DNA of 63,455 nucleotides from NCBI GenBank assembly GCA_902775475.1, contig CACYME010000026.1:1-63455 (forward strand), written 5' to 3'. This stretch comes from an uncultured Prevotellaceae bacterium. Its GTDB lineage: Bacteria > Bacteroidota > Bacteroidia > Bacteroidales > Bacteroidaceae. Positions 1 through 63,455 of the stretch are shown here, in pieces. Made by a program: the position numbers and the translations under genes. The notes beneath the pieces are model-generated. The model was not told the origin of the DNA and did not search any database. It saw nothing but the letters and a program-made list of their open reading frames with translations. Every line of letters begins with the position of its first letter. The first letter of the stretch is position 1.

Positions 1-567
1 CGAAGGATGGACGCTCTCGAGGACGAGGTTGCGCTGGCGGTCGATCATGTAGGCCTTGCCACGGGCATAGCCTCCCCAGAGCATATAGACCAGATGCTGG
101 CGCTCGCGTGCAAGGGCCTGGATGGCGGCGTCGGTGAAGTCGCGCCAGCCCAGCATGGCGTGGCTGTTGGCCTGGTGGGCCCGCACCGTGAGCGTGGCGT
201 TGAGCAGCAGCACGCCCTGGCGCGCCCAGCGCTCCAGGTTGCCGCTGGCGGGCACGGGAGTGCCCATGTCCTGCTCTATCTCCTTGAAGATGTTCTGCAG
301 CGAGGGCGGGAAGGGCACGCCGTCCTGCACCGAGAAGCTCAGGCCGTGAGCCTGGCCGGGCTCGTGGTAGGGGTCCTGGCCGATGATGACCACCTTCACC
401 TGGTCGAAGGGGCACAGGTTGAAGGCATTGAAGATGAGGCGGCCCGGCGGATAGCAGGCTCCAGCGGTGTATTCCTGTCGCACGCGTTCGGTCAGCTGTG
501 CGAAATAGGGTTTCTCAAACTCGCCTTGCAGGTGCTGCTTCCATGTGGGCTCTATCTGTACGTTCAT
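1..567 (-). CDS. ung: Uracil-DNA glycosylase, C-terminus cut by window edge
   Basis: Family 1 uracil-DNA glycosylase, which removes uracil from DNA in the cytoplasm as the first step of base excision repair. Seen: the first 189 codons, starting at the ATG at 565-567, with the catalytic water-activating motif GQDPYH near residue 62 and the start of the HPS minor-groove loop at the very last residues in the window. Family length is about 220, so roughly 30 C-terminal residues lie outside. It is on the same strand as pnp and 128 bp downstream of it, separated by a repeat hairpin that may end pnp transcription. Identification is secure. Confidence 0.95.
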   Translation of the reverse strand, partial: MNVQIEPTWKQHLQGEFEKPYFAQLTERVRQEYTAGACYPPGRLIFNAFNLCPFDQVKVVIIGQDPYHEPGQAHGLSFSVQDGVPFPPSLQNIFKEIEQDMGTPVPASGNLERWARQGVLLLNATLTVRAHQANSHAMLGWRDFTDAAIQALARERQHLVYMLWGGYARGKAYMIDRQRNLVLESVHPS

Positions 568-695
568 GAGTGAGGAGGAGTTGGGAGTGAGGAGTGAGGA
601 GTTGGGAATTAGGAATTAGGAGTTGGGTTAAATATTTAGGAGTTAGGAGATTGCCAAGACAACTCCTAACTCCTAATTGCTAACTCCTAACTTTT
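568..695 (-). terminator. Intergenic AGGAGTT repeat block with hairpin
   Basis: The pnp-ung spacer consists almost entirely of degenerate copies of a short unit, AGGAGTTA/AGGAATTA. Two blocks face each other: 636-649 and 663-676 are a perfect 14-bp inverted repeat with a 13-nt loop, lying just after the pnp stop codon. It could act as a terminator or 3' stabilising hairpin for pnp mRNA, but there is no clear U-tract. Similar blocks with other units follow other genes in this window. Confidence 0.5.
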
Positions 696-3113
696 TTAGA
701 AGTCCATGTGGTCGAGTGCGTCGCTGAAGTCGCGCGGCTCATGGTTCTGCTGCGGGTCGCGGTACTCCTCGTCGTCGCGCAGGCGGCGCAGGCTCTCGTT
801 CTGGTCGCCCAGACGGGGGCCACCCTGGCGCTCCTGACGGGGCTGACGGCGGTCGCCGCGGTCGCCACGGTCCTGACGGGGCTGGCGACGCTCGCCACGC
901 TCACCACGCTCAGGGCGCTCACCGCGCTCACGGCGTGCGGGGCGCTCCACGTAGCCCTCGGGCTTCGGGATGAGCACGCGGTGCGACAGCTTATACTTGC
1001 CGGTCTTCGGGTCGATTTCGAGCAGCTTGACGGTAATCTTGTCACCCTCCTTGATGCCAGCCTCCTCGACGGTCTCCAGGCGCTTCCAGTCAATCTCCGA
1101 GATGTGGAGCAGACCGTCCTTGCCGGGCATGATCTCGACGAAGCAGCCGTAAGGCATGATGGAGCGCACGGTGCCCTCGTAGACCTCGCCCACCTCGGGC
1201 ACGGCGACGATGGCGCGAATCTTGCGCACGGCAGCGTCGATGCTGTCCTTGTTGGGACCGCTGACCTGCACCTTGCCCACGCCGTCGGTCTCGTCGATGA
1301 CGATGACGGTGCCGGTGTCTTCCTGCATCTGCTGGATAATCTTTCCGCCCGGGCCAATGACGGCACCGATGAACTCCTTCGGAATCTCGAAGGCGACGAT
1401 GCGGGGCACCTGCGGCTTCAACTCGGGACGCGGCTCAGCGATGGTCTCGACGAGCTTGCCCAGGATGTACTCACGGCCAGCCTTGGCCTGCATGAGGGCC
1501 TTCTCGAGAATCTCGAACGACAGGCCGTCGCACTTGATATCCATCTGCGTGGCGGTGAGGCCGTCGCGCGTTCCGGTGGTCTTGAAGTCCATGTCGCCCA
1601 GGTGGTCCTCATCGCCGAGGATATCGCTCAGCACGGCATACTTCTCTTCACCGGGGTTCTTGATGAGACCCATGGCGATGCCGCTGACGGGCTTCTTCAT
1701 GGGCACGCCGGCGTCCATCAGGGCGAGCGTTCCGGCGCATACGGTAGCCATCGAGCTGGAGCCGTTGGACTCGAGCACCTGGCTCACCAAGCGGATGGTG
1801 TAGGGGAAGTCCTCGGGAATCTGTCCCTTCAGTCCGCGCCATGCCAGGTGTCCGTGGCCAATCTCACGGCGTCCGGTGGAGCGCTGTGCCTTGGCCTCGC
1901 CGGTGCAGAACGGAGGGAAGTTATAGTGGAGGAGGAACTTCATATAGCTCTTGTCGAGCACGTCGTCCACGAGCTTCTCGTCGAGCTTCGTTCCCAGCGT
2001 GCAGGTGCCCAGGGCCTGGGTCTCACCGCGGGTGAAGAGGCTGCTTCCGTGAGGCATGGGCAGGGGGCTGACCTCGCACCAGATGGGGCGGATCTCGTCG
2101 GTCTTACGGCCGTCGAGGCGGATGCCCTCGTCGAGGATGCAGCGGCGCATGGCATCGCGCTCCACGTCGTGGTAGTAGCGGTCCATCATGGCCTCGTACT
2201 CCTCGTCGGAGATCTCGGTCTCCGAGGGAGAAGCCTCGGACACGGCGGCGGCACGCTCGGCGAAGAACTTCTCCTTGAAGTCGCTGAGCAGCTTGTCGAA
2301 GGCATCGGCACGCTGCTGCTTCTCCAGGGCCTGCCTGGTGATGTCGTAGGCGGGCTGGTAGAGCTCGCGGTTCATGCGGGCACGCAGCTCCTCGTCGTTC
2401 ACCTCATGGTTGTACTCGCGCTTCACGTCCTTGCCCAGCTCCTTGCTGAGCTCAGCCTGCAGCTCGCACATGGGCTTGATGGCCTCCATGGCAGCCTTCA
2501 GGGCTCCGAGCAGGTCCTGCTCAGAGACTTCCTTCATCTCGCCCTCGACCATCATGATGTTCTCGGCAGAGGCACCGACCATGATGTCCATGTCGGCATG
2601 CTTCATCTGCTCGAAGGTGGGGTTGATGACATACTCGCCCTTGATGCGGGCGACGCGCACCTCCGAGATGGGGCACTCGAAGGGAATATCCGAGCACTGC
2701 AGGGCTGCCGATGCGGCGAAGCCGGCGAGTGCGTCGGGCTGGTCGACGCCATCGGCAGAGAGCAACATGACGTTGACAAACACTTCGGCGTGATAGTTAC
2801 TGGGGAAGAGTGGACGGAGCACGCGGTCCACGAGGCGCGAGGTGAGGATTTCGCTGTCGCCGGGCTTGCCCTCGCGGCGCGTGAATCCGCCGGGGAAGCG
2901 CCCAGCTGCGCTGTACTGTTCACGATAGTCCACCTGCAGCGGCATGAAATCGGTTCCGGGAACGGCATCTTTGGCGGCACAAACGGTGGCCAGGAGCACG
3001 GTGTTGTTCATACGGAGCACTACGCTGCCGTCGGCCTGCTTGGCCACTTTCCCGGTTTCAATGGTGATGGTCCTTCCATCAGCCAGTTGAAGGGTTTTTG
3101 TAATTACGTTCAT
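696..3113 (-). CDS. pnp: Polyribonucleotide nucleotidyltransferase (PNPase)
   Basis: 3'-5' phosphorolytic exoribonuclease of RNA turnover, 805 aa. The start is the ATG at 3111-3113 ([13 protein letters not shown]), because the in-frame extension further upstream runs through the promoter. Seen in order: a first RNase PH domain with [14 protein letters not shown] near residue 80, an alpha-helical linker, a second RNase PH domain with the [12 protein letters not shown] motif around 490, a KH domain ([12 protein letters not shown]) near 575, and an S1 domain. The last roughly 80 residues are an Arg/Gly/Glu-rich low-complexity tail made of RGERxER and RQPRQxR repeats, probably disordered and RNA-binding; enzymes of about 700 aa lack it. 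Upstream is a -7 box on the minus strand at 3174-3181. Confidence 0.97.
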
Positions 3114-3173
3114 CTTTTGTTGTAAAACATCTAAAAATAAATAAAGGTGCGCACGCTGGCGCAAAACATCGTG

Positions 3174-3181
3174 CAAAGGTA
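3174..3181 (-). promoter_or_regulatory. Putative pnp promoter -7 box
   Basis: Reads TACCTTTG on the minus strand, matching the Bacteroidota TAnnTTTG -7 consensus, about 60 bp upstream of the chosen pnp ATG. No convincing -33 TTTG box is visible at the usual distance. Confidence 0.55.
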
Positions 3182-3309
3182 CTCATTATTACATAAATAA
3201 AAGAAGAAAGGCGGTAGTTTTTTTGTTTTATTATGATTTTTGTCGTACCTCTGGCTGCGTCGAAGATACTTTCGCCCGGAAAAGGCAAATGAAAAAAATG
3301 CTTTTTTCC

Positions 3310-3340
3310 TTGGCTTTTCGCTCGCTAATTCGTACCTTTG
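3310..3340 (+). promoter_or_regulatory. Promoter of the thioredoxin-fold lipoprotein gene
   Basis: A -33 type TTGG (3310-3313) and a -7 box TACCTTTG (3333-3340) are separated by 19 bp, the usual Bacteroidota spacing. They lie 21 bp before the ATG at 3362. Confidence 0.65.
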
Positions 3341-3361
3341 CACACGATAAACAGAAGAAAC

Positions 3362-4513
3362 ATGAAGAAATTTGTTTTTGCATCGCTGTGTGTCCTGCTG
3401 CTGGCCAGTTGCCAGAAAGGCAGGAACTTCACCATCGAGGGAACCATTGAGGGTGCGAAGGACTCCACCGTATATCTTTACAACCGCTCGCTGACGGGCA
3501 TCGTGCTGCTCGACTCGGCCCGCTTAGGCAGCGACGGCAGCTTCAGCTTCAGCGCCGAGGCCCCTGTGGGCGGCCCCGACCTCTACGTGCTGCGCCTCTC
3601 CAGCCAGTGGGTGAACCTGAGCATCGACTCCACCGAGACCGTCACGCTGAAGGCCAAGTGGCCCGGCATGGCGCAGAACTACACGGTGAGCGGCTCGGAG
3701 AACTGCGAGCAGATTCGCCAGCTGGCGCTGATGCACAGCCAGCTGCAGCAGCGCGTCTTTGCCGTGGAGCAGGACACACGACTGCTGGGTCAGACGATGA
3801 CCGACTCGCTGATGCACATGCTGCGCCAGTACAAGGACTCGGTCATCATGAACTACATCTTCCGTGAGCCGCAGAGCGCCTACGCCTACTTCGCCCTGTC
3901 GCAGACGCTGAGCCACCTCTACTGGCCCGCCAGCAGCGTCTTCGCCATGAGCGACAGCCTCGACGGCCGTGCCTACCGCGCCGTGGCCACCTGCTGGCAG
4001 CAGTACTACCCCCAGTCGGAGCGCGCCCAGCAGCTCTACAACATGGTAGAGCGCGACATCACCAGCAGCCGCGTGGCCGCCGCCCGCCAGCAGCGCATCC
4101 TCGAGGAGGACAAGGTGGTGGTCTCCGACCTCATCGACCTGAACCTGCCCGACGTGAACGGCAGGCGGCACACGCTCTCAGAGCTGCGCGGACAGGTGGT
4201 GCTGCTCGACTTCCACCTCTTCTCCACCCCCGAATCGGGAGCACGCATCCTGAAGCTGCGCGAGCTCTACGACAAGTACCACGCCCGTGGCCTCGAGGTC
4301 TACCAGGTATCCATCGACCAGGACGAGCACCTGTGGAAGCAGGCCGTGGAGGCGCTGCCCTGGATTGCCGTCTACGACCCCGACGGCGAGTCGTGCGTGC
4401 GCTACAACGTGCAGACGCTGCCCGAGTTCTTCCTCATCGACCGCCAGAACGCTCTCCAGAAGCGCTCCTCGCAGATGGACGACGTGGAAAAGGAAATACA
4501 GCGGCTTCTCTAA
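3362..4513 (+). CDS. Lipoprotein with DUF4369-like and degenerate thioredoxin domains
   Basis: 383 aa, start at the ATG giving MKKFVFASLCVLLLASC. That is a lipoprotein signal with the lipobox Cys at residue 17. The N-terminal ~120 residues look like the beta-rich DUF4369 domain common in Bacteroidota TlpA-type lipoproteins. The middle is helical and the last ~130 residues have a TlpA/AhpC-like thioredoxin fold (LLDFHLFSTPESGARILKLR). Odd: the position of the WCxxC redox motif reads FSTPESGA, with no cysteines, so thiol-disulfide exchange is not expected. The cis-proline region (LPEFFLID) is kept. It probably acts at the membrane as a binding or scaffold protein. ettA follows after 46 bp, perhaps co-transcribed. 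Confidence 0.75.
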   Translation: MKKFVFASLCVLLLASCQKGRNFTIEGTIEGAKDSTVYLYNRSLTGIVLLDSARLGSDGSFSFSAEAPVGGPDLYVLRLSSQWVNLSIDSTETVTLKAKWPGMAQNYTVSGSENCEQIRQLALMHSQLQQRVFAVEQDTRLLGQTMTDSLMHMLRQYKDSVIMNYIFREPQSAYAYFALSQTLSHLYWPASSVFAMSDSLDGRAYRAVATCWQQYYPQSERAQQLYNMVERDITSSRVAAARQQRILEEDKVVVSDLIDLNLPDVNGRRHTLSELRGQVVLLDFHLFSTPESGARILKLRELYDKYHARGLEVYQVSIDQDEHLWKQAVEALPWIAVYDPDGESCVRYNVQTLPEFFLIDRQNALQKRSSQMDDVEKEIQRLL

Positions 4514-4559
4514 CTCCCAACTACTAATTCCTAACTCCCAACTCTCCCAACTCTCCCAC
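4514..4559 (+). repeat. AACTCCCAACT simple repeat block
   Basis: The spacer before ettA is built of copies of AACTCCCAACT and ACTCTCCCA. It resembles the pnp-ung spacer in style but has no opposing inverted arm. Confidence 0.6.
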
Positions 4560-6284
<1,725 letters not shown>

Positions 6285-6289
6285 AGTCC

Positions 6290-6715
6290 ACTTGAATTAA
6301 CCTTTTTTAAGGTAAAAATGAACACTCACCCCTCTCAAAACTCGCTTTTTTTCAACGAAACAGCTTCTGGCTGAAAAATGAGCGAATTTTGAGAGGGGCT
6401 GCTAAATGCTTCATAAACAGACGGTTAGGCTCGAAACGACAAAATTTTCGGCCTTTTCGTTTTCAAAAGTCAACGCCGCAGAAAAATTTGGCGTTGACTT
6501 TTGAAAATTTGGCGTGCTTAAAAACGAGCGAAACAGGGCAAAAAAACGCAAAAAAGGCTGCACAAAACCACCTTTTTGTGCCATTTTCGGCCCTTCCGTC
6601 ACCTTTTCCCACGCTCGTCAGCCGATGGTCATCGCTCGAAACGCCCATTTTTCACTCCAGAATGCTTCCAAATCCTGAACTTTTCTTTTTTGGAAATTTA
6701 ACACAATCAGCCATC
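6290..6715. repeat. AT-rich non-coding repeat, copy C (inverted)
   Basis: No gene lies between ettA and 6791. The stretch holds two strong hairpins. At 6332-6397, CCCCTCTCAAAAyTCGCT pairs with its reverse complement. At 6460-6477 and 6490-6507 an 18-bp perfect stem (TTTTCAAAAGTCAACGCC) encloses a 12-nt loop. The second stem's core, AAGTCAACGCC/GGCGTTGACTT, recurs in copies A (23.6 kb) and B (43.0 kb), and overlapping motifs recur in D (55.7 kb). The TAAGCACGCCAAATTTTC motif of copy D is here on the opposite strand, so this copy is inverted. Confidence 0.7.
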
Positions 6716-6735
6716 CAAATTGTTAATATATTTTA

Positions 6736-6743
6736 TACCTTTG
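6736..6743 (+). promoter_or_regulatory. -7 box upstream of the secreted protein gene
   Basis: TACCTTTG followed by GCAACC, about 50 bp before the start at 6791, matches the Bacteroidota -7 consensus. The -33 box is weak. Confidence 0.55.
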
Positions 6744-6790
6744 CAACCGTTTTACTGACTACACTATTTCAACAAACTAACAAAACAACT

Positions 6791-9457
6791 ATGATGAAAC
6801 ATTTACACGTTCTGAAAACGTTGCTCGTGGCAGCCCTGCTGACCATGGGCGCCAAGCAGGCCGACGCACGCCTGCTCGACTATCCCTACACCTGGGACCC
6901 CGCCACCGCACAGACCGACTTCCACTTCAGCTACTTCTGGGGGCTGGGCTGGCAGTGGGACGACAACTACGAAGCCATCTACATGAGCGGCAAGAGCACC
7001 AACTGGATGGGCAGCATCACCAGCGACACGTTCAACTTCCCCGAGGGCGAGCCCGTGATGTGCACCTTCGAGTATGGCACCGCCGGCGAGGATGTCACCC
7101 TGCAGGTCATCATCGACTACGAGGGCGAGCAGGAGGACGAGACGCTGACCGTGGAGCTGGGCCAGAGCACCGAAGGCTTCAGCGACGGCTACTTCTCGTT
7201 CGAGGCCAAGGGTCCCGCCAGCATCGACATCTCGGCCAGGCTGGGCGGCTCGTGGAACAGCTACGGCAGCATCTACCTGCGCAACATCTGCTTCAAGCAG
7301 GCCGTGCCCGACCTGGCCGTGAAGGAGATTCTCTCGCCGGCCACCGGCCAGCTGGCCGTCAGCCCCACCCCCTTCACCGTGGCCGCACGCTTCAAGAACC
7401 AGTCGCCCTTCGAGCTGACGAACCCCGTGTTCCACTACCAGATTGACAACGGCGAGGTGGTCAGCGAGACCTACGACGGCGTCATCGGCAAGGGAGCCAC
7501 CTTCGACTACACCTTCGCCACCACCTACACCGTCACCGAGCCCACCACGCAGGTGCTCGCCGTGTGGTGCGAGGCCGAGGGCGACGGCAACGCCGACAAC
7601 GACCGCATGGAGAAGACCATCGACTACTACAACGCCGAGGCGTTCCCCTACCACTCCACCTTCGACGAGGGCAACGAGCTATGGTCGGCCAGCGGCTTCA
7701 GCTTCGGCACCCTGATGGACGGCAACGGCGTGGCCTACGGCGACGCCGGAACTCTCGTCTCGCCAGCCATCAGCATGCCCGCCGGCACTGCCCGCGTGTC
7801 GTTCTACTACGCCTGCTCACGCGGCTCCGGCGCCAACCTGAAGCTCTACATCGGGCGCTCGCCCAGCGACCTCACCGAGGTGCTCTTCGACAAGGGCATC
7901 AGAAACGGCGGATGGCTCAACGGCTATCACCTGCTCAACATCGCCGAGGCCGGCAACTACTACTTCATCTTCAGCTATGAGGGCGCCAGCGACCAGCTCA
8001 TCATCGACAACTTCAAGGTAGACGCCGAGGAAGACCTCTGCATGCACAGCGTCGACTTCGACGTGGAGAGCGGCTTCAACCTCACCGAGGCCAAGGTCAT
8101 CCTGGGACTGGTGAACCACGGCGTGACGGCGCAGAAGGACTTCCAGCTGCGCTACTATATCAACGACCTCGACCACTACGTCACCGAGACCGTCAGCGAC
8201 GAGGTGGCTCCCGGCGACACGCTCTACTACACCTTCCAGCAGCCCGCCGACGTCTCGGAGACCGACAAGTCGTACACCGTCATCGGACAGATTCTCACCG
8301 TCGTGGGCAGCGACACGCAGAACGACCTCATACAGGGCGCCACCATCCAGAACTTCGCACCCTACACCGCCCCCTACTACTATAACTTCGCCGACGAGAC
8401 GCTGAACGGCCAGTGGACGCTGCAGGGCGGCGATGCCGGATGGCACATCGACGGCAACTACTACGCCTACGACGGCGGCAACGACCTGCAGCACACCAAC
8501 TACAGCTACGCCTCGACCGAGCAGGCCGACAACTGGGCCTTCTCGCCCGCCATCGTCCTCGAACCGGGCGAATACGAGGTGAGCTTCTTCCACCGCGGAC
8601 GCACCTACTTCGGCGGCGAGGAATACCAGCAGAGCTTCGAGGCCAAGATGGGCAGCGCACGCAGCGCCGAGGCCATGACCATCAGCCTGAGCCGCCACGA
8701 GAATCTGGACTACGAGGGCTGCATGAACTACAAGAAGGACGTAGCCCGCGTCACCATCACCGAGGCTGGCGAGTACTACCTGGGCTTCCACAACTTCAGC
8801 CCGGTTAACGACGGTGAGCTGCACATCGACGGCGTGAGCATCGTGGCCGTGGAGGACGGACAGGCACTGCCCTTCGAGAGCGACTTCGCCAATGGCGACG
8901 AGGGCTGGACGAAGTACAACGACGGCGGCTCTGACTACTTCGTGAAGTGGCAGCTGCAGGACGGTGCCGAGGTGGCCGTGATGGACGGCGGCGCCTATGT
9001 CGAGGGTCCCCTCGTGTCGCCCAAGCTGTCGCTGCAGGCCAACCGCGAGGTGGTCGTCACCGTCGATTATGACTTCACCACCGACATCGACGGCCTTGAG
9101 GTCAACCTCTATGGCGCAGCCCTGAACAGCCCGCAAGCCATGCAGCTGCTCACCTCGGGCGACGCCAGCAGCCACACCATCACCGCCACCTTCACCACCG
9201 GCGACGAGCCGCAGGACTTCTACGTGGCCCTGCGCACCAGCTCGGACATCGCTGAGCGCGACTACCTGAACGGCTCGTTCACCCTCAGCGTGAAGAGCGT
9301 CAAGGTGGAGTACAGCGTCACCGACGGCATCAGCACCGCCACCGCCAGCTCCGCCGCTGAAGGCCAGCTCTTCGACCTCCAGGGCCGCACGGTCAGGAAG
9401 GGTGCCGCAACTCGCGGCCTCTACATCCAGAACGGCCGCAAGCAGCTGGTGAAGTAA
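6791..9457 (+). CDS. Large secreted protein with C-terminal sorting-like domain
   Basis: 888 aa. The start is the first of two tandem ATGs (MMKHLHVLKTLLVAALL), which gives a Sec signal peptide cleaved near ADA; longer in-frame starts run into repeat C. The mature protein is beta-rich with CARDB-like segments (PDLAVKEIL near 175 and a similar one around 420) alternating with jellyroll blocks of choice-of-anchor-J style (PFESDF, GWxxxxxDGG). The C-terminus reads LFDLQGRTV followed by GLYIQNGRKQLVK, the form seen in many Prevotella surface proteins and resembling type IX secretion sorting domains. I infer an exported, probably surface-exposed, adhesive or glycan-binding role. No catalytic motif is recognised. 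Confidence 0.75.
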   Translation: MMKHLHVLKTLLVAALLTMGAKQADARLLDYPYTWDPATAQTDFHFSYFWGLGWQWDDNYEAIYMSGKSTNWMGSITSDTFNFPEGEPVMCTFEYGTAGEDVTLQVIIDYEGEQEDETLTVELGQSTEGFSDGYFSFEAKGPASIDISARLGGSWNSYGSIYLRNICFKQAVPDLAVKEILSPATGQLAVSPTPFTVAARFKNQSPFELTNPVFHYQIDNGEVVSETYDGVIGKGATFDYTFATTYTVTEPTTQVLAVWCEAEGDGNADNDRMEKTIDYYNAEAFPYHSTFDEGNELWSASGFSFGTLMDGNGVAYGDAGTLVSPAISMPAGTARVSFYYACSRGSGANLKLYIGRSPSDLTEVLFDKGIRNGGWLNGYHLLNIAEAGNYYFIFSYEGASDQLIIDNFKVDAEEDLCMHSVDFDVESGFNLTEAKVILGLVNHGVTAQKDFQLRYYINDLDHYVTETVSDEVAPGDTLYYTFQQPADVSETDKSYTVIGQILTVVGSDTQNDLIQGATIQNFAPYTAPYYYNFADETLNGQWTLQGGDAGWHIDGNYYAYDGGNDLQHTNYSYASTEQADNWAFSPAIVLEPGEYEVSFFHRGRTYFGGEEYQQSFEAKMGSARSAEAMTISLSRHENLDYEGCMNYKKDVARVTITEAGEYYLGFHNFSPVNDGELHIDGVSIVAVEDGQALPFESDFANGDEGWTKYNDGGSDYFVKWQLQDGAEVAVMDGGAYVEGPLVSPKLSLQANREVVVTVDYDFTTDIDGLEVNLYGAALNSPQAMQLLTSGDASSHTITATFTTGDEPQDFYVALRTSSDIAERDYLNGSFTLSVKSVKVEYSVTDGISTATASSAAEGQLFDLQGRTVRKGAATRGLYIQNGRKQLVK

Positions 9458-9473
9458 ACTCCTCTTTCCACAT

Positions 9474-9540
9474 AGAAGGATTATTTGCCAGAGAACAGGT
9501 TTTTAACCTTGTCTCTGGCAAATAATCTTCTTTTTATTTT
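9474..9540 (+). terminator. Rho-independent terminator
   Basis: Near-perfect inverted repeat of about 20 bp: GATTATTTGCCAGAGA and its complement TCTCTGGCAAATAATC, extended by AGAAG/CTTCT, around a 17-nt loop. It is followed by TTTTTATTTT and starts 17 bp after the stop of the secreted protein gene. Confidence 0.85.
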
Positions 9541-9955
9541 GTCAATTCTGAAAAAATGTTTATTTTTGCAACCGATAAAAATAGTATTAACCCTCAAAAC
9601 CATCATTAAGGCAGAACAAGCGTCTGCCACCAAGAAAAAGAAATCGAAAAACGAAGGACGCCGTACTGCACAAGGTGCAGGCTCGTCCGCTGGGAGTCAA
9701 AAAGCAATTCTACTAACCCGGAATTGAGCGAAGCCCCCATTCGTGCTTTTATGGATAAATGAGTTTTTAGCTCTTGCTCCTCTTTCCAAGAATACCGCCA
9801 ATTATTCACTACGAGGACAAGTAGCGCAAAGGTTCACGCTTGGCGTGGATTGTTGTGCACTTACACGTAGTGATGGCATACTTGGCGGTAGCCCTTGGAA
9901 AGTGTAAGTCACGGATGGTTGCACGCCATTTCTATTTCCAAAAAAAGTACAAACT
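9541..9955 (+). other. Gene-free stretch, possible small RNA or gene remnant
   Basis: A -7-like TATTTTTG box at about 9561-9568 could drive a transcript. Downstream there is no convincing reading frame: a 67-codon minus-strand ORF and a plus-strand Lys-rich ORF (TKKKKSKNEGRRT) are both unconvincing. The segment 9840-9935 contains the arms CACTTACACGTAGTG and GGAAAGTGTAAGTCAC and may fold. I cannot match it to a known RNA class. Confidence 0.3.
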
Positions 9956-10579
9956 ATGAAAAAATTATTTCTTTCCGTTATCTGCCTCATGGCAGTCAGC
10001 CTGAGCGCATCGGCGCAGAACAAAGCGCGCAGCCTCATCATCGGTTTTGGCCCTGTAGGCTATATCCATGAGAACATCAAATTGGATGATGAAAAATATA
10101 AGTATGACTACAAGTCGTTCTGGAATGCCAATATCGGCTACGAAAAACAGTTCAAGGGAGTCGGTTCTCTGACGGAATTTGCATACGGACAAGGAAAGTT
10201 TGACGAATACGATTTGGCAGGCACATCGAAGTGGTTTGACCCCGCCCAAGCCGAAGACATCTATTCTGTGTCAGTAACACAATTTTTTGGAAAGACCATC
10301 AACCCCAACCGACGTGTACAAATTCCTGTTTATATTGGTATTGGAGCAGACTACATCAACGGTGGCCCCTTCCACAACCTGCTCATTGACGGTGCCGTCA
10401 AGGCCCGCCTGAAGCTCTACATTACTAACAACTTCGGAATCTATGCCGGTGCTACCGGACGCATAGGATGGGGAGCCAAGAGTGCTTCTGAGAGTGGTTC
10501 CAAAAGTTCAAATAGCTACAACATTACCAACACGTCGTGGTCTGTTGACTGCGGCATTGTGATAGGATTAGGACAATAA
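9956..10579 (+). CDS. Small outer-membrane beta-barrel-like protein
   Basis: 207 aa with a clear signal peptide (MKKLFLSVICLMAVSLSASAQ). The rest has alternating hydrophobic and polar strands with Gly and aromatic residues: SLIIGFGPVGYI, SFWNANIGYEKQF, VQIPVYIGIGADYI, FGIYAGATGRIGWG, and a C-terminal strand WSVDCGIVIGLGQ. This fits a small outer-membrane beta-barrel of OmpW or porin-like size, a fold common in Bacteroidota. It is the first of three closely spaced, AT-richer genes (gaps of 12 and 9 bp) that probably form an operon. Substrate unknown. Confidence 0.6.
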   Translation: MKKLFLSVICLMAVSLSASAQNKARSLIIGFGPVGYIHENIKLDDEKYKYDYKSFWNANIGYEKQFKGVGSLTEFAYGQGKFDEYDLAGTSKWFDPAQAEDIYSVSVTQFFGKTINPNRRVQIPVYIGIGADYINGGPFHNLLIDGAVKARLKLYITNNFGIYAGATGRIGWGAKSASESGSKSSNSYNITNTSWSVDCGIVIGLGQ

Positions 10580-10591
10580 GCTTTTCTTGCT

Positions 10592-12139
10592 ATGAAGAAA
10601 TTATTTACATGCATAGTGTTCCCGATGCTTGTCGTCGGGGCACTTGCCCAAAGCATGATTACCGGAGCGCACCTCCCCAGCGGGAAATCCTGGGAAGACA
10701 AGCACTTCCGCGAGGCTTTGATGAAAGGAAGGGACAACAAGTCGTATTACGAGCTTATCAATGAAGATAAGAAAGTGATAAAGGTAGAAGATCTCACTGC
10801 TTTTTGCCAAACTCATGATTACAAGTGGTTAAAGGACTATAAGACGAAGGAGATTGCCAAGTTTGGTGATTTGGCAACTTCCGTCCACAAGTTCTATTTC
10901 CTCCCGAAAGAGGAATTTATCAACTATGTCTTTGAATGGACCGACCGTTCAATGGCTCGTTCAAGTGACCTAAAGAATAAAGGCACGGTGTACTTCTTCG
11001 ATGCCAGTGCCAATGCATTCCTTTGCCTAAAAGACAATGCACTTTGGACGGGCATCGTCTCCAACGGTTATGTCAATGGTACAGGAGCGGGAATATGGAA
11101 GAGGAATGACGATGTCTACTACTATTTCCAAGGAACATTCAAGAATGGATTTCCAACGGGAAAAGCCAAGTATAGAATAGTAGACACAAATGCTGACGGT
11201 TGGGGCTACTCCCCCAGAGAGACCAATAATAGAAACAAACCTGGTTCTGGGGCACCTTTCCGTGAAGTAGAATTAGGAGAAATGCAAGACGGCATGGCAC
11301 TTTTCCGCTATCTTGACAACGGCGAGAAGAACAAGCAAGGCAGCGAGCTGTGGGGATATGTCACCCAGCAGGGAAGCATTGCCATCAAACCAAAGTACAA
11401 AACAGCCTATGCTTTCAGCGGTGGCCGCGCTGCGGTAGTGAACGAAAAGGGCGAGGATGTCTATATCAACAAAACTGGCCAGTTTGTTGACTATACCGAA
11501 AAGCAAAAAAAGATTTTCGCTGACGCTAAGGCAAAAGAAGATGCAAAAAAGGCAGAGGAGGAACGCCAGCGCCTGCTGGCCGAGCAGAAGGCTGCTGAGG
11601 AAAAGCGAATAGCAGAGGCTAAAGAAGCAGATTTACAGCGTCGCATTGAAGCGAACAAGAACACTAAATTGTGGACACGCGGTTGTCGGCTTGCCTATCG
11701 TTATCCCAATGGCTATGAATATGTACTTGCCACCCTTGAAGAATGGAATGACAACCGAACGAGAGTGAAAGTAAAGATTGTGGCCAGCCCCTCGTCTACA
11801 CGAACCTTGAACGGCGACCTGCTGGAAAAGAACAACACCATGTGGGTGTCTGCTCGAAACGAAGGATGGCATCTTGCGCTTGACGAAGAGATAACAGCCG
11901 CCCTGAACAATGACAATTCGGTGAGAAGTACTCCTACCGTAACCGTCAGCTCAGGTTCCTCTCTACGCGCTTGTAGCAGTTGTAACGGAACTGGCAGACA
12001 GAGGTGTTATAGTTGTAATGGAACGGGTAGGACACAAAAAGACAGTTGGGATGAAAGCAAGGGTTATGAAACTTGTTATAACTGTAGAGGAACAACTACG
12101 GTGGCCTGTTCTTCATGTGATGGTACAGGAAAAAGATAG
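10592..12139 (+). CDS. Exported WG-repeat protein with coiled coil and DnaJ-like zinc knuckles
   Basis: 515 aa with a signal peptide (MKKLFTCIVFPMLVVGALAQ). Residues ~120-220 contain MORN-like YxGxFKNGxPxGKxKY segments. Residues ~250-300 hold a WG/KWG-type repeat (LWGYVTQQGSIAIKPKYKTAYAFSGGRA). Residues ~305-355 form an Ala/Glu/Lys coiled coil. The C-terminal ~50 residues contain three CxxCxGT/CxGTG knuckles (CSSCNGTGRQRC, CYSCNGTG, CSSCDGTGKR) plus CYNCRGTT, the pattern of the DnaJ central zinc domain but without a J domain. A DnaJ-type zinc module on a protein with an export signal is unusual. Function unknown; perhaps peptide binding in the envelope. Confidence 0.6.
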   Translation: MKKLFTCIVFPMLVVGALAQSMITGAHLPSGKSWEDKHFREALMKGRDNKSYYELINEDKKVIKVEDLTAFCQTHDYKWLKDYKTKEIAKFGDLATSVHKFYFLPKEEFINYVFEWTDRSMARSSDLKNKGTVYFFDASANAFLCLKDNALWTGIVSNGYVNGTGAGIWKRNDDVYYYFQGTFKNGFPTGKAKYRIVDTNADGWGYSPRETNNRNKPGSGAPFREVELGEMQDGMALFRYLDNGEKNKQGSELWGYVTQQGSIAIKPKYKTAYAFSGGRAAVVNEKGEDVYINKTGQFVDYTEKQKKIFADAKAKEDAKKAEEERQRLLAEQKAAEEKRIAEAKEADLQRRIEANKNTKLWTRGCRLAYRYPNGYEYVLATLEEWNDNRTRVKVKIVASPSSTRTLNGDLLEKNNTMWVSARNEGWHLALDEEITAALNNDNSVRSTPTVTVSSGSSLRACSSCNGTGRQRCYSCNGTGRTQKDSWDESKGYETCYNCRGTTTVACSSCDGTGKR

Positions 12140-12148
12140 TAGATTGTC

Positions 12149-13750
12149 ATGACAAAGAATTATAGTGTAGGAAATATTTTGTTGGGGGTTTTAGCAATCG
12201 CTACTATCAGAGATTTTCTGGAAGTAACCCTACAGGGGCTGTTCGTTCTGTATCCAGAAGATCCGCTGTATTCCCTGAAAAACTATTTCCTGCACTATAA
12301 TTCTTTTTATTTTCTCATTTTTGCCTCATTGCCATTAGTGCTGTTCCTCTTTCTTCGAAAGAACGCTAGCATTTCGTTATGCTACAAATTGGGTGCATTG
12401 GCCATGACATTAATCTGGGTCGGGCCATTGTTTGACTATTTTGTCGTTGGCTCATTCGAAATGTTTTATCCTCGAGATCCTCTTAGTGTGGTTTGCAATA
12501 TCCATCACTTGGCAGACCCGAGCTACAATTATGAAGGTCTTTCGAAAGGAATGCGCTTAGAGATTATTCTTGTGGGCTTAGGCGGGGGTTACTATTTATA
12601 TCATAAGACTAAAAAGGTTTTCCGCTCAGTTTGCGGAGGAATATGTCTTTCTGCAACATGTTTAGCAATAGGACTATTGGTTCCTTTTCTCACCCAGTAT
12701 TATGAATATGGATTCAATTTTGGATACCATAAGTTGTACGATAGTACACTGTTGAATCAAGGATTCGTTATACATGGGGTAGGATCTAAAATAGCTTTAC
12801 TCTATCTGTTCCTATCCGGGTTACTTTTTGCTGTAGCCTATTATTTTCGAAATCCAAAACGTTTCATTTCAATCATAAATAATTTCAGGTGGTCTCGCTC
12901 TATACATTACATCCTTCTCTTTATAGCTGGCTTGGTGTTTATATATAACAATCCACCCGTTCCTGATTCTACTTACGAAAGTCATTTTGATTACTTAACG
13001 ACTATCTGGAACCATCCTATTGACCTTTTTGGCATTTTCATGGCCTCTTTGTCCATTTTTCTATCCTTCCAAAGTGCTGTAATCTTCAATGACATTTGTG
13101 ATTATGACATAGACATCGTGAGCAATGCGACCAGACCACTAGTAAACAAATCAATACCACTGAAGGAATATAGTTTAATTGGCAAATTATTTGCCATTTT
13201 GGCATTAACCATTGCCTTTTGCATTAGTGAAACCTTTTTCTTTCTTGTTTTACTCTACCACTTTTTTGCTTTTCTGTACTCTACCCCACCATTTAGACTT
13301 CGGAAGTTTTTTCTGCTATCAAATATTGTATTAGCAACTATTTTTACGCTGACTTTTCATGCTGGAGCGGCCGTCCTCATCTCAAATTATCAATTTGAAA
13401 ACATTCCTCCATACATCACTTTTGGCTTAATAATCTGTTATGCGTTGGCTTTGGTCGCCAAAGATTCAAAAGATTATAAAGGTGACAAGAAATCAAACAT
13501 TCAAACCCTATACACTCTCTTCGGCAAGAAAAGCGGAAATGTGCTCACTTCACTTTTCATATGCTCTTCGATATTGTTAACACCTTTTTTGCTACATTTA
13601 AAAACCCTCTTCGCTTTTAGTGTCGCTATTTGCATCTCGTTCTTACTGGTAATCACTAAAATAAAAAACAACGAAACTAAAGAAATCTTAGTAATATCAT
13701 TATACTACACTTTTATGCTAATTCTGTTCTTTTCCCTCGTGAAAAGCTGA
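12149..13750 (+). CDS. Polytopic membrane protein with UbiA prenyltransferase-like C-terminal half
   Basis: 533 aa, strongly hydrophobic, AT-rich. The C-terminal half carries both aspartate motifs of the UbiA superfamily: NDICDYDID at about residues 314-322 (NDxxDxxxD) and DSKDYKGD at about 439-446, each on a loop between membrane helices. These bind Mg2+-diphosphate of a prenyl donor in known members. YSTPPFRLR, between them, also fits. The N-terminal ~270 residues form about six further helices that I do not recognise. No quinone, heme or archaeal-type lipid genes are adjacent, so the acceptor is unknown. Follows the WG-repeat gene by 9 bp. Confidence 0.65.
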   Translation: MTKNYSVGNILLGVLAIATIRDFLEVTLQGLFVLYPEDPLYSLKNYFLHYNSFYFLIFASLPLVLFLFLRKNASISLCYKLGALAMTLIWVGPLFDYFVVGSFEMFYPRDPLSVVCNIHHLADPSYNYEGLSKGMRLEIILVGLGGGYYLYHKTKKVFRSVCGGICLSATCLAIGLLVPFLTQYYEYGFNFGYHKLYDSTLLNQGFVIHGVGSKIALLYLFLSGLLFAVAYYFRNPKRFISIINNFRWSRSIHYILLFIAGLVFIYNNPPVPDSTYESHFDYLTTIWNHPIDLFGIFMASLSIFLSFQSAVIFNDICDYDIDIVSNATRPLVNKSIPLKEYSLIGKLFAILALTIAFCISETFFFLVLLYHFFAFLYSTPPFRLRKFFLLSNIVLATIFTLTFHAGAAVLISNYQFENIPPYITFGLIICYALALVAKDSKDYKGDKKSNIQTLYTLFGKKSGNVLTSLFICSSILLTPFLLHLKTLFAFSVAICISFLLVITKIKNNETKEILVISLYYTFMLILFFSLVKS

Positions 13751-13808
13751 CACATCAACTTCTGCAAGTATTGCAAAGTAGGCCAAGAAAGGACAAAGGA
13801 AAGGTCCT

Positions 13809-14303
13809 AAGCTGGACACACTATACAAAACAGATGATACGACCAGACTTTTGAACATGCGCATCCTGTCTGAGAATGGCAGCAAACTGCAGGACATTTA
13901 CTTCGGCGACGTTACCACCTTACGTTATTTTGATCCCACCATCTACCTTTTGGGCAACAAGTGCTACCTTGCTTTTGAGGACAGCTGGGGAGGAGACGAT
14001 GATATTATGCTGGTCTACTCCATCGACCGCAAGACCAGCTCCATCCAGCAGGTGGCCAAGCACAAAGGCCCTGGCGTCTCGCCGACGATTGCCGACCGCA
14101 GCGAGAGCATCTGTGTCACGCTGGAGGAGGGTGGAGCCCGCGAGGTGCAGGTGGTCAACGCTGGCGGCAAGACCGTCCTTCGAGTTCCCGTCAAGGCTGG
14201 ACAGCATGAGGTCAACATCCCAGCCCGTCGTCTAAGCCGTGGCGTCAACGTCGTCTACGTCATTGGCAGCAGCAACAGCCCCACCAAGGTCATCGTGAAG
14301 TAG
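13809..14303 (+). pseudogene. C-terminal fragment of a secreted protein
   Basis: An open frame runs from an in-frame stop near 13780 to 14303. It has an internal ATG at 13851 but no signal peptide or promoter. The readable protein begins LDTLYKTDDTTRLLN and continues as beta-rich sequence. It ends in ~70 residues (EVQVVNAGGKTVLRVPV, then SRGVNVVYVIGSSNSPTKVIVK) that look like a sorting-type C-terminal beta domain. GC content and codon use return to the window average within this fragment. I infer the 3' remnant of a larger surface-protein gene, truncated where the AT-rich block begins. A real small protein from the ATG at 13851 (150 aa) is less likely. Confidence 0.5.
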
Positions 14304-14353
14304 GCGAGCTGTTCGGCCCTTTTCCGCCACAGCCACCTCTTTTATCATTCCAA

Positions 14354-14384
14354 TGATTATCAAAAATATGATAATCACTTTTTT
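14354..14384 (+). terminator. AT-rich hairpin with U-tract
   Basis: TGATTATC (14354-14361) pairs with GATAATCA (14370-14377), followed by CTTTTTT. It sits 50 bp after the end of the 13809-14303 fragment and could end transcription from the left. Confidence 0.6.
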
Positions 14385-14393
14385 GATAATTGA

Positions 14394-14465
14394 GAAGACA
14401 ACATCGTCTACGACCGCTTCTTCCAGCTGTGGCTGGAAAGAAATGGCTACGTGCGTCAGATGTAG
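14394..14465 (+). pseudogene. 23-codon C-terminal remnant (EDNIVYDRFF...)
   Basis: A short frame between an adjacent TGA and a TAG reads EDNIVYDRFFQLWLERNGY followed by VRQM. The residue pattern resembles the last helix of bacterial AAA-type ATP-binding proteins (V-Y-D-x-F-F-x-x-W-L). It overlaps the 3' end of ispD by 10 bp on the other strand. Probably the tail of a deleted gene; too short for firm assignment. Confidence 0.3.
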
Positions 14466-15133
14466 CACAGCGTCTCAGCCACACGGAGGTCGAAGGGCGT
14501 GGTGAGCTTGATGTTCTCGCGGTTGCCCTCCACCAGGGTGATGGGGTGGTCGTAGGCCTCCACCACCGAGGCGTCGTCGGTGAAGGCGTCAGTGTAGGGC
14601 TGCTGATTGGCAGCCTTCAGCAGCTGGATGTCGAAGCACTGCGGCGTCTGCACCAGCCGGTAGTTGTCGCGGGGTACGGTGTGGGAAGTGGCCCCCCTCG
14701 CCCCCACCACTCTCAGCGTCTCCACTACGGGGACGACGGGCACCACGGCCCCCGCCGAGCGAGCAGCCTCGAAGCAGCGGCGGACGACCTCGACAGAGAC
14801 GAAGGGGCGCACGCCGTCGTGAACGCCCACCACGCCCTCGGCATCGTCGGGGATGAGCGCCAGCCCGTTCTGCACGGAGTGGAAGCGGGTGCGGCCTCCG
14901 CTGGCCAGCTGATGGTCGATGCGGAACTGGTGCTGCTGGCACAGCGAGCGCCAGTAGTCCTGCTGCTCGCGGGGCAGCACGAGGATGATGTTCAATTCGG
15001 GGGAATATTCGCGGAAGCGCATCAGCGTGCGCATCAGCACCGGGATGCCGCCCACGGGCAGGAACTGCTTCGGCACTTCGCCGCCCATGCGCAGGCCCTT
15101 GCCACCCGCTACGATAATGATGTATTCTGTCAT
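14456..15133 (-). CDS. ispD: 2-C-methyl-D-erythritol 4-phosphate cytidylyltransferase
   Basis: 225 aa, usual family length. Third enzyme of the MEP isoprenoid pathway: MEP + CTP gives CDP-ME, in the cytoplasm. Seen: the nucleotide-binding loop [20 protein letters not shown] at residues 8-27 with the lysines that contact [13 protein letters not shown] near 105; and [10 protein letters not shown] and [10 protein letters not shown] in the C-terminal half. Transcribed leftwards. In many Bacteroidales ispD lies next to recG; here the two are 5.8 kb apart with five genes between them. Confidence 0.95.
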
Positions 15134-15170
15134 TGGGGGAGAGAGAATTAGGAGCTTATTTGAAATAAAT

Positions 15171-15270
15171 AATGAGGAATGAGAAATGAGAAATGAATAG
15201 ACCTGCCATGAGGCACTTTGCGCACTCTTCTCGCCCTGAAGCTATCCATTTCTCATTCCTCATTCCTCAT
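15171..15270 (-). terminator. Long inverted repeat of AATGAGAA units after the Sel1 gene
   Basis: Left arm AATGAGGAATGAGAAATGAG (15171-15190) continues to 15196. The right arm at 15247-15270 is its complement made of CATTTCTCATTCCTCATT units. The arms are some 50 bp apart and directly follow the stop codon at 15272. Probably a 3'-end hairpin for the Sel1 transcript. Confidence 0.5.
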
Positions 15271-15271
15271 T

Positions 15272-15733
15272 TTATTTTAGGAGTTCCAGCAGCCGCTGGT
15301 CAGTCTTGTCGCCCTCGGCGGCACCCTCCTTGATTTCCTTCAGCATTTCGGCGCCATGCTTCTTGCCACCGACGGCTTTCTTCACCCAGCTGAGGGCCTT
15401 CTTCTCGTCGACCTTCAGGCCGCCCTTACCCTTCAGGCAGGCACGCGCCATCTGGTACTCAGCCTTGTAGTAGCCCTGGTCGGCCGACTTCTTGTACCAC
15501 TTCACGGCCTCCTGGTTGTTCTCCTCCACGCCGTGGCCCTTGTCGTAGCAGCGGCCCACGCGGTACTGCGCCTTCTTCTGGCCCCGCTCAGCGGCAGGCT
15601 TCAGCTTGGCCAGCGCTGCCACATAGTCCTTGCTGTCGTAGAGTGCCTTACCCTGCTCGTAGAGCTCGTCGGCGTTCTGTGCGCTGGCACCCATGCTGAG
15701 CACGAGTGCAAGCATCAATAGCAGTTGTCTCAT
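15272..15733 (-). CDS. Small secreted Sel1-repeat protein
   Basis: 153 aa with a signal peptide (MRQLLLMLALVLSMGASAQ). The mature part consists of TPR/Sel1-type helical repeats: ADELYEQGKALYDSKDYVAA, then AQYRVGRCYDKGHGVEENNQ, then AEYQMARACLKGKGGL with AVKWYKKSADQGYY between. Such repeats mediate protein-protein contacts; this one is probably periplasmic. It starts 13 bp after the GH51 gene stop (same strand), so the two are likely co-transcribed. No enzyme motif. Confidence 0.75.
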   Translation of the reverse strand: MRQLLLMLALVLSMGASAQNADELYEQGKALYDSKDYVAALAKLKPAAERGQKKAQYRVGRCYDKGHGVEENNQEAVKWYKKSADQGYYKAEYQMARACLKGKGGLKVDEKKALSWVKKAVGGKKHGAEMLKEIKEGAAEGDKTDQRLLELLK

Positions 15734-15745
15734 CTTAGCTTGTGT

Positions 15746-18187
15746 TTATTGGTTCTTGATTCTGATGATATTAAGCGAGTAAGCCGGGATGTCGAGCATC
15801 ACATGGTCACCCTCGGGCGAGAGCAGCTGCTCCACGGGATGGATGTTGGTGGGCTGCTGCAAGGTATTCTCGTCGGTGCCTTCGTTGGCCGCCAGGCGGA
15901 TGACGCGAGCGCTCTTTGGGGCGAAGTTCTTCAGGTTCAGCTGTGCCGTGGTGGGCTCTTCGCCGGTGTTCACCATCTTCACGATGAGCACTCCGGCCCG
16001 GTCGTCGATGGTAGCATTGGTGTAGATGCCCTTCGCCTGGTCGTGCTTCAGCATGGTGTCGAAGACGAGCTCGTTGTCGAGCCAGGCCTTCACGCTATCG
16101 CCAGCGACGGTGAGCGTGATGTCGTACCAGCGGCCAGTCTCTATCCGTCCGCGCTTCTCTATCGTCTGCAGCTTACCGCCGCTGGTGATTTGCTCGATGG
16201 CGTGCTGCGTGTTGCCCCATCCGCCGAAGTTGAGCCAGCAGAAGTTGTGCTCATCGACATAGTTGAAGACAATCATGAAGCCCTCCTGGCCCTTGTCCTT
16301 GCGGGCACGGTAGTGCAGGGTGTAGTGGTCACCGTCAATGGCTTTCTTGGTCAGCGCTACGCACTGCTGGTCCAGACTCGACTGCGACACGGTGCCGTCG
16401 GCATTGTCGGCCCAGTGGCCACTGACGGTCTCGTAGCCTTCGTCCTTCATCTCAAAGGTGGCCTTCGTGGCCCAGGTGGCAAAGCCGGCGCGGCTGTGGC
16501 TGGGCGTCAGCGGCTTGCGCTTCATGTCCTGATAGGGATTGGTCTGGCTCACCTTCACCACCTGGGTGCCGATGTGCTGGGGCATGAGCTGCTGCACATA
16601 GTAGCTGGGGGTGCCCATCACGCGACTGGAGTTGAAGCGAATCATGTCGGGGCGCCAGCGGGCATCGTTCTCGTTGACGAAGATGGGGGCGTAGGAGGCC
16701 AGCTCCACCACGTCGCTGTTGTTCTCCATGCCCATCATGTAGACGGCCTCGCCGAGGGCGGCGTTCTGGTTGCCCAGGTCGCCGAAACCGTTGGTGACGG
16801 CATACTCGCCGACGTAGACCTTCGGCCCGCGGCGGTCGTAGCTGTCATACTTGTGGAACGCCTCGGCAAACCAGCCGGGTGTGCGGTAGTAGTGCTCGTC
16901 GAGCAGGTCGACGGGCAGCTTGGAGTTCCACTTCGGGTTGTCGTCGCCCCAGGCCACCACGTTGCCAATGATTTTCATCTGCGGATACTTGGCGCGGATG
17001 GCCTTGTAGAACTGGTCGTAGCGCTCGTAGTAGTGGTCGCTCTGCTGTCGCGGGTCGGGCTGGTTGTTCTCGTTGCCCACCTCCAGGTATTCCAGGCCGA
17101 AGGGCTCGGGATGACCGTTCTTGGCACGCATGGCGCCATACTTCGACGTCGTGGGGCCGTTGGCATACTCGATGGCAGCGAGGCACTCGTCGATCCAGGG
17201 CTGGATGCTGTCGTAGGGCGTCATGCCGCCATGCCACAGACCCACGTTGACCACGTAGAGGGGCTTGGCACCGAGGTCCTCGGCCAGCTGCAGATATTCA
17301 TGATAGCCCAGTCCGTCGGTGGTGCGATAGCCCCAGTTCACGTTCCAGTGGCCCTCACGCTCCTCGATGGGGCCAATGGTGCGCTCCCAGCGGAAGGCAT
17401 TGTCGGGGCTCTCCTGTCCCTCCACGAAGCAGCCTCCGGGGAAGCGCATGAACTTCGGGTGCATCTGCCAGAGCATGTTGGCCAGGTCGGGGCGCATGCC
17501 GTTGGGGCGGTTCTTGAATGTCGGGGGGAAGAGGCTCACCATGTCGAGCTGGAGGGTACCAACGCCGTCGAAGACGAAGGCGAACTGTGCCTGCGGGTCG
17601 TTGCCGTCGCTCTGCAGGGTGGCTTCGTACTTCTGCCAGCCCTTGCCGGCGGGGAAGCCTGTCACCACGGTCTCGGCATAGAGCTCGCTGCCGTCCTTCG
17701 AGCAGAGAGTGGCCTTGACGGTGCCCTTATACTTCAGGCTGTTCGCCCAGAAGCTGAGGCGATAGGTGCGGCCCTGCACGGCATTGATGCCCCAGTAGCC
17801 CTCATTGACCAGGCAGACGGGCATCTGTGGCGTGGCCTTGACGACCAGCTCAAGGGCGTTGTGCTGCACGCTGTTCAACAGAGGTGTCTTCTTCGTGGGC
17901 TGGATGAGGGTGGCGGTGAGCTGCGACGGTGTCGCAGCATAGGTAGACCAGCCCTGCATATCGGCGGGAGCACCGAAACGGGGGCCGTCCTCGAAGGAGC
18001 GGTTGCGGATGAGCTCGGCATAGAGGCCACCGTCGGCTGCGTGGTTAATGTCTTCGTAGAAAATGCCGTAGAGCATGGGGCTCACCTTCGGGCCTCGGTT
18101 CTGCGCATCGATGTCGATGCTCACCTGTGCCTGCGTGGCGAGACAGCCACCAAGCATGGCAGCAAGTAGAATAGTTTTTGGTTTCAT
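15746..18187 (-). CDS. Alpha-L-arabinofuranosidase, GH51
   Basis: 813 aa, start at the ATG at 18185-18187 (MKPKTILLAAMLGGCLATQA), giving a signal peptide. The mature protein begins with the GH51 hallmark SPMLYGIFYEDINHAADGGLY. The region ~90-260 looks like an inserted carbohydrate-binding (CBM4-like) domain before the (beta/alpha)8 barrel resumes at MWQMHPKFMRFPGGCFVEG. The acid/base Glu is in LEVGNENNQPD and the nucleophile Glu in KVYVGEYAV. A C-terminal beta domain contains a further jellyroll (~570-720). It releases arabinofuranosyl side chains from arabinoxylan or arabinan, likely in the periplasm. A good -7 box lies upstream at 18225-18232. Confidence 0.92.
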   Translation of the reverse strand: MKPKTILLAAMLGGCLATQAQVSIDIDAQNRGPKVSPMLYGIFYEDINHAADGGLYAELIRNRSFEDGPRFGAPADMQGWSTYAATPSQLTATLIQPTKKTPLLNSVQHNALELVVKATPQMPVCLVNEGYWGINAVQGRTYRLSFWANSLKYKGTVKATLCSKDGSELYAETVVTGFPAGKGWQKYEATLQSDGNDPQAQFAFVFDGVGTLQLDMVSLFPPTFKNRPNGMRPDLANMLWQMHPKFMRFPGGCFVEGQESPDNAFRWERTIGPIEEREGHWNVNWGYRTTDGLGYHEYLQLAEDLGAKPLYVVNVGLWHGGMTPYDSIQPWIDECLAAIEYANGPTTSKYGAMRAKNGHPEPFGLEYLEVGNENNQPDPRQQSDHYYERYDQFYKAIRAKYPQMKIIGNVVAWGDDNPKWNSKLPVDLLDEHYYRTPGWFAEAFHKYDSYDRRGPKVYVGEYAVTNGFGDLGNQNAALGEAVYMMGMENNSDVVELASYAPIFVNENDARWRPDMIRFNSSRVMGTPSYYVQQLMPQHIGTQVVKVSQTNPYQDMKRKPLTPSHSRAGFATWATKATFEMKDEGYETVSGHWADNADGTVSQSSLDQQCVALTKKAIDGDHYTLHYRARKDKGQEGFMIVFNYVDEHNFCWLNFGGWGNTQHAIEQITSGGKLQTIEKRGRIETGRWYDITLTVAGDSVKAWLDNELVFDTMLKHDQAKGIYTNATIDDRAGVLIVKMVNTGEEPTTAQLNLKNFAPKSARVIRLAANEGTDENTLQQPTNIHPVEQLLSPEGDHVMLDIPAYSLNIIRIKNQ

Positions 18188-18224
18188 GTTCTCTGTTTGT
18201 TGATAATTATCGGTATTACGACTG

Positions 18225-18232
18225 CAAAAGTA
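18225..18232 (-). promoter_or_regulatory. -7 box of the GH51 gene
   Basis: TACTTTTG on the minus strand, followed by GCAGTC, 38 bp before the GH51 ATG. Confidence 0.55.
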
Positions 18233-18293
18233 CGAATAATTCTTCAAAAAACAGCACAATTATCTATTATTTTCTCTAATTGAGGAGTTATAA

Positions 18294-18351
18294 GGAGTTA
18301 AGGGAGTTAAAGACGATTGCCCCTTCTCTTCTTCTTAACTCCTTTAACTCC
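18294..18351 (-). terminator. Inverted repeat of GGAGTTAA units
   Basis: GGAGTTAAGGGAGTTAA (18294-18310) faces TTAACTCCTTTAACTCC (18335-18351): 16 of 17 pairs match. It lies 15 bp downstream of the stop codon of the minus-strand membrane protein gene at 18366. Confidence 0.55.
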
Positions 18352-18365
18352 CTGAATGATGCCGG

Positions 18366-18947
18366 CTATTCGTCGGTGAGGTCTTCTATCTGTTCGATGA
18401 TGTCCTGGTACTGGCGCTGCGTCTTGAAGTGGATGCTGAATCCGGCGAAGGCTCCGATGACGCCTCCCACGATGCCGCCCCATAGGATGCCGTTGGCAAA
18501 TTCGTGATTCTGCTGATAGGTCTCATAGAAGAACCACGCCAGCCAGACGATAATCATCGGTATGCCGAAGAGCAGCCAGTCGCTGTCGAACTTCTTGGCG
18601 CTTGCCACTTTTTTGCGTGCCTCCACCAGACTGCGGCTCATCAGTCCCGGGTCGTTGATTTTTCGGCTGTTGTAGAAGGTGGCACCGGCGCATATCAGCA
18701 TCATCACGCTGGTGGCAATCCAGAAAGCTATCGAGAGCCCGCTCAGCTTCACGAAGCACCAGTAGCCATAGGGTATCATAAGGATGCAGACAGCCATGAT
18801 GATGAAGTAGCGGCGGTTGATGGTGTTCACTTCGTTCTTCATCGAACGGCGCATCAGGCGGTCGTTCAGCATTTCCTGACTATCGAGTTTGCTCTTGAGC
18901 GTTGCCATCTGCTGGCGCATGCTCTCCATTTCAAAATCCTGGTTCAT
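18366..18947 (-). CDS. Membrane protein paired with an ECF sigma factor
   Basis: 193 aa. An N-terminal ~45-residue cytoplasmic helix (MESMRQQMATLKSKLDSQEM) is followed by four predicted transmembrane segments at about 48-66, 70-88, 125-142 and 150-170, with a Lys/Arg-rich loop between pairs. It starts 16 bp after the sigma factor gene, so the two are one operon. That position is where Bacteroidota often place a membrane-bound anti-sigma or regulatory partner; the fold itself is not recognised, and a direct anti-sigma role is inference. Confidence 0.6.
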   Translation of the reverse strand: MNQDFEMESMRQQMATLKSKLDSQEMLNDRLMRRSMKNEVNTINRRYFIIMAVCILMIPYGYWCFVKLSGLSIAFWIATSVMMLICAGATFYNSRKINDPGLMSRSLVEARKKVASAKKFDSDWLLFGIPMIIVWLAWFFYETYQQNHEFANGILWGGIVGGVIGAFAGFSIHFKTQRQYQDIIEQIEDLTDE

Positions 18948-18963
18948 GATGGGTGGTTGTTTT

Positions 18964-19446
18964 TTAATTGTTTGACATTTGCTTTAGCTGTTCTCTAATT
19001 CTGTACAGACGGACGCTGACGTTCTTGGCGGTGATGCCCACTATCTGTCCTATTTCCTCGTAGGGGAGGTTTTCGAGCCAGAGCAGGACGATGGCCCTGT
19101 CGAAGGGTTGCAGGCGGGCGATGCGCTTGTGGAGCATGTCCACTTGGCGCGTGTCCTCGTCGCGGTCTTCAAAGAGGTTGATGTCCATGGTGAGCCTGAC
19201 TTCTGCCGAGTGCCGTCTTCGTTTCCTGTCGACGGAGATGCAGGTGTTGAGGGCCACGCGATAGATCCACGTCTTGATGTCACTGCGATGCTCGAAGTTG
19301 TCGAATCCTTTCCAAAGATTCACCAGTACCTCCTGGAAGAGGTCGTTCACCTCGTCGGCATCTTTCGAGAACATGTAGCACACGGTGTAGATGGTGCTTT
19401 TGTGCTCGGCTACAGTTTGCGCAAACTGTTTTTCTAAGGTCGTCAT
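18964..19446 (-). CDS. ECF-type RNA polymerase sigma factor
   Basis: 160 aa from the ATG at 19444-19446 (MTTLEKQFAQTV); a GTG 24 bp upstream (19468-19470) would add 8 residues. Seen: region 2 with YMFSKDADEVNDLFQEVLVN and the -10-binding helix FEHRSDIKTWIYRVALNTCI at ~30-85, and region 4 with RAIVLLWLENLPYEEIGQIV and the helix-turn-helix AKNVSVRLYRIREQLK at ~110-155. It belongs to the small sigma-70 group 4 and directs RNA polymerase to a stress or envelope regulon. The membrane protein downstream probably controls its activity. Confidence 0.9.
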   Translation of the reverse strand: MTTLEKQFAQTVAEHKSTIYTVCYMFSKDADEVNDLFQEVLVNLWKGFDNFEHRSDIKTWIYRVALNTCISVDRKRRRHSAEVRLTMDINLFEDRDEDTRQVDMLHKRIARLQPFDRAIVLLWLENLPYEEIGQIVGITAKNVSVRLYRIREQLKQMSNN

Positions 19447-19536
19447 TGTCTTCTGAATTAAAGATTTCACTCGTTAGACGCAACAATGATGTAAAAAACT
19501 ACACGAAAAGACAAAAAAAGTTTTTGCCAGCTTCAG

Positions 19537-19580
19537 AAAATCCGCGATTATCGGATTCTTGTCCTCAAACCGCGGATTTT
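19537..19580. repeat. Hairpin with AAAATCCGCG arms
   Basis: AAAATCCGCG (19537-19546) and CGCGGATTTT (19571-19580) form a 10-bp stem between the phosphatase stop and the sigma gene start. It may terminate the phosphatase transcript. The rest of the 182-bp gap shows nothing clear. Confidence 0.4.
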
Positions 19581-19628
19581 CGTCCGCCCATGCCGGATTT
19601 CTGTGGAGAGGCGTTTCTATCATCCCGC

Positions 19629-20891
19629 TCAGAGGCTGCTGCACCGGGCGGTATAGAACTGGCGGAAGTCGCTCCAGCGATAGTAGGGGAAGCGGTCTGA
19701 CGGCAGCGGCAGGGTGGCCTCCTGTCCGTTGAGCAGGCACTTCAGCAGAATGTCGCCGGGCTGCTTCTTGCTGCGGTAGAACACCAGCTGCATGTTGCAG
19801 GCCATGCTGGTCTCCCAGTTCTGGTAGCAGTTCTTCACCTCGTAGGGGTCCTCGGGGTCGCGGTCGGCGCCGTTGATGCCCATGAGGATGGTGAGCGGTC
19901 CCAGGCAGTTGTCGTGGCCGAAGCGCAGGTCGGCCACGTGGTCGCTGCTGCCGTCGAGCACGGCATCGGCCTTCCTGATGATGTCCTGCAAGATGGGAAT
20001 CATCACGTACTGGTCGGGGAAGAGCCAAGAATAGGTGCCCAGGTTGGCACTCTCCCACTGGTTCACGATTTCCTCGTCGGTGATAATGGTGCCCATCATG
20101 CCGTCGTGGCCGATGTTGGGCAGCGAGGTGTAGAGGTTGATGAGGTTGCTGCCTATGCGCTGCATGTTGCCGGGCAGACTGTCGGTGCTGGTGAAGACGC
20201 GCCTGATGACCCGCTCGCCCAGCGTGTCGTCGCTCTTGAAGCGGTCGCGGTGCTGCTCGTAGCGTGGCTTAGGCTTCGGCACGGCGGGATGGGCCACGGG
20301 GTTCTGCCGGTCACCGGGCACGACGCCGTCGAGGGTGAAGCGCGACGACTGCTCACGAATCTCGAGCAGCGGGTTGCACTGCACCAGCTCCTGGCAGAAC
20401 GACGACATGCTGAGCACGCAGCGGCCTGTCAGCGACGAGATGGCGAGCACGTTGCCACCCTTGCGGAACACCTCGGGGAAGTTGTTGTACATGGTCCGGG
20501 CGATGAACTGGTGCTGCTGCCAGCCCAGGTCGCTCAGCTCGCTCACGCCGGCGTTCAGCTCGTCCTTCGCCGCCATGAAGCGGGTGTAGAAAGCCTCGCC
20601 CTCGGCCGTCAGCTGGTGGCGCCTGTGGGCCGTGGTGAGCAGGCTGTCCAGTTCCCTGTAGAGCATGCTGTTCCAGTAGTAGCGCGAGCCGTGGCGCCCG
20701 TAGTGGCTGATGTAGAACGGCTTGTAGCCACTGGGAGCCTTCGTCAGGGCGACGGCCTCCATCGGATAGGGATAGTCGGTGCCGTAGGCCCGTCGTGGGT
20801 CGGCTTTCAGCTCGTCGAGCGGTGCGCGGTTCTGTGCACAGACCAGGGTGGCCAATAGCAATTGGACCAGAATCAATGTGTACTTTTTCAT
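19629..20891 (-). CDS. Secreted histidine acid phosphatase (branch 2, phytase-like)
   Basis: 420 aa with a signal peptide (MKKYTLILVQLLLATLVCAQ). Histidine phosphatase superfamily, branch 2: the catalytic YGRHGSR has R66-H67 at the phosphohistidine site, and the proton donor HD is at H326-D327 (RFGHDNCLG). Members hydrolyse phosphomonoesters such as inositol phosphates or sugar phosphates, here probably in the periplasm. The N-terminal half (PFYISHYGRHGSRY) closely resembles the phosphatase half of the GH92 fusion at 47967-51326, so the two are paralogues in this window. It starts 36 bp after the recG stop, same strand. Confidence 0.88.
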   Translation of the reverse strand: MKKYTLILVQLLLATLVCAQNRAPLDELKADPRRAYGTDYPYPMEAVALTKAPSGYKPFYISHYGRHGSRYYWNSMLYRELDSLLTTAHRRHQLTAEGEAFYTRFMAAKDELNAGVSELSDLGWQQHQFIARTMYNNFPEVFRKGGNVLAISSLTGRCVLSMSSFCQELVQCNPLLEIREQSSRFTLDGVVPGDRQNPVAHPAVPKPKPRYEQHRDRFKSDDTLGERVIRRVFTSTDSLPGNMQRIGSNLINLYTSLPNIGHDGMMGTIITDEEIVNQWESANLGTYSWLFPDQYVMIPILQDIIRKADAVLDGSSDHVADLRFGHDNCLGPLTILMGINGADRDPEDPYEVKNCYQNWETSMACNMQLVFYRSKKQPGDILLKCLLNGQEATLPLPSDRFPYYRWSDFRQFYTARCSSL

Positions 20892-20927
20892 AGGTGTTGG
20901 TTTTAATGGATAATAAAAAATAGGTTC

Positions 20928-23036
20928 TCAGGATATCTCGCTCCAGTTGATTTCGCCCTTGCGCAGCTGCTTCAGTCGCATTCGCAGCAGCTGGTGCTGA
21001 GGCAGTTCCAGCGTGGGGTCGCGGTCGATAATCTGCTGGGCCTCGTCGCGGGCCATCTGCACCAGCTGGCCGTCGCGGGCAATGTCGGCAATCTTCAGGT
21101 CGAAGGCCATGCCGCTCTGCTGCGTGCCCTCCAGGTCGCCGGGTCCGCGCAGCTTCAGGTCGGCCTCGGCAATGCGGAAGCCGTCGTTGGTCTCGCACAT
21201 GATGTCGATGCGCTTGCGGGTGTCCTCGCTCAGCTTGGCGGGCGTGACGAGGATGCAGAACGACTGGTCGGCGCCGCGCCCCACACGGCCTCGCAGCTGG
21301 TGGAGCTGACTGAGGCCGAAACGCTGAGCGTCGAGGATGACCATCACCGAGGCGTTGGGCACGTTCACGCCCACCTCGATGACGGTGGTGGCCACGAGCA
21401 TCTGCGTCTCGCCGCTCACGAAGCGCCTCATCTCCTCCTCCTTCTCGGCGGGCTTCATCCTGCCGTGCACCTTGCTCAGCCGGAACTCGGGGAAGGCCTG
21501 GCAGAGCACCTCGAAGCCCTGCTCCAGGTTCTTCAAATCAATCTTCTCGCTCTCCTCGATGAGGGGGAAGACGACGTAGATTTGCCGCCCCTGCCGTATC
21601 TGCCGGCGCATGCCGTCGTAGAGCGACGTCATGCGGGTGTCGATGACGTGTGAGGTCTGTATGGGCTTGCGGCCCGGCGGCAGCTCGTCGATGACGCTCA
21701 CGTCGAGGTCGCCATAGAGCGTCATGGCCAGCGTGCGCGGTATGGGCGTGGCGGTCATCACCAGCACGTGAGGGAGGGACTGGGGGATGGGGCTTTTCTT
21801 CCACAGCTTAGCCCGCTGGGCGACGCCGAAGCGGTGCTGCTCGTCGATGACGACGAGGCCCAGGCGCTGGAACTGCACGGTGTCCTCGATGACGGCGTGC
21901 GTGCCCACGAGGATGTGCACCGAGCCGTCGAGCAGCCCCTCGAGCACCTCGCGGCGGCGCTTGCCCTTCACCACGCCGGTGAGCAGCTCCACCCTGACGG
22001 GCAGGTTGCCGAGGAAGTCGCTGATGGTCTGCAGGTGCTGTTCGGCCAGAATCTCCGTGGGGGCCATGATGCAGGCCTGACAGCCGTTATCGAGGGCGAT
22101 GAGCATCGACATCAGCGCCACGAGCGTCTTGCCCGAGCCCACGTCGCCCTGCAGCAGGCGGTTCATCTGCCGACCCGAGCACACGTCGGCACGTATCTCG
22201 TGCATCACCCGCTTCTGCGCCCCCGTCAGCTCGAAGGGCAGGCAGTGGCGGTAGAAATCGTTGAAGAGCACCCCGATGCGGTTGAAGACGTAGCCGCTGT
22301 GCTTGCGGCGCTGGTCGCTGGCATAGCGCAGGATGTTCAGCTGGATGTAGAACAGCTCCTCGAACTTCAGCCTCACGCGGGCACGCTCCAGCTGGCGGGC
22401 GTCCTGCGGGCTGTGAACGGCACGCATGGCCTCGTCGCGGCTCATCAGGTGGCGCTGCTCGGTGATGAACGGCGGCAGCGTCTCGGCCAGGGGCTCGCGC
22501 AGCCGCTCCAGTAGCGTCTTCACCAGCCGCTCCACGCCCTGCGACGGCATGCCGCCGGCCTTCATCTTGTCCGTCGTGTTGTAGTATGGCTTCATATTCA
22601 GCGAAGACTGAGTCGCCTCCGTGCTCTCCATCTCGGGGTGCACCACCTGTATGCGGTTGTTGAAGACGCCGGGCTTGCCGAAGACCACATACTGCTGGCC
22701 AATCTTATACTTCGTGATGGCGCTCTGCCCGTAGTTGAACCACACGAGGTCCATCAGGCCGGTGCCGTCGGTGAAGTGGGCCACCACGCGCACCTTGCGA
22801 CGGCTCATCTCGAACTTCTCGAAACTCAGGATGTGGCCCATCACCTGCACGAAGGGCATGTCGCCGGTGAGCTCGCTGACGTGGTAGAACTTCGAGCGGT
22901 CTACATATTTATAGGGGAAATACTCCAGCAGGTCGCCGAAGGTCTGGATGCCCAGCTCTGCGCTGAGCATCTTCTTGCGGTTGGGGCCTACGCCCGGCAA
23001 GTACATGATGTCCTGTCCGAGTATGTCCATGCTCAC
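20928..23036 (-). CDS. recG: ATP-dependent DNA helicase RecG
   Basis: 702 aa, normal length. RecG is a superfamily 2 branch-migrating helicase that regresses stalled replication forks and processes recombination intermediates. Seen: the N-terminal wedge/OB region (DRSKFYHVSELTGDMPFVQV), Walker A GDVGSGKTLVAL near residue 295, motif II DEQHRFG, motif III TATPIPRT, and motifs V-VI TTVIEVGVNVPNA and QLRGRVGRG, followed by the TRG-type end. Start MSMDILGQ, with a second ATG two codons in. The XRE antitoxin gene ends 10 bp upstream on the same strand. Confidence 0.97.
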   Translation of the reverse strand: MSMDILGQDIMYLPGVGPNRKKMLSAELGIQTFGDLLEYFPYKYVDRSKFYHVSELTGDMPFVQVMGHILSFEKFEMSRRKVRVVAHFTDGTGLMDLVWFNYGQSAITKYKIGQQYVVFGKPGVFNNRIQVVHPEMESTEATQSSLNMKPYYNTTDKMKAGGMPSQGVERLVKTLLERLREPLAETLPPFITEQRHLMSRDEAMRAVHSPQDARQLERARVRLKFEELFYIQLNILRYASDQRRKHSGYVFNRIGVLFNDFYRHCLPFELTGAQKRVMHEIRADVCSGRQMNRLLQGDVGSGKTLVALMSMLIALDNGCQACIMAPTEILAEQHLQTISDFLGNLPVRVELLTGVVKGKRRREVLEGLLDGSVHILVGTHAVIEDTVQFQRLGLVVIDEQHRFGVAQRAKLWKKSPIPQSLPHVLVMTATPIPRTLAMTLYGDLDVSVIDELPPGRKPIQTSHVIDTRMTSLYDGMRRQIRQGRQIYVVFPLIEESEKIDLKNLEQGFEVLCQAFPEFRLSKVHGRMKPAEKEEEMRRFVSGETQMLVATTVIEVGVNVPNASVMVILDAQRFGLSQLHQLRGRVGRGADQSFCILVTPAKLSEDTRKRIDIMCETNDGFRIAEADLKLRGPGDLEGTQQSGMAFDLKIADIARDGQLVQMARDEAQQIIDRDPTLELPQHQLLRMRLKQLRKGEINWSEIS

Positions 23037-23046
23037 AGCAAGGGTA

Positions 23047-23382
23047 TTACCAAAGTGCCACTCGCCCTATACCTTTCATGTCGAGTGCACACTGTACACC
23101 AAGAGCCCTGAAAGCCCGCATCATGGAGTTTAAGGTGATGCTCTTGCCGCTTTCCAGCCGGCAAACCTGCGATCGCTGCACACCCATCTTCTCACCAAGT
23201 TCTGCTTGGGTAAGGTTCTTCGCTTCCCTGGCCTGCCTGATAGCTTCTCCAACACGATAAGCATGCACGGCTTCATCAACGCTGCGTTCAAACTCGTCGC
23301 GTTCAGGAGTCCCTATCGCGCCAAGGTCTTCTGTCAGCAATTCTTCAAAATCATACAACTTTATATCACCGACTTGTCTCAT
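23047..23382 (-). CDS. XRE-family HTH antitoxin-like protein
   Basis: 111 aa. The C-terminal half is an HTH_3/Cro-CI domain (IRQAREAKNLTQAELGEKMG, then VQRSQVCRLESGKSITLN). The N-terminal half is acidic (LYDFEELLTEDLGAIGTPER), as in HigA-type antitoxins of the Gp49/RelE-like toxin pairs of Bacteroidota. It lies immediately downstream of a 32-codon toxin-like fragment with a good promoter, so it would be the second gene of a HigBA-type operon whose toxin has been lost. It may now act as a free-standing DNA-binding regulator. Confidence 0.8.
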   Translation of the reverse strand: MRQVGDIKLYDFEELLTEDLGAIGTPERDEFERSVDEAVHAYRVGEAIRQAREAKNLTQAELGEKMGVQRSQVCRLESGKSITLNSMMRAFRALGVQCALDMKGIGRVALW

Positions 23383-23394
23383 AGTTACTTGTTT

Positions 23395-23493
23395 TTATTC
23401 TGGAAATACATTTTTCTTAACCCTTCTGCCTTTGCTATTCAAGAAATCGCGCGCTTCTTCCATTAGCTCAAGTTCAAATAATACCTCTTCCAT
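23395..23493 (-). pseudogene. Remnant of a HigB-like toxin
   Basis: A 32-codon frame (ATG at 23491-23493) encodes MEEVLFELELMEEARDFLNS then KGRRVKKNVFPE. The first 20 residues match the start of Gp49/HigB-type toxins (xLExLEEARDFLxSL). The remaining 12 basic residues could be the toxin's C-terminal end, joined after an internal deletion of roughly 80 codons. The stop codon is 12 bp before the antitoxin ATG, the normal toxin-antitoxin spacing. Family assignment rests on this short match. Confidence 0.5.
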
Positions 23494-23510
23494 AATTGTC
23501 AATTTCGCTG

Positions 23511-23518
23511 CAAAGATA
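23511..23518 (-). promoter_or_regulatory. -7 box of the toxin-antitoxin remnant operon
   Basis: TATCTTTG on the minus strand, with a TTGC about 19 bp upstream, 18 bp before the ATG of the toxin fragment. The promoter seems intact although the toxin is not. Confidence 0.55.
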
Positions 23519-23582
23519 CAAATTGTTTCCCAAATGCGCAACAAAAATATGCCATTTTTTATTACAACTATCATCTTTTTCT

Positions 23583-24053
23583 GGTTTCAAATTGTAAGCA
23601 CTTTTCTGTGAGTTTTCTAAAAATGGGTCGATTTACCCCCCAAAAAACAGGGGGTCTTCTGAAAAAAAGTGCTCGAGGCCGAAAAAACGCCCATTTTTCG
23701 AGGTATTCGTAAACGGCTGACGCACAACACTTTTCGTCCAAAACGAAAAAATTTGGCGGTCGATGGCTCGAAAAAGTCAACGCCACAGAAAAATTTGGCG
23801 TTGACTTTTTTCAAAAAAGCGTTCGTTCGAAAGTGAAAAAAACGGCAAAATTCTCGAAAAAAAATGCACAAAACGGGGGGGGAGTGTGCAAAAATCGGGC
23901 TTTTTTTCACATTTTTTTCCGCAGTCGATGGACGCCGAAAGGTTCAAAACGGCTCAAAAACGCCATTTTTCATTCTATTTTGCTTCGTCGCCGTGACGTT
24001 TTTTTGTCGAACTATTTTCTACGAAAAATTGTAAGCACCAAATTTGAGTTTTC
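23583..24053 (+). repeat. AT-rich non-coding repeat, copy A (left bracket)
   Basis: 471-bp element with no plausible gene. It begins and ends with AATTGTAAGCAC (23590-23601 and 24027-24038), each followed by a GAGTTTTC. The same arrangement and nearly the same sequence recur at 43007-43396 in the same orientation; relative to that copy, A has about 80 bp extra after 23850. The core is a 14-bp perfect hairpin, AAAAAGTCAACGCC (23771-23784) with GGCGTTGACTTTTT (23797-23810), which has T-runs in both directions and could terminate transcription both ways. Copy A ends 38 bp before the activator sites of the permease operon. Confidence 0.85.
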
Positions 24054-24090
24054 ATGTGAAGTCAATTCAAAAAGGTATTAACGTTCCAAC

Positions 24091-24129
24091 TGTCCATTTC
24101 CGAACACTCTGAGTGTCCAGAAATGGACA
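24091..24129 (+). promoter_or_regulatory. Two tandem TGTCC-N6-GGACA activator sites
   Basis: TGTCCATTTCCGAACA (24091-24106, one mismatch in the right half) and TGTCCAGAAATGGACA (24114-24129, perfect palindrome) are 23 bp apart centre to centre. They lie 42 bp upstream of a sigma-54 type promoter. The same pair occurs before tolC at 33263-33300. Position and symmetry fit upstream activator sites for an NtrC-family dimer; the regulator encoded at 40251-41618 is the obvious candidate. Confidence 0.8.
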
Positions 24130-24170
24130 GTCGGCTTTGTGCCATTGCTGATTATCAGCGAGTTGCAGTT

Positions 24171-24187
24171 TTGGCACGGTTTTGGCT
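24171..24187 (+). promoter_or_regulatory. Sigma-54 promoter of the permease operon
   Basis: TTGGCACGGTTTTGGCT matches the -24/-12 consensus TTGGCACGnnnnTTGCW except for one base (TGGC for TTGC). It has the required GG-N10-GC spacing (24173-24174 and 24185-24186). Predicted transcription start is near 24198, 24 nt before the ATG at 24222. Confidence 0.82.
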
Positions 24188-24221
24188 GGTAAAATGGCAA
24201 AACCATATTATTCTTTCAGAT

Positions 24222-25565
24222 ATGAGAATGATCCGACAAGCCCTCGCCCTGCTGCGCGAGGAACGACTTTTCTCCGGCATCTACATCGTGGGCACGGCCT
24301 TGGCCATAGCCTTCACGATGGTGATGGCCGTGGTGTATTACATCAAGCTGGCGCCCATCTATCCGGAGCGGAACCGGGCACGGACCGTCTACTTCGAGGG
24401 GCTGTGCATCGAGGCCGACAACGGCGGCAAGGGGCAGACAGGCTTCAGCGCCAAGGCATACGAGGAGTGGTTCAAGAACAGCCCGAACATCGAGTACTGC
24501 TCGCCCACGCTGCTGGCGGCAGGAACGGGCAAGACCTTGGGCAAATGCCACACCTTCGTGGTGCGCGGCAAGGACGACTACGTGGACGTCGTGCGCAATC
24601 AGGTCAATGCCGACTACTTTAAGATTTACGAGTACGACTTCGTGAGCGGTCGGCCTTTCACCCAGAAGGAGGTGGACGACAACGAGAAAGTCTGCGTCAT
24701 CAGCGATGCCCTGGCCGAGCGGCTCTTCGGCAAGGGCGTGGATGCCGTGGGAAAGATGGTGGAGATGGAGAGCGGACCTGAAGTGCGTGTGGTGGGCGTC
24801 TTCCGTGGCGGCAGTCAACTCACGCCCGACAGCTATGCCGACATCATCTATCCCCTCTTGAACGGTGTGGTGATGGGGATTCCCTATCAGGGCCTCTACT
24901 CCATCGTGGCCACCGTTAAGGACGACGACCACCTGCGGGCCTTGAAGCAGGAACTAGACGACGTTGCGGCCCGCACGCAGCAGGCGCATCCCGAGGTACT
25001 GGATGAGTTCAGCTTTGGCGGAAATCCTAAAAAGAAGTTGGTGCTGACCCGCGATATGGAGACCCACCCCATGCACGTTCTGAAGACGGAGAACCGCGAA
25101 GGCTCACTGAGCACGGTGACGGGCTGGCAGCTGGTGAAGCACTATGCAGGCCTGCTCTTCGTGCTGCTCTTCGTACCCGCCCTGAACCTCTGCGGCATCG
25201 TGGCGGGGCGCATGGAGCGACGCTCGGCAGAGATGGCCGTGCGCAAGACCTTCGGCGCACGCCGCTCGACGCTCCTCAGTCAGGTGGTGACGGAGAACCT
25301 GGTGCTGACCACCATCGGAGGCATCATCGGCCTCGTGCTCTCGTGGCTTGCTATCTACGGCCTGCGAAGGGAGATACTGGGCATGTTCTTCGACAACAGC
25401 ACCCTCAGCACGGCACCCATCGTGGAGGGCGAGATGCTCTTTGCCCCCACGCTCTTCGCCGGAGCCTTCGCTGCCGTCCTGCTGCTCAACCTCTTGGCCG
25501 CCGTCGTGCCTGCCTGGTGGAGTCTGAGAAAACCGATTGTAGAATCAATGATGGAAAAACGATGA
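24222..25565 (+). CDS. FtsX/MacB-type ABC permease 1 (pair 1, type I)
   Basis: 447 aa from the ATG giving MRMIRQALALLREERLFSG, chosen because paralogues at 26915 and 30282 begin alike and because earlier in-frame ATGs fall upstream of the predicted transcription start. One transmembrane helix (~20-45), then a periplasmic MacB_PCD-like domain of about 270 residues, and three helices in the FtsX domain (ALNLCGIVAGRMERRSAEMA, then VRKTFGARRSTLLSQVV). The end, RKPIVESMMEKR, is shared by the type I paralogues. The family uses ATP to drive export or mechanical transfer through a TolC-type channel, often of antimicrobial peptides or lipophilic compounds. Its TGA overlaps the next ATG. Confidence 0.85.
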   Translation: MRMIRQALALLREERLFSGIYIVGTALAIAFTMVMAVVYYIKLAPIYPERNRARTVYFEGLCIEADNGGKGQTGFSAKAYEEWFKNSPNIEYCSPTLLAAGTGKTLGKCHTFVVRGKDDYVDVVRNQVNADYFKIYEYDFVSGRPFTQKEVDDNEKVCVISDALAERLFGKGVDAVGKMVEMESGPEVRVVGVFRGGSQLTPDSYADIIYPLLNGVVMGIPYQGLYSIVATVKDDDHLRALKQELDDVAARTQQAHPEVLDEFSFGGNPKKKLVLTRDMETHPMHVLKTENREGSLSTVTGWQLVKHYAGLLFVLLFVPALNLCGIVAGRMERRSAEMAVRKTFGARRSTLLSQVVTENLVLTTIGGIIGLVLSWLAIYGLRREILGMFFDNSTLSTAPIVEGEMLFAPTLFAGAFAAVLLLNLLAAVVPAWWSLRKPIVESMMEKR

Positions 25566-26866
25566 AACAGATACTGAACAATATCCTAAACGCCAATAGT
25601 TGGCTCTTCCTCGAACTCGTCATCATCACCGTCGTGGCATGGGCGGTGTTCGACCCTGCCGTGGTCAACCTCTATTATCGCAGCCTGCCCTTAGGCTACG
25701 ACAGCAGCCAGCTGCTCTATGCCGAAACCGAGGTGAACGGCAGCTGGAATAAAGTCGTCGACGGCGTCCCGCAAGACCCCTACGAGATGACCGAAAAGCG
25801 CCGCGATCAGATACTGCACCAGCTGACGAGCGTGGAGGGCGTGGAATCGGCCTATCTCTACGAGCAAGAGTTCGGTGCCGTGGGCTATAGCCGTCCGGCT
25901 TTCAACGAGTGCGTTGTCGGCGGCGACACCCTGTATCTGGCAGTCATCAACTTCTGCAGCGGCGCCCACTTCTTCGAGACCTACGGGCTGAAGCCCCTGC
26001 CCGGCAGTCCGTCGGCAGCGGAACTCTCGCGCCTGTCGTATCAGGACCAGCAGGTGGTGCTGACGCGCTCGGGAGCCATTGCCCTGTTTGGCACCGCCGA
26101 CGTGGTAGGTCGCCGCCTCACCATCTGCTACGACCCAGCATACGAGGCAACGGTGGCCGGCGTGGTGGAGGACTTCCGTATGTCGGTATCCAACACGATA
26201 CGCTCTATGATCATCAAGCCCCAAAAAACGCAATATACCAACTGCCGATACGTCATCCGTCTGGAGAAGGGGCTGAACGCCCAGCACTTTGTGGAGGAGC
26301 ACGGACAGGAGCTGATACGCAGCGGACAGACGGGCTTCAGCCGCATCAGCCGCCTGACGACCTTCGACGAGTATCTGCAACGGCTCGAACTCGACGACGG
26401 TCGTACGCAGGAGGTGAACCGCAGCCTCGCGCTGGCCCTGTTCTTCCTCGTCAACCTGATGCTGGCGGTCATCGGCACCGTATGGCTGCATGCCAAGCGG
26501 CGCACCGAGGAGTGCGGCGTGCGCCGGGCTTTCGGGGCCACCCGTGGGCGGCTGCTCTTCGACTTCCTCTGGCGCAACGCCCTGCTGGCCACCGCTGCCG
26601 TCGCCGTGGGCCTCGTCATCTACCTGAACTATGCTCACAGTGGCATCCAGGTGTACAACGGTGAAGAATACTGCGAAACGCTCTACACCATCTATGGGAC
26701 TATACTGCCCATGGACAAGGCGTGGCCCGAACACTTCTGGCCCCACTTCCTCACAGTCTCAGCCATCGTCTACCTTATTATATTATGTACCGTCCTCATC
26801 GGCACCGCCATCCCCGCCCTGAAGATTATCGGGACGAGAATCACCACGGCACTGAGGGATGAGTGA
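25562..26866 (+). CDS. FtsX/MacB-type ABC permease 2 (pair 1, type II)
   Basis: 434 aa starting at the ATG that overlaps the preceding stop (ATGA). The N-terminal helix reads WLFLELVIITVVAWAVFDPA, then a periplasmic domain (TRSGAIALFGTADVVGRR is a hallmark segment), then an FtsX domain with HAKRRTEECGVRRAFGATRG and two last helices (VYLIILCTVLIGTAIPALK). Type II paralogues are at 28210 and 31656. The type I and type II proteins probably form a heterodimer around the shared ATPase. The overlap implies translational coupling. Confidence 0.85.
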   Translation: MKQILNNILNANSWLFLELVIITVVAWAVFDPAVVNLYYRSLPLGYDSSQLLYAETEVNGSWNKVVDGVPQDPYEMTEKRRDQILHQLTSVEGVESAYLYEQEFGAVGYSRPAFNECVVGGDTLYLAVINFCSGAHFFETYGLKPLPGSPSAAELSRLSYQDQQVVLTRSGAIALFGTADVVGRRLTICYDPAYEATVAGVVEDFRMSVSNTIRSMIIKPQKTQYTNCRYVIRLEKGLNAQHFVEEHGQELIRSGQTGFSRISRLTTFDEYLQRLELDDGRTQEVNRSLALALFFLVNLMLAVIGTVWLHAKRRTEECGVRRAFGATRGRLLFDFLWRNALLATAAVAVGLVIYLNYAHSGIQVYNGEEYCETLYTIYGTILPMDKAWPEHFWPHFLTVSAIVYLIILCTVLIGTAIPALKIIGTRITTALRDE

Positions 26867-26874
26867 TTCGCCAG

Positions 26875-26914
26875 TACCCAGCTGTCAAATAGTCAAATCG
26901 TGAAATAGTCAAAT
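26875..26914 (+). repeat. GTCAAATA direct-repeat spacer
   Basis: The 48-bp gap between permeases 2 and 3 contains GTCAAATA/GTCAAATC/GTGAAATA/GTCAAATA in tandem, directly before the ATG at 26915. Other spacers in this operon use different short units. Confidence 0.5.
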
Positions 26915-28213
26915 ATGAGAATTATCCGACAGGTCCTCGCCCTGATACGCGAGGAGAAACTCTACTCAGCGATGTACATCGCGGGCACGGCGCTGGCCAT
27001 TGCCTTCGTGATGCTCATTGCCGAGGTGTACTATGTGAAGGTGGCCGACATTGAGCCGGAGGTACATCGCAGCACGACGTACAAACTGACACACTTTGCT
27101 TATCAGAAACAGACAGGCAACACGGTAGGCATTGATTACCAGATGTTCCGCGACCTGTTCCAGACCATGAAGACGCCGGAGTGCGTGATGGCTGTGGACG
27201 AGACATACGGCGTAAAAGGGTATGTGAAACTGCCCGATGGCCTGCACGACCGCGAGGTGCGGCTCAAGAATACCGAACCGGGGTTCTTCCGCTTCTATCA
27301 GTTCCACTTCATCGAGGGAGCACCTTTTACGCAGGATGATTTCGACAACGAGCGCCGTGTGGCAGTCATCACGAAGGAAATCAGCGATTTGCTCTTCGGC
27401 AAGGATGCGAAGGCCTTAGGGCAGACCGTCCGTTTCAACAACTTGGACTTCCGCATCTGCGGCGTGGTGGAAACGCCCAGCGCACTGACCGAGGTGTGTC
27501 TGGCCGACATCTATCTGTATTTATCAGCAGACGGGATGATGAAAGAGTGGTTGTCGCTCAATGCCTGGAGAAGTGTGCCGCTTCATCTTTACTTCAGCGT
27601 GCCTGCCGACCGGCTCGATGCCTTTATGCAAGAACTGAAGTCGGTTGAAGCCCGATACAATGCAACACATAAGGATGATCCTGCCGACGTATTGACTCCT
27701 CTGGTGAGTTACTACTCGGAGGTGTTGAGTGAATTTAGCCATATGTTCTACGCCAGTGTCAACGACAACCGTCTGTGGTTCCTCACGCCCGCCGCCATCC
27801 TGTTGCTCCTGCTCTTTGTGCCTGCCCTGAATCTGAGCGGCATGGTGGCCAGCCGCATGGAGCGACGGCTACCAGAGATGGCCATCCGCAAAGCCTTCGG
27901 CGCCAAGCGGAGGACGCTGCTCGGACAGGTCATCATGGAAAACCTCATACTCACGCTCATTGGTGCTCTCGTTGGACTGTGCCTTGCATGGACGGCACTC
28001 TACGCCTGGCGCGACTGGGTCTTTTATGTATTCTCCGAAAACACGAAGACCTTCGGCCGAGTGCCCATCATCGAGGGCGAGATGCTTTTCGGCCCCGCCA
28101 TCTTCCTCATTGCCCTGCTCTTTTGCAGCCTCCTCAATGTCTTAGCGGCCACACTCCCCGCATGGCTCAGCCTCCGTAAACCGATCGTAGAATCCATGAT
28201 GATTAAGAAATGA
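26915..28213 (+). CDS. FtsX/MacB-type ABC permease 3 (pair 2, type I)
   Basis: 432 aa. N-terminus MRIIRQVLALIREEKLYSAM is nearly the same as permeases 1 and 5. Architecture: TM helix, periplasmic MacB_PCD-like domain, three C-terminal helices including SGMVASRMERRLPEMAIRKA and FGAKRRTLLGQVIMENLI, and the conserved end RKPIVESMMIKK. Its periplasmic domain differs widely from permease 1 while the FtsX part is well kept, which suggests that the duplicates diverged in what they bind. The stop overlaps the next ATG (ATGA). Confidence 0.85.
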   Translation: MRIIRQVLALIREEKLYSAMYIAGTALAIAFVMLIAEVYYVKVADIEPEVHRSTTYKLTHFAYQKQTGNTVGIDYQMFRDLFQTMKTPECVMAVDETYGVKGYVKLPDGLHDREVRLKNTEPGFFRFYQFHFIEGAPFTQDDFDNERRVAVITKEISDLLFGKDAKALGQTVRFNNLDFRICGVVETPSALTEVCLADIYLYLSADGMMKEWLSLNAWRSVPLHLYFSVPADRLDAFMQELKSVEARYNATHKDDPADVLTPLVSYYSEVLSEFSHMFYASVNDNRLWFLTPAAILLLLLFVPALNLSGMVASRMERRLPEMAIRKAFGAKRRTLLGQVIMENLILTLIGALVGLCLAWTALYAWRDWVFYVFSENTKTFGRVPIIEGEMLFGPAIFLIALLFCSLLNVLAATLPAWLSLRKPIVESMMIKK

Positions 28214-29499
28214 AACAGTTGAAAGATATCTTCGGACGCAAGACGTCCATCTGGCTCGCCATCGAACTCGTACTTGTCACCTGCGCCTGCTGGTGGGCCT
28301 TCGACCCTGTCATTATCACATCCTATGTCACCCACCTGCCCATGAACTGCGACATTGACCGCATCGTGAAGATGGAAATAGCCAGTTCGCTGACCGATAA
28401 TGAGCGTGCTATGGCAGGCATAAGTTTCTACGACGGGCCGCGTCGTCTCATGCAGAAGGTGCAGGAGATGGACGAGGTGGAAGTGGGCTGCCTCTCATAC
28501 GACGAAAACGTGATAGGATTCGGTGAGAGTTTCCTCTTCGGCTCCTACTACCACGACGGCGACACAATAATATGCCACTATCTGGACTTCGAGAAAGACT
28601 CCGAGATTTTCGAAGCCTATGGCATCCAGTCGCTGACACCCGAGGTGCCTACCGCCGAACTGACACACGGCTGTGAGAATAACAATACCATCATCATCAC
28701 CCGCTCCGTGGCGATGGCATTCTTCGGAACCATCGACGTGGCAGGGAAAATCATCCATTCGGACGATATGGGGATTAACCTCGAAAACGGACAATGGGAG
28801 CCTACACGCCGCGACTGGCAAATCCGTGCCGTGGTGGAGGACTTCCGGCGTGAGGTTTATGACCGTGATTACGCCAACGTATTTGTCCTCAGCCCTGGGG
28901 CAAGGGCAAGAGCGAATATCATCGTCCGTCTGCGGGATGGCATCGATGCCCGCCGCTTCGTGCAGGAACAGGAGCGCAATGTGCAGCACAACATCGTGAC
29001 AGAGCACAACTATATCCGAAAGATGCAGACTGCCCGTGAAGCCAGCGAATTAGATCTCAATAGCAGTTGGATGGGCAAGCAGGCGCGTCGCAACCTGCTC
29101 ATTGCCGCCTTCTTCGCCATCAACGTGGCCTTCGGCGTCTTCGGCACGCTGCTGATGTACACCCGTCAGCGGCGCGAGGAGGCCGGTGTGCGCCGGGCCT
29201 TCGGGGCCACGAAGTGGAGCGTCTTCTGGAGCTTCATCCGCGAGGCGTGGCTGCTCACCACCATCAGCGTCGTCGCTGGCTGCGCCATCTACTTCCAGTT
29301 TGCCTCTGCCAGCGGCCTCTACGAATACAACGGCGACAACCACCTCACCCATTACTGGTTCGACGACTTCGGCACCCACTTCCTCGTGATATCCCTTTTC
29401 GTCTACCTGATTATCCTATGCACCGTGCTCATCGCCACTGCCATCCCGGCGTGGCGCATCTGCAGGAGCACGATTACGGAAGCAATCAAAGAAGAATAA
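28210..29499 (+). CDS. FtsX/MacB-type ABC permease 4 (pair 2, type II)
   Basis: 429 aa, start overlapping the previous stop. N-terminal helix WLAIELVLVTCACWWAFDPV, a periplasmic domain with ITRSVAMAFFGTIDVAGKII, FtsX segments YTRQRREEAGVRRAFGATKW and the final helices LFVYLIILCTVLIATAIPAW. Type II partner of permease 3. The C-terminal tail STITEAIKEE matches the TTALRDE/VEALHHE ends of the other type II members in position, not in sequence. Confidence 0.85.
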   Translation: MKQLKDIFGRKTSIWLAIELVLVTCACWWAFDPVIITSYVTHLPMNCDIDRIVKMEIASSLTDNERAMAGISFYDGPRRLMQKVQEMDEVEVGCLSYDENVIGFGESFLFGSYYHDGDTIICHYLDFEKDSEIFEAYGIQSLTPEVPTAELTHGCENNNTIIITRSVAMAFFGTIDVAGKIIHSDDMGINLENGQWEPTRRDWQIRAVVEDFRREVYDRDYANVFVLSPGARARANIIVRLRDGIDARRFVQEQERNVQHNIVTEHNYIRKMQTAREASELDLNSSWMGKQARRNLLIAAFFAINVAFGVFGTLLMYTRQRREEAGVRRAFGATKWSVFWSFIREAWLLTTISVVAGCAIYFQFASASGLYEYNGDNHLTHYWFDDFGTHFLVISLFVYLIILCTVLIATAIPAWRICRSTITEAIKEE

Positions 29500-29525
29500 A
29501 CATTAACAATAAAAACAAAAGAACA

Positions 29526-30203
29526 ATGGAAACTGTAATCAAACTGACAGAGATTAACAAAATCTACCGTACGGAAGAAGTAGAAACCCAGGCCTTAGAG
29601 AACGTGAACATCGAGGTGCGCAAGGGCGAGTTCCTCAGCATCATGGGCCCGTCGGGCTGCGGCAAGTCGACGCTGCTGAACATCATGGGACTCCTCGACG
29701 AACCCACCAGCGGGAAGATAGAGCTGTGCGGACAGGTGATAGACCCGAAGATGAGCGACAACCGCCTGGCCGAGCTGCGCAACAAGACGCTGGGCTTCGT
29801 CTTCCAGTCGTTCCACCTCATCCCCACGCTCAACGTCATCGACAACGTGCAGCTGCCGCTCATCTACCGCGGTGTGCGCAGCAGCGAGCGCATCCGCCTG
29901 GCCAAGGAGGTCATCGCCCGTGTGGGGCTGAGCCACCGCATGAAGCACCGCCCCACACAGCTCAGCGGCGGACAGTGCCAGCGCGTGGCCATCGCCCGTG
30001 CCATCATCGGCAACCCCGAAATCCTGCTCGCCGACGAGCCGACGGGCAACCTCGACTCGAAGATGGGTGCCGAAATCATGGAACTGCTGTTCAAGCTGAA
30101 CCGCGAGGACGGCCGCACCATCGTCATGGTGACGCACAACGAGAAGCAGGCGGCAGAGACCGACCGCATCATCAAGTTCCTCGACGGACGGCAGGTCATG
30201 TAA
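29526..30203 (+). CDS. ABC transporter ATPase (MacB/LolD type)
   Basis: 225 aa from the ATG giving [20 protein letters not shown]; the longer in-frame extension runs through permease 4. Walker [10 protein letters not shown] near residue 41, the Q-loop in [20 protein letters not shown], signature [14 protein letters not shown], Walker [14 protein letters not shown] and the switch His in VMVTHN. It is the only ATPase gene among the six permeases, so it probably serves all three pairs. The family powers FtsX-type permeases (MacB, LolCDE, FtsEX). Confidence 0.93.
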
Positions 30204-30209
30204 TCTAAG

Positions 30210-30281
30210 GATATCACGTTATAACGTTATAACGTCATAACGAAATAACGTCATAACGGAATAACGAAATAACGACAAAAG
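30210..30281 (+). repeat. ATAACGTC/ATAACGAA repeat spacer
   Basis: The 78-bp spacer between the ATPase and permease 5 is about ten copies of an 8-9-bp ATAACG unit. Its left part (CGTTATAACGTTATAACG) is self-complementary and can form a hairpin. A very similar block sits before the adaptor gene at 34870-34972. Confidence 0.65.
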
Positions 30282-31649
30282 ATGAATAAACTCATTCTTT
30301 TCCTGCGCCACGCAGTGGCACTCATCCGCGAAGACAAGCTCTTCTCCAGCATCTACATCGCGGGCACGGCGGTGGCCATCGCCTCGGCTATGGTCATTGC
30401 CATCGTGTTCAACATGATGCTGGCCGACATACCGCCGGAGTCGAACCGAAGCCGCACACTCTACGTCTACAGCCGATTCATTCCCACCGAAAAGGCTGAT
30501 GACGTTCCCTATCACCAGGGGCACTCGTCGGTGGCGCTCGACTCGTGCTACCGCCGCATGAAGTGCGTCGAGGCGGCCACGGGCATACTGCCTGCTATGC
30601 AGAACCGCTTCGCCATCGCCGGATTCACCACTACCGACCGCCTGGCCGCTGAGCAAAACACCGTGTCGGCCATTGCCACCGACCCCGACTTCTTCCGCCT
30701 CTACGAACTCACGTTCCTCAGTGGCCGCCCGTTCTCCGAAAAGGAGTTCCGCGACGGCGAGCGGGTGTGCGTGGTGACCGACAAGGTGGCCGCAGCGTCC
30801 GGCGATTCTCCGTCGGAAACAATCAGAATCAACGACAAGCCCTTCCGCGTCGTGGGCGTGGTCAAGGCGGTGAGCGCGTTTCTCGAAGAGGCCACCGCCG
30901 ATGTCTATATGCCCTATACGGTCGAGGGGATGGGCCTTCACCCCAACAATCGTAATCCCCTGCGGAATGGCGACCACTACGTGGACGTGGCCTACCAAGG
31001 AAACCTCAGCACCCGAATCCTGCTCCGCGAAGGCTACACGCTGAAGGACTTCAACACCGAGCTGGAGCCGCTCCGTCAGCAGTACGGCGCCGTCATCAGT
31101 TCGCAGATGGGCGAACAGGTGGAGTGGACGGTGGCTACGCGGACGCACTTCTTCCACAAGATCAACTTCTTCAGCGACAACGACCAGGGGCTGGCCAGTC
31201 AGGCCAAGAACCTGATGCCGCCCGCCCTGCTGATGCTGCTGTTCCTCTTCCTGCCCGCCGTCAACCTGAGCGGACTGGTGTCGAACCGCATGGAGGCCCG
31301 CCTTGCCGAAATGGGCATCCGCAAGGCCTTCGGCGCCAAGCGGCGCACGCTGCTGCACGAGGTCATCAACGAGAATCTGGTGCTGACGCTACTCGGCGGC
31401 ATCGTCGGCTGGCTGCTGTCGGCCCTCTTCATAGCGCTCATCCGCGACAACCAGATCTTCCTGCAGATGTTCGTCTCGCGCGACCAGAACGTGGTTGACA
31501 CGGGCTTGCAGTTCCAGATGTTCTTCACGCCCACGCTCTTCCTCATCGTGTTCCTCTGCTGCGTGCTGCTCAACCTCATGGCCGCACTCATTCCTGCGTG
31601 GCATTCGCTCCGTAAACCCATCGTAGAATCCCTCAATCAAAAGAGATAA
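30282..31649 (+). CDS. FtsX/MacB-type ABC permease 5 (pair 3, type I)
   Basis: 455 aa, the longest of the type I set. N-terminus MNKLILFLRHAVALIREDKL, helix IYIAGTAVAIASAMVIAIVF, a periplasmic domain of ~290 residues, FtsX segments SGLVSNRMEARLAEMGIRKA and FGAKRRTLLHEVINENLVLT, and the end RKPIVESLNQKR. Type II partner follows 6 bp downstream. Confidence 0.85.
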   Translation: MNKLILFLRHAVALIREDKLFSSIYIAGTAVAIASAMVIAIVFNMMLADIPPESNRSRTLYVYSRFIPTEKADDVPYHQGHSSVALDSCYRRMKCVEAATGILPAMQNRFAIAGFTTTDRLAAEQNTVSAIATDPDFFRLYELTFLSGRPFSEKEFRDGERVCVVTDKVAAASGDSPSETIRINDKPFRVVGVVKAVSAFLEEATADVYMPYTVEGMGLHPNNRNPLRNGDHYVDVAYQGNLSTRILLREGYTLKDFNTELEPLRQQYGAVISSQMGEQVEWTVATRTHFFHKINFFSDNDQGLASQAKNLMPPALLMLLFLFLPAVNLSGLVSNRMEARLAEMGIRKAFGAKRRTLLHEVINENLVLTLLGGIVGWLLSALFIALIRDNQIFLQMFVSRDQNVVDTGLQFQMFFTPTLFLIVFLCCVLLNLMAALIPAWHSLRKPIVESLNQKR

Positions 31650-31655
31650 CGCCCC

Positions 31656-33008
31656 ATGATACTCAAGAACTTTTGGGCACACCGCCGCCAGAACGGCTTC
31701 GTGTTCGTTGAGATAGCCCTCATCGCCATTCTCAGTTTCTACCTGATAGACAACATCACCGTATGGGCCTACGGCAGATACTTCTGCCAGGCCGCCGGCG
31801 AGTTTGAGAAGGAGCACCTGCTCGTGGGGCAGACGGCAAGGCTTACCCCCATCACCACTGAAGCCGACACCGCCTGGCAAGAGTCTTCCGAAGAAGCATC
31901 CATCAGGATTATGTCTGCGGAGGAATACCCCAAAGTCATGGCCAGCCTCTTCGCCTTCCGCGACGAGGTGCGTGCCCTGCCCGAGGTGCAGTCGGTGTGT
32001 CTCACCCATGAATTCATCGGCGACGGCACAGGCAGCTGGCGCTACCACGCCATGGCCCCCGAGGCCGACACCACCAGGACCTGTTCCACCTATATGGATC
32101 GTTTCTGCCTGAACGAGTGCTACTTCGAGACAATGGGCCTGACCGCCGTGGCCGGCGCTTCTCCGTCGGCAGAAAGCCTCTCCAGGGAGACAACCCCCGG
32201 CAGTGTCGTCATCAGCCGCAGCCTCGCGCTCCAGCTCTTCGGCACCGCCGATGTGGTGGGCCGGCGGGTGGTGGATATAGACTATAAGCCCGGCCCCGAC
32301 GGCATGGACGTACAGCAGACGACACACAGAACCGTGGCGGGCGTGGTGGAGGACGTGAAACCCGTTGAGTATGAGCGTTTCCACTACATCGCCTTCTATC
32401 CCTATAGTGTGCTCGCAAGCAACACGCCCCGGATGCTCATCCGCCTGAAGCCGGAGGCCGATGCCGGGGAGTTCATAGCGAAGCATGCGCAAACGGTCAC
32501 TACCGGGACGTATGCCTTCGCCTCGCTGATGGTCTACAAAGACTATTTGGAGAAGAACATCCGCACCTCCGACCAGTACATCATCCTCACGCTCCTCGGC
32601 ACCCTCGGCTTGCTCTTCGCGCTCAACGTCGTGCTGGGCACGCTCGGCACCTTCTGGCTGCAGATTCGTAAGCGCACCGAGGACCTCGGCATCATGCGCA
32701 GCTTCGGGGCCAAGCGCCGCCACCTGTTCTGGATGATCTGGGGCAAGGGGGCGCTGCTGACGCTCCTGGCCTGCATCGTGGGACAGTTCATCTGGCTGCA
32801 GTTTGCCGTCAGCAACGGTCTGGCCGACGGTGGCGTCCGTGCCACCTCCCTGCGCGAAAACGACTGGGTGAACACCTTCTGGCTCCACTTCCTCATCGTC
32901 TGCGCCGTGCAGTACCTCCTGCTGCTCGCCATCGTCACCATCGGCATCTCCGTGCCCACGCTCCTCGCCATGTACAAGCGGCCCGTCGAGGCCCTGCACC
33001 ATGAATAA
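31656..33008 (+). CDS. FtsX/MacB-type ABC permease 6 (pair 3, type II)
   Basis: 450 aa. N-terminal helix FVFVEIALIAILSFYLIDNI, a periplasmic domain with VISRSLALQLFGTADVVGRR (nearly the same as in permease 2), FtsX segments QIRKRTEDLGIMRSFGAKRR and two closing helices. Last gene before a GC-rich hairpin and the second sigma-54 promoter, so it probably ends the first transcription unit. Confidence 0.85.
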   Translation: MILKNFWAHRRQNGFVFVEIALIAILSFYLIDNITVWAYGRYFCQAAGEFEKEHLLVGQTARLTPITTEADTAWQESSEEASIRIMSAEEYPKVMASLFAFRDEVRALPEVQSVCLTHEFIGDGTGSWRYHAMAPEADTTRTCSTYMDRFCLNECYFETMGLTAVAGASPSAESLSRETTPGSVVISRSLALQLFGTADVVGRRVVDIDYKPGPDGMDVQQTTHRTVAGVVEDVKPVEYERFHYIAFYPYSVLASNTPRMLIRLKPEADAGEFIAKHAQTVTTGTYAFASLMVYKDYLEKNIRTSDQYIILTLLGTLGLLFALNVVLGTLGTFWLQIRKRTEDLGIMRSFGAKRRHLFWMIWGKGALLTLLACIVGQFIWLQFAVSNGLADGGVRATSLRENDWVNTFWLHFLIVCAVQYLLLLAIVTIGISVPTLLAMYKRPVEALHHE

Positions 33009-33262
33009 GGGCCAAGCCCGGCCCCTATGTGGCGTCTCTACAGAAAGGTAGGCAGCGCCCGCTGCCAAACATTTCCCCGCCCGCTGCCATTATTGGCAGC
33101 GGGCGCTGCCAATATCGTCCCCGCCCGCTGCCAACAACAAAAGTGGCGCTTTTGTCCCGCTAAAGCGTGGCCTAATTCCTGCTTCCCGCCACTTTTTCCC
33201 CGCCACCCGTCTTCTTTCAACAAGGGCAAGCCTTTCTCTTCACCATAGCAGCCCCACCGCAC
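33009..33262 (+). repeat. GC-rich CGCCCGCTGCCA repeat and hairpin
   Basis: No gene. Starting at 33051, CGCCCGCTGCCA occurs three times on the plus strand and once inverted. CGCCCGCTGCCA (33078-33089) and TGGCAGCGGGCG (33094-33105) form a 12-bp perfect stem with a 4-nt loop, probably a transcription block between permease 6 and tolC, though without a U-tract. GTGGCGTCTCTAC at 33029-33041 is half of the palindrome found whole at 54615-54643. Confidence 0.6.
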
Positions 33263-33300
33263 TGTCCAGAAACGGACAGTTGTGTGTCCGATAATGGACA
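33263..33300 (+). promoter_or_regulatory. Two tandem TGTCC-N6-GGACA activator sites before tolC
   Basis: TGTCCAGAAACGGACA (33263-33278) and TGTCCGATAATGGACA (33285-33300), both perfect palindromes in the outer 5 bp, 22 bp apart centre to centre. They lie 41 bp upstream of a sigma-54 type promoter. Arrangement and distance copy the pair at 24091-24129 (23 bp apart, 41 bp of spacer). Confidence 0.82.
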
Positions 33301-33341
33301 CTCTGCGACGAACCCAAACTGATAATCAACGACTTACGTGT

Positions 33342-33358
33342 TTGGCATCGTTTTTGTT
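33342..33358 (+). promoter_or_regulatory. Sigma-54 promoter of tolC
   Basis: TTGGCATCGTTTTTGTT fits the -24/-12 pattern, with GG at 33344-33345, ten bases, then GT instead of GC at 33356-33357. The predicted start of transcription, near 33369, leaves only about 5 nt before the tolC ATG at 33374, so the mRNA would be almost leaderless; the -12 call is therefore a little less sure than the one at 24171. Confidence 0.68.
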
Positions 33359-33373
33359 ATGTGATATGTTGTT

Positions 33374-34870
33374 ATGAAAGCATTACTGACTATTCTCGCC
33401 ACATTTGGCGTTTCAACGTTCATGGCCCAGGCACAGCCCGACACGCTACGCCTCTCGCTCGACGAGTGCATCGCGATGGCACGACGGCAGAGCATCGACG
33501 CTGCCATGGCCTTAGGCGAACTGCGGTCGGCCTACTGGCAGTGGCGCAGCTACAAGGCCGACCTGCTGCCCGAGGTGTCGCTGCAGGGCACGCTGCCCTC
33601 GTACAACAAGCGCTACAGCAGCTATCAGCAGGCCGACGGCAGCATGACGTTCGTCCACAACGACTACCTGGGCCTCAACGGGGCATTGAACATCACGCAA
33701 AAGCTATGGCCCACGGGCGGCACGCTCTCCGTGGAGTCGTCGCTCGACTATCTCCACCAGTCGGGCAGTTCCTCCCTTCGGGGAGGTCAGGAGGGGGCTT
33801 CTGATCAGTTCATGTCGCTGCCCGTGGCCATCACGCTCTCGCAGCCCCTCTTCGGCGTGAACCACCTGAAGTGGAACCGCCGCATAGAGCCGCTGCGCTA
33901 CCGCGAGGCGCAGGCCCGTTTCCTCACCGAGACCGAGCAGGTGGCCATGCAGGCCATCAGCCTCTTCTTCAACTTGCTGCTGGCCGGCGAGCAGGTGAAC
34001 ATCGCCCGCCAGAACCTGCAGACCGCCGAAAAGCTCTACGAGGTGGCGCAGGCCAAGCGCCGCATGGGCAGCATCAGCGAGAACGACGTGCTGCAGCTGC
34101 GCCTCGGCATGCTCAACGCCCGCAGCGCGCTGACCAACAGCGAGAGCACCCGCCAGGCCCGCCAGTTCGCCCTCCGCTCGTTCCTCGACGTCGATTGCCC
34201 CATCGCGGTCGACGTGCCCGAGGGTTCTCCCGAGGGCCTGCGCCTCGCCTACGAGGACGTCCTCGCCCACGCCCTCGAGAACAACGCCCACGCCACCACC
34301 ATGCGCCGCCGCCAGATGGAGGCCGACTACGCCGTGGCCTCGGCCCGTGCCAACCGCCAGAGCGTCAACCTCTATGCTCAGGTGGGCTACACGGGCAACG
34401 CCGACAAGCTGGGCAATGCCTACCGCGACCTGCTGGGCAACGACGTGGTGCGCGTGGGCATCAGCATCCCGCTGCTCGACTGGGGCAAGCGCAAGGGACA
34501 GCGACGCATGGCCGAAAGCAACCGCGACATCGTGCGCGGACAGCTCCGCCAGCAGGCGCAGGAGTTCCGGCAGAACCTCTTCGTGCTCACCGAGCAGTTC
34601 AACAACCAGGCCGAGCAGCTGCACATCGCTGCCGAGGCCGACACCATCGCCCGCCGCCGCTATCACACGAACGTGGAGACCTTCAAGATTGGCAGCATCT
34701 CGACCCTCGAGCTCAGCGACGCACAGACGGCCAAGGACGAGGCCCGACTGGGCCGCATACAGCAGCTCTATCAATACTGGCTCTACTACTACCAGCTGCG
34801 CAGCATCGCCCTCTGGGACTTCGAGCGCAACTGCGATCTCACGGCCGACGTGGAGCAGCTCATCAAATAA
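33374..34870 (+). CDS. TolC-family outer membrane channel protein
   Basis: 498 aa with a signal peptide (MKALLTILATFGVSTFMAQA). Typical TolC/OEP layout: two repeats of long helices with short beta-barrel strands (LSLDECIAMARRQSIDAAMA at the start; AISLFFNLLLAGEQVNIARQ mid-protein; FKIGSISTLELSDAQTAKDE near the end). It provides the outer membrane exit for the exporter. Residues ~130-143 (SGSSSLRGGQEGAS), in a loop between the first barrel strands, are encoded by a GC-rich palindromic repeat (33771-33800). The adaptor gene follows after a repeat-filled 102-bp spacer. Confidence 0.9.
   Translation: MKALLTILATFGVSTFMAQAQPDTLRLSLDECIAMARRQSIDAAMALGELRSAYWQWRSYKADLLPEVSLQGTLPSYNKRYSSYQQADGSMTFVHNDYLGLNGALNITQKLWPTGGTLSVESSLDYLHQSGSSSLRGGQEGASDQFMSLPVAITLSQPLFGVNHLKWNRRIEPLRYREAQARFLTETEQVAMQAISLFFNLLLAGEQVNIARQNLQTAEKLYEVAQAKRRMGSISENDVLQLRLGMLNARSALTNSESTRQARQFALRSFLDVDCPIAVDVPEGSPEGLRLAYEDVLAHALENNAHATTMRRRQMEADYAVASARANRQSVNLYAQVGYTGNADKLGNAYRDLLGNDVVRVGISIPLLDWGKRKGQRRMAESNRDIVRGQLRQQAQEFRQNLFVLTEQFNNQAEQLHIAAEADTIARRRYHTNVETFKIGSISTLELSDAQTAKDEARLGRIQQLYQYWLYYYQLRSIALWDFERNCDLTADVEQLIK
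33771..33800 (+). repeat. In-frame GC palindrome in tolC
   Basis: CCTCCC-TTC-GGGGAGG followed by TCAGGAGGGGG, translated as SLRGGQEGA. Member of the palindromic family found inside several genes here. Confidence 0.7.
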
Positions 34871-34972
34871 TCACGAAATCACGTTATAACGTTATATCGT
34901 TATATCGTCATAACGAAAAGTCGAAATAACGTTATTACGAAATAACGATATAACGAAAAAAAAGAATAAAGA
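34870..34972 (+). repeat. AACGTTATAACG/GAAATAACG repeat spacer
   Basis: About twelve degenerate copies of an ATAACG/ATATCG unit fill the tolC-adaptor gap. Self-complementary segments (CACGTTATAACGTTATATCG) allow hairpins. It is related to the block at 30210-30281 in the same operon. Confidence 0.65.
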
Positions 34973-36238
34973 ATGAAGAACGACAACCAAACCATGGACA
35001 GGCAGATTCCTGTCAGCGAGCAGCACCGCCGCAAGATGAAGCGCGGCGCCATCGGCGTGGCCATCGCCGTCGCCGTGCTGGGCTTCGGCGCCTGGCTCGG
35101 CACCCAGATGATTCCGACCCTCGACCGCAAGACGCTGGTCATCTCCGACGTTGACCGAGGCACCATCGACGTGAGCGTCTCGGCCACGGGGCGCATCGTT
35201 CCCGCCTTCGAGGAAGTCATCGTGTCGCCCATCAGCTCGAAAATCCTCGAGGTCTTCGCCCACAGCGGCGACAGCGTCGACATCGGCACGCCGCTGTGCC
35301 GACTGGATCTCCAGTCGGCCGAGACGGACTACGCCAAGGCCCTCGACGAGCGCGAGATTCGCCGCCAGCAGACCGCTCAGCTCCGCGCCAACGTGGAGAC
35401 GCAGCTCTCCGACCGCCGCATGCAGATAGAGGTGGAGGAGATGAAACTCTCGCAGCTGGAGGCCCAGCTGCGCAACGAGCGCTACCTCGACAGCCTCGGC
35501 TCCGGCACCCGCGACCGCGTCCGTCAGGCCGAGACCACCCTGCGCACGGCTCAGCTGCAGCTCGCCCAGCTGCGCCAGCAGTACCAGAACGAGCAGCGCG
35601 TGCGACAGGCCGACCTGCGCATGCAGCAGCTGCAGAACGGCATCTTTGAGAAAAGCCTCGACGAGAAGCGCCGCACGCTCGACGACGCCAACATCCGCTC
35701 ACCGCGCCGTGCCACGCTCACCTACATCAACAGCGAGGTGGGCAGCACCATCGGCGCCGGACAGAAGATTGCCGTCGTCAGCGACCTGAGCCACTTCAAG
35801 GCCGAGTGCGAAATCTCCGACACCCACAGCGACCGTGTCCGCGTCGGCGGGGCCGTCATCCTGCGCATCGGCAAGGAGCGCCTCACGGGCATCATCAACA
35901 CCGTGACGCCGTTGAGCCAGAGCGGTGCCATTACTTTTACGGTTGTCCCCGACGACATGAGCCATCCCCGGCTGCGCTCCGGCCTCCGCACCGAGGTCTT
36001 CGTCATCACCAGCATCAAGGACGACGTGCTCCGCATCCGCAACGGCTCGTTCTACAGCGGCCCCGGCGACTACACCCTCTTCGTCCTCGATGGCGACCTC
36101 CTCCATCCCCACCAAGTCCGCCTCGGCGAGTGCAACTACGACTACATCGAAGTCATCAGCGGGCTGGAGCAGGGCGAGCAGGTCGTCGTCAGCGATATGT
36201 CGAAATACAAGGGGAAGGAGAAACTGAAGGTAGATTAA
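34973..36238 (+). CDS. Periplasmic adaptor (HlyD/membrane fusion) subunit
   Basis: 421 aa. One N-terminal transmembrane anchor at ~25-45 (GAIGVAIAVAVLGFGAWLGT), then a lipoyl-type half (VSATGRIVPAFEEVIVSPIS, HSGDSVDIGTPLCRLD), a long coiled coil at ~105-225 (many Arg/Glu/Gln, e.g. RRQQTAQLRANVETQLSDRR), and the second lipoyl half plus beta-barrel and membrane-proximal domains. It would bridge the FtsX permease/ATPase complex and TolC. Lies 102 bp after tolC; probably the same transcript from the sigma-54 promoter at 33342. Confidence 0.9.
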   Translation: MKNDNQTMDRQIPVSEQHRRKMKRGAIGVAIAVAVLGFGAWLGTQMIPTLDRKTLVISDVDRGTIDVSVSATGRIVPAFEEVIVSPISSKILEVFAHSGDSVDIGTPLCRLDLQSAETDYAKALDEREIRRQQTAQLRANVETQLSDRRMQIEVEEMKLSQLEAQLRNERYLDSLGSGTRDRVRQAETTLRTAQLQLAQLRQQYQNEQRVRQADLRMQQLQNGIFEKSLDEKRRTLDDANIRSPRRATLTYINSEVGSTIGAGQKIAVVSDLSHFKAECEISDTHSDRVRVGGAVILRIGKERLTGIINTVTPLSQSGAITFTVVPDDMSHPRLRSGLRTEVFVITSIKDDVLRIRNGSFYSGPGDYTLFVLDGDLLHPHQVRLGECNYDYIEVISGLEQGEQVVVSDMSKYKGKEKLKVD

Positions 36239-36310
36239 GAACATTTAACGCCACAGGACGTAATATTCCTGAATAATCATTGTATATAGTATAAAGACAA
36301 AGCATAATCA

Positions 36311-38701
36311 ATGAACAAGCATATCATCTTTTCTATCCTACTTGCCCTCATCGCAGCCAACGGATGGGCACAGAAAATCTGGACCAATCCGGGCTATCGT
36401 AACGAACCGCACGGATTCCAGTTTGATGTCAACGAAGTGGAGTTCCGGCCTGACGAGACTGTACTGCACATCACCGTCAGTAACCATCCTAATGCCAAGT
36501 TCTCCTTCGGGAAATGCACCGTGCTGAAGACGGAGGACGGACTGTCGTACCCCATCATCAGCGCAAAGAAGACACGAGACGGTGAGACAGACCTTGCGCT
36601 CGACACGCATATCCCCATTCCCGAATCTGGTAAGACCGACGTGGCGCTCCACTTCCAACCATTGCCTCAGGATGTCAGGCAGTTTGACCTTGTCGAAGGT
36701 TACGCCCGCAACTTCTTTAAGATATGGGACATCACTGACCCTGCCTACAAGCAGCAGGCATCGCTCTTCAACAGCAGTTGGCGCAACGTAGAAACTGGCG
36801 AATGGGTTATCAGCCTCTTCAATGATTATGCTGTATATAATAATAAGGTGTGGCAGTACGAGAAGAAGTCAGACAAGAAGATTGTGCTATCCGTTGGCAA
36901 TGACAAGATAGTCATCTCTATCGGCAAAGAGAAGGAAGGCAAGCGCACGTTCAATATGGACGGCAAGAAGCTGACGCTCTCTGCTATTACCACCAGCACC
37001 ATTACCGACTATCCAACAGCCGACGAGACAACCTTTAATACCGAATTGAAAGAGGGTAATGCCGTTGTAAGCGGTTGGCTGAGATACCCAGAAGAGATGC
37101 TCCAAAATAGACTGACAGTCGAGGCTTCGCTTGGTAACGTCGCTACCGATGACTATACTCATCATTCCACGCAGGCCGACTCTTTGGGCCGCTTCGAGTT
37201 GAACGTTCCGCTCGTTGGCACACAGGGAGTCTCCCTGCTTATACGAAATGGTCAGAATGAGCCTATTGACGGCGTCAGCGTTGTACTGACGCCTGGCGAG
37301 AAGTATTTCATGCAGAAAGACTACAAGTCATCGCAGACGCTCTTTATGGGTGATGACGCCCGACTGCAGAACGAGTTGCAGGCAGAGAGTCCACACATGG
37401 ATTATGTAGGTTTCATCGATAACCCCGTGAGCGATGACTCCGTAAGGGTCATGGCACAGAAGTGGATACAAAGCTATGAGCGGTGCGTGGCTCAGGATAA
37501 GGACTTCCTAACTCAGCACCCCAACATGAGCAAACGCTTTCGTGACTATATCCGTGAGAGCCAACGCATAAACGTCTGTTCCCAGCTATTGATGATGCAC
37601 TATGACACCTATACCCGCTTGTTGCCTGCCGACGTGATGGAGTGGGTAGAAGAGCACTCGGCCATTGACACTTCACTGTCTGTCAATCTCATTAGCGGAA
37701 TGGCATCGATGCTGAGATACAAGCGCGAATGTTATACTTGGGCCGACCCACGAATCAATCTGCTGTGGGGAAGGGCCTCCGTCCTGCCCTGGCTTCAGTC
37801 GAAAGGCATGCTCCGTCTCAGCGAGGAAGACCATGTCGCCATCGGTCAGGTTGAGCAGATGAACAGGGAAATCTTCGCTCTTTATACCCGGATAAAAGAC
37901 CGCAGCGTGCTCAATGACTCCATCAGTGGTGTTCAGGAGAAATACGCGGCGTATGTCGATGCGGCCAACAAGATACAAGAGCGTGCTGACTACCAGGAGG
38001 CACTGAACACGCTGTGCATTGGCGGCGAGCAAGGTATTGCCAATGACATCATCGACTTGCTTGTCACCGACCCGCTCGTCAACAGCGTGTATCATGCACA
38101 GATACTCAACGAATATATTGACCACGAGCGGTGCGCGCTTCCAGAGGAACTGGAGCCTTACATCGCACTCATCAAGGAACCGTACTTCAGGAATCTCATC
38201 ACCAAGAAGAACGACTACTTCAAGCAACTGATGAAGGAAAAGGAAGCGGCAGTGAATTCAGTCCTCCATCCGTCGTCGGATGTGGAAGGACTCACCGACG
38301 GCAAGGCTATCATCGACAAGATTGTCGAACCTTACCGGGGCAAGATGGTGTATCTTGACATCTGGGGCACGTGGTGCGCACCATGCAAGCGAAAGTTGAG
38401 CGAGTCGCACAAACTCAAGGCCGAACTTGGGGACTACGACATCGTGTATCTCTACTTAGCCAACCGTTCGCCTGAAAAGTCGTGGAAGAACGTCATCGCC
38501 GAGTATGACCTCACAGAGCCTAATTGCGTTCACTACAACCTGCCAGCCGAGCAGCAGCACGCCGTTGAGCAGTATGTGGGTCTGACTGGCTACCCCACCT
38601 ACCGGCTCTTCGACAAGCAAGGACGTATGCACCACCTCAATTGGCTCGACGACGAAAACCTGTCTGAGTTCAAGAAGAAACTTGATGCGCTGGGAGAATA
38701 G
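36311..38701 (+). CDS. Large periplasmic thioredoxin-like (TlpA-type) protein
   Basis: 796 aa with a signal peptide (MNKHIIFSILLALIAANGWA). Residues ~20-330 are beta-rich, ~340-640 mostly helical and unrecognised. The last ~140 residues form a TlpA-like thioredoxin domain with an intact redox motif (IWGTWCAPCKRKLSESHKLK, Cys at about 690 and 693) and the cis-Pro loop TGYPTYRLF. Probably a thiol-disulfide oxidoreductase or reductant carrier in the periplasm. It follows the adaptor gene by 72 bp on the same strand, so it may share the exporter's transcription. No obvious promoter of its own. Confidence 0.78.
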   Translation: MNKHIIFSILLALIAANGWAQKIWTNPGYRNEPHGFQFDVNEVEFRPDETVLHITVSNHPNAKFSFGKCTVLKTEDGLSYPIISAKKTRDGETDLALDTHIPIPESGKTDVALHFQPLPQDVRQFDLVEGYARNFFKIWDITDPAYKQQASLFNSSWRNVETGEWVISLFNDYAVYNNKVWQYEKKSDKKIVLSVGNDKIVISIGKEKEGKRTFNMDGKKLTLSAITTSTITDYPTADETTFNTELKEGNAVVSGWLRYPEEMLQNRLTVEASLGNVATDDYTHHSTQADSLGRFELNVPLVGTQGVSLLIRNGQNEPIDGVSVVLTPGEKYFMQKDYKSSQTLFMGDDARLQNELQAESPHMDYVGFIDNPVSDDSVRVMAQKWIQSYERCVAQDKDFLTQHPNMSKRFRDYIRESQRINVCSQLLMMHYDTYTRLLPADVMEWVEEHSAIDTSLSVNLISGMASMLRYKRECYTWADPRINLLWGRASVLPWLQSKGMLRLSEEDHVAIGQVEQMNREIFALYTRIKDRSVLNDSISGVQEKYAAYVDAANKIQERADYQEALNTLCIGGEQGIANDIIDLLVTDPLVNSVYHAQILNEYIDHERCALPEELEPYIALIKEPYFRNLITKKNDYFKQLMKEKEAAVNSVLHPSSDVEGLTDGKAIIDKIVEPYRGKMVYLDIWGTWCAPCKRKLSESHKLKAELGDYDIVYLYLANRSPEKSWKNVIAEYDLTEPNCVHYNLPAEQQHAVEQYVGLTGYPTYRLFDKQGRMHHLNWLDDENLSEFKKKLDALGE

Positions 38702-38760
38702 GAAATGTGACCTCTCCACCTCCATCGATGCCGAGGTGTTAGAGTCGCCCATAAAGAAAT

Positions 38761-38857
38761 TTGTGGGGAATGGATGGTTCTTGAGAGAAAATTCTGTGGG
38801 GATTAGCACATTTTGTTGATTTATATTTGTGGGGATTGGATAATTTTGCTATCTTTG
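38761..38857 (+). promoter_or_regulatory. Promoter and three TGTGGGGATT repeats before the AAA/DUF4143 gene
   Basis: A TTTG (38826-38829) and TATCTTTG (38850-38857), 20 bp apart, form a standard Bacteroidota promoter. TTGTGGGGAATGGA (38761), CTGTGGGGATTA (38794) and TTGTGGGGATTGGA (38827) repeat every ~33 bp, three helical turns, and the last one fills the space between the two promoter boxes. This is a good layout for an operator bound by a repressor. Confidence 0.6.
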
Positions 38858-38888
38858 CACCGTAAACGCTGCGAAAACAAAGGGCTTT

Positions 38889-40223
38889 ATGGAAGAAAGG
38901 CTGTTCAAAAGAAAGATTTATGCTCAATTGCTGAACTGGAAGCAGGAATCGGACGGTAAGAGTGCATTGCTTGTTGAAGGCGCACGACGTGTCGGCAAGT
39001 CGACCATCGTGGAAACCTTTGCCAAAAACGAATATGAGTCGTACTTGCTGATAGACTTTAACAAGGCATCGAAGGCCATCAAGGATTTGTTCAACGACCT
39101 AATGGATTTGGACTACCTGTTCCTGTATCTCCAGACTGCATATCATGTGACACTGAAGCCACGGAAATCTGTCATCATCTTTGATGAGGTGCAGAAGTGT
39201 CCGATGGCACGTCAGGCCATCAAATATCTGGTTGAAGACGGACGTTACGATTACATTGAAACGGGTTCGCTCATCAGCATCAAGAAAAATACCGATGGCA
39301 TAACTATACCAAGCGAAGAGGACAGGATACAGATGAATCCGATGGATTTTGAGGAGTTCCGATGGGCATTGGGCGACGAAGCAACGGTTCCACTGTTACG
39401 CAAGTTTTGGGAACAACAGCACGCCCTTGGACCTGCCCATAGGGAAATGGCTCGCAACCTGCGGCTATATATGCTGGTGGGTGGTATGCCGCAGGCCGTT
39501 AATGCCTACCTTGACACCAATAACTTCAGTAAGGTGGATCAAGTGAAGCGGCGCATACTCAAACTTTATGAAGACGACTTTCTGAAGATAGACCCCTCAG
39601 GGCGAGCATCGGTCATGTTCCGTTCCATCCCCGGACAGCTAAGCCGAAATGCCATACGATATGTGCCTTATGCAGCTGTTGGGAAGGTGGACGAAGATAA
39701 AATGACAGAACTGCTGAAAGACCTTGAAGACAGCAAGACGGTAAACATGTGCTATCACGTCAACGACCCACAGACGGGTATGGGGCTAACGAAGAACAAA
39801 GACCAATTCAAGATGTTTGTGTGCGACACAGGGCTGTTCATCACGCAGGCTTTTTGGGACAAGAGTTTTACGGAGAATATCATTTACGAGAAGCTTTTGG
39901 CAGACAAGCTACCTGCCAACCTGGGCTATGTTTATGAAAATCTTGTGGCCCAGATGCTGGTGGCTGCAGGGAAAGAACTCTTCTACCACACTTGGCCACG
40001 TGATGAGAAGCACTACTATGAGACAGACTTCCTACTGTCTTGCGGAGCAAAGATTTGTCCTGTAGAGGTGAAGTCGTCGAGCAGTAAGTCACATGCTTCG
40101 CTTGATGAGTTCTGTCGTGTTTATTCGTCCAGGATATTGTGGCGATATCTGGTGTATACCAAGGACTTTGCAAAGGACCAAGAAACCATTATGCTACCAG
40201 CATACATGGTACCGTTTTTATGA
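38889..40223 (+). CDS. AAA_14/DUF4143 ATP-binding protein
   Basis: 444 aa, cytosolic. N-terminal AAA_14 domain with Walker A GARRVGKST at ~31-39 and Walker B SVIIFDEVQKC; a central winged-helix-like part (LYMLVGGMPQAVNAYLDTNN). The C-terminal DUF4143 domain has PD-(D/E)xK-type residues (YYETDFLLSCGAKICPVEVK, with D, E and K in place). This family is abundant in Bacteroidota genomes and its role is not settled. It has its own promoter and operator-like repeats, and the response regulator starts 27 bp downstream, so the sensor genes may be co-transcribed with it. Confidence 0.82.
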   Translation: MEERLFKRKIYAQLLNWKQESDGKSALLVEGARRVGKSTIVETFAKNEYESYLLIDFNKASKAIKDLFNDLMDLDYLFLYLQTAYHVTLKPRKSVIIFDEVQKCPMARQAIKYLVEDGRYDYIETGSLISIKKNTDGITIPSEEDRIQMNPMDFEEFRWALGDEATVPLLRKFWEQQHALGPAHREMARNLRLYMLVGGMPQAVNAYLDTNNFSKVDQVKRRILKLYEDDFLKIDPSGRASVMFRSIPGQLSRNAIRYVPYAAVGKVDEDKMTELLKDLEDSKTVNMCYHVNDPQTGMGLTKNKDQFKMFVCDTGLFITQAFWDKSFTENIIYEKLLADKLPANLGYVYENLVAQMLVAAGKELFYHTWPRDEKHYYETDFLLSCGAKICPVEVKSSSSKSHASLDEFCRVYSSRILWRYLVYTKDFAKDQETIMLPAYMVPFL

Positions 40224-40250
40224 AGAAATAGAATATAAGTATTACCAGAA

Positions 40251-41618
40251 ATGATTCTCGTAGTTGACGACGATAAGAATATCCGGCTCTCGCTGAAGCT
40301 CATACTGGAGCGCAACGAGTATGTGGTGGCCCTGGCCGAAGGACCAAAGGAGGCCATGCAGATAGTACGCAACACGCCAGCCGTGGAGCTGGTGCTGATG
40401 GACATGAATTACACCCGCGCTACCGACGGCGAGGAGGGGCTGACGCTGCTCAAGCAGGTAAAGGTGTTCCGCCCCGATGTGCCTTGTATCCTGATGACGG
40501 CATGGGGCAGCATCGACCTGGCCGTGCAGGGGATGCGGGCTGGTGCCTTCGACTTCATCACCAAGCCGTGGAACAATGGCGTGCTGTTAGACAGGATAGA
40601 GACGGCCATCAAGATAAACAATGCAAGTCTTGCTACTCTGCCGATTCAAAGTTCACCGATTGTCGGCACCTCCCTCTCTGGTATTCTCGCTACTGTGGCT
40701 CGTGTTGCCCCTACCAATGCCCCAGTCCTGATTACGGGCGAGAGCGGCACGGGCAAGGAACTCATTGCCGAGGCCATCCACCGCCAGAGCAAGCGTGCCA
40801 ACGGTCCGTTTGTGAAGGTGAACCTCGGCGGCATCAGCACGTCGCTCTTCGAGAGCGAGATGTTCGGCCACAAGAAAGGGGCGTTTACCGATGCCAAGGC
40901 CGACCGCGTGGGGCGCTTCGAGATGGCCAACGGCGGCACCATCTTCCTCGACGAGATTGGCGAGCTGTCGCTGGCCAGCCAGGTGAAGCTGCTGCGGGTG
41001 CTGCAGGACCAGACCTACGAGGTGCTGGGCGACAGCGAGACACGCCGCACCGACGTGCGCGTGGTCTGCGCCACGAATGTCGATTTGCGGGCGATGGTAG
41101 AGGAGCATACCTTCCGCGAGGACCTGTTCTACCGCATCAACATCATCAACCTGCACATGCCGCCCCTGCGCGAACGCCGCGAGGACATTCCGCTGCTGGT
41201 GGACCACTTCCTGCGCATGGCTTGCGAGGCGAATCACCTGCCACCAATAAAAGCCGACGACGAGGCCATTGCTTATCTGCAGACGCTTCCCTTCCCCGGC
41301 AACATACGCGAGCTGAAGAACCTGGTGGAACGAACGCTGCTGATGAAGCCGCGCCCCCAGACCCTGCTTCCCGAAGGGAGAGGGGACTGGACGCTTACAG
41401 CCCAAGACTTCCAGAGCAGCTATTCTTCCGTTCAAAGCCAGTCAGCCCCCCTCTCCCCTGCGAAAGGGGGCGAGGGCGAGGCTTCCCTTTTTTCGCTCGA
41501 GCGCGCTGCCATCGTTGCCAGCATGGCCAAGCATAAAGGCAACCTCTCGCTCGTGGCCAAGGAGCTGGGCATCAGCCGGGGCGCACTCTACCGCAAGATA
41601 GAGAAGCACGGACTCTGA
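40251..41618 (+). CDS. NtrC-family sigma-54 response regulator
   Basis: 455 aa. Receiver domain with acidic pocket D6-D8 and phospho-acceptor D51, and K103 in ITKPWN. AAA+ activator domain: Walker A GESGTGKE at 163-170, the sigma-54 contact loop GAFTDA at 210-215 (GAFTGA in most activators), Walker B GGTIFLDEIG and the Arg finger region LFYRIN. C-terminal Fis-type HTH (NLSLVAKELGISRGALYRKI). It should bind DNA as a dimer and drive sigma-54 promoters. The only sigma-54-like promoters I see in the window are those at 24171 and 33342, so I infer that it activates the exporter operons. Palindromic repeats sit in the linker before the HTH (41364-41390 and 41445-41485). The kinase follows. Confidence 0.93.
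   Translation: MILVVDDDKNIRLSLKLILERNEYVVALAEGPKEAMQIVRNTPAVELVLMDMNYTRATDGEEGLTLLKQVKVFRPDVPCILMTAWGSIDLAVQGMRAGAFDFITKPWNNGVLLDRIETAIKINNASLATLPIQSSPIVGTSLSGILATVARVAPTNAPVLITGESGTGKELIAEAIHRQSKRANGPFVKVNLGGISTSLFESEMFGHKKGAFTDAKADRVGRFEMANGGTIFLDEIGELSLASQVKLLRVLQDQTYEVLGDSETRRTDVRVVCATNVDLRAMVEEHTFREDLFYRINIINLHMPPLRERREDIPLLVDHFLRMACEANHLPPIKADDEAIAYLQTLPFPGNIRELKNLVERTLLMKPRPQTLLPEGRGDWTLTAQDFQSSYSSVQSQSAPLSPAKGGEGEASLFSLERAAIVASMAKHKGNLSLVAKELGISRGALYRKIEKHGL
41364..41485 (+). repeat. Two in-frame GC palindromes in the response regulator linker
   Basis: CTTCCC-GAA-GGGAGAGGGG (from ~41366) gives LLPEGRGDW. CCCCCCTCTCCCCT-GCG-AAAGGGGGCGAGGG (41446-41477) gives APLSPAKGGEGEASL. Both lie between the AAA+ and HTH domains, where length can vary freely. 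Confidence 0.65.
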
Positions 41619-41624
41619 GAAGTG

Positions 41625-41700
41625 ATGAGTGAGAAGTGAGAAGTGATGAGTGATGAGTGAGAAGTGATGAGTGAGAAGTGATGAGTGAAGAATTTGTTTT
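41625..41700 (+). repeat. GTGATGAGTGAGAA repeat spacer
   Basis: About eight copies of a 7-mer pair (AAGTGAT/GAGTGAG) fill the 99-bp gap between regulator and kinase genes. Confidence 0.6.
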
Positions 41701-41717
41701 CGCCTGAATGTGAATAG

Positions 41718-42986
41718 ATGAAACTGAAACACTATTTCCTGCTGCTCGTCGTGGGCATCGTCCTGCTGGCCGTCATCGCCATCGTCGGCACGTTCCGCAG
41801 CCACCAGACGCTGTACTACATTGCCGAGGTGTTTGCCGTGGTGCTGCTCGTCTACCTCTGGCATTTCTACCGCAAGACGATTCGGCCCTATGACACGCTG
41901 ATCGGGGGCGTGGAACTGGTGAAAGACCTCGACCTGACCACGCGTCTGGCCCCGTCGGGGCAACACGAGACCGACGTCATCGTCCACACGTTCAACGAGC
42001 TGCTGAGCCGTCTGCGCAGTGAGCATCTCAAGCTGGAGGAGCAGTACACCTTCCTGAACCTGCTCATCGAGGCCTCGCCGATGGGCGTCATCCAGTGCGA
42101 CCTCGACGGCAACGTCACCTCCATGAATCCCGCCGCCCGGCGGATGCTCTCGCCCACCGTCGAGGAGACTATGCGCTCGCTGCCCCTCGAACAGACGACG
42201 ACGGTGCGCATTCCCGGCGAGCCACAGCTCTTCCGCATCAGCCACCTGTCGTTCCTCGACCGCGGCTACCGGCACCCCTTCTTCCTCATCGAGTCGCTCA
42301 CGTCAGAGGTGCGCCTCGCTGAGAAGGCGGCCTACGAGCGCGTCATCCGCATGATTGCCCACGAGGTGAACAACAGCGTGGCAGGCCTTATAAGCCAGGG
42401 TGAGGCTGTTGAGCGGCTCACCGCCCTCTCGGCCTTCGTCACCCGCTTTGCCGAAGTAGTAAAAATTCCGCAGCCCCAGTTCCTGCTCTGCGACCTCAGC
42501 GAGGAGGTGGAGGCCTGCCAGCCCTTCCTCGAAAACCTGTGCACGCAGGCCCACGTGAGCATCAGCTTCCGCCTGACCGACGATGCCATACCCGTCCACC
42601 TCGACAGCGTACTCTTCCAGCAGGTGCTCATCAACATCGTGAAGAATGCCGTAGAGAGCATCACGGAAAAGGGCACCGCTACTGCTTCCGAGGGGGCTTC
42701 CATCGTCGTGCAGGTGAAAAAGACGGCAGCGAACCCCTCTAAGGGCGAAGGGGGAGCCTCTCTCGTCGTCACCGACAATGGTCACGGCATCCCGCCATCG
42801 GTGGCCAGCCACCTTTTCACCCCGTTCTTCTCCACCAAGCCGCAGGGGCAGGGGCTGGGCCTGCTGCTCATACGCGACGTGCTCACCGCCCATCACTGCA
42901 CGTTCAGCCTCCTGACAGACCCTAACGACGGCCTCACCCGCTTCACCATCCTGTTTCCCACGAAGATGGATAAACCTTCGTCGTGA
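41718..42986 (+). CDS. Sensor histidine kinase, partner of the sigma-54 regulator
   Basis: 422 aa. Two N-terminal transmembrane helices (~5-25 and ~35-52) with almost no periplasmic loop between them, so the signal is probably sensed in or near the membrane. Then a HAMP-like segment (RPYDTLIGGVELVKDLDLTT), a PAS domain (~110-200) and the catalytic core with phospho-acceptor H215 in MIAHEVNNSV. The HATPase part has N-box IVKNAVESI, G1 DNGHGIPP and G2 GQGLGLLLIRD. An in-frame palindromic repeat (ANPSKGEGGASL, ~339-350) lies just before the G1 box. Pairs with the regulator upstream. Confidence 0.9.
   Translation: MKLKHYFLLLVVGIVLLAVIAIVGTFRSHQTLYYIAEVFAVVLLVYLWHFYRKTIRPYDTLIGGVELVKDLDLTTRLAPSGQHETDVIVHTFNELLSRLRSEHLKLEEQYTFLNLLIEASPMGVIQCDLDGNVTSMNPAARRMLSPTVEETMRSLPLEQTTTVRIPGEPQLFRISHLSFLDRGYRHPFFLIESLTSEVRLAEKAAYERVIRMIAHEVNNSVAGLISQGEAVERLTALSAFVTRFAEVVKIPQPQFLLCDLSEEVEACQPFLENLCTQAHVSISFRLTDDAIPVHLDSVLFQQVLINIVKNAVESITEKGTATASEGASIVVQVKKTAANPSKGEGGASLVVTDNGHGIPPSVASHLFTPFFSTKPQGQGLGLLLIRDVLTAHHCTFSLLTDPNDGLTRFTILFPTKMDKPSS
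42733..42760 (+). repeat. In-frame GC palindrome in the kinase gene
   Basis: ACCCCTCT-AAGGGCG-AAGGGGGAGCCTC, translated NPSKGEGGASL, between two strands of the ATPase domain. Confidence 0.6.
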
Positions 42987-43006
42987 AGGGGCGCAGACGA
43001 GAGAGA

Positions 43007-43396
43007 GGTTTCAAATTGTAAGCACTTTTCGGTGAGTTTTCAAAAAATGGGCCGATTTACCCCCCAAAAAACAGGGGGTCTTCTGAAAAAAAGTGTTCGA
43101 GGCCGAAAATAAGCCAATTTTGAGAGGTGTTCGTAAACGGCTATTTATCAATGGTTTGCGGTCAAAATCGAAAAATTTGGCGGTCGATGGCTCGAAAAAG
43201 TCAACGCCGCAGAAAAATTTGGCGTTGACTTTTTTCAAAAAAGCGTTCGTTCGGAAGTGAAAAAAACGGCAAAATTCTCAAAATAGAATGCACGGCTCAA
43301 AAACGCCATTTTTCGTTCTGTTTTGCTTCGTCGCCGTGACGTTTTTTTGTCGAACTATTTTCTACAAAAAATTGTAAGCACCAAATTTGAGTTTTC
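43007..43396 (+). repeat. AT-rich non-coding repeat, copy B (right bracket)
   Basis: 390-bp direct copy of element A, beginning 20 bp after the kinase stop codon. AATTGTAAGCAC ends lie at 43014-43025 and 43370-43381. The core hairpin is at 43195-43208 and 43221-43234 (14 bp, perfect). Against A it lacks about 80 bp in the middle and has scattered substitutions. Together A and B enclose 24054-43006. Confidence 0.85.
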
Positions 43397-43464
43397 TAAA
43401 ATAAGTCCACTTGAAAAATTCAAGCAATGAGCAATACTGCTTCAAAATCACGCGCAGCAGCTAC

Positions 43465-43488
43465 CATCCCTTCAAAGGGAGGGGAAGG
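43465..43488 (+). repeat. Intergenic GC palindrome
   Basis: CATCCCTTCAAAGGGAGGGG, same family as the in-frame palindromes but between genes. The rest of 43397-43557 shows no gene. Confidence 0.55.
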
Positions 43489-43557
43489 CAACGGGTAGGC
43501 GGCCAAAGGTTGGGAATGCGGCTGCGCATTAGTTCCCACAGGTAACAGGCCCCGTTC

Positions 43558-43668
43558 GGTCGAATTTGCAATTCGACCGCTCTGAGTATAAGCATTTTTA
43601 ATGCGAAAAGACAGGTTTAGCGGATTGAAAATCCTTATACTCTATACGGCCGGATTGCAAATCCGGCC
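43558..43668. repeat. Nested palindrome element overlapping the fRMsr 3' end
   Basis: Three perfect inverted repeats are nested or adjacent: GGTCGAATT-TGC-AATTCGACC (43558-43578), GAGTATAAG (43584-43592) with CTTATACTC (43634-43642), and GGCCGGATT-GCA-AATCCGGCC (43648-43668). This compact ~110-bp unit has the look of a small non-autonomous mobile repeat. Its right arm encodes the last residues of the neighbouring protein. Confidence 0.7.
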
Positions 43669-44121
43669 AACGATTGCTGAGATGCTACGGCAGATTTGCT
43701 CCAGGAAGCGGCGGTCGGTGTCGTCGAAGGTGGCAAGCTCGGTGCTGTCGATGTCGAGCACGGCAGAGACCTGGCCATCGGCGGCGATGACGGGCACCAC
43801 GATTTCTGAGCGCGACAGACTGCTGCAGGCGATGTGACCAGGGAACAGCTCCACGTCGGGCACCACGATGGTCTGGCGCTGCTGCCATGCCGTGCCGCAG
43901 ACGCCTCGGCCAAAGGCTATGCGGGTGCAGGCCACAGGCCCCTGGAACGGACCCAGGCGCAGCTCACGGCCACAGACGCGGTAGAAGCCAGTCCAGAAAA
44001 AGCCCATCTGCTCGTGGATGGCGGCACACACGTTGGCCATCACGCTGATGGCGTCGTCTTCTCCCTCGGTCAGCGCTGCCACCTGACGGGCGAGCAGCTG
44101 GTATTTCTCTTCTTTTTCCAT
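43642..44121 (-). CDS. msrC: Free methionine-(R)-sulfoxide reductase (GAF type)
   Basis: 159 aa GAF-domain enzyme that reduces free Met-R-sulfoxide in the cytoplasm with thioredoxin. Seen: the family pattern GPVACTRIAFGRGVCGTAWQ with two cysteines near 84 and 94 and a third in HIACSS near 118, which together form the active-site/recycling set, and the metal-free GAF pocket FWTGFYR. The C-terminal GRICNPAV is encoded by the palindrome at 43648-43668, so the original end has probably been replaced or extended. Symbol follows E. coli usage. Confidence 0.88.
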   Translation of the reverse strand: MEKEEKYQLLARQVAALTEGEDDAISVMANVCAAIHEQMGFFWTGFYRVCGRELRLGPFQGPVACTRIAFGRGVCGTAWQQRQTIVVPDVELFPGHIACSSLSRSEIVVPVIAADGQVSAVLDIDSTELATFDDTDRRFLEQICRSISAIVGRICNPAV

Positions 44122-44139
44122 GCTATGTGAGTGTTGCGA

Positions 44140-44382
44140 TTAAGGCACGGGGTCGTAGCCGCTGCCTCCCCAGGGGTGACAGCGGAGAATTCGGCGCACG
44201 GCGAGGTAGAGCCCTTTGAAGGGGCCATACTTCTCGATGGCTTCGCGTGCGTATTGTGAACAAGTGGGGGTGAAACGGCACACGGATGGCGTGAAAGGGG
44301 TGATGAACTGCTGGTAGAACAGGATGGGCAGCAGCAACAGCCACTTCAGTGGCCAGCAGAGAATATGCCACAGGCGTTTCAT
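44140..44382 (-). CDS. yidD: Membrane protein insertion efficiency factor YidD
   Basis: 80 aa. Hydrophobic N-terminal helix ([20 protein letters not shown]), then the conserved [20 protein letters not shown] and [12 protein letters not shown] with the three family cysteines (CRF, CSQ, CHP). Helps YidC-dependent insertion of inner-membrane proteins. It overlaps rnpA by 4 bp, the standard rnpA-yidD arrangement. Confidence 0.96.
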
Positions 44383-44837
44383 AGGGGACAGGGGGTGAGG
44401 ATGGCCTTCTGGGCTATGCGTTGCAGGATGCTCCTCATGCGCTTGTCAACCTCCGGCGAGGACAGATGGCTGTCGGAGAGCCACACGAAGGCGATGGCCA
44501 GCTGCTCGCCGACGGGCACGGTCTGCAAGAGCAGCGGCTTGTGGTGGCGATAAGCCTCGCGCACCTGGCGCTTCACGCGGTTGCGGTCAACGGCATGCTT
44601 GAAACGGCGCTTGGGCACACTGATGAGTATCTGGGCCACGGGGTCGCACGGAGTATCATTTGCCACGGACTCACTCGGACTATCAGTAGCCACGGACATA
44701 TTCGGACTTTGGCGGACGATGTAGACGGCACGTAACGGGAAGGCGACCAGAGAGTGGCTCTGACCGCCTGTAAAGAGTTCGTCTATTAGCTTCTGGCTAA
44801 CGATACGCTCTTTCTTTGAAAGACCGTGTTCCGACAT
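44379..44837 (-). CDS. rnpA: Ribonuclease P protein component
   Basis: 152 aa, about 25 longer than usual. The RNR motif region [20 protein letters not shown] (~72-91) and N-terminal [20 protein letters not shown] are typical; it binds RNase P RNA for tRNA 5' maturation. Residues ~42-66 ([20 protein letters not shown]) are an insertion between two beta strands and are encoded by two direct copies of GCCACGGACnnnnTCGGACT (44658-44710). Relatives of this repeat lie in the spacer upstream (44860-44905). Protein function is probably kept because the insert is in a loop. Confidence 0.94.
44656..44715 (-). repeat. In-frame CCACGGAC repeat in rnpA
   Basis: Two tandem ~27-bp units beginning GCCACGGAC and containing TCGGACT, different from the GC palindrome family. 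Confidence 0.65.
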
Positions 44838-44859
44838 CTATATTGATAAATATTCGCTT

Positions 44860-44907
44860 TTCAGCCCGTCTCAGTCCGTGTAAAACCGTGGCTGATAAAG
44901 TCCGTGG
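44860..44907. repeat. AGTCCGTG/ACCGTGGC repeat spacer
   Basis: CAGTCCGTG, AACCGTGGCTGA, AGTCCGTGGTCAG: three degenerate copies between hemD and rnpA, complementary to the unit inserted in rnpA. Confidence 0.5.
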
Positions 44908-45660
44908 TCAGTCCTCGTCCTGCAGGAGCAGGTAGTGCTGCAGGGCACCCGTCATCGAGGGATATTTCTCCGTGGGAGCCTGCAAGTCGAGGCGCAGCCC
45001 AGCCTCCTGGGCAGCCTTCGCCGTGGCTGGGCCGAAGGTGGCGATGGCAATTTTCTCCTGCTTGAAGTCGGGGAAGTTCTTCGTGAGCGACTCGATGCCC
45101 GAGGGGCTGAAGAAGACGAGCATGTCGTAGTCGAAAGTGTCAATCTCCTCCTGCGTGAAGTCGTTGCTCACCGTCTTGTACATCACGCACTCACGGTGCT
45201 GCAGCTTCTTCGAGTCGAGCAGCTGCGTCAGCGAGTCGTTGTGCACGTCGCTCATCGGCACGAGGTAGCGCTCCGCCTTGTGCTTCACCATCGAGGGAAG
45301 CAGGTCGTCGACGCGTCCGGTGGAGCCGAAGAACACCTTGCGCTTGCGGTATTGCACATATTTCTGAATGTACAGGGCGATGGTCTCGGTGACGCAGAAA
45401 TACTTCATATCCTCGGGGATGTTCACGCGCAGCTCCTTGGCCAGGGTGAAGAAGTGGTCGATGGCATGGCGCGAGGTGAATACGATAGCGGTATAGTCAA
45501 GGATGTTCACTTTCTGTGTGCGGAACTCTCGGGCGGTCAGACCCTCTACTTTGATAAACGGGCGGAAAATCAGTTCCACGCCAAAACGTTCTGCAATGTC
45601 AAAATAGGGCGACTTCTCGCTGGTGGGCTTTGGCTGTGAGACCAAAATCTTTTTTATCAT
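44908..45660 (-). CDS. hemD: Uroporphyrinogen-III synthase
   Basis: 250 aa. Closes and isomerises hydroxymethylbilane to uroporphyrinogen III in tetrapyrrole synthesis. Two alternating alpha/beta domains: FTSRHAIDHFFTLAKELRVN in the first, VFFSPSGIESLTKNFPDFKQ and IATFGPATAKAAQEAGLRLD in the second. The family is weakly conserved in sequence, but the context (hemD-rnpA-yidD with a DUF4271 gene upstream) is the common Bacteroidales order and supports the call. Confidence 0.88.
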   Translation of the reverse strand: MIKKILVSQPKPTSEKSPYFDIAERFGVELIFRPFIKVEGLTAREFRTQKVNILDYTAIVFTSRHAIDHFFTLAKELRVNIPEDMKYFCVTETIALYIQKYVQYRKRKVFFGSTGRVDDLLPSMVKHKAERYLVPMSDVHNDSLTQLLDSKKLQHRECVMYKTVSNDFTQEEIDTFDYDMLVFFSPSGIESLTKNFPDFKQEKIAIATFGPATAKAAQEAGLRLDLQAPTEKYPSMTGALQHYLLLQDED

Positions 45661-45669
45661 CTCTCTGTA

Positions 45670-46620
45670 TTAAAAATTTACTTTCAAAAAACGGACACTC
45701 ATCAGCCACAAACCGCCAAAAGCGAGGAGGGGCGTCATTTCGAGCGTGCAAAAGTACAAAAAATTTTGCAAAAAACGACCGTTTCTTCTAAAAAAGATGC
45801 TCCAAGACTTGTAGAATGATAAAATTTTGTTCAAAAAGAGAATAATTCCGAAGTAAAAGAGTGCTTTTTGTATGTCTAAATCGAAATAGACCAGCAGCAA
45901 AATGAGGGGGTAGAGGAGCGCCGCCTCGAAGGCCGTGAGCAGCAGGAAGGCACTGTTCCACTGCTGGTGCTTTCGGGTGCCGAAGAACACCGTGTTGACC
46001 AGCGAGCAGGCCAGCCACTTCACCAGGAAGTAGGCCCCCACCTCGGCCGTGAAAAGGGCGACGAGGAGCGACTGGCTCTCGACGGCGAAATAGCACCCCA
46101 TGCCGTCGGTGGCATAGAGATAGAGGCCGATGCCCGTGAGGAAGCAGCAGGCGGCCAGCATGAAGAGATAGAAGGCTGTGGGCTGTGGCGCCGCGGTGGC
46201 ACCGCCAGCGTCGTCGTCGCTCAGGTGGGCGAAGAAGAAGTTCTTCGCCTGTCGCGCCACGGCGTGACCCACCTGTGAGAGCATGAGGACAAAGACGACA
46301 AAGCACAGCAGCAGCGTGATGGAGAGCACGTTGTCTGTGCGGATAGAGAAGGGCTGCGGGGTGCCCAGCTCGCCGTGGTGTATGTATAGCTGATGGCCGA
46401 GCAGCGTGGTGGTCGTGTCGGCACCCTCCAACCTCCCCCAACTGGGGGAGGCGCCCCCCCTCAATCCCCCCAACTGGGGGGAGGTGGCTGCGCCGGATTC
46501 CGTGGCAGAAGTAACTTCTAAAGCCTCCCCCAGTTGGGGGAGGTTGGAGGGGGCCGCCTCCCCCCAGTTGGGGGGATTGAGGGGGGCCGAGTCTATAAAA
46601 ATGCTGTCGGGCATGGGCAT
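45670..46620 (-). CDS. DUF4271 membrane protein with repeat-derived N-terminus
   Basis: 316 aa. The C-terminal ~230 residues hold about six membrane helices of the DUF4271 family, which sits beside hemD in Bacteroidales and has no established function. Residues ~7-63 (ending SPQLGGLRGG, ASPSWGRLEG) come from four copies of the GC palindrome at 46430-46600, separated by short linkers. The start at 46620 is the first ATG and precedes them; a later start is hard to exclude, but the frame is open through all copies. It stops 9 bp before hemD and begins 8 bp after metK. Confidence 0.82.
   Translation of the reverse strand: MPMPDSIFIDSAPLNPPNWGEAAPSNLPQLGEALEVTSATESGAATSPQLGGLRGGASPSWGRLEGADTTTTLLGHQLYIHHGELGTPQPFSIRTDNVLSITLLLCFVVFVLMLSQVGHAVARQAKNFFFAHLSDDDAGGATAAPQPTAFYLFMLAACCFLTGIGLYLYATDGMGCYFAVESQSLLVALFTAEVGAYFLVKWLACSLVNTVFFGTRKHQQWNSAFLLLTAFEAALLYPLILLLVYFDLDIQKALFYFGIILFLNKILSFYKSWSIFFRRNGRFLQNFLYFCTLEMTPLLAFGGLWLMSVRFLKVNF
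46430..46600. repeat. Four in-frame GC palindromes at the DUF4271 N-terminus
   Basis: Copies of CCCCCAACTGGGGGAGG and CCCCAACTGGGGGGA alternate in both orientations, each able to fold into a hairpin of 6-8 G-C pairs with flanking GGAGGGGG or CCCCCCTC. Confidence 0.8.
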
Positions 46621-46628
46621 GCGGTCAG

Positions 46629-47879
46629 TCAGAGTCCGAATTCGCGGCGGATGTCATCCACGCGGTCGAGCTTCTCCCAGGTGAACAGCTCCACGTCGAT
46701 GGTGCGCGTCTCGTGGTAGTGGCTGGTGAAGGTCTTCTTCACTACCTGCGGCGTGCGGCCCATGTGGCCGTAGGCTGCCGTCTCGAGGAACATGGGCTGG
46801 CGCAGCTTCAGCGACTGCTCGATGGCCTTCGGCCGTAGGTCGAACAGCTTTTCGATGCGCTGGGCAATCTCGCCGTCGCTCATGTTGACGTGCTTCCGTC
46901 CGTAGGTGTTCACGTAGATGTTCATGGGTTTGGCCACGCCGATGGCGTATGCCACCTGCACCAGCATCTCGTCGGCCACACCGGCAGCCACCATGTTCTT
47001 AGCAATGTGGCGGGCAGCGTAGGCTGCCGAGCGGTCCACCTTGCTCGAATCCTTGCCGCTGAAGGCTCCGCCACCGTGGGCGCCCTTGCCGCCGTAGGTG
47101 TCGACGATAATCTTGCGACCCGTCAGACCCGTGTCGCCGTGAGGACCGCCGATGACGAACTTGCCCGTGGGGTTCACGTAGTACTTGATGTCGGGGCCGA
47201 AGAGGGCCAGCACCTTCGGGCTGTGTATCTGCTCCTTCACACGGGGGATGAGGATGTTGATGACGTCGTGGCGAATCTGCTGCAGCATCGTCTCGTCGTC
47301 GGCGAACTCGTCGTGCTGCGTCGAGACCACGATGGTGTCGATGCGCTGGGGGATGCCCTCGTCGCTGTATTCCACCGTCACCTGGCTCTTCGCGTCGGGG
47401 CGCAAATAGGTCATCACAAGGCCCTCGCGCCGGATGTCGGCCAGCGTGTGCATGATGAGATGGGCCAGGTCGAGCGTCACGGGCATCAGGCTCTCCGTCT
47501 CGTTGGTGGCATAGCCGAACATCATGCCCTGGTCGCCAGCACCTTGGTCAAGGGTCTGGTCAACACCGCGGGCGATGTCCTGGCTCTGCTCGTGGATAGC
47601 CGTGAGGATGCCGCAGGAGTCGCCGTCGAACTGATACTCGGCCTTCGTGTAGCCAATCTTCTTGATGGTATTGCGGGCAATGGTCTGCAGGTCGATGTAC
47701 ACCTCACTGCGCACCTCGCCCATGATGACCACCTGGCCCGTGGTGACGAACGACTCGATGGCGCAACGCGCCGACGGGTCGTAGGCCAGGAACTGGTCGA
47801 GCAGTGCGTCGCTAATCTGGTCGGCCACTTTGTCGGGATGTCCTTCCGACACGGATTCTGATGTAAACAAATATGCCAT
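46629..47879 (-). CDS. metK: S-adenosylmethionine synthase
   Basis: 416 aa. Makes S-adenosylmethionine from methionine and ATP. Seen: [20 protein letters not shown] at the start with His15 region and Mg-binding Asp, [15 protein letters not shown] near 108, [20 protein letters not shown] near 238 (P-loop-like) and [20 protein letters not shown]. Cytoplasmic homotetramer. No SAM riboswitch recognised upstream. A standard promoter precedes it at 47921-47951. Confidence 0.98.
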
Positions 47880-47920
47880 GATGATTTCTGATTTACTGAT
47901 AGTTGATTCTTATGAGGGTG

Positions 47921-47951
47921 CAAAGGTAGCAAAAAAAAGGCACATGGCAAG
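47921..47951 (-). promoter_or_regulatory. metK promoter
   Basis: Minus-strand TACCTTTG (47921-47928) with CTTG 19 bp upstream (47948-47951), 42 bp before the metK ATG. Confidence 0.65.
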
Positions 47952-47966
47952 CGATTCGTTCGAAAA

Positions 47967-50900
47967 TTATTCCGTTGTTTTCACAGCTGGTATTTCGAGC
48001 AGGCCACCGCTGACGATGCTGGCGTGGTCGACGACGGGAACAGCGAGCGGCTGACCGTTCAGGCGGTAGTGGCCGTCGGGCGAGCGGCGGATAATGAAGG
48101 GCTGCGGGCTGCCGGGCTGGCGGATGGTGACCTGCTGGAACTGGGCTCCGCCGAGCGCATACTCCGTGGTAGCGGGGCAGACGGGGTAGAAGCCCATCAT
48201 GGCGAAGAGCTGCCAGGCCGACATCTGGCCGGCGTCGTCGTTGCCGCTGAGCCCACCGGGGCTGTCGTTGTACTCGGTCAGCAGGATGTGGCTGACGCGC
48301 TGTGCCGTCAGGTCGGGACGCCCGGCAAGCGAGTAGAGCCACGCCACCTGATGGCAAGGCTCGTTGCCGTGCCAGTAGCGCCCTTGGGTGAACATGCTGT
48401 CGAGCTTCTGGATGAAGCGGTCGCGTCCTCCCATGAGGCTGATGAGGCCAGGGACATCGTGGGGCACATACCACGTGTAGTGGCAGGTGGCGCCCTCGGT
48501 GATGTAGGGCTGGCGGTGCTCCAGGTCCTGGTTGCCCAGCCAGCGACCGTCGGCGTGGCGACCGTCGGCATAGCCCGTCAGCGGATTGATGGCGTTGCGC
48601 CAGTTCTCCGAGCGTCGCATCAGCTCGGTGTAGTCATTGCTGAGCGTGGAACTTGGAGTGTCGAGCGACAGCGCACGTGCCATTTGCGCCACACAGAAGT
48701 CGTCGAAGGCATACTCTAGCGTGCGGCTGGTCTGCTCCTGCTGGTGGAAGGCCTCCTTCACGCTGTCCTCCAAAGGGATGTAGCCATAGCGGAGGTAGCT
48801 CTCGAGGGCGCGTCGGCCCTTGCCGTCGAGATATTCCTGCGGCGAAGGCTGTTCGAAGGCGTTCTTGCGCATAAAAGCGTAGGCCTGACGGGCGTCGAAG
48901 TCGCGGATGCCCTTCACGTAGGCATCGGCCAGCACAGCGGAGCAGTGGTCGCCAATCATGGCGGCGGTGTAGCTGTTCCAGCAAGGGAAGATGGGCAGCC
49001 AGCCACCCTCGCTGGCCATGCCCACGAGCGACTGCATCATCTGGGCCGACGTGGCAGGCACAATGATGTTATAGAGGGGATGGAGGGCGCGGTAGGTGTC
49101 CCACATGGAGAAGTCGCCGTAGCGGATGGCCCCCTCCAACTTCCCCCAACTGGGGGGATTGAGGGGGGCCGCAAACTTAGGATACCGGCCATCCACGTCG
49201 CTCATCTCGCGGGGCAGGAACGAGGCGCGGTAGAAGGCGCCGTAGAACTGGTTAACGCGGGCGGTGTCGGGGTCGTCGATGTCGATGGTGTGCAGGCGCT
49301 CGGTCCATCGGCTGATGCACTGGCGCTCCATCTGCTCGAAGGTGCCGCTGGCCTCAGCTCGCAGGTTAGCCTCTGCACCAGCACGACCCGTGAACGAGGT
49401 GGCCATGCGCAGCACGATGGGCCGACCGCGATGGCCAAGGAAGGTGAGGGTAAGCTGCTGGTGGCCGTTGCTGACGGCAACGAGGCTGTCGGCATATTGC
49501 AGCACAAAGTGGCCGCTGAAGCCTGCCGACTCGCCCCAGCCCTGATAGATGCGGTGGACGGGGTTGCAGCCGTAGACCTGCCGACGGGCTTCGTCGAGTA
49601 CGACGGTGCCCTGCTCCTCGTCGCTGTTAGCGATGATGACGATGTTCACCGGCCCATCGCTCTGTGGCGTGACGCGCATGATGGCGGCGTGGCTCAGGGC
49701 GGTGAGCTCCAGCTGCAGCTGCTCGCGGGGCAGGTTGATGGCGTAGTAGTAGGGGTGGGAAATAGCTCCCTCCAACCTCCCCCGACTGGGGGAGGCTCCT
49801 GCGTCGGGGGACTGCGCAGCCACTCCCCCCCAGTCGGGGGTATTGAGGGGGGCTGAGGCTGTTGGCATGACCGTGAACGACCCGTAGTCCTGGGTGCAGC
49901 CGCCCACGAGCCAGTGGCTGGCGCGGATGCCCTGGAAGAGGGTGTCGCGGTAGTAGAAGGGAGCGACGCACTTGCGCTCGGTCTCCTGCGTCTGCGGCGT
50001 CCAGAAGGTCTGGCCGTTGGGCACGAGGACGGCGGGCAGCGTCTGGCCTTTCTCCTCAGAGCCCTTGCCGAAGAGCCCTGCGGTGTGGGTGTTGGCCTGG
50101 TCGGTGCCCACCATAGTGTTCAGCGCCGACAGCTGCCGCAGGTGCTCCAGCTGGTGGATGCGCTCCTGCATGTGCGCCTTCACGTCGGGCCAGCGATAGA
50201 GGGGTGAGTGAAGGGAGGAGCGAGGAGAGAGGTTAGAAAAGCTGGTGGGGTGCTCGTTGAGCAGGAAGGCCACGAGGATGGAGTCTGCTCTCTCTCCCCT
50301 AAGAAACACCATCTGCAGATTGGCGGCCATGGGGATGATGTCTTCCATGCCGTCGCCGGGCATCTGCAGCTGGAGCAGGGTGAGCAGACGGTAGAGGGCG
50401 GTGTCGTGGCCGAAGCGCAGGCTGGCGCCGTGGCCCCCCGTGGCGATGAGGCTGTCGGCCTCGCTGACAATGTTCTGCCAGAGGGGGATGCTGCTGCGGG
50501 CTGCGATGCCATCGTTCAGCGGGGTGTCGCCATTGCAGATGGTCATGCGCTCGTTGTTGGCATCGTGCACAGCCAGCATCTCCTCAGGGGTGAAGATGTC
50601 CCAGAGGCTGATGCCGAGGGGAATGTCCTGCATGTCGCTGGCGATGGTGTGGAGCTCGGAGAGGAGGCGGAGGGCGTCGGCCTCGGCGTTGTCGCCATGA
50701 CATGGCGACATACTGAACAGCGAGGAGATGAAGCGGGCGGGGCTGACGAGGGGCTGGCGCTTGGTGCGGGCGGTGAGGGCCTTCAGTTCGGCTGACTCAT
50801 TATTAATATATGACATGAAGCGGGCGTCGGTCTCGGCGTTGATGTTTTTGCAAGGAAGAGCACCGCAGAAGGCCAGCATCGAGGCGCGGCAACGGGGCAC

Positions 50901-51326
50901 GGTGCTCGAACGTGCCAGTATTTTTGTGCCGTCGGCGAACACCTCGGGGTAATTGCTCGCCATGCGACGGGCTATCCCCTGGTGCTGACGGACGCCGAGC
51001 TTCGTCAGCTGTCCGGCGTTGCCACGGGCGTTGCGGCAGACGGTCTTCAGCCGTTTCTTCACGCTACGGCCCTGGGGCGTCAGGCTGCTGTCATCGCTGA
51101 ACTGCGCCATCACCCATTCGTAGCGCTCCTCGCTGGGCAGCCAGCGCGAGCCGTGACGCCCGTAGTGCGAGATGTAGAATGGCACGTAGCCCTCGGGGAC
51201 GGCGATGCGCGGTGCCTCCTTCACCGGATAGGCATAGTAGACTCCGCCCGAGCGTTCAGGCGAGAACGTCTGCCCCCAGCAGACGGCGCTCAGCAGCGCG
51301 AACGCTGCAATCAGTATTTTTCTCAT
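47967..51326 (-). CDS. Fusion: histidine acid phosphatase + GH92 alpha-mannosidase
   Basis: 1119 aa from the ATG at 51324-51326 (MRKILIAAFALLSAVCWGQ), a signal peptide. Residues ~30-390: histidine phosphatase branch 2, with YISHYGRHGSR (R57, H58) and the proton donor H307-D308 in RFGHDTAL. Residues ~400-1119: a complete GH92 exo-alpha-mannosidase, starting NTMVGTDQANTHTAGLFG, with GNEPCHQVAWLY (~986) and GNDDAGQMSAWQLFAMMGFY (~1028), which carry the catalytic acid and base and Ca2+ neighbours in the family. The pairing suggests removal of phosphate and mannose from the same phosphomannosyl glycan. Palindromic repeats add in-frame inserts at ~488-519 and ~718-733; a simple-repeat insert lies at ~360-372. 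Confidence 0.9.
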   Translation of the reverse strand: MRKILIAAFALLSAVCWGQTFSPERSGGVYYAYPVKEAPRIAVPEGYVPFYISHYGRHGSRWLPSEERYEWVMAQFSDDSSLTPQGRSVKKRLKTVCRNARGNAGQLTKLGVRQHQGIARRMASNYPEVFADGTKILARSSTVPRCRASMLAFCGALPCKNINAETDARFMSYINNESAELKALTARTKRQPLVSPARFISSLFSMSPCHGDNAEADALRLLSELHTIASDMQDIPLGISLWDIFTPEEMLAVHDANNERMTICNGDTPLNDGIAARSSIPLWQNIVSEADSLIATGGHGASLRFGHDTALYRLLTLLQLQMPGDGMEDIIPMAANLQMVFLRGERADSILVAFLLNEHPTSFSNLSPRSSLHSPLYRWPDVKAHMQERIHQLEHLRQLSALNTMVGTDQANTHTAGLFGKGSEEKGQTLPAVLVPNGQTFWTPQTQETERKCVAPFYYRDTLFQGIRASHWLVGGCTQDYGSFTVMPTASAPLNTPDWGGVAAQSPDAGASPSRGRLEGAISHPYYYAINLPREQLQLELTALSHAAIMRVTPQSDGPVNIVIIANSDEEQGTVVLDEARRQVYGCNPVHRIYQGWGESAGFSGHFVLQYADSLVAVSNGHQQLTLTFLGHRGRPIVLRMATSFTGRAGAEANLRAEASGTFEQMERQCISRWTERLHTIDIDDPDTARVNQFYGAFYRASFLPREMSDVDGRYPKFAAPLNPPSWGKLEGAIRYGDFSMWDTYRALHPLYNIIVPATSAQMMQSLVGMASEGGWLPIFPCWNSYTAAMIGDHCSAVLADAYVKGIRDFDARQAYAFMRKNAFEQPSPQEYLDGKGRRALESYLRYGYIPLEDSVKEAFHQQEQTSRTLEYAFDDFCVAQMARALSLDTPSSTLSNDYTELMRRSENWRNAINPLTGYADGRHADGRWLGNQDLEHRQPYITEGATCHYTWYVPHDVPGLISLMGGRDRFIQKLDSMFTQGRYWHGNEPCHQVAWLYSLAGRPDLTAQRVSHILLTEYNDSPGGLSGNDDAGQMSAWQLFAMMGFYPVCPATTEYALGGAQFQQVTIRQPGSPQPFIIRRSPDGHYRLNGQPLAVPVVDHASIVSGGLLEIPAVKTTE
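49128..49172 (-). repeat. In-frame GC palindrome in the GH92 half
   Basis: Reads APLNPPSWGKLEGAI on the coding strand; the DNA hairpin is CCCCCAACTGGGGGG with CCCCTCC and GGGGGGCC flanks. Confidence 0.75.
49768..49862 (-). repeat. Two in-frame GC palindromes in the GH92 half
   Basis: CCCCCGACTGGGGGAGG and CCCCCCAGTCGGGGG in opposite orientation, 40 bp apart, translated APLNTPDWGGVA and ASPSRGRLEGAI. Confidence 0.75.
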
Positions 51327-51357
51327 GCTTTGTTTTCGTAGATTCACAAGTCAGCTG

Positions 51358-51388
51358 CAAAGTTACAAAAAAAGGAGGGCCGGACAAA
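51358..51388 (-). promoter_or_regulatory. Promoter of the phosphatase-GH92 gene
   Basis: Minus-strand TAACTTTG (51358-51365) and TTTG (51385-51388), spaced exactly 19 bp, 32 bp before the ATG. Confidence 0.75.
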
Positions 51389-51461
51389 GGAAAAGAAGGG
51401 CTCTTTTGTTTATTTTCTGTAAAAAGGAGGGCGTTTAGATGGGCGAATGCGTTTTTTTTCG

Positions 51462-51469
51462 TACATTTG
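51462..51469 (+). promoter_or_regulatory. -7 box of lptB
   Basis: TACATTTG, 17 bp before the ATG at 51487. Divergent from the phosphatase-GH92 promoter; about 75 bp separate their upstream boxes. Confidence 0.5.
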
Positions 51470-51486
51470 CAGCTAAATTGTAAAGA

Positions 51487-52401
51487 ATGAGTCAGATGGA
51501 GACGGAAAAGACAGCCGCGCAGCAGGAAGAAGTGCTGGCCACTGAGCAGAACGAGGCGCAGGCCTCGCAAGAGGAATCCACGGTGCTGGGCAACAGGAAG
51601 ATTGACCAGTTCAGGCGCATTGAGGGCGAGGCCGAGCTGAAGGCCGAGGGCCTGGTGAAGCGCTACGGTCGTCGCACGGTGGTAGACCACGTAGACTTCA
51701 ACGTGAAGCAGGGCGAGATTGTGGGTCTGCTGGGCCCCAACGGAGCCGGCAAGACGACGTCGTTCTATATGACGACGGGCCTGGTGATGCCCAACGATGG
51801 CCATGTATACGTGGTCGACGAAAGTAAGGGAACAAGTATTGAGATTACCGATTTCCCTGTCTACAAGCATGCCCGCAAGGAGGTGGGCATCGGTTATCTG
51901 CCGCAGGAGCCGTCGGTGTTCCGTAAGATGAGCGTCGAGGACAACATCCTCTCGGTGCTCGAGATGCGCAAGGACCTGACGAAGGAGGAGCGGCGGCAGA
52001 CGATGGAGGATCTCATCGCCGAGTTCCGCCTGACGAAAGTGCGCAAGAACAAGGGCGACCAGCTGAGCGGTGGCGAGCGTCGCCGCACGGAGATAGCGCG
52101 CTGTCTGGCCATCAACCCCCGCTTCATCATGCTCGACGAGCCGTTCGCCGGCGTGGACCCTATTGCCGTGGAGGACATCCAGCACATTGTCTGGGACCTG
52201 AAGAAGCGCAACATCGGCATCCTCATCACCGACCATAACGTGCAGGAGACGCTCTCCATCACCGACCGCGCCTACCTGCTCTTCGAGGGGCGCATCCTCT
52301 TTAAGGGACTCCCCGAAGAGCTGGCCGCAAACCCCATCGTCCGCGAGAAATACCTCACCAACTCATTCGTCCTGCGCAAAAAAGACTTCCAGCAAGTATA
52401 G
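51487..52401 (+). CDS. lptB: LPS export ABC transporter ATPase LptB
   Basis: 304 aa, about 60 longer than the E. coli protein. The first ~50 residues are an acidic Gln/Glu/Ala-rich extension ([20 protein letters not shown]) that looks disordered. Then the cassette: [20 protein letters not shown], Walker [15 protein letters not shown]-loop [20 protein letters not shown] (typical LptB), signature [14 protein letters not shown], Walker [14 protein letters not shown] and the switch His in TDHNV. It powers lipopolysaccharide extraction from the inner membrane with LptF/G. Transcribed alone, with a strong terminator after it. Confidence 0.95.
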
Positions 52402-52419
52402 CGACGCTACGCGTCTAAA

Positions 52420-52464
52420 TGAAAAATGATGGCAGGTTGCCGGGCAACCTGCCATTATTTTTCA
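52420..52464. terminator. Bidirectional terminator between lptB and GH67
   Basis: TGAAAAATGATGGCAGGTTGCC (start 52420) folds against GGCAACCTGCCATTATTTTTCA: ~20 bp, near-perfect, with A- and T-runs on both sides. It serves the convergent lptB and GH67 genes. Confidence 0.88.
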
Positions 52465-52468
52465 TTAA

Positions 52469-54517
52469 TCATTCATTATTTAGGGCGAAGCCCGCAAAAT
52501 ACTCTATGCAGTGGTTGCGCCATTCGCGGGCGTTCTCCTGCTGATGCCGGAGCCGCTCGGCGACGGCGCGGAAGCGCTGCTCATCGACGTAGGGGCGCAT
52601 CTGCTGCCAAGTGTCCACATAGCTGTCCACCTTCTTCACGCCGCGGTCATAGTGCATCTTCAGACTCTCCCAGAGCGTCTGTCCGTCGGGCATGACGAAC
52701 GTCCAGGGCAGATGGTGGAACCACAGCAGATACTCTTCGGGGCAGGTCTCCACATTGTCAAACATTTCCTTATACGGACTGCGATACTGCTGCGAGGCAC
52801 CCGTGCCGCCGTGGGTGCTGCGGTTGAAGCCGATGCCCTGCTTGTCGGCCTTGTGATACCACACGGGCTTCCACTCGTCAGGGAAGTTGGGCTGATTGCC
52901 CTCGGGCTCCGGACCGTAGTGGTGGTCGCCCTTGAAGATATGGTGCAGGCCCAGTGGCATCATGTAGTCCACACAGGCCTCGCGGCTGCTTTCCATCACA
53001 TCGGTCATCGGGCCCACGAAGCGGTCGTCGCAGGTGAAGGTCTGCTGCAGCCACTCGCGGGCAATGTCGCGCGAAGAGAGGTTGGGGTTCCACGCCAGAC
53101 GGCCGAAGACATACCAGTTGGCCTGCGAGAAATGGTGACCACACCAGTTCTCGTCCAGTCCGATGTTGGCCACGCCGGCGGCCCCCCTCAGTTCAGCCCC
53201 CACAGAAAATGTCGCTTCGGAAGTCCCCTCCCTTTGGAAGGGATTGGGAGAGCCCTTGAGGCAATTGAAGAACTCCGTCCACATGGGGCCGAGGTAGACC
53301 AGATGGCGGCTCTGCCCGAGATATTCCTGCGTAATCTGCAGCTCGGCCATCATCGGAGTCTGCTTCAGCTGGTCGAAGAGCGGGCTGTAAGGCTCGCACG
53401 GCTGGAAGTCGAGCGGGCCGTTCTTGATTTGTATGATGACGTTCTTGCGGAACTGCCCGTCGAGGGGCTTGAACTCGTTGACGGCCTTCATCACGCGGTC
53501 GGTGTTGCCCTCGTGGTAGCCATAGACGAAGGCACGCCACATGATGATGCCACCGTGGGGAGCCATTGCGTCGGCCAGCATGTTGGCACCCTCGGCGTGC
53601 GTGCGCTTGTAGTCGCCAGGGCCGGGCTGGCCCTCGCTGTTGGCCTTGACGAGGAAGCCGCCGAAGTCGGGAATTAGCTCGTAGATTTCGTCCACCTTCT
53701 TCTTCCACCATTCGGCCACCTGCGCATCGAGCGGGTCGGCCGTCTGCAGCACCTTGCCACCGTTCACTCCCTTCACGGGCACCGTCATGGGCGAGGCGAA
53801 GTTCACCGAGAGATAGACGCGGATGCCATAGGGGCGCAGCACGTCGGCAATGGCGCGCACGCTGTCGAGATACTCCGTGGCAAGCATCTTCGGCGAGGCG
53901 TTCACGTTGTTCAGCACCGTGCCGTTGATGCCGATGGAGGCATTGGCACGGGCGTACTCATGAAGAAGTGAAGAGTGAGGAGTGAAGAGTGAAGGATTGT
54001 TCCAGAAGATGCTGCGCCCGGCGTAGCCTCGCTCTATCGAGCCGTCGAGGTTGTCCCAGTGGTTCAGCAGGCGCAGGTCATAGGCAGGCCGCTCGCAGAC
54101 GGGGTTGATGGGCTGGCCCGTAGCTTGCAGGCGCAGCAGGTGGTAGGCACCGTAGAGCAGTCCATAGTCGCGGCCGTGGGCTTTCAGCAGCAGACCGCCG
54201 TCGGCCTTGCGGCTGATAGTAAAGCCGTCGTCGCCCTTCTCCCAGTGCATCGGACCGCAGTCGGCCTCGAGCGTCAGGGGGGCACCCTTCCAGTACTGGC
54301 GCAGCTCCTGCAGGGCAATCTCCACCGTTGGCGAGGGCTCCACCGTGCCGCAGCCGTCGTACCACAGCGACAACTGCACCTGTGCGGGCTGCTCGTTGGG
54401 CGTCTGCCGCAGCCACAGCTCGTGCGCCCCTACAGGGCTAAATGAAAAGAAATAAATGATAAATGATAGGGCAGACACTATCACTCGTCGGCTGTTAGTT
54501 ACTATTCTGTTGTTCAT
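52469..54517 (-). CDS. Alpha-glucuronidase, GH67
   Basis: 682 aa from the ATG at 54515-54517, giving a signal peptide (VIVSALSFIIYFFSFSPVGA); an earlier ATG would add 12 residues. Exo-alpha-glucuronidase that removes (4-O-methyl)glucuronic acid from xylo-oligosaccharides. Seen: the N-terminal domain (GLLYGAYHLLRLQATGQP), barrel motifs NHWDNLDGSIERGYAGRSIF, YARANASIGINGTVLNNVNA, the acid in VKANSEGQPGPGDY and the base pair IIQIKNGPLDFQPCEPYSPL, then NWCGHHFSQANWYVFGRLAW. Two in-frame repeats: PSLFTPHSSLL at ~174-185 from AGTGAAG units (53959-53996), and SPNPFQREGTSEATF around 425-440 from a GC palindrome (53181-53258). Works with the GH51 and other enzymes on xylan. Confidence 0.93.
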   Translation of the reverse strand: MNNRIVTNSRRVIVSALSFIIYFFSFSPVGAHELWLRQTPNEQPAQVQLSLWYDGCGTVEPSPTVEIALQELRQYWKGAPLTLEADCGPMHWEKGDDGFTISRKADGGLLLKAHGRDYGLLYGAYHLLRLQATGQPINPVCERPAYDLRLLNHWDNLDGSIERGYAGRSIFWNNPSLFTPHSSLLHEYARANASIGINGTVLNNVNASPKMLATEYLDSVRAIADVLRPYGIRVYLSVNFASPMTVPVKGVNGGKVLQTADPLDAQVAEWWKKKVDEIYELIPDFGGFLVKANSEGQPGPGDYKRTHAEGANMLADAMAPHGGIIMWRAFVYGYHEGNTDRVMKAVNEFKPLDGQFRKNVIIQIKNGPLDFQPCEPYSPLFDQLKQTPMMAELQITQEYLGQSRHLVYLGPMWTEFFNCLKGSPNPFQREGTSEATFSVGAELRGAAGVANIGLDENWCGHHFSQANWYVFGRLAWNPNLSSRDIAREWLQQTFTCDDRFVGPMTDVMESSREACVDYMMPLGLHHIFKGDHHYGPEPEGNQPNFPDEWKPVWYHKADKQGIGFNRSTHGGTGASQQYRSPYKEMFDNVETCPEEYLLWFHHLPWTFVMPDGQTLWESLKMHYDRGVKKVDSYVDTWQQMRPYVDEQRFRAVAERLRHQQENAREWRNHCIEYFAGFALNNE
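53181..53258 (-). repeat. In-frame GC palindrome in GH67
   Basis: TCCCTT-TGG-AAGGGA flanked by CCCC and a second CCCCCCTCAGTTCAGCCCCC part; replaces a surface segment of the barrel. Confidence 0.6.
53959..53997 (-). repeat. In-frame AGTGAAG simple repeat in GH67
   Basis: GAAGTGAAGAGTGAGGAGTG and AAGAGTGAAGG: the same type of unit as in intergenic blocks (compare 41625-41700), here read as PSLFTPHSSLL. Confidence 0.6.
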
Positions 54518-54614
54518 CACTCTCGTTTTGATTGTCTGTATCATTGATATCATTTATTCAAGTTTCGCATTCGCTGGGGCTTCTGGGAATTAAAGGACGA
54601 TACCTCCTTCCCTT

Positions 54615-54643
54615 GTAGAGACGCCACATTGTGACGTCTCTAC
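54615..54643. repeat. GTAGAGACG palindrome
   Basis: GTAGAGACGCCAC (54615-54627) pairs with GTGACGTCTCTAC (54631-54643), one mismatch, loop ATT. It lies between the SIMPL gene stop (54660) and GH67. Its half GTGGCGTCTCTAC recurs at 33029-33041. Confidence 0.65.
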
Positions 54644-54659
54644 CGTCGGCGAAGCCCGC

Positions 54660-55343
54660 CTATTTCAGCGTATAGGTGACGGTGGTGACCACGCGAACCT
54701 TCTTAATATAGGGTGTGTTCTGGTCGCGGTCGTCAATCTCGAACTGTCCCTGTCCGGCCGTCTTGATGCCCCCCAGGCTCGAATTGCTGGCATCGGCGAA
54801 CTGCTCGGCGGTCTTCTGGGCGGCCTTGATGGCCTCCTCCATCATTTCGGGCTTCAGCTCCTGAAACGATGCCAGCTCATAGTCGGGATAGCCGCTCTCG
54901 ATGGCCACGCCCTGCTCCAGCAGGTCGCCCTGACGGTAGATGACCTCGTTCACCTTCTCCACCTTCTTCGTGTAGACGGTCACGGTGGTGTGTGCCGTGT
55001 AGCGGTAGCTCTTGCGGTTCTCGCTCCAGGTGTTGGCCTCCAGGTCGTTCACGCTGGGCGGGTTGATGGTTATCTCTTTCTCGTTCAGGCCGTTCTGCAC
55101 CAGGAAGCGCTTGATTTTGTCGGCCTGCTGGCTGATGCGCTGGTAGAGCGCGGGCAGGTCGTTGCCCATCTCGGTGGTGCTGATGCTCCACGTCACGCGG
55201 TCGGCAGGCACCTCGCGCTCGGCCAGGCCCTTCACCGTCACCTGACGGTCTTTATTGGCAAAGTTGTCGATACCGCATTTCACGAACCATCCCATCAGAA
55301 TCATTCCGACGGCGATGATGGCAGCTTCTTTCATTCTGTTCAT
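54660..55343 (-). CDS. SIMPL-domain (DUF541) exported protein
   Basis: 227 aa from the ATG at 55341-55343 ([20 protein letters not shown]), one N-terminal membrane helix that acts as anchor or signal. The rest is a SIMPL/DUF541 domain: [20 protein letters not shown] near the start, [20 protein letters not shown] mid-way and [29 protein letters not shown] at the end. Family members (YggE, BP26) are periplasmic and linked to oxidative stress or forming channels; the biochemical role is not established. Confidence 0.85.
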
Positions 55344-55475
55344 GGTGTCATTCTGGTTTAAGGGTTCAACAATAAAAAGACTATTTGGTTGCAAAGTAAC
55401 AAATTTCTCCGCACATCTGCAAGCAAATAGTCTTAAATGAACTTAAAAAGGGCTTAGAAAACGTGCAACGCTGGC

Positions 55476-55550
55476 TTACCAGTCGCTGTCCCAGTCGCTG
55501 TCGTCGCTATCGTTGCCGTGGCTGCTGGTGGTGCGGCGTACACTTGCAGT
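55476..55550 (-). pseudogene. C-terminal gene remnant ending SDWDSDW
   Basis: A minus-strand frame of 24 codons reads VRRTTSSHGNDSDDSDWDSDW before a TAA at 55476-55478, with a TGA (55551-55553) directly upstream. Its GC content is like genes, unlike the AT-rich DNA next to it. It is probably the tail of a deleted gene, cut at the edge of repeat D. Low certainty. Confidence 0.3.
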
Positions 55551-55553
55551 TCA

Positions 55554-55965
55554 CCCCAAAAATAGTGTTCAAAATTTCCACTAAAAAAAGTTCGTCCTGA
55601 GGAGTGATTCTGGATTGAAAATCGGCCATTTTCGACCCTTCGGAAGCGAATTTAACACTTCTTTAAGAATTAAAAAAGGTTAATATTTGCACACAACACC
55701 CCGTTCTGTGCAATTTTTTGGCGTTTTTTTGCCATTTTTTTGTCTCGAATCCCGCTTCTGTAAGCACGCCAAATTTTCAAAAGGCGTTGACTTTTGAAAA
55801 TTTGGCGTTGACTTTTTTCAGCCTTCCGTCGCCTTTTTTTCGCCAAAATCAGCATAAGCGCCTAAACTACAGCCACTTAGCAAAACCTCTCAAAATTCGC
55901 GTTTTTTCGGCCAAAAATTTTCTCGCGCAGAATTTTCAAAAATTTGAGGGGGTCGAGTATTCATT
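55554..55965 (+). repeat. AT-rich non-coding repeat, copy D
   Basis: No gene. Hairpin CGCCAAATTTTCAAAAG (55767-55783) with CTTTTGAAAATTTGGCG (55791-55807), 17 bp, perfect, around the 7-nt loop GCGTTGA. It shares TGTAAGCAC, GGCGTTGACTTTT, TTAAAAAAGGTTAAT and CCTCTCAAAATTCGC with copies A-C, but in another order. It ends about 150 bp before the GH2 promoter. Confidence 0.7.
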
Positions 55966-56109
55966 TTAGGAACAGATTTGGGGAAAATTTAACAATAATT
56001 CAGAAACAAATCGGGTTGCTACGACTGAACCGTAAAGCGGTAATTTCAACCGTTCGAACAACTTTCGTGGTACTCTTGCGGATTATCCTTAAAAATGAAA
56101 AGCCATTTA

Positions 56110-56141
56110 TTTGTTGTTTCGCTTTTTTATTGCTAATTTTG
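56110..56141 (+). promoter_or_regulatory. GH2 promoter
   Basis: TTTG (56110-56113) and TAATTTTG (56134-56141), 20 bp apart, 28 bp before the ATG. Confidence 0.65.
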
Positions 56142-56169
56142 CAGCAAACTTTCAAAACAGAGCAACAAT

Positions 56170-58725
56170 ATGAAGCGACTACTAACAGCAGCCCTCCTGC
56201 TGGCCTCCGTGGCGGCAGGGGCGCAGACTCGGCAAGAAATCGTGCTGAGCGACAACTGGCAATTTTCACACGACAAGCAGACGTGGCAGACTGTGAGCGT
56301 GCCCCACGACTGGGCCATCAGCGGACCTTTCGACAAGAAATGGGACTTGCAGACCGTGCGCATCGAGCAGAACGGCGAGACCGAGGCCACCGAGAAGAGC
56401 GGCCGCTCGGGGGCGCTGCCGTGGATTGGCGAGGGTCACTATCAACGAAAATTCACCATTCCATCGGGCTTTAGCGGCCATGCTGAGCTGCTCTTCGATG
56501 GAGCTATGGCCGAGCCTACCGTCAGCGTCAACGGACAGAAGGCGGGCTACTGGGCCTACGGCTACAACACCTTCCGCATAGATGTCACCAAGTTCATCAA
56601 GCCCGGCGAGAACCTGCTGGAAGTAGACTTGCAGAATCTGGAGGAGAGCAGCCGCTGGTATCCCGGCGCGGGTATCTACCGCCCCGTGACGCTCATCCTC
56701 ATCCCGCAGAAGGCACGCATCGACGACTGGGGCATCACTACCAAAACGGAACTACACTCGGGGAAAGACAAAAACGGGAAAGACTTGACGAAACTCACCG
56801 TGGAGGTACCCATCCTGGATGCCGACTGGCTGCCTGTTGTCATGGAACTATGGAGCCCCGACGGCAAAGACAAGCTGTGGAACAGTCCCGCCATCATGCC
56901 TAAGGGTACGACGAAGGCCGTTGGCACATTCATGATTCCCGATGCCAAGCTGTGGACGCCCGAGACTCCTTATTTATATAAGCTGCGCATCACCCTCTGC
57001 GATGGCAAGAGTGCCCCCAATGTTTACGATAGCAATGGCAAGGCCCTCGACTCGAAGACCCTGAAGGTGGGCTTGCGCACCGTCGGCGTGTCGGCGAAAG
57101 GGGGCTTCCAGCTCAACGGCGTGACGCGCAAGCTGAAGGGCGTTTGTCTGCACCACGACCTCGGCCCGCTGGGTGCCGCCGTGAACAAGGCCGCGCTCAT
57201 CCGCCAGATTAAGACGATGAAGGCCATGGGCTGCGACGCCATCCGCACGGCGCACAACATGCCGAGCCAGATGCAGATGGAAGTGTGCGACTCGCTGGGC
57301 ATGATGGTCATGGCCGAGAGCTTCGACATGTGGGTCTATCCTAAGTGCAAGAACGGCTATGCCCGCTTCTTCAAGGACTGGGCCGACCGCGACATCGAGA
57401 ACCTCGTCCGCGCCCACCGCAACCATCCCAGCATTGTGATGTGGAGCATCGGCAACGAGATTCCCGAACAGGGCATGACGGGCGGACGCGCGATGGCCAT
57501 GCACCTGCAGGACCTCTGCCACCAGCTCGACCCCACACGTCCCGTCACACAGGGCTGCGACCGCCCCGACAATGCCGTCAGCACCGGATTCCTGCCCACG
57601 ATGGACGTGCCCGGCCTGAACTATCGTCTGCACCGCTATCAGGACACCTATAATAAGTTGTGGCACGGCTTCCTGCTGGGCTCTGAGACGTCATCGACGG
57701 TCAGCTCGCGAGGCGTGTATAAGTTCCCCGTCAAGCCCGACGACAATTCGCGCTACTCCTCGTGGGCAAAGGGCTATGACCCCAGCGCCATCAAGACCGC
57801 CGACGGCCAGTGCTCGAGCTACGATGTGGAGTACTGCTCATGGTCGAACCTGCCTGACGACGACTGGCGCTGGCAGGAGGACTACGACTGGGTGATAGGC
57901 GAGTTTGTGTGGACAGGCTACGACTACTTGGGCGAGCCGACACCTTTCGACGAGTATTGGCCATCGCGCAGCTCCTACTTCGGCATCTGCGACTTGGCAG
58001 GACTGCCCAAGGACCGCTACTTCCTCTACCGCTCGCACTGGAACAAGGAGGAGCACACCATCCATCTGTTGCCCCACTGGACATGGCCCGACCGCAAGGG
58101 ACAGGTGACACCCGTCTACTGCTACACCGACTACGACGAGGCCGAACTCTTCGTGAACGGCAAGAGCCAGGGAAGGATAAAGAAAGTGAAGGAGGAAAAG
58201 GGCAAGTGGGATGCCAAAGACCGGCTGGACCGCTACCGTCTGCGCTGGAACGACGTGAAGTATGAGCCGGGCGAGCTGAAGGTCGTCGTTTACGACGGAC
58301 AGGGCCGTGCTGCCGGAGAAGAGACGGTGAAGACTGCCGGCAAGCCCGCCAGGCTCCGCCTCGACGTGTGGACGCAGCAGGGCGACCAGTCACCCCTTCC
58401 CTGGGGAGAGGCAGGTGGTGGGCTTCTAAAAGCCGACGGCGAGGACCTGGCCTTCGTCACCGTCTCGCTCGTCGACAAGCAGGGCACGCTCATCCCCGAT
58501 GCTGCCGACCAGCTCACCTTCGACGTTCAGGGCGCAGGCTCCTTCCGCGCTGTGTGCAATGGCGATGCCACCTCGCTGGAGTCGTTCACCAAACCCACGA
58601 TGAAGCTCTTCAGCGGCCAGCTCGTCGTCATCCTGCAGGCAGCCAAGCAACCGGGTAGCCTCACGCTGACCGTCACCGACCGCCAGCGCGGCATGAAACA
58701 GAAAGTAGTAATCCCCGTCAGATAG
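56170..58725 (+). CDS. Beta-galactosidase-like glycoside hydrolase, GH2
   Basis: 851 aa with a signal peptide (MKRLLTAALLLASVAAGAQ). Domain order: sugar-binding jellyroll (~25-190; WYPGAGIYRPVTLI), immunoglobulin-like domain (~190-300), and TIM barrel (~305-610) with the acid/base Glu in SIGNEIPEQG and the nucleophile Glu in FLLGSETSSTVSSRG. DUF4982-like and C-terminal domains follow (YTDYDEAELFVNGKSQG; LKADGEDLAFVTVSLVDKQG). It removes beta-linked galactose or a related sugar in the periplasm; the exact substrate is not visible. Residues ~737-751 (DQSPLPWGEAGGGLL) come from a GC palindrome (58391-58425). Confidence 0.88.
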   Translation: MKRLLTAALLLASVAAGAQTRQEIVLSDNWQFSHDKQTWQTVSVPHDWAISGPFDKKWDLQTVRIEQNGETEATEKSGRSGALPWIGEGHYQRKFTIPSGFSGHAELLFDGAMAEPTVSVNGQKAGYWAYGYNTFRIDVTKFIKPGENLLEVDLQNLEESSRWYPGAGIYRPVTLILIPQKARIDDWGITTKTELHSGKDKNGKDLTKLTVEVPILDADWLPVVMELWSPDGKDKLWNSPAIMPKGTTKAVGTFMIPDAKLWTPETPYLYKLRITLCDGKSAPNVYDSNGKALDSKTLKVGLRTVGVSAKGGFQLNGVTRKLKGVCLHHDLGPLGAAVNKAALIRQIKTMKAMGCDAIRTAHNMPSQMQMEVCDSLGMMVMAESFDMWVYPKCKNGYARFFKDWADRDIENLVRAHRNHPSIVMWSIGNEIPEQGMTGGRAMAMHLQDLCHQLDPTRPVTQGCDRPDNAVSTGFLPTMDVPGLNYRLHRYQDTYNKLWHGFLLGSETSSTVSSRGVYKFPVKPDDNSRYSSWAKGYDPSAIKTADGQCSSYDVEYCSWSNLPDDDWRWQEDYDWVIGEFVWTGYDYLGEPTPFDEYWPSRSSYFGICDLAGLPKDRYFLYRSHWNKEEHTIHLLPHWTWPDRKGQVTPVYCYTDYDEAELFVNGKSQGRIKKVKEEKGKWDAKDRLDRYRLRWNDVKYEPGELKVVVYDGQGRAAGEETVKTAGKPARLRLDVWTQQGDQSPLPWGEAGGGLLKADGEDLAFVTVSLVDKQGTLIPDAADQLTFDVQGAGSFRAVCNGDATSLESFTKPTMKLFSGQLVVILQAAKQPGSLTLTVTDRQRGMKQKVVIPVR
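58391..58425 (+). repeat. In-frame GC palindrome in GH2
   Basis: ACCCCTTCCC-TGGGGAGAGG followed by CAGGTGGTGGGCTT, translated SPLPWGEAGGGL, between two beta domains. Confidence 0.65.
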
Positions 58726-58749
58726 GTTTTACCAAGGCCGTGGCCGTGG

Positions 58750-59406
58750 CTACAGCTTCTCTCCGTAGCAGAGGTCGCCGCAGTCGCCAAAGCCGGGCAC
58801 GATGTATTTCTGAGCGTTCATTCCCGGGTCGATGGCGGCGCACCAGAGCGTGGTGTCGTCGCTGACGGTCTGCCGCAACATTTCTACGCCCTCGGGGGTG
58901 CCTATCACGCAAGCGATATGCACCTTCGAGGGCTTCCCCGTCTTGATGAGCGCCTCGTAGGCGGCGGCCATGCTGCCGCCAGTGGCCAGCATCGGGTCGA
59001 CGATGACGAGCGTCTTTCCCTTGGCCGACGGCGCTGCCAGATACTCGGTGTGGATGCCCACCTCGGTGTGCTCGCGGTTGGTGTACATGCGGTAGGCCGA
59101 GATGAAGCCGTTTTCGGCGTGGTCGAACACCTTGAGAAACCCTTCGTGGAAGGGCAGGCCGGCACGCAGCACCGTGGCCAGCAGCAGGTCGTCCTTGATT
59201 TGGGGGATGTCGAGCTGGCCGAGCGGCGTAGTGACGGTCTTCGGCTTGTAGGTGAGCGTCTTCGACAGCTCGTAGGCCATCATCTCGCCGATGCGAACGA
59301 TATTGTTGCGGAAGAGCAGCCGGTTCTTCTGATAGCTTTTGTCACGCAGCTCGGCCATATACTGGTTGATGACCGAGTTCTGCTCAGCGAAATTAATAAC
59401 TTTCAT
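58750..59406 (-). CDS. upp: Uracil phosphoribosyltransferase
   Basis: 218 aa. Salvages uracil: uracil + PRPP gives UMP. PRPP-binding loop VIVDPMLATGGSMAAAYEAL near residue 135; uracil-binding end IDPGMNAQKYIVPGFGDCGD, LCYGEKL. The N-terminus MKVINFAEQNSVINQYMAEL is typical of the Bacteroidota form. Together with deoD (62117-62824) it makes two nucleotide-salvage genes nearby. Converges with GH2, 24 bp between stops; I see no clear terminator there. Confidence 0.95.
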   Translation of the reverse strand: MKVINFAEQNSVINQYMAELRDKSYQKNRLLFRNNIVRIGEMMAYELSKTLTYKPKTVTTPLGQLDIPQIKDDLLLATVLRAGLPFHEGFLKVFDHAENGFISAYRMYTNREHTEVGIHTEYLAAPSAKGKTLVIVDPMLATGGSMAAAYEALIKTGKPSKVHIACVIGTPEGVEMLRQTVSDDTTLWCAAIDPGMNAQKYIVPGFGDCGDLCYGEKL

Positions 59407-59439
59407 TTCAGTTAGGAGTTTTGAATTAGAAGTTCGGAG

Positions 59440-59973
59440 TTACAGCCCACAGAGACCTTCGTAGCAGATGGGCTTGCCATAGAGGGTGCCCTTCAGCAGG
59501 TTCCCCCCGGCATAGACGGCGCCGCGGAAGACCTCCTTGCCTTCGTCGTCGACACCAGTGATGAAGCCCGTCTTGGGGTCGATGGTACAGTAAATCGAGA
59601 CATCCTCACCTATGGAGAGTGTGGCACGGTTCTCTTCGTCGAGGGATACATCGAGGGCGCAGTACTGCTCGCCGTTTCTGAAGGCGTAGGTGCCGCCCAG
59701 GTAAGGCCATACCTCATTCTCGTAGGCCTCGCGTTCCTCGGGCGTCATCTCCACCTCCTCCTCATCGCCAAGGGCTTCGTCTTCCTCCAGCGCGTCCTCA
59801 TCTGCATCAGGAGCATCCAGGCTGGCTGCTGCCTCACTCTTCTCTTCCACCAGTTCGTTGGCCGTCGTTTCCTCTTCGGCATTGTCGGCGGAAGTGCCCT
59901 TCTTGCTGTCACAGGCCATGAAGGCCAGCATGCACAGCCCGACGGCTATGAATAGTAGCTGTATTCTTTTCAT
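59440..59973 (-). CDS. Acidic lipoprotein of unknown function
   Basis: 177 aa from the ATG at 59971-59973 (MKRIQLLFIAVGLCMLAFMA), with lipobox LAFMAC. Residues ~25-85 are a very acidic, low-complexity stretch (DAPDADEDALEEDEALGDEE), probably a flexible spacer from the membrane. The last ~90 residues form a beta-rich domain with four cysteines (EQYCALDVSL, VSIYCTIDPKTG, KPICYEGLCGL) that could form disulfides. Not recognised. It starts 20 bp after the M3 peptidase stop, same strand. Confidence 0.7.
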   Translation of the reverse strand: MKRIQLLFIAVGLCMLAFMACDSKKGTSADNAEEETTANELVEEKSEAAASLDAPDADEDALEEDEALGDEEEVEMTPEEREAYENEVWPYLGGTYAFRNGEQYCALDVSLDEENRATLSIGEDVSIYCTIDPKTGFITGVDDEGKEVFRGAVYAGGNLLKGTLYGKPICYEGLCGL

Positions 59974-59993
59974 GTAAAGACGTGGTTTTTGCG

Positions 59994-62120
59994 TTATAGT
60001 CCGCGAGCCTTCAGCAGTGCCGAGGCGTCGGGCTGCTCCATGCCGGTGAAGCTGGTGAAGAGCTGCTGCAGGGGCAGCGTGTTGCCACGGCTGAGCACCT
60101 TTTCGCGGAAGTCCTGGCCCACGGCGGGGTCGAGTGCTCCGCGCTGTGCAAAGACGTCGGCGATGTTCACGGCGAGCACCTCGGTCCACAGGTAGCTGTA
60201 GTAGCCGGCAGCATAGCCGCCGCCCCAGATGTGGTTGAAGTAGCTGGTGCTGTAGCGTGGGGGAATCTGCGGGTTCAGCAGACCAATCTGCCGCAGGGCC
60301 TCGGTCTCGAAGTCGGCGGCCTTCTCGGCTGTGGGCACCTGGTCGATGGCGAGCATGTGCCAGGCCATGTCGAGGCAGGTGGCGGCGAGGTTCTCGCCCA
60401 GGGCGTAGCAGGGCTGGAAGTTGATGCTCTTCAGCATGCGCTCCTTCAGCTCGGCGGGCATGGGCTGTCCGGTCTCGGCATGACGGGCGTAGTGGTCGAA
60501 GATGTCGGGGATGCTGGCGAACGACTCATTGAACTGCGAGGGCATCTCCACGAAGTCGCGGGCCACGCTGGTGCCGCTCAGGTAGTTGTACTGGCAGTTG
60601 GAGAGCATGCCGTGGAGGGCGTGTCCGAACTCATGGAACATGGTGGTGACGTCGTCCCAGGTGAGCAGCGACGGCTGGCCCTCGGGAGCCTTGGCGAAGT
60701 TGCACACGTTGAAGATGATGGGCTTCTGCTGGCGCTGGTGGCTCTGCTTGGCAAAGCCGTCCATCCACGCTCCGCCGCGCTTGGTGGGTCGGCGGAAGTA
60801 GTCGCAGTAGAAGAGTGCGAGCGACTTCCCGTCACGGTCGAACACCTCGAAGGTCTTCATGTCGGGGTGGTAGGTGGGTATGTCGGTACGCTGCTTGAAG
60901 GTGAGTCCGTAGACGCGGTTGGCGGCGTAGAAGACGCCATTCTGCAGCACACTGTCTACGTTGAAGTAGGGCTTCACCTCGTCGTCGCTGATGCTGAGCA
61001 GCTCCTTCTTCATCTTGGCCGAATAGTAGAAGCGGTCGTAGGGCTGCAGCTGGAAGCTGGGGCCCTCAGTGCGGCGAGCGTAGGCCTCGATGGCACGTGT
61101 CTCGGCCTCGGCCTTCGGGTTGTAGGCGGCGATGAGGTTGCGCAGGAAGGCATAGGCGTTGTCGGTGTTCTGGGCCATCGTCTTCTCAAGCGAGTACGAG
61201 GCATAGTTCTCGTAGCCCATCAGCTGTGCCTGCTCGGCACGCAGGCGGGCCATCTGTGCGACGATGGAGAAGGTGTTGTGCTTCCCCGTGCCGTCGGCGC
61301 GATGCACGGAGGCCTCGAAGACACGGCGGCGCAGGTCGCGGTTGTCCAGACTGGTGAGCAGGGGCTGCTGCGTGGTGTTGATGATGACGATGCAGTAGGG
61401 TTTCTTTCCGCCCAGGTTCTCGGCATCCTGCTTGCACTGGGCGATGTCGGCGTCGGTCAGACCGGCCAGCTCCTCCTTCGTGTCCACCCACACCACAGCG
61501 TCGTTGGTGGCCTCGGGCAGCAGGTCGCCCCACTGCTGCTGCAGGTCGTTGATGGCCAGGTTGATTTCCTTCATGCGGGCCATCTTCTCGTCGGAGAGCA
61601 GGGCGCCCTTGCGCACGAACTCCTTGTAGACTTCCTCCGTCAGCTTGCGGTCCTCGCCCTGCAGGCTGGCAAACTCGTTGTCGTAGACCGTCTTGATGCG
61701 CTGGAAGAGGGCCTTGTTGAACGAGATGTCGTTCTCCAGCTCGGTGATGAGCGGCATCACCTGCTTCTCCACCTCGGCCAGCTCCGGGGTCTTGTCGGCC
61801 TCGGTGAGGGCGAAGAAGATGCGGCTGACGCGGTCGAGCAGCTGTCCGCTCTCCTCGTAGCTCACGATGGTGTTCTTGAACGTGGGAGCCTCGGTGCTGT
61901 TGGCAATCTGGTCAATCTCCTGTCGCGTCTGGGCGATGGCCTCCTGGAAGGCGGGCATGTAGTCGGCTACCTGAATCTTGCTGAAGTCGGGTGCGCCGAA
62001 GGGCAGCGTGCTCTCTTGCAGCAGGGGGTTGTCGGCAGAGCCGTTGCCGTTCTGGCACGCAGGCAGCAGCGTCAGCGCCGATGCGACGCCGACGGCCATG
62101 AGGGTCTTTGCGGTCTTCAT
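59994..62120 (-). CDS. M3-family metallopeptidase (dipeptidyl carboxypeptidase-like), lipoprotein
   Basis: 708 aa. Lipoprotein signal [20 protein letters not shown] with AC following. Thimet-oligopeptidase fold: zinc motif HEFGHAL (about 495-501), the third ligand Glu in [12 protein letters not shown], and the conserved [11 protein letters not shown] and [11 protein letters not shown] segments. Closest to the Dcp subfamily, which removes C-terminal dipeptides from short peptides; Dcp itself is cytosolic or periplasmic, while this one is probably membrane-anchored in the periplasm. Its ATG overlaps the deoD stop by 4 bp, so it is translationally coupled with it. Confidence 0.92.
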
Positions 62121-62824
62121 ACGAGTGAGAAAGCTACGTCCATCATGTGAGTGAAGGTGGTCTGGCGCTCCTCGGCGGTGGTGGCCTCGCCCTTCAGGAT
62201 GTGGTCAGAGATGGTGAGGATGGTCAGCGCGCGCTTTCCCGCACGGGCAGCGTTCATGTAGAGTGCAGCGGCCTCCATCTCGACGGCCAGCACGCCCATG
62301 TTAATCCATTTGTCGTTGTGGGCGTTCTCGGTGTAGAACGTGTCGCTCGACATCACGTTGCCCACCTTGTAGCGGTAGCCCAGCTTGTCGGCGGCATTGG
62401 CGGCACCGCGCAGCAGGTCGAAGTCGGCGATGGGTGCGAAGGTGCCGGGCAACTCATATTGCATGGCATAGTTCGAGTTGGTGCAGGCACCCATGGCGAT
62501 GCAGAGGTCGCCTACGTTCAGGTCCATGTTGATGCTGCCGGCGCTGCCCACGCGGATGATGGTCTTCACGTCGTAGAAGTTGAACAGCTCGTAGCTGTAG
62601 ATGCCGATGGAGGCCATGCCCATGCCGTGGCCCATCACGCTGACGCGCTTGCCGTCGTGCATGCCGGTGAAGCCGAGCATGCCGCGGATGTGGTTGAACT
62701 GCACGGGGTTCTCGAGGAAGTTCTCGGCCATGAACTTGGCGCGAAGCGGATCGCCGGCCATGATGACGGTCTCGGCTATCTCGCCCTGCTGGGCGCCGAT
62801 GTGGGGGGTGGGGGTCTTTGCCAT
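62117..62824 (-). CDS. deoD: Purine nucleoside phosphorylase, DeoD type
   Basis: 235 aa. Splits purine (deoxy)nucleosides with phosphate to base and (deoxy)ribose-1-phosphate. Seen: [20 protein letters not shown] at the start with the phosphate-binding Gly/Arg, [28 protein letters not shown] and the substrate loop [15 protein letters not shown], then [16 protein letters not shown] with the catalytic Asp. Bacterial hexameric form. A weak -7-like TAACTTCG lies on the minus strand at 62865-62872. Confidence 0.95.
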
Positions 62825-62964
62825 AGTTGCTATTGTTTTTAGTGATTAATGTGGTAATTGCCTGCGAAGTTAGCAAAAATTTTTCTTTTGGCCTAATTTT
62901 CAGCAAATAATTTGCAAATTACCTAAATTCCGCAGCACTTTAATTTAACTTTCTTTATAAGTAC

Positions 62965-63455
62965 CTGAGCAACAAAAAGTTCTTGCTGGGGCAAGCGGCA
63001 AAGCCGAGCGGCTCAGGATGTAAGCTGATAGGCTATCAGTACAGCGAGATAATACGGGCCGTCTTCTCCGTTTTCTGCTGTGGCGGCGACTGCATGGAAG
63101 ACCTCAACCTCTATCTGAAGGACGTGCTTGCCGAGCGTCCGCATACCCGTATCCCCAGTGCCGACACGGTGCTCGTGGCATTGAGGAACTGGCAACGGAG
63201 AACATATCATACACGGCAGAAAAGACGGGCAACGTCTATGATTTCAACACGGCTGAGAAACTGAACCAACTGCTCGTCAAGCTGTTGCTGGCCACAGGGC
63301 AGCTTGCGGAGGGAGGCGAGTACGACGTGGACTTCGACCACCAGTTCCTTGAGGCGGAGAAGTATGACAGCAAGCGCACCTACAAGGGCTTTGACGGCTA
63401 CAGCCCAGGCGTGTTCACCATCGGCGGGCTGATAGCCTATCTTGAGAACCGTGAC
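62965..63455 (+). mobile_element. IS1380-type transposase, broken and cut by window edge
   Basis: The readable protein runs KLIGYQYSEIIRAVFSVF, CCGGDCMEDLNLYLKD, PSADTVL, then in the next frame GIEELATENISYTAEKTG and the first catalytic segment DVDFDHQFLEAEKYDSKR, ending at the window edge. It resembles IS1380-family DDE transposases. One base seems lost near 63172 (TVLVALRN in the original frame where TVLRGIEEL is expected). No ATG or terminal inverted repeat is seen on the left, where the frame begins after a stop at 62941. An inactive remnant is most likely, unless the missing base is a sequencing error. Confidence 0.75.

Follow-up and report, generated by a model that had tools for sequence, protein, structure and literature searches.

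Gene content of the exporter locus

The window analysed here, a stretch of 63,455 nucleotides from an uncultured Prevotellaceae bacterium (contig CACYME010000026.1), carries a multi-permease exporter encoded in two units, A and B, together with a two-component system.

24222..25565, + strand: FtsX/MacB_PCD permease A1, first gene of unit A
25562..26866, + strand: FtsX permease B1
26915..28213, + strand: FtsX/MacB_PCD permease A2
28210..29499, + strand: FtsX permease B2
29526..30203, + strand: ABC ATPase, the sole one in unit A
30282..31649, + strand: FtsX/MacB_PCD permease A3
31656..33008, + strand: FtsX permease B3
33374..34870, + strand: TolC-like outer-membrane channel (OEP x2), first gene of unit B
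34973..36238, + strand: HlyD-type periplasmic adaptor
36311..38701, + strand: thioredoxin-domain protein, signal peptide apparent by eye
38889..40223, + strand: AAA_14/DUF4143 ATPase, present in only some related clusters
40251..41618, + strand: NtrC-type response regulator (REC, AAA+ with GAFTDA, Fis-type HTH), proposed binder of the palindrome pairs
41718..42986, + strand: histidine kinase carrying PAS, H-box AHEVNN and HATPase_c, its two membrane segments joined by a short loop

The exporter possesses the parts of a MacAB-TolC system: a MacB periplasmic core, FtsX permease, adaptor and TolC-type channel. It lacks MacB proper, an ATPase fused to a permease: the ATPase is encoded by a separate gene (29526-30203), and the match to the MacB equivalog reaches 47.9 bits against a cut-off of 966. 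Horizontal transfer of the AAA_14 gene, whose product displays 95-98% protein identity, was considered and rejected, as DNA identity is 86-89% and the alignment extends past the gene; strong conservation accounts for the high protein identity.

The preliminary description placed an NtrC-type activator and its kinase at 40251-42986, and domain searches agree: the first protein harbors Response_reg, Sigma54_activat and HTH_8 domains, i.e. receiver, AAA+ sigma-54 interaction domain and HTH, and the second PAS and HATPase_c. The GAFTDA loop is a variant that the available part of PMC4641369 counts among those expected to keep activity. Named equivalogs among the 25 of 91 families listed all stay below their cut-offs (AtoC, 378.5 against 714; NtrC TIGR01818, 371.9 against 558.6; ZraR, 305.2 against 760). 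Two strong activator domains (PF00158, 228 and 222 bits) are found in the assembly, which is 98.98% complete, the remaining six matches scoring 23-34 bits; the second NtrC-type activator lies at C8:125148-126488. Intramembrane-sensing histidine kinases have two membrane segments, a short loop and no external domain, and the kinase conforms to this topology by simple hydropathy over 83 orthologues, some of which have truncated N-termini or longer loops. Of the 73 orthologues in which an FYRK-like motif was found, 46 have it directly after the second membrane segment, around residue 48-50.

Palindrome pairs, IHF-like sites and promoters

The regions upstream of the two units are built to the same plan.

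24091..24106, no strand: candidate activator site A-distal, TGTCCATTTCCGAACA, one mismatch (GAACA)
24114..24129, no strand: candidate activator site A-proximal, TGTCCAGAAATGGACA, exact
24153..24165, + strand: IHF-like site A, TATCAGCGAGTTG, fits WATCARNNNNTTR, between pair and -24
24171..24187, + strand: -24/-12 promoter A, TTGGCACGGTTTTGGCT, predicted +1 near 24198
33263..33278, no strand: candidate activator site B-distal, TGTCCAGAAACGGACA, exact
33285..33300, no strand: candidate activator site B-proximal, TGTCCGATAATGGACA, exact
33324..33336, + strand: IHF-like site B, AATCAACGACTTA, between pair and -24
33342..33358, + strand: -24/-12 promoter B, TTGGCATCGTTTTTGTT, predicted +1 near 33369

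The sequence TGTCC-N6-GGACA, first described for all four sites, is present at 24114, 33263 and 33285, while 24091 reads TGTCC-N6-GAACA. The geometry of that description stands: the palindromes are 22-23 bp apart (start to start, 23 bp in A and 22 bp in B), the promoter reported about 41 bp further on follows after exactly 41 intervening bases at both loci, and the window holds no third pair, since only the lone sites 1244 and 13803 otherwise match with at most one mismatch. Pair A has a PWM pair score of 54.3. Lone sites with up to two mismatches are not enriched in the window (25 found, 29.9 expected), so that the signal is the pairing. The genome assembly (3,729,835 bases) contains four exact copies of the palindrome, three of them at these two loci; the fourth, C8:149178, was rejected as a real site, its score of 0.3 (strong sites, ~22-29) suggesting a chance match. 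The relaxed pair (TGTYC-N6-GRACA twice, gap 0-30) has two matches in the 3.73-Mb assembly, both at the exporter units, and its reversed control none.

Sigma-54 promoters are recognized by GG at -24 and GC (or GT) at -12 at canonical spacing. Both promoters conform, with GT at -12 in promoter B and GGC in place of TGC in promoter A; the predicted +1 of promoter B is only ~5 nt 5' of the tolC ATG. The genome encodes rpoN (PF04552, 168 bits, C18:3322). A terminator scan stayed near chance level.

A third element, absent from the preliminary description, is the match to the IHF consensus just upstream of -24 at both loci; the consensus is WATCARNNNNTTR as quoted in the available part of PMC7962754. 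A pattern combining this element with the sigma-54 promoter, without the palindromes, also matches only these two places in the assembly; its reversed control gives no match there, and shifting the sigma-54 spacing by one gives none in this genome.

Conservation of the layout in related loci

Scanning 86 related loci yielded 54 pairs, and a sigma-54 site with a score of 19.9 or more accompanies 53 of them in a search range of 10-100 bp from the pair, the promoter conservation figures being conditional on this score cut-off. The distance from pair to promoter is either 31-32 or 42-45 bp, with none between, and the two classes thus lie about one helical turn apart. An exporter gene in the same orientation follows at 53 of the 54 promoters, its inferred start lying 39-337 bp beyond the end of the pair. 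As the PWM derives from strict pairs of the very loci that it later scanned, its scores are partly circular; the exact-pattern and palindrome-free searches are free of this circularity. In ten Markov shuffles of the related loci (1.42 Mb each, same settings), no pair exceeded the cut-off of 24, the best reaching 16.4.

Among the long-class promoters, themselves chosen by score, the -24 GG and the G of -12 are both present in 39/39. The distance to the distal site, measured in 37 long-class promoters, is steadier than when gaps and spacers are paired at random (SD 0.97, against a permuted mean of 1.74 and a minimum of 1.26 in 2000 permutations). The exact WATCARNNNNTTR is found in 26 of the 39 long-spacer promoters, as compared with a shuffle mean of 0.15 and a maximum of 2 over 500 shuffles; a match with one mismatch occurs in 37/39, the shuffle comparison covering exact matches only. 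None of the 15 short-spacer promoters has an IHF-like site. Conservation stretches 5' of the consensus into a TGATWATCA palindrome, whose first T, 22 bases before the start of TTGGCA, is kept in 35/39 long-class promoters.

Pairs precede exporter units near the regulator in Prevotella, Bacteroides, Phocaeicola and relatives, and an exporter divided into two units often has a pair in front of both (L051, L053, L056-L060, L062, L083, L085). Other unit starts in L074, L077, L094 and L103 have no palindrome. Pairs lacking a sigma-54 promoter were found at L122 (G009) and L123 (G049), both left out of the 54, at L072:8208 and at L168 (G161, third pair). The same plan is found elsewhere, 5' of secreted thioredoxin-domain proteins and of an outer-membrane barrel; in three other genomes, thioredoxin-domain genes have their own pair, IHF-like site and sigma-54 promoter. 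The regulon would thus be wider than the exporter.

Association of the pairs with the regulator

Among 298 genomes of the family, 30 carry both the strict pair and the regulator, 4 the pair only, 82 the regulator only and 182 neither (Fisher p ~1e-10, uncorrected for shared ancestry). The sites therefore co-occur with orthologues of the regulator, in 30 of the 34 strict-pair genomes, as expected from the preliminary description. The reversed pair pattern is found in 0/298 genomes, against 34/298 for the true one. Of the 112 regulator-bearing genomes, the 82 without a strict pair have relaxed pairs or single proximal sites in those examined. The regulator lies within 20 kb of 32 of 50 pairs.

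A strict pair without a detected regulator occurs in G110, G168, G197 and G203; the pair of G168 was discarded as a real site, with a pair score of -5.1. In G007, G018 and G033, which have a strict pair and no detected regulator, the adaptor is missing as well, suggesting assembly loss.

The recognition helix reads ISRGALYRKI in the 40251-41618 regulator and ITRFALYRKL in the second activator. The sixth half-site base is A in 57/84 half-sites for SRGALYRKI regulators against 11/72 for SRAALYRRL. The motif thus appears to shift with the recognition helix of its regulator, a correlation confounded by shared ancestry. In G055, whose regulator is 53% identical, CGTCC-N6-GGACG lies 5' of the adaptor gene, and in G049, from another family, a pair lies ~127 bp 5' of a 42-45%-identical regulator gene. 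The PMC-licensed literature yielded no published description of this regulator or motif.

A probable sigma-54 switch for the whole exporter

The matching regions at the pump, and the same layout across related gut and rumen bacteria, indicate that the palindrome pairs and promoters are very probably a real, dedicated on-switch of the exporter, of a familiar kind. We consider it highly probable that the pairs are the binding sites of the adjacent NtrC-type regulator and that it switches on the exporter operons via sigma-54, probably with IHF-type bending. Bending aside, this was the proposal of the preliminary description, and co-occurrence and the presence of rpoN speak for it; what can be read from the sequence is the site architecture, its exclusivity in the assembly, its conservation before exporter genes, the co-occurrence with the regulator and rpoN. 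The kinase would phosphorylate the regulator, which would sit as dimers on the two TGTCC(R)-N4-(Y)GGACA palindromes at ~-107 to -69 of both units. An HU/IHF-family protein, probably at the IHF-like site (~-45 to -33), would fold the activator onto the sigma-54 polymerase, and ATP hydrolysis by the regulator would open both promoters together, so that the FtsX permeases, the ATPase, the TolC channel and the adaptor would be made jointly. Transcripts of unit B may extend into the genes for regulator and kinase, which makes positive feedback plausible.

That the palindromes are chance occurrences in an AT-rich intergenic stretch would fit the chance-level count of lone two-mismatch sites in the window; this reading is rejected in view of the true and reversed pair counts over the family genomes, the shuffled loci devoid of pairs above cut-off, and the confinement of both pair and palindrome-free patterns to these two places. 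It is very improbable that the units are mainly driven by sigma-70-family promoters, the sigma-54-like sequences being incidental. Sigma-70-like matches do overlap both promoters (24182 and 33342, 9/12), but the region holds 12 such matches against 8.3 expected (sd 3.2), close to chance. Bacteroidota use other vegetative promoters, which leaves some room for this reading; against it, the -24/-12 element lies at one of two fixed distances in 53/54 cases although 10-100 bp were searched.

The pairs might instead be bound by another regulator, be it the second activator at C8 or an unrelated repressor or activator, the adjacent regulator having other targets. The existence of that second strong activator, and the few pairs for which no regulator was detected or no sigma-54 promoter is present, would suit this explanation; we judge it improbable, as the pairs co-occur with and adjoin the present regulator over many genomes, motif drift tracks its recognition helix, and the G049 pair neighbors a related regulator gene in another family. 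The IHF-like element, TGATWATCAR-N4-TTA, may instead be the site of another factor or an upstream polymerase-contact element: its conservation exceeds the IHF consensus, extending into the palindrome, and none of the four HU/IHF-family genes of the genome reaches an IHF family cut-off. The excess of exact consensus matches over shuffles and their restriction to the long-spacer class make this somewhat unlikely, as does the position between activator sites and promoter, common for IHF in the available part of PMC7962754. Binding of the pairs by the adjacent regulator, with a probable IHF-type bend in the long class, is the preferred reading.

Comparison with known systems

With NtrC/NifA-type tandem enhancers (PMC7962754, in its available part), the locus shares two upstream dimer sites, a -24/-12 promoter, an IHF-consensus match between them and a REC-AAA+-Fis-HTH activator. 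It differs in that the activator sites are rather close (~-107 to -69), a second promoter class is one helical turn shorter and devoid of the IHF-like site, and the activator has GAFTDA/GSFTDA instead of GAFTGA. The accessible part of PMC12316311 predicts sigma-54 control of FtsX-type ABC permeases (COG0577) in Bacteroidia, hence with permease class, sigma factor and bacterial class all alike; its promoters are predicted, and that part names no activator, activator sites, bending element or operon-level switch for these permeases. MacAB-TolC-type exporters have MacB_PCD/FtsX permeases, a HlyD-type adaptor and a TolC-like channel in common with the present one, which differs by its separate ATPase gene, its three permease pairs per one ATPase gene and its NtrC-type two-component control. 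BceRS-BceAB modules, with OmpR-type regulators and 10-segment permeases, belong to Gram-positives; they too have a two-segment kinase with almost no external domain beside FtsX-class permeases, whereas sigma-54 and MacB-like permeases with TolC are found here.

Speculatively, and with low confidence, the locus could be a Gram-negative sigma-54 counterpart of transporter-coupled sensing: a kinase without external sensor domain would read the state of the multi-permease FtsX exporter or of its membrane, and one regulator would switch on an envelope programme of exporter, secreted thioredoxins and outer-membrane barrels. The two promoter builds, the longer with an IHF-type bend and the other a helical turn shorter without it, would be interchangeable, the bend being losable if the activator keeps the same DNA face.

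The literature found says little on activator sites for sigma-54 control in Bacteroidota, for which the locus offers a concrete, predicted plan of activator, binding sites and promoter. It provides a searchable signature for the regulon and a natural experiment on how helical phasing and DNA bending affect activator–polymerase contact, and it would place an entire exporter under a single two-component system in bacteria of the gut and rumen.

Paired palindromes at the exporter units

The genes concerned are arranged in the window as follows.

24222-33008: unit A, three pairs of FtsX permeases and one ATPase, with palindrome pair A upstream of permease A1
from 33374: unit B, encoding TolC, an adaptor, a thioredoxin-domain protein, an AAA_14 protein, the regulator and the kinase, with pair B upstream of tolC
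40251-41618: regulator, an NtrC-type activator
41718-42986: histidine kinase

The preliminary description placed two tandem palindromes, TGTCC-N6-GGACA, and a -24/-12 promoter ahead of each unit, and proposed that the regulator switches on the exporter via sigma-54. The positions of both pairs and both promoters stand, except that a half-site of the palindrome at 24091 reads GAACA and not GGACA; the three remaining palindromes carry no mismatch, and the spacer from the pair to the first T of TTGGCA is 41 bases at both loci. Single palindromes with two mismatches are not enriched over chance in the window, so the evidence lies in the pairing itself. The assembly of this genome (3,729,835 bases, 69 contigs) holds four exact palindromes, three in the exporter region and a fourth rejected as a real site for its chance-like score. 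The pair pattern matches twice, at the two exporter units, with no match in the reversed control. The predicted tolC leader is only ~5 nt long (33369-33374), close to leaderless, as compared to 4 nt in the relative L124 and 24 nt for unit A.

Conservation across related loci

A search of genome contigs with the regulator supplied the best 80 loci of at least 588 relatives, belonging to Prevotella, Bacteroides, Phocaeicola and other Bacteroidaceae, many uncultured. Strict pairs, found in 20 of these 80, were used to train a position-weight matrix, with gaps of up to 30 allowed. The matrix was applied to 86 loci, made up of those 80, the window and five added by hand (L118-L121 and L124), four of which had been chosen for possessing a pair. 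Two loci with a pair and without a promoter, L122 (genome G009) and L123 (G049), were excluded. The scan yielded 54 pairs scoring above 24, while ten Markov shuffles of the loci gave none (best score 16.4).

A matrix-scored pair is present in 34 of the 80 best-matching loci. Among the 46 others, an exporter gene is visible in 28 and absent from 18; 17 of the 28 begin inside an exporter gene, and the operon start is therefore out of view. Nine of the remaining 11 exhibit a single good palindrome, followed after 43-44 bases by a sigma-54-like site (at least 18.7), upstream of tolC or of the adaptor gene, the distal palindrome having decayed. This arrangement was not found in the other two inspected (L049, L101), nor at additional unit starts inspected in L074, L077, L094 and L103. 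In genome G032, a third, weaker pair (L124:12807) with a one-mismatch IHF-like site and a sigma-54 site lies beside permease remnants and is perhaps a decaying second exporter copy.

Promoter geometry

A sigma-54 promoter scores at 53 of the 54 pairs, the exception being L072:8208; promoters total 54, as the L065 pair, with divergent promoters, counts twice. The pair-to-promoter distance, taken from the pair end, is 31-32 in 15 promoters and 42-45 in 39, with none between, and the two classes stand about one helical turn apart. In the long class (37 promoters, L065 excluded), gap and spacer sum to 48 or 49 in 30 of 37 cases (SD 0.97 vs a permuted mean of 1.74); the two compensate, and the distance of the distal site is thus held constant. 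Pair-plus-promoter sequences are distinct in 52 of 54 cases. The inferred start of a same-strand exporter gene lies 39-337 bp past the pair end at 53 promoters (tolC in 31, permease A1 in 9, adaptor in 5, ATPase in 4, permease A2 in 4); the remaining one, L124:12807, is 738 bp from a permease remnant. In Phocaeicola coprophilus, a 56-bp stretch (L065:3653-3708) accommodates two palindromes 24 bp apart and serves two divergent promoters, one for adaptor/permease and one for tolC; either promoter has an IHF-like site to itself.

An IHF-like element

Aligned upstream regions share a conserved block, CTGATWATCAR-NNAN-TTA, whose TTA ends 5 bases ahead of TTGGCA and whose core matches the E. coli IHF consensus WATCARNNNNTTR as given in PMC7962754. 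The site is exact in 26 of the 39 long-class promoters and within one mismatch in 37, and neither form occurs in any of the 15 short-class promoters; among 500 dinucleotide-shuffled versions of the long spacers, exact matches averaged 0.15 and never exceeded 2. A palindrome-free pattern, the IHF-like core followed by TGGCAY-N7-G, matches the two exporter promoters and nothing else in the genome, so that two independent patterns pick out these promoters.

In 22 hand-chosen genomes (18 having a pair, the regulator or both, and 4 having neither), this pattern has 51 matches vs 3 in the reversed control. A pair lies just upstream of 19 of the 29 scorable matches (score at least 19), the other 10 having none (score below -20), with nothing intermediate. 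With the sigma-54 spacing shifted by one, 10 matches were obtained vs 7 in the corresponding reversed control, none of the 10 with a pair upstream. Two HU/IHF-family genes, a candidate bending-protein pair, stand head to tail on contig C20 of genome G000 (L115:1501-3028), the second extended by a long fused tail that seems to include a membrane segment (413 aa).

The regulator as the proposed binder

Among 298 family genomes (requested completeness at least 90%), the regulator was detected in 112 at E 1e-120 or better and a strict pair in 34 (reversed control 0). The predicted co-occurrence of sites and regulator orthologues is borne out: 30 of the 34 strict-pair genomes carry the regulator (Fisher p ~1e-10, a statistic ignoring shared ancestry). 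Proximity is also frequent, with 32 of 50 pairs within 20 kb of a regulator gene, and the assembly holding the window encodes only two strong sigma-54 activator domains.

Four of the 298 genomes have a strict pair with no regulator detected at this cut-off. The pair precedes tolC at a contig end in G110, a more divergent exporter in G203 and an apparently secreted 402-residue protein in G197; that of G168 looks like chance and was rejected. Assembly loss is suggested for G007, G018 and G033, from an earlier set of 60 relatives: each has a pair but neither the regulator nor the adaptor. The pair at L122:6332 (G009), with a 9-bp gap, does not fit the pattern: the 130 bp flanking it on each side hold no sigma-54 site, and no close regulator was found in the genome.

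Where the regulator is 60% identical (G024), a relaxed pair precedes the adaptor gene; at 53% (G055) CGTCC-N6-GGACG takes this place, and at 42-45% (G049) a pair without sigma-54 site lies directly upstream of the regulator gene. The base at position six of the half-site varies with the recognition helix (A in 57/84 vs 11/72), a comparison confounded by ancestry.

The sigma-54 contact loop reads GAFTDA in 53 and GSFTDA in 30 of 85 regulators, and the motif has no match in the other two. PMC4641369 lists GAFTDA among the variants expected to keep activity, and in NorR the same glycine engineered to aspartate confers escape from GAF-domain repression (PMC2941729). Both strong activators of this genome, the regulator and L189 (C8:125148-126488), carry GAFTDA, and an exact-GAFTGA filter would miss both.

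Proposed wider regulon and possible signal

In 20 further regions from other genomes, pair and sigma-54 promoter reach the thresholds in 12. Below them, L182 combines a good promoter at 45 with a weak distal site, and in L172, L184, L185 and L186 a -24/-12-like site stands at 43-45 with a weaker score (17.7-18.7); within these 20 regions, no such site was found in L168 and L187. L179 stops at a contig end. There (L179:6213-6299, end of contig C116 of G073), the pair is followed by IHF-like/promoter sequence found again at the start of C39, the contig with the regulator; judging by this shared sequence, the two contigs probably adjoin.

The 12 promoters precede exporters and large proteins with thioredoxin domains that appear to be secreted (L169, L171, L178), the latter fitting the thioredoxin gene of unit B. 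An outer-membrane barrel (PF14905) follows the L173 promoter; the L181 product resembles it by eye, with no Pfam match. The AAA_14/DUF4143 protein (38889-40223) is 95-98% identical in the relatives L029, L037 and L052 (86-89% for the gene DNA), whose regulators are only 67-85% identical; by these identities the gene appears strongly conserved, though present in only some clusters.

Sigma-54 promoters have been predicted for FtsX-type permeases in Bacteroidia, and termed first evidence, in PMC12316311; the passages of that paper on these permeases name no activator, activator sites or bending element. A description of the regulator or motif was not found in a search of PMC-licensed literature. 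Tandem activator sites, an IHF-type site and a -24/-12 promoter form the textbook plan. The two membrane segments of the kinase are joined by hardly any external loop, and for this reason it may sense the membrane or, by comparison with Bce modules, a partner transporter. The features that appear unusual here are this sensor kinase without external domain and the two-class helical spacing.
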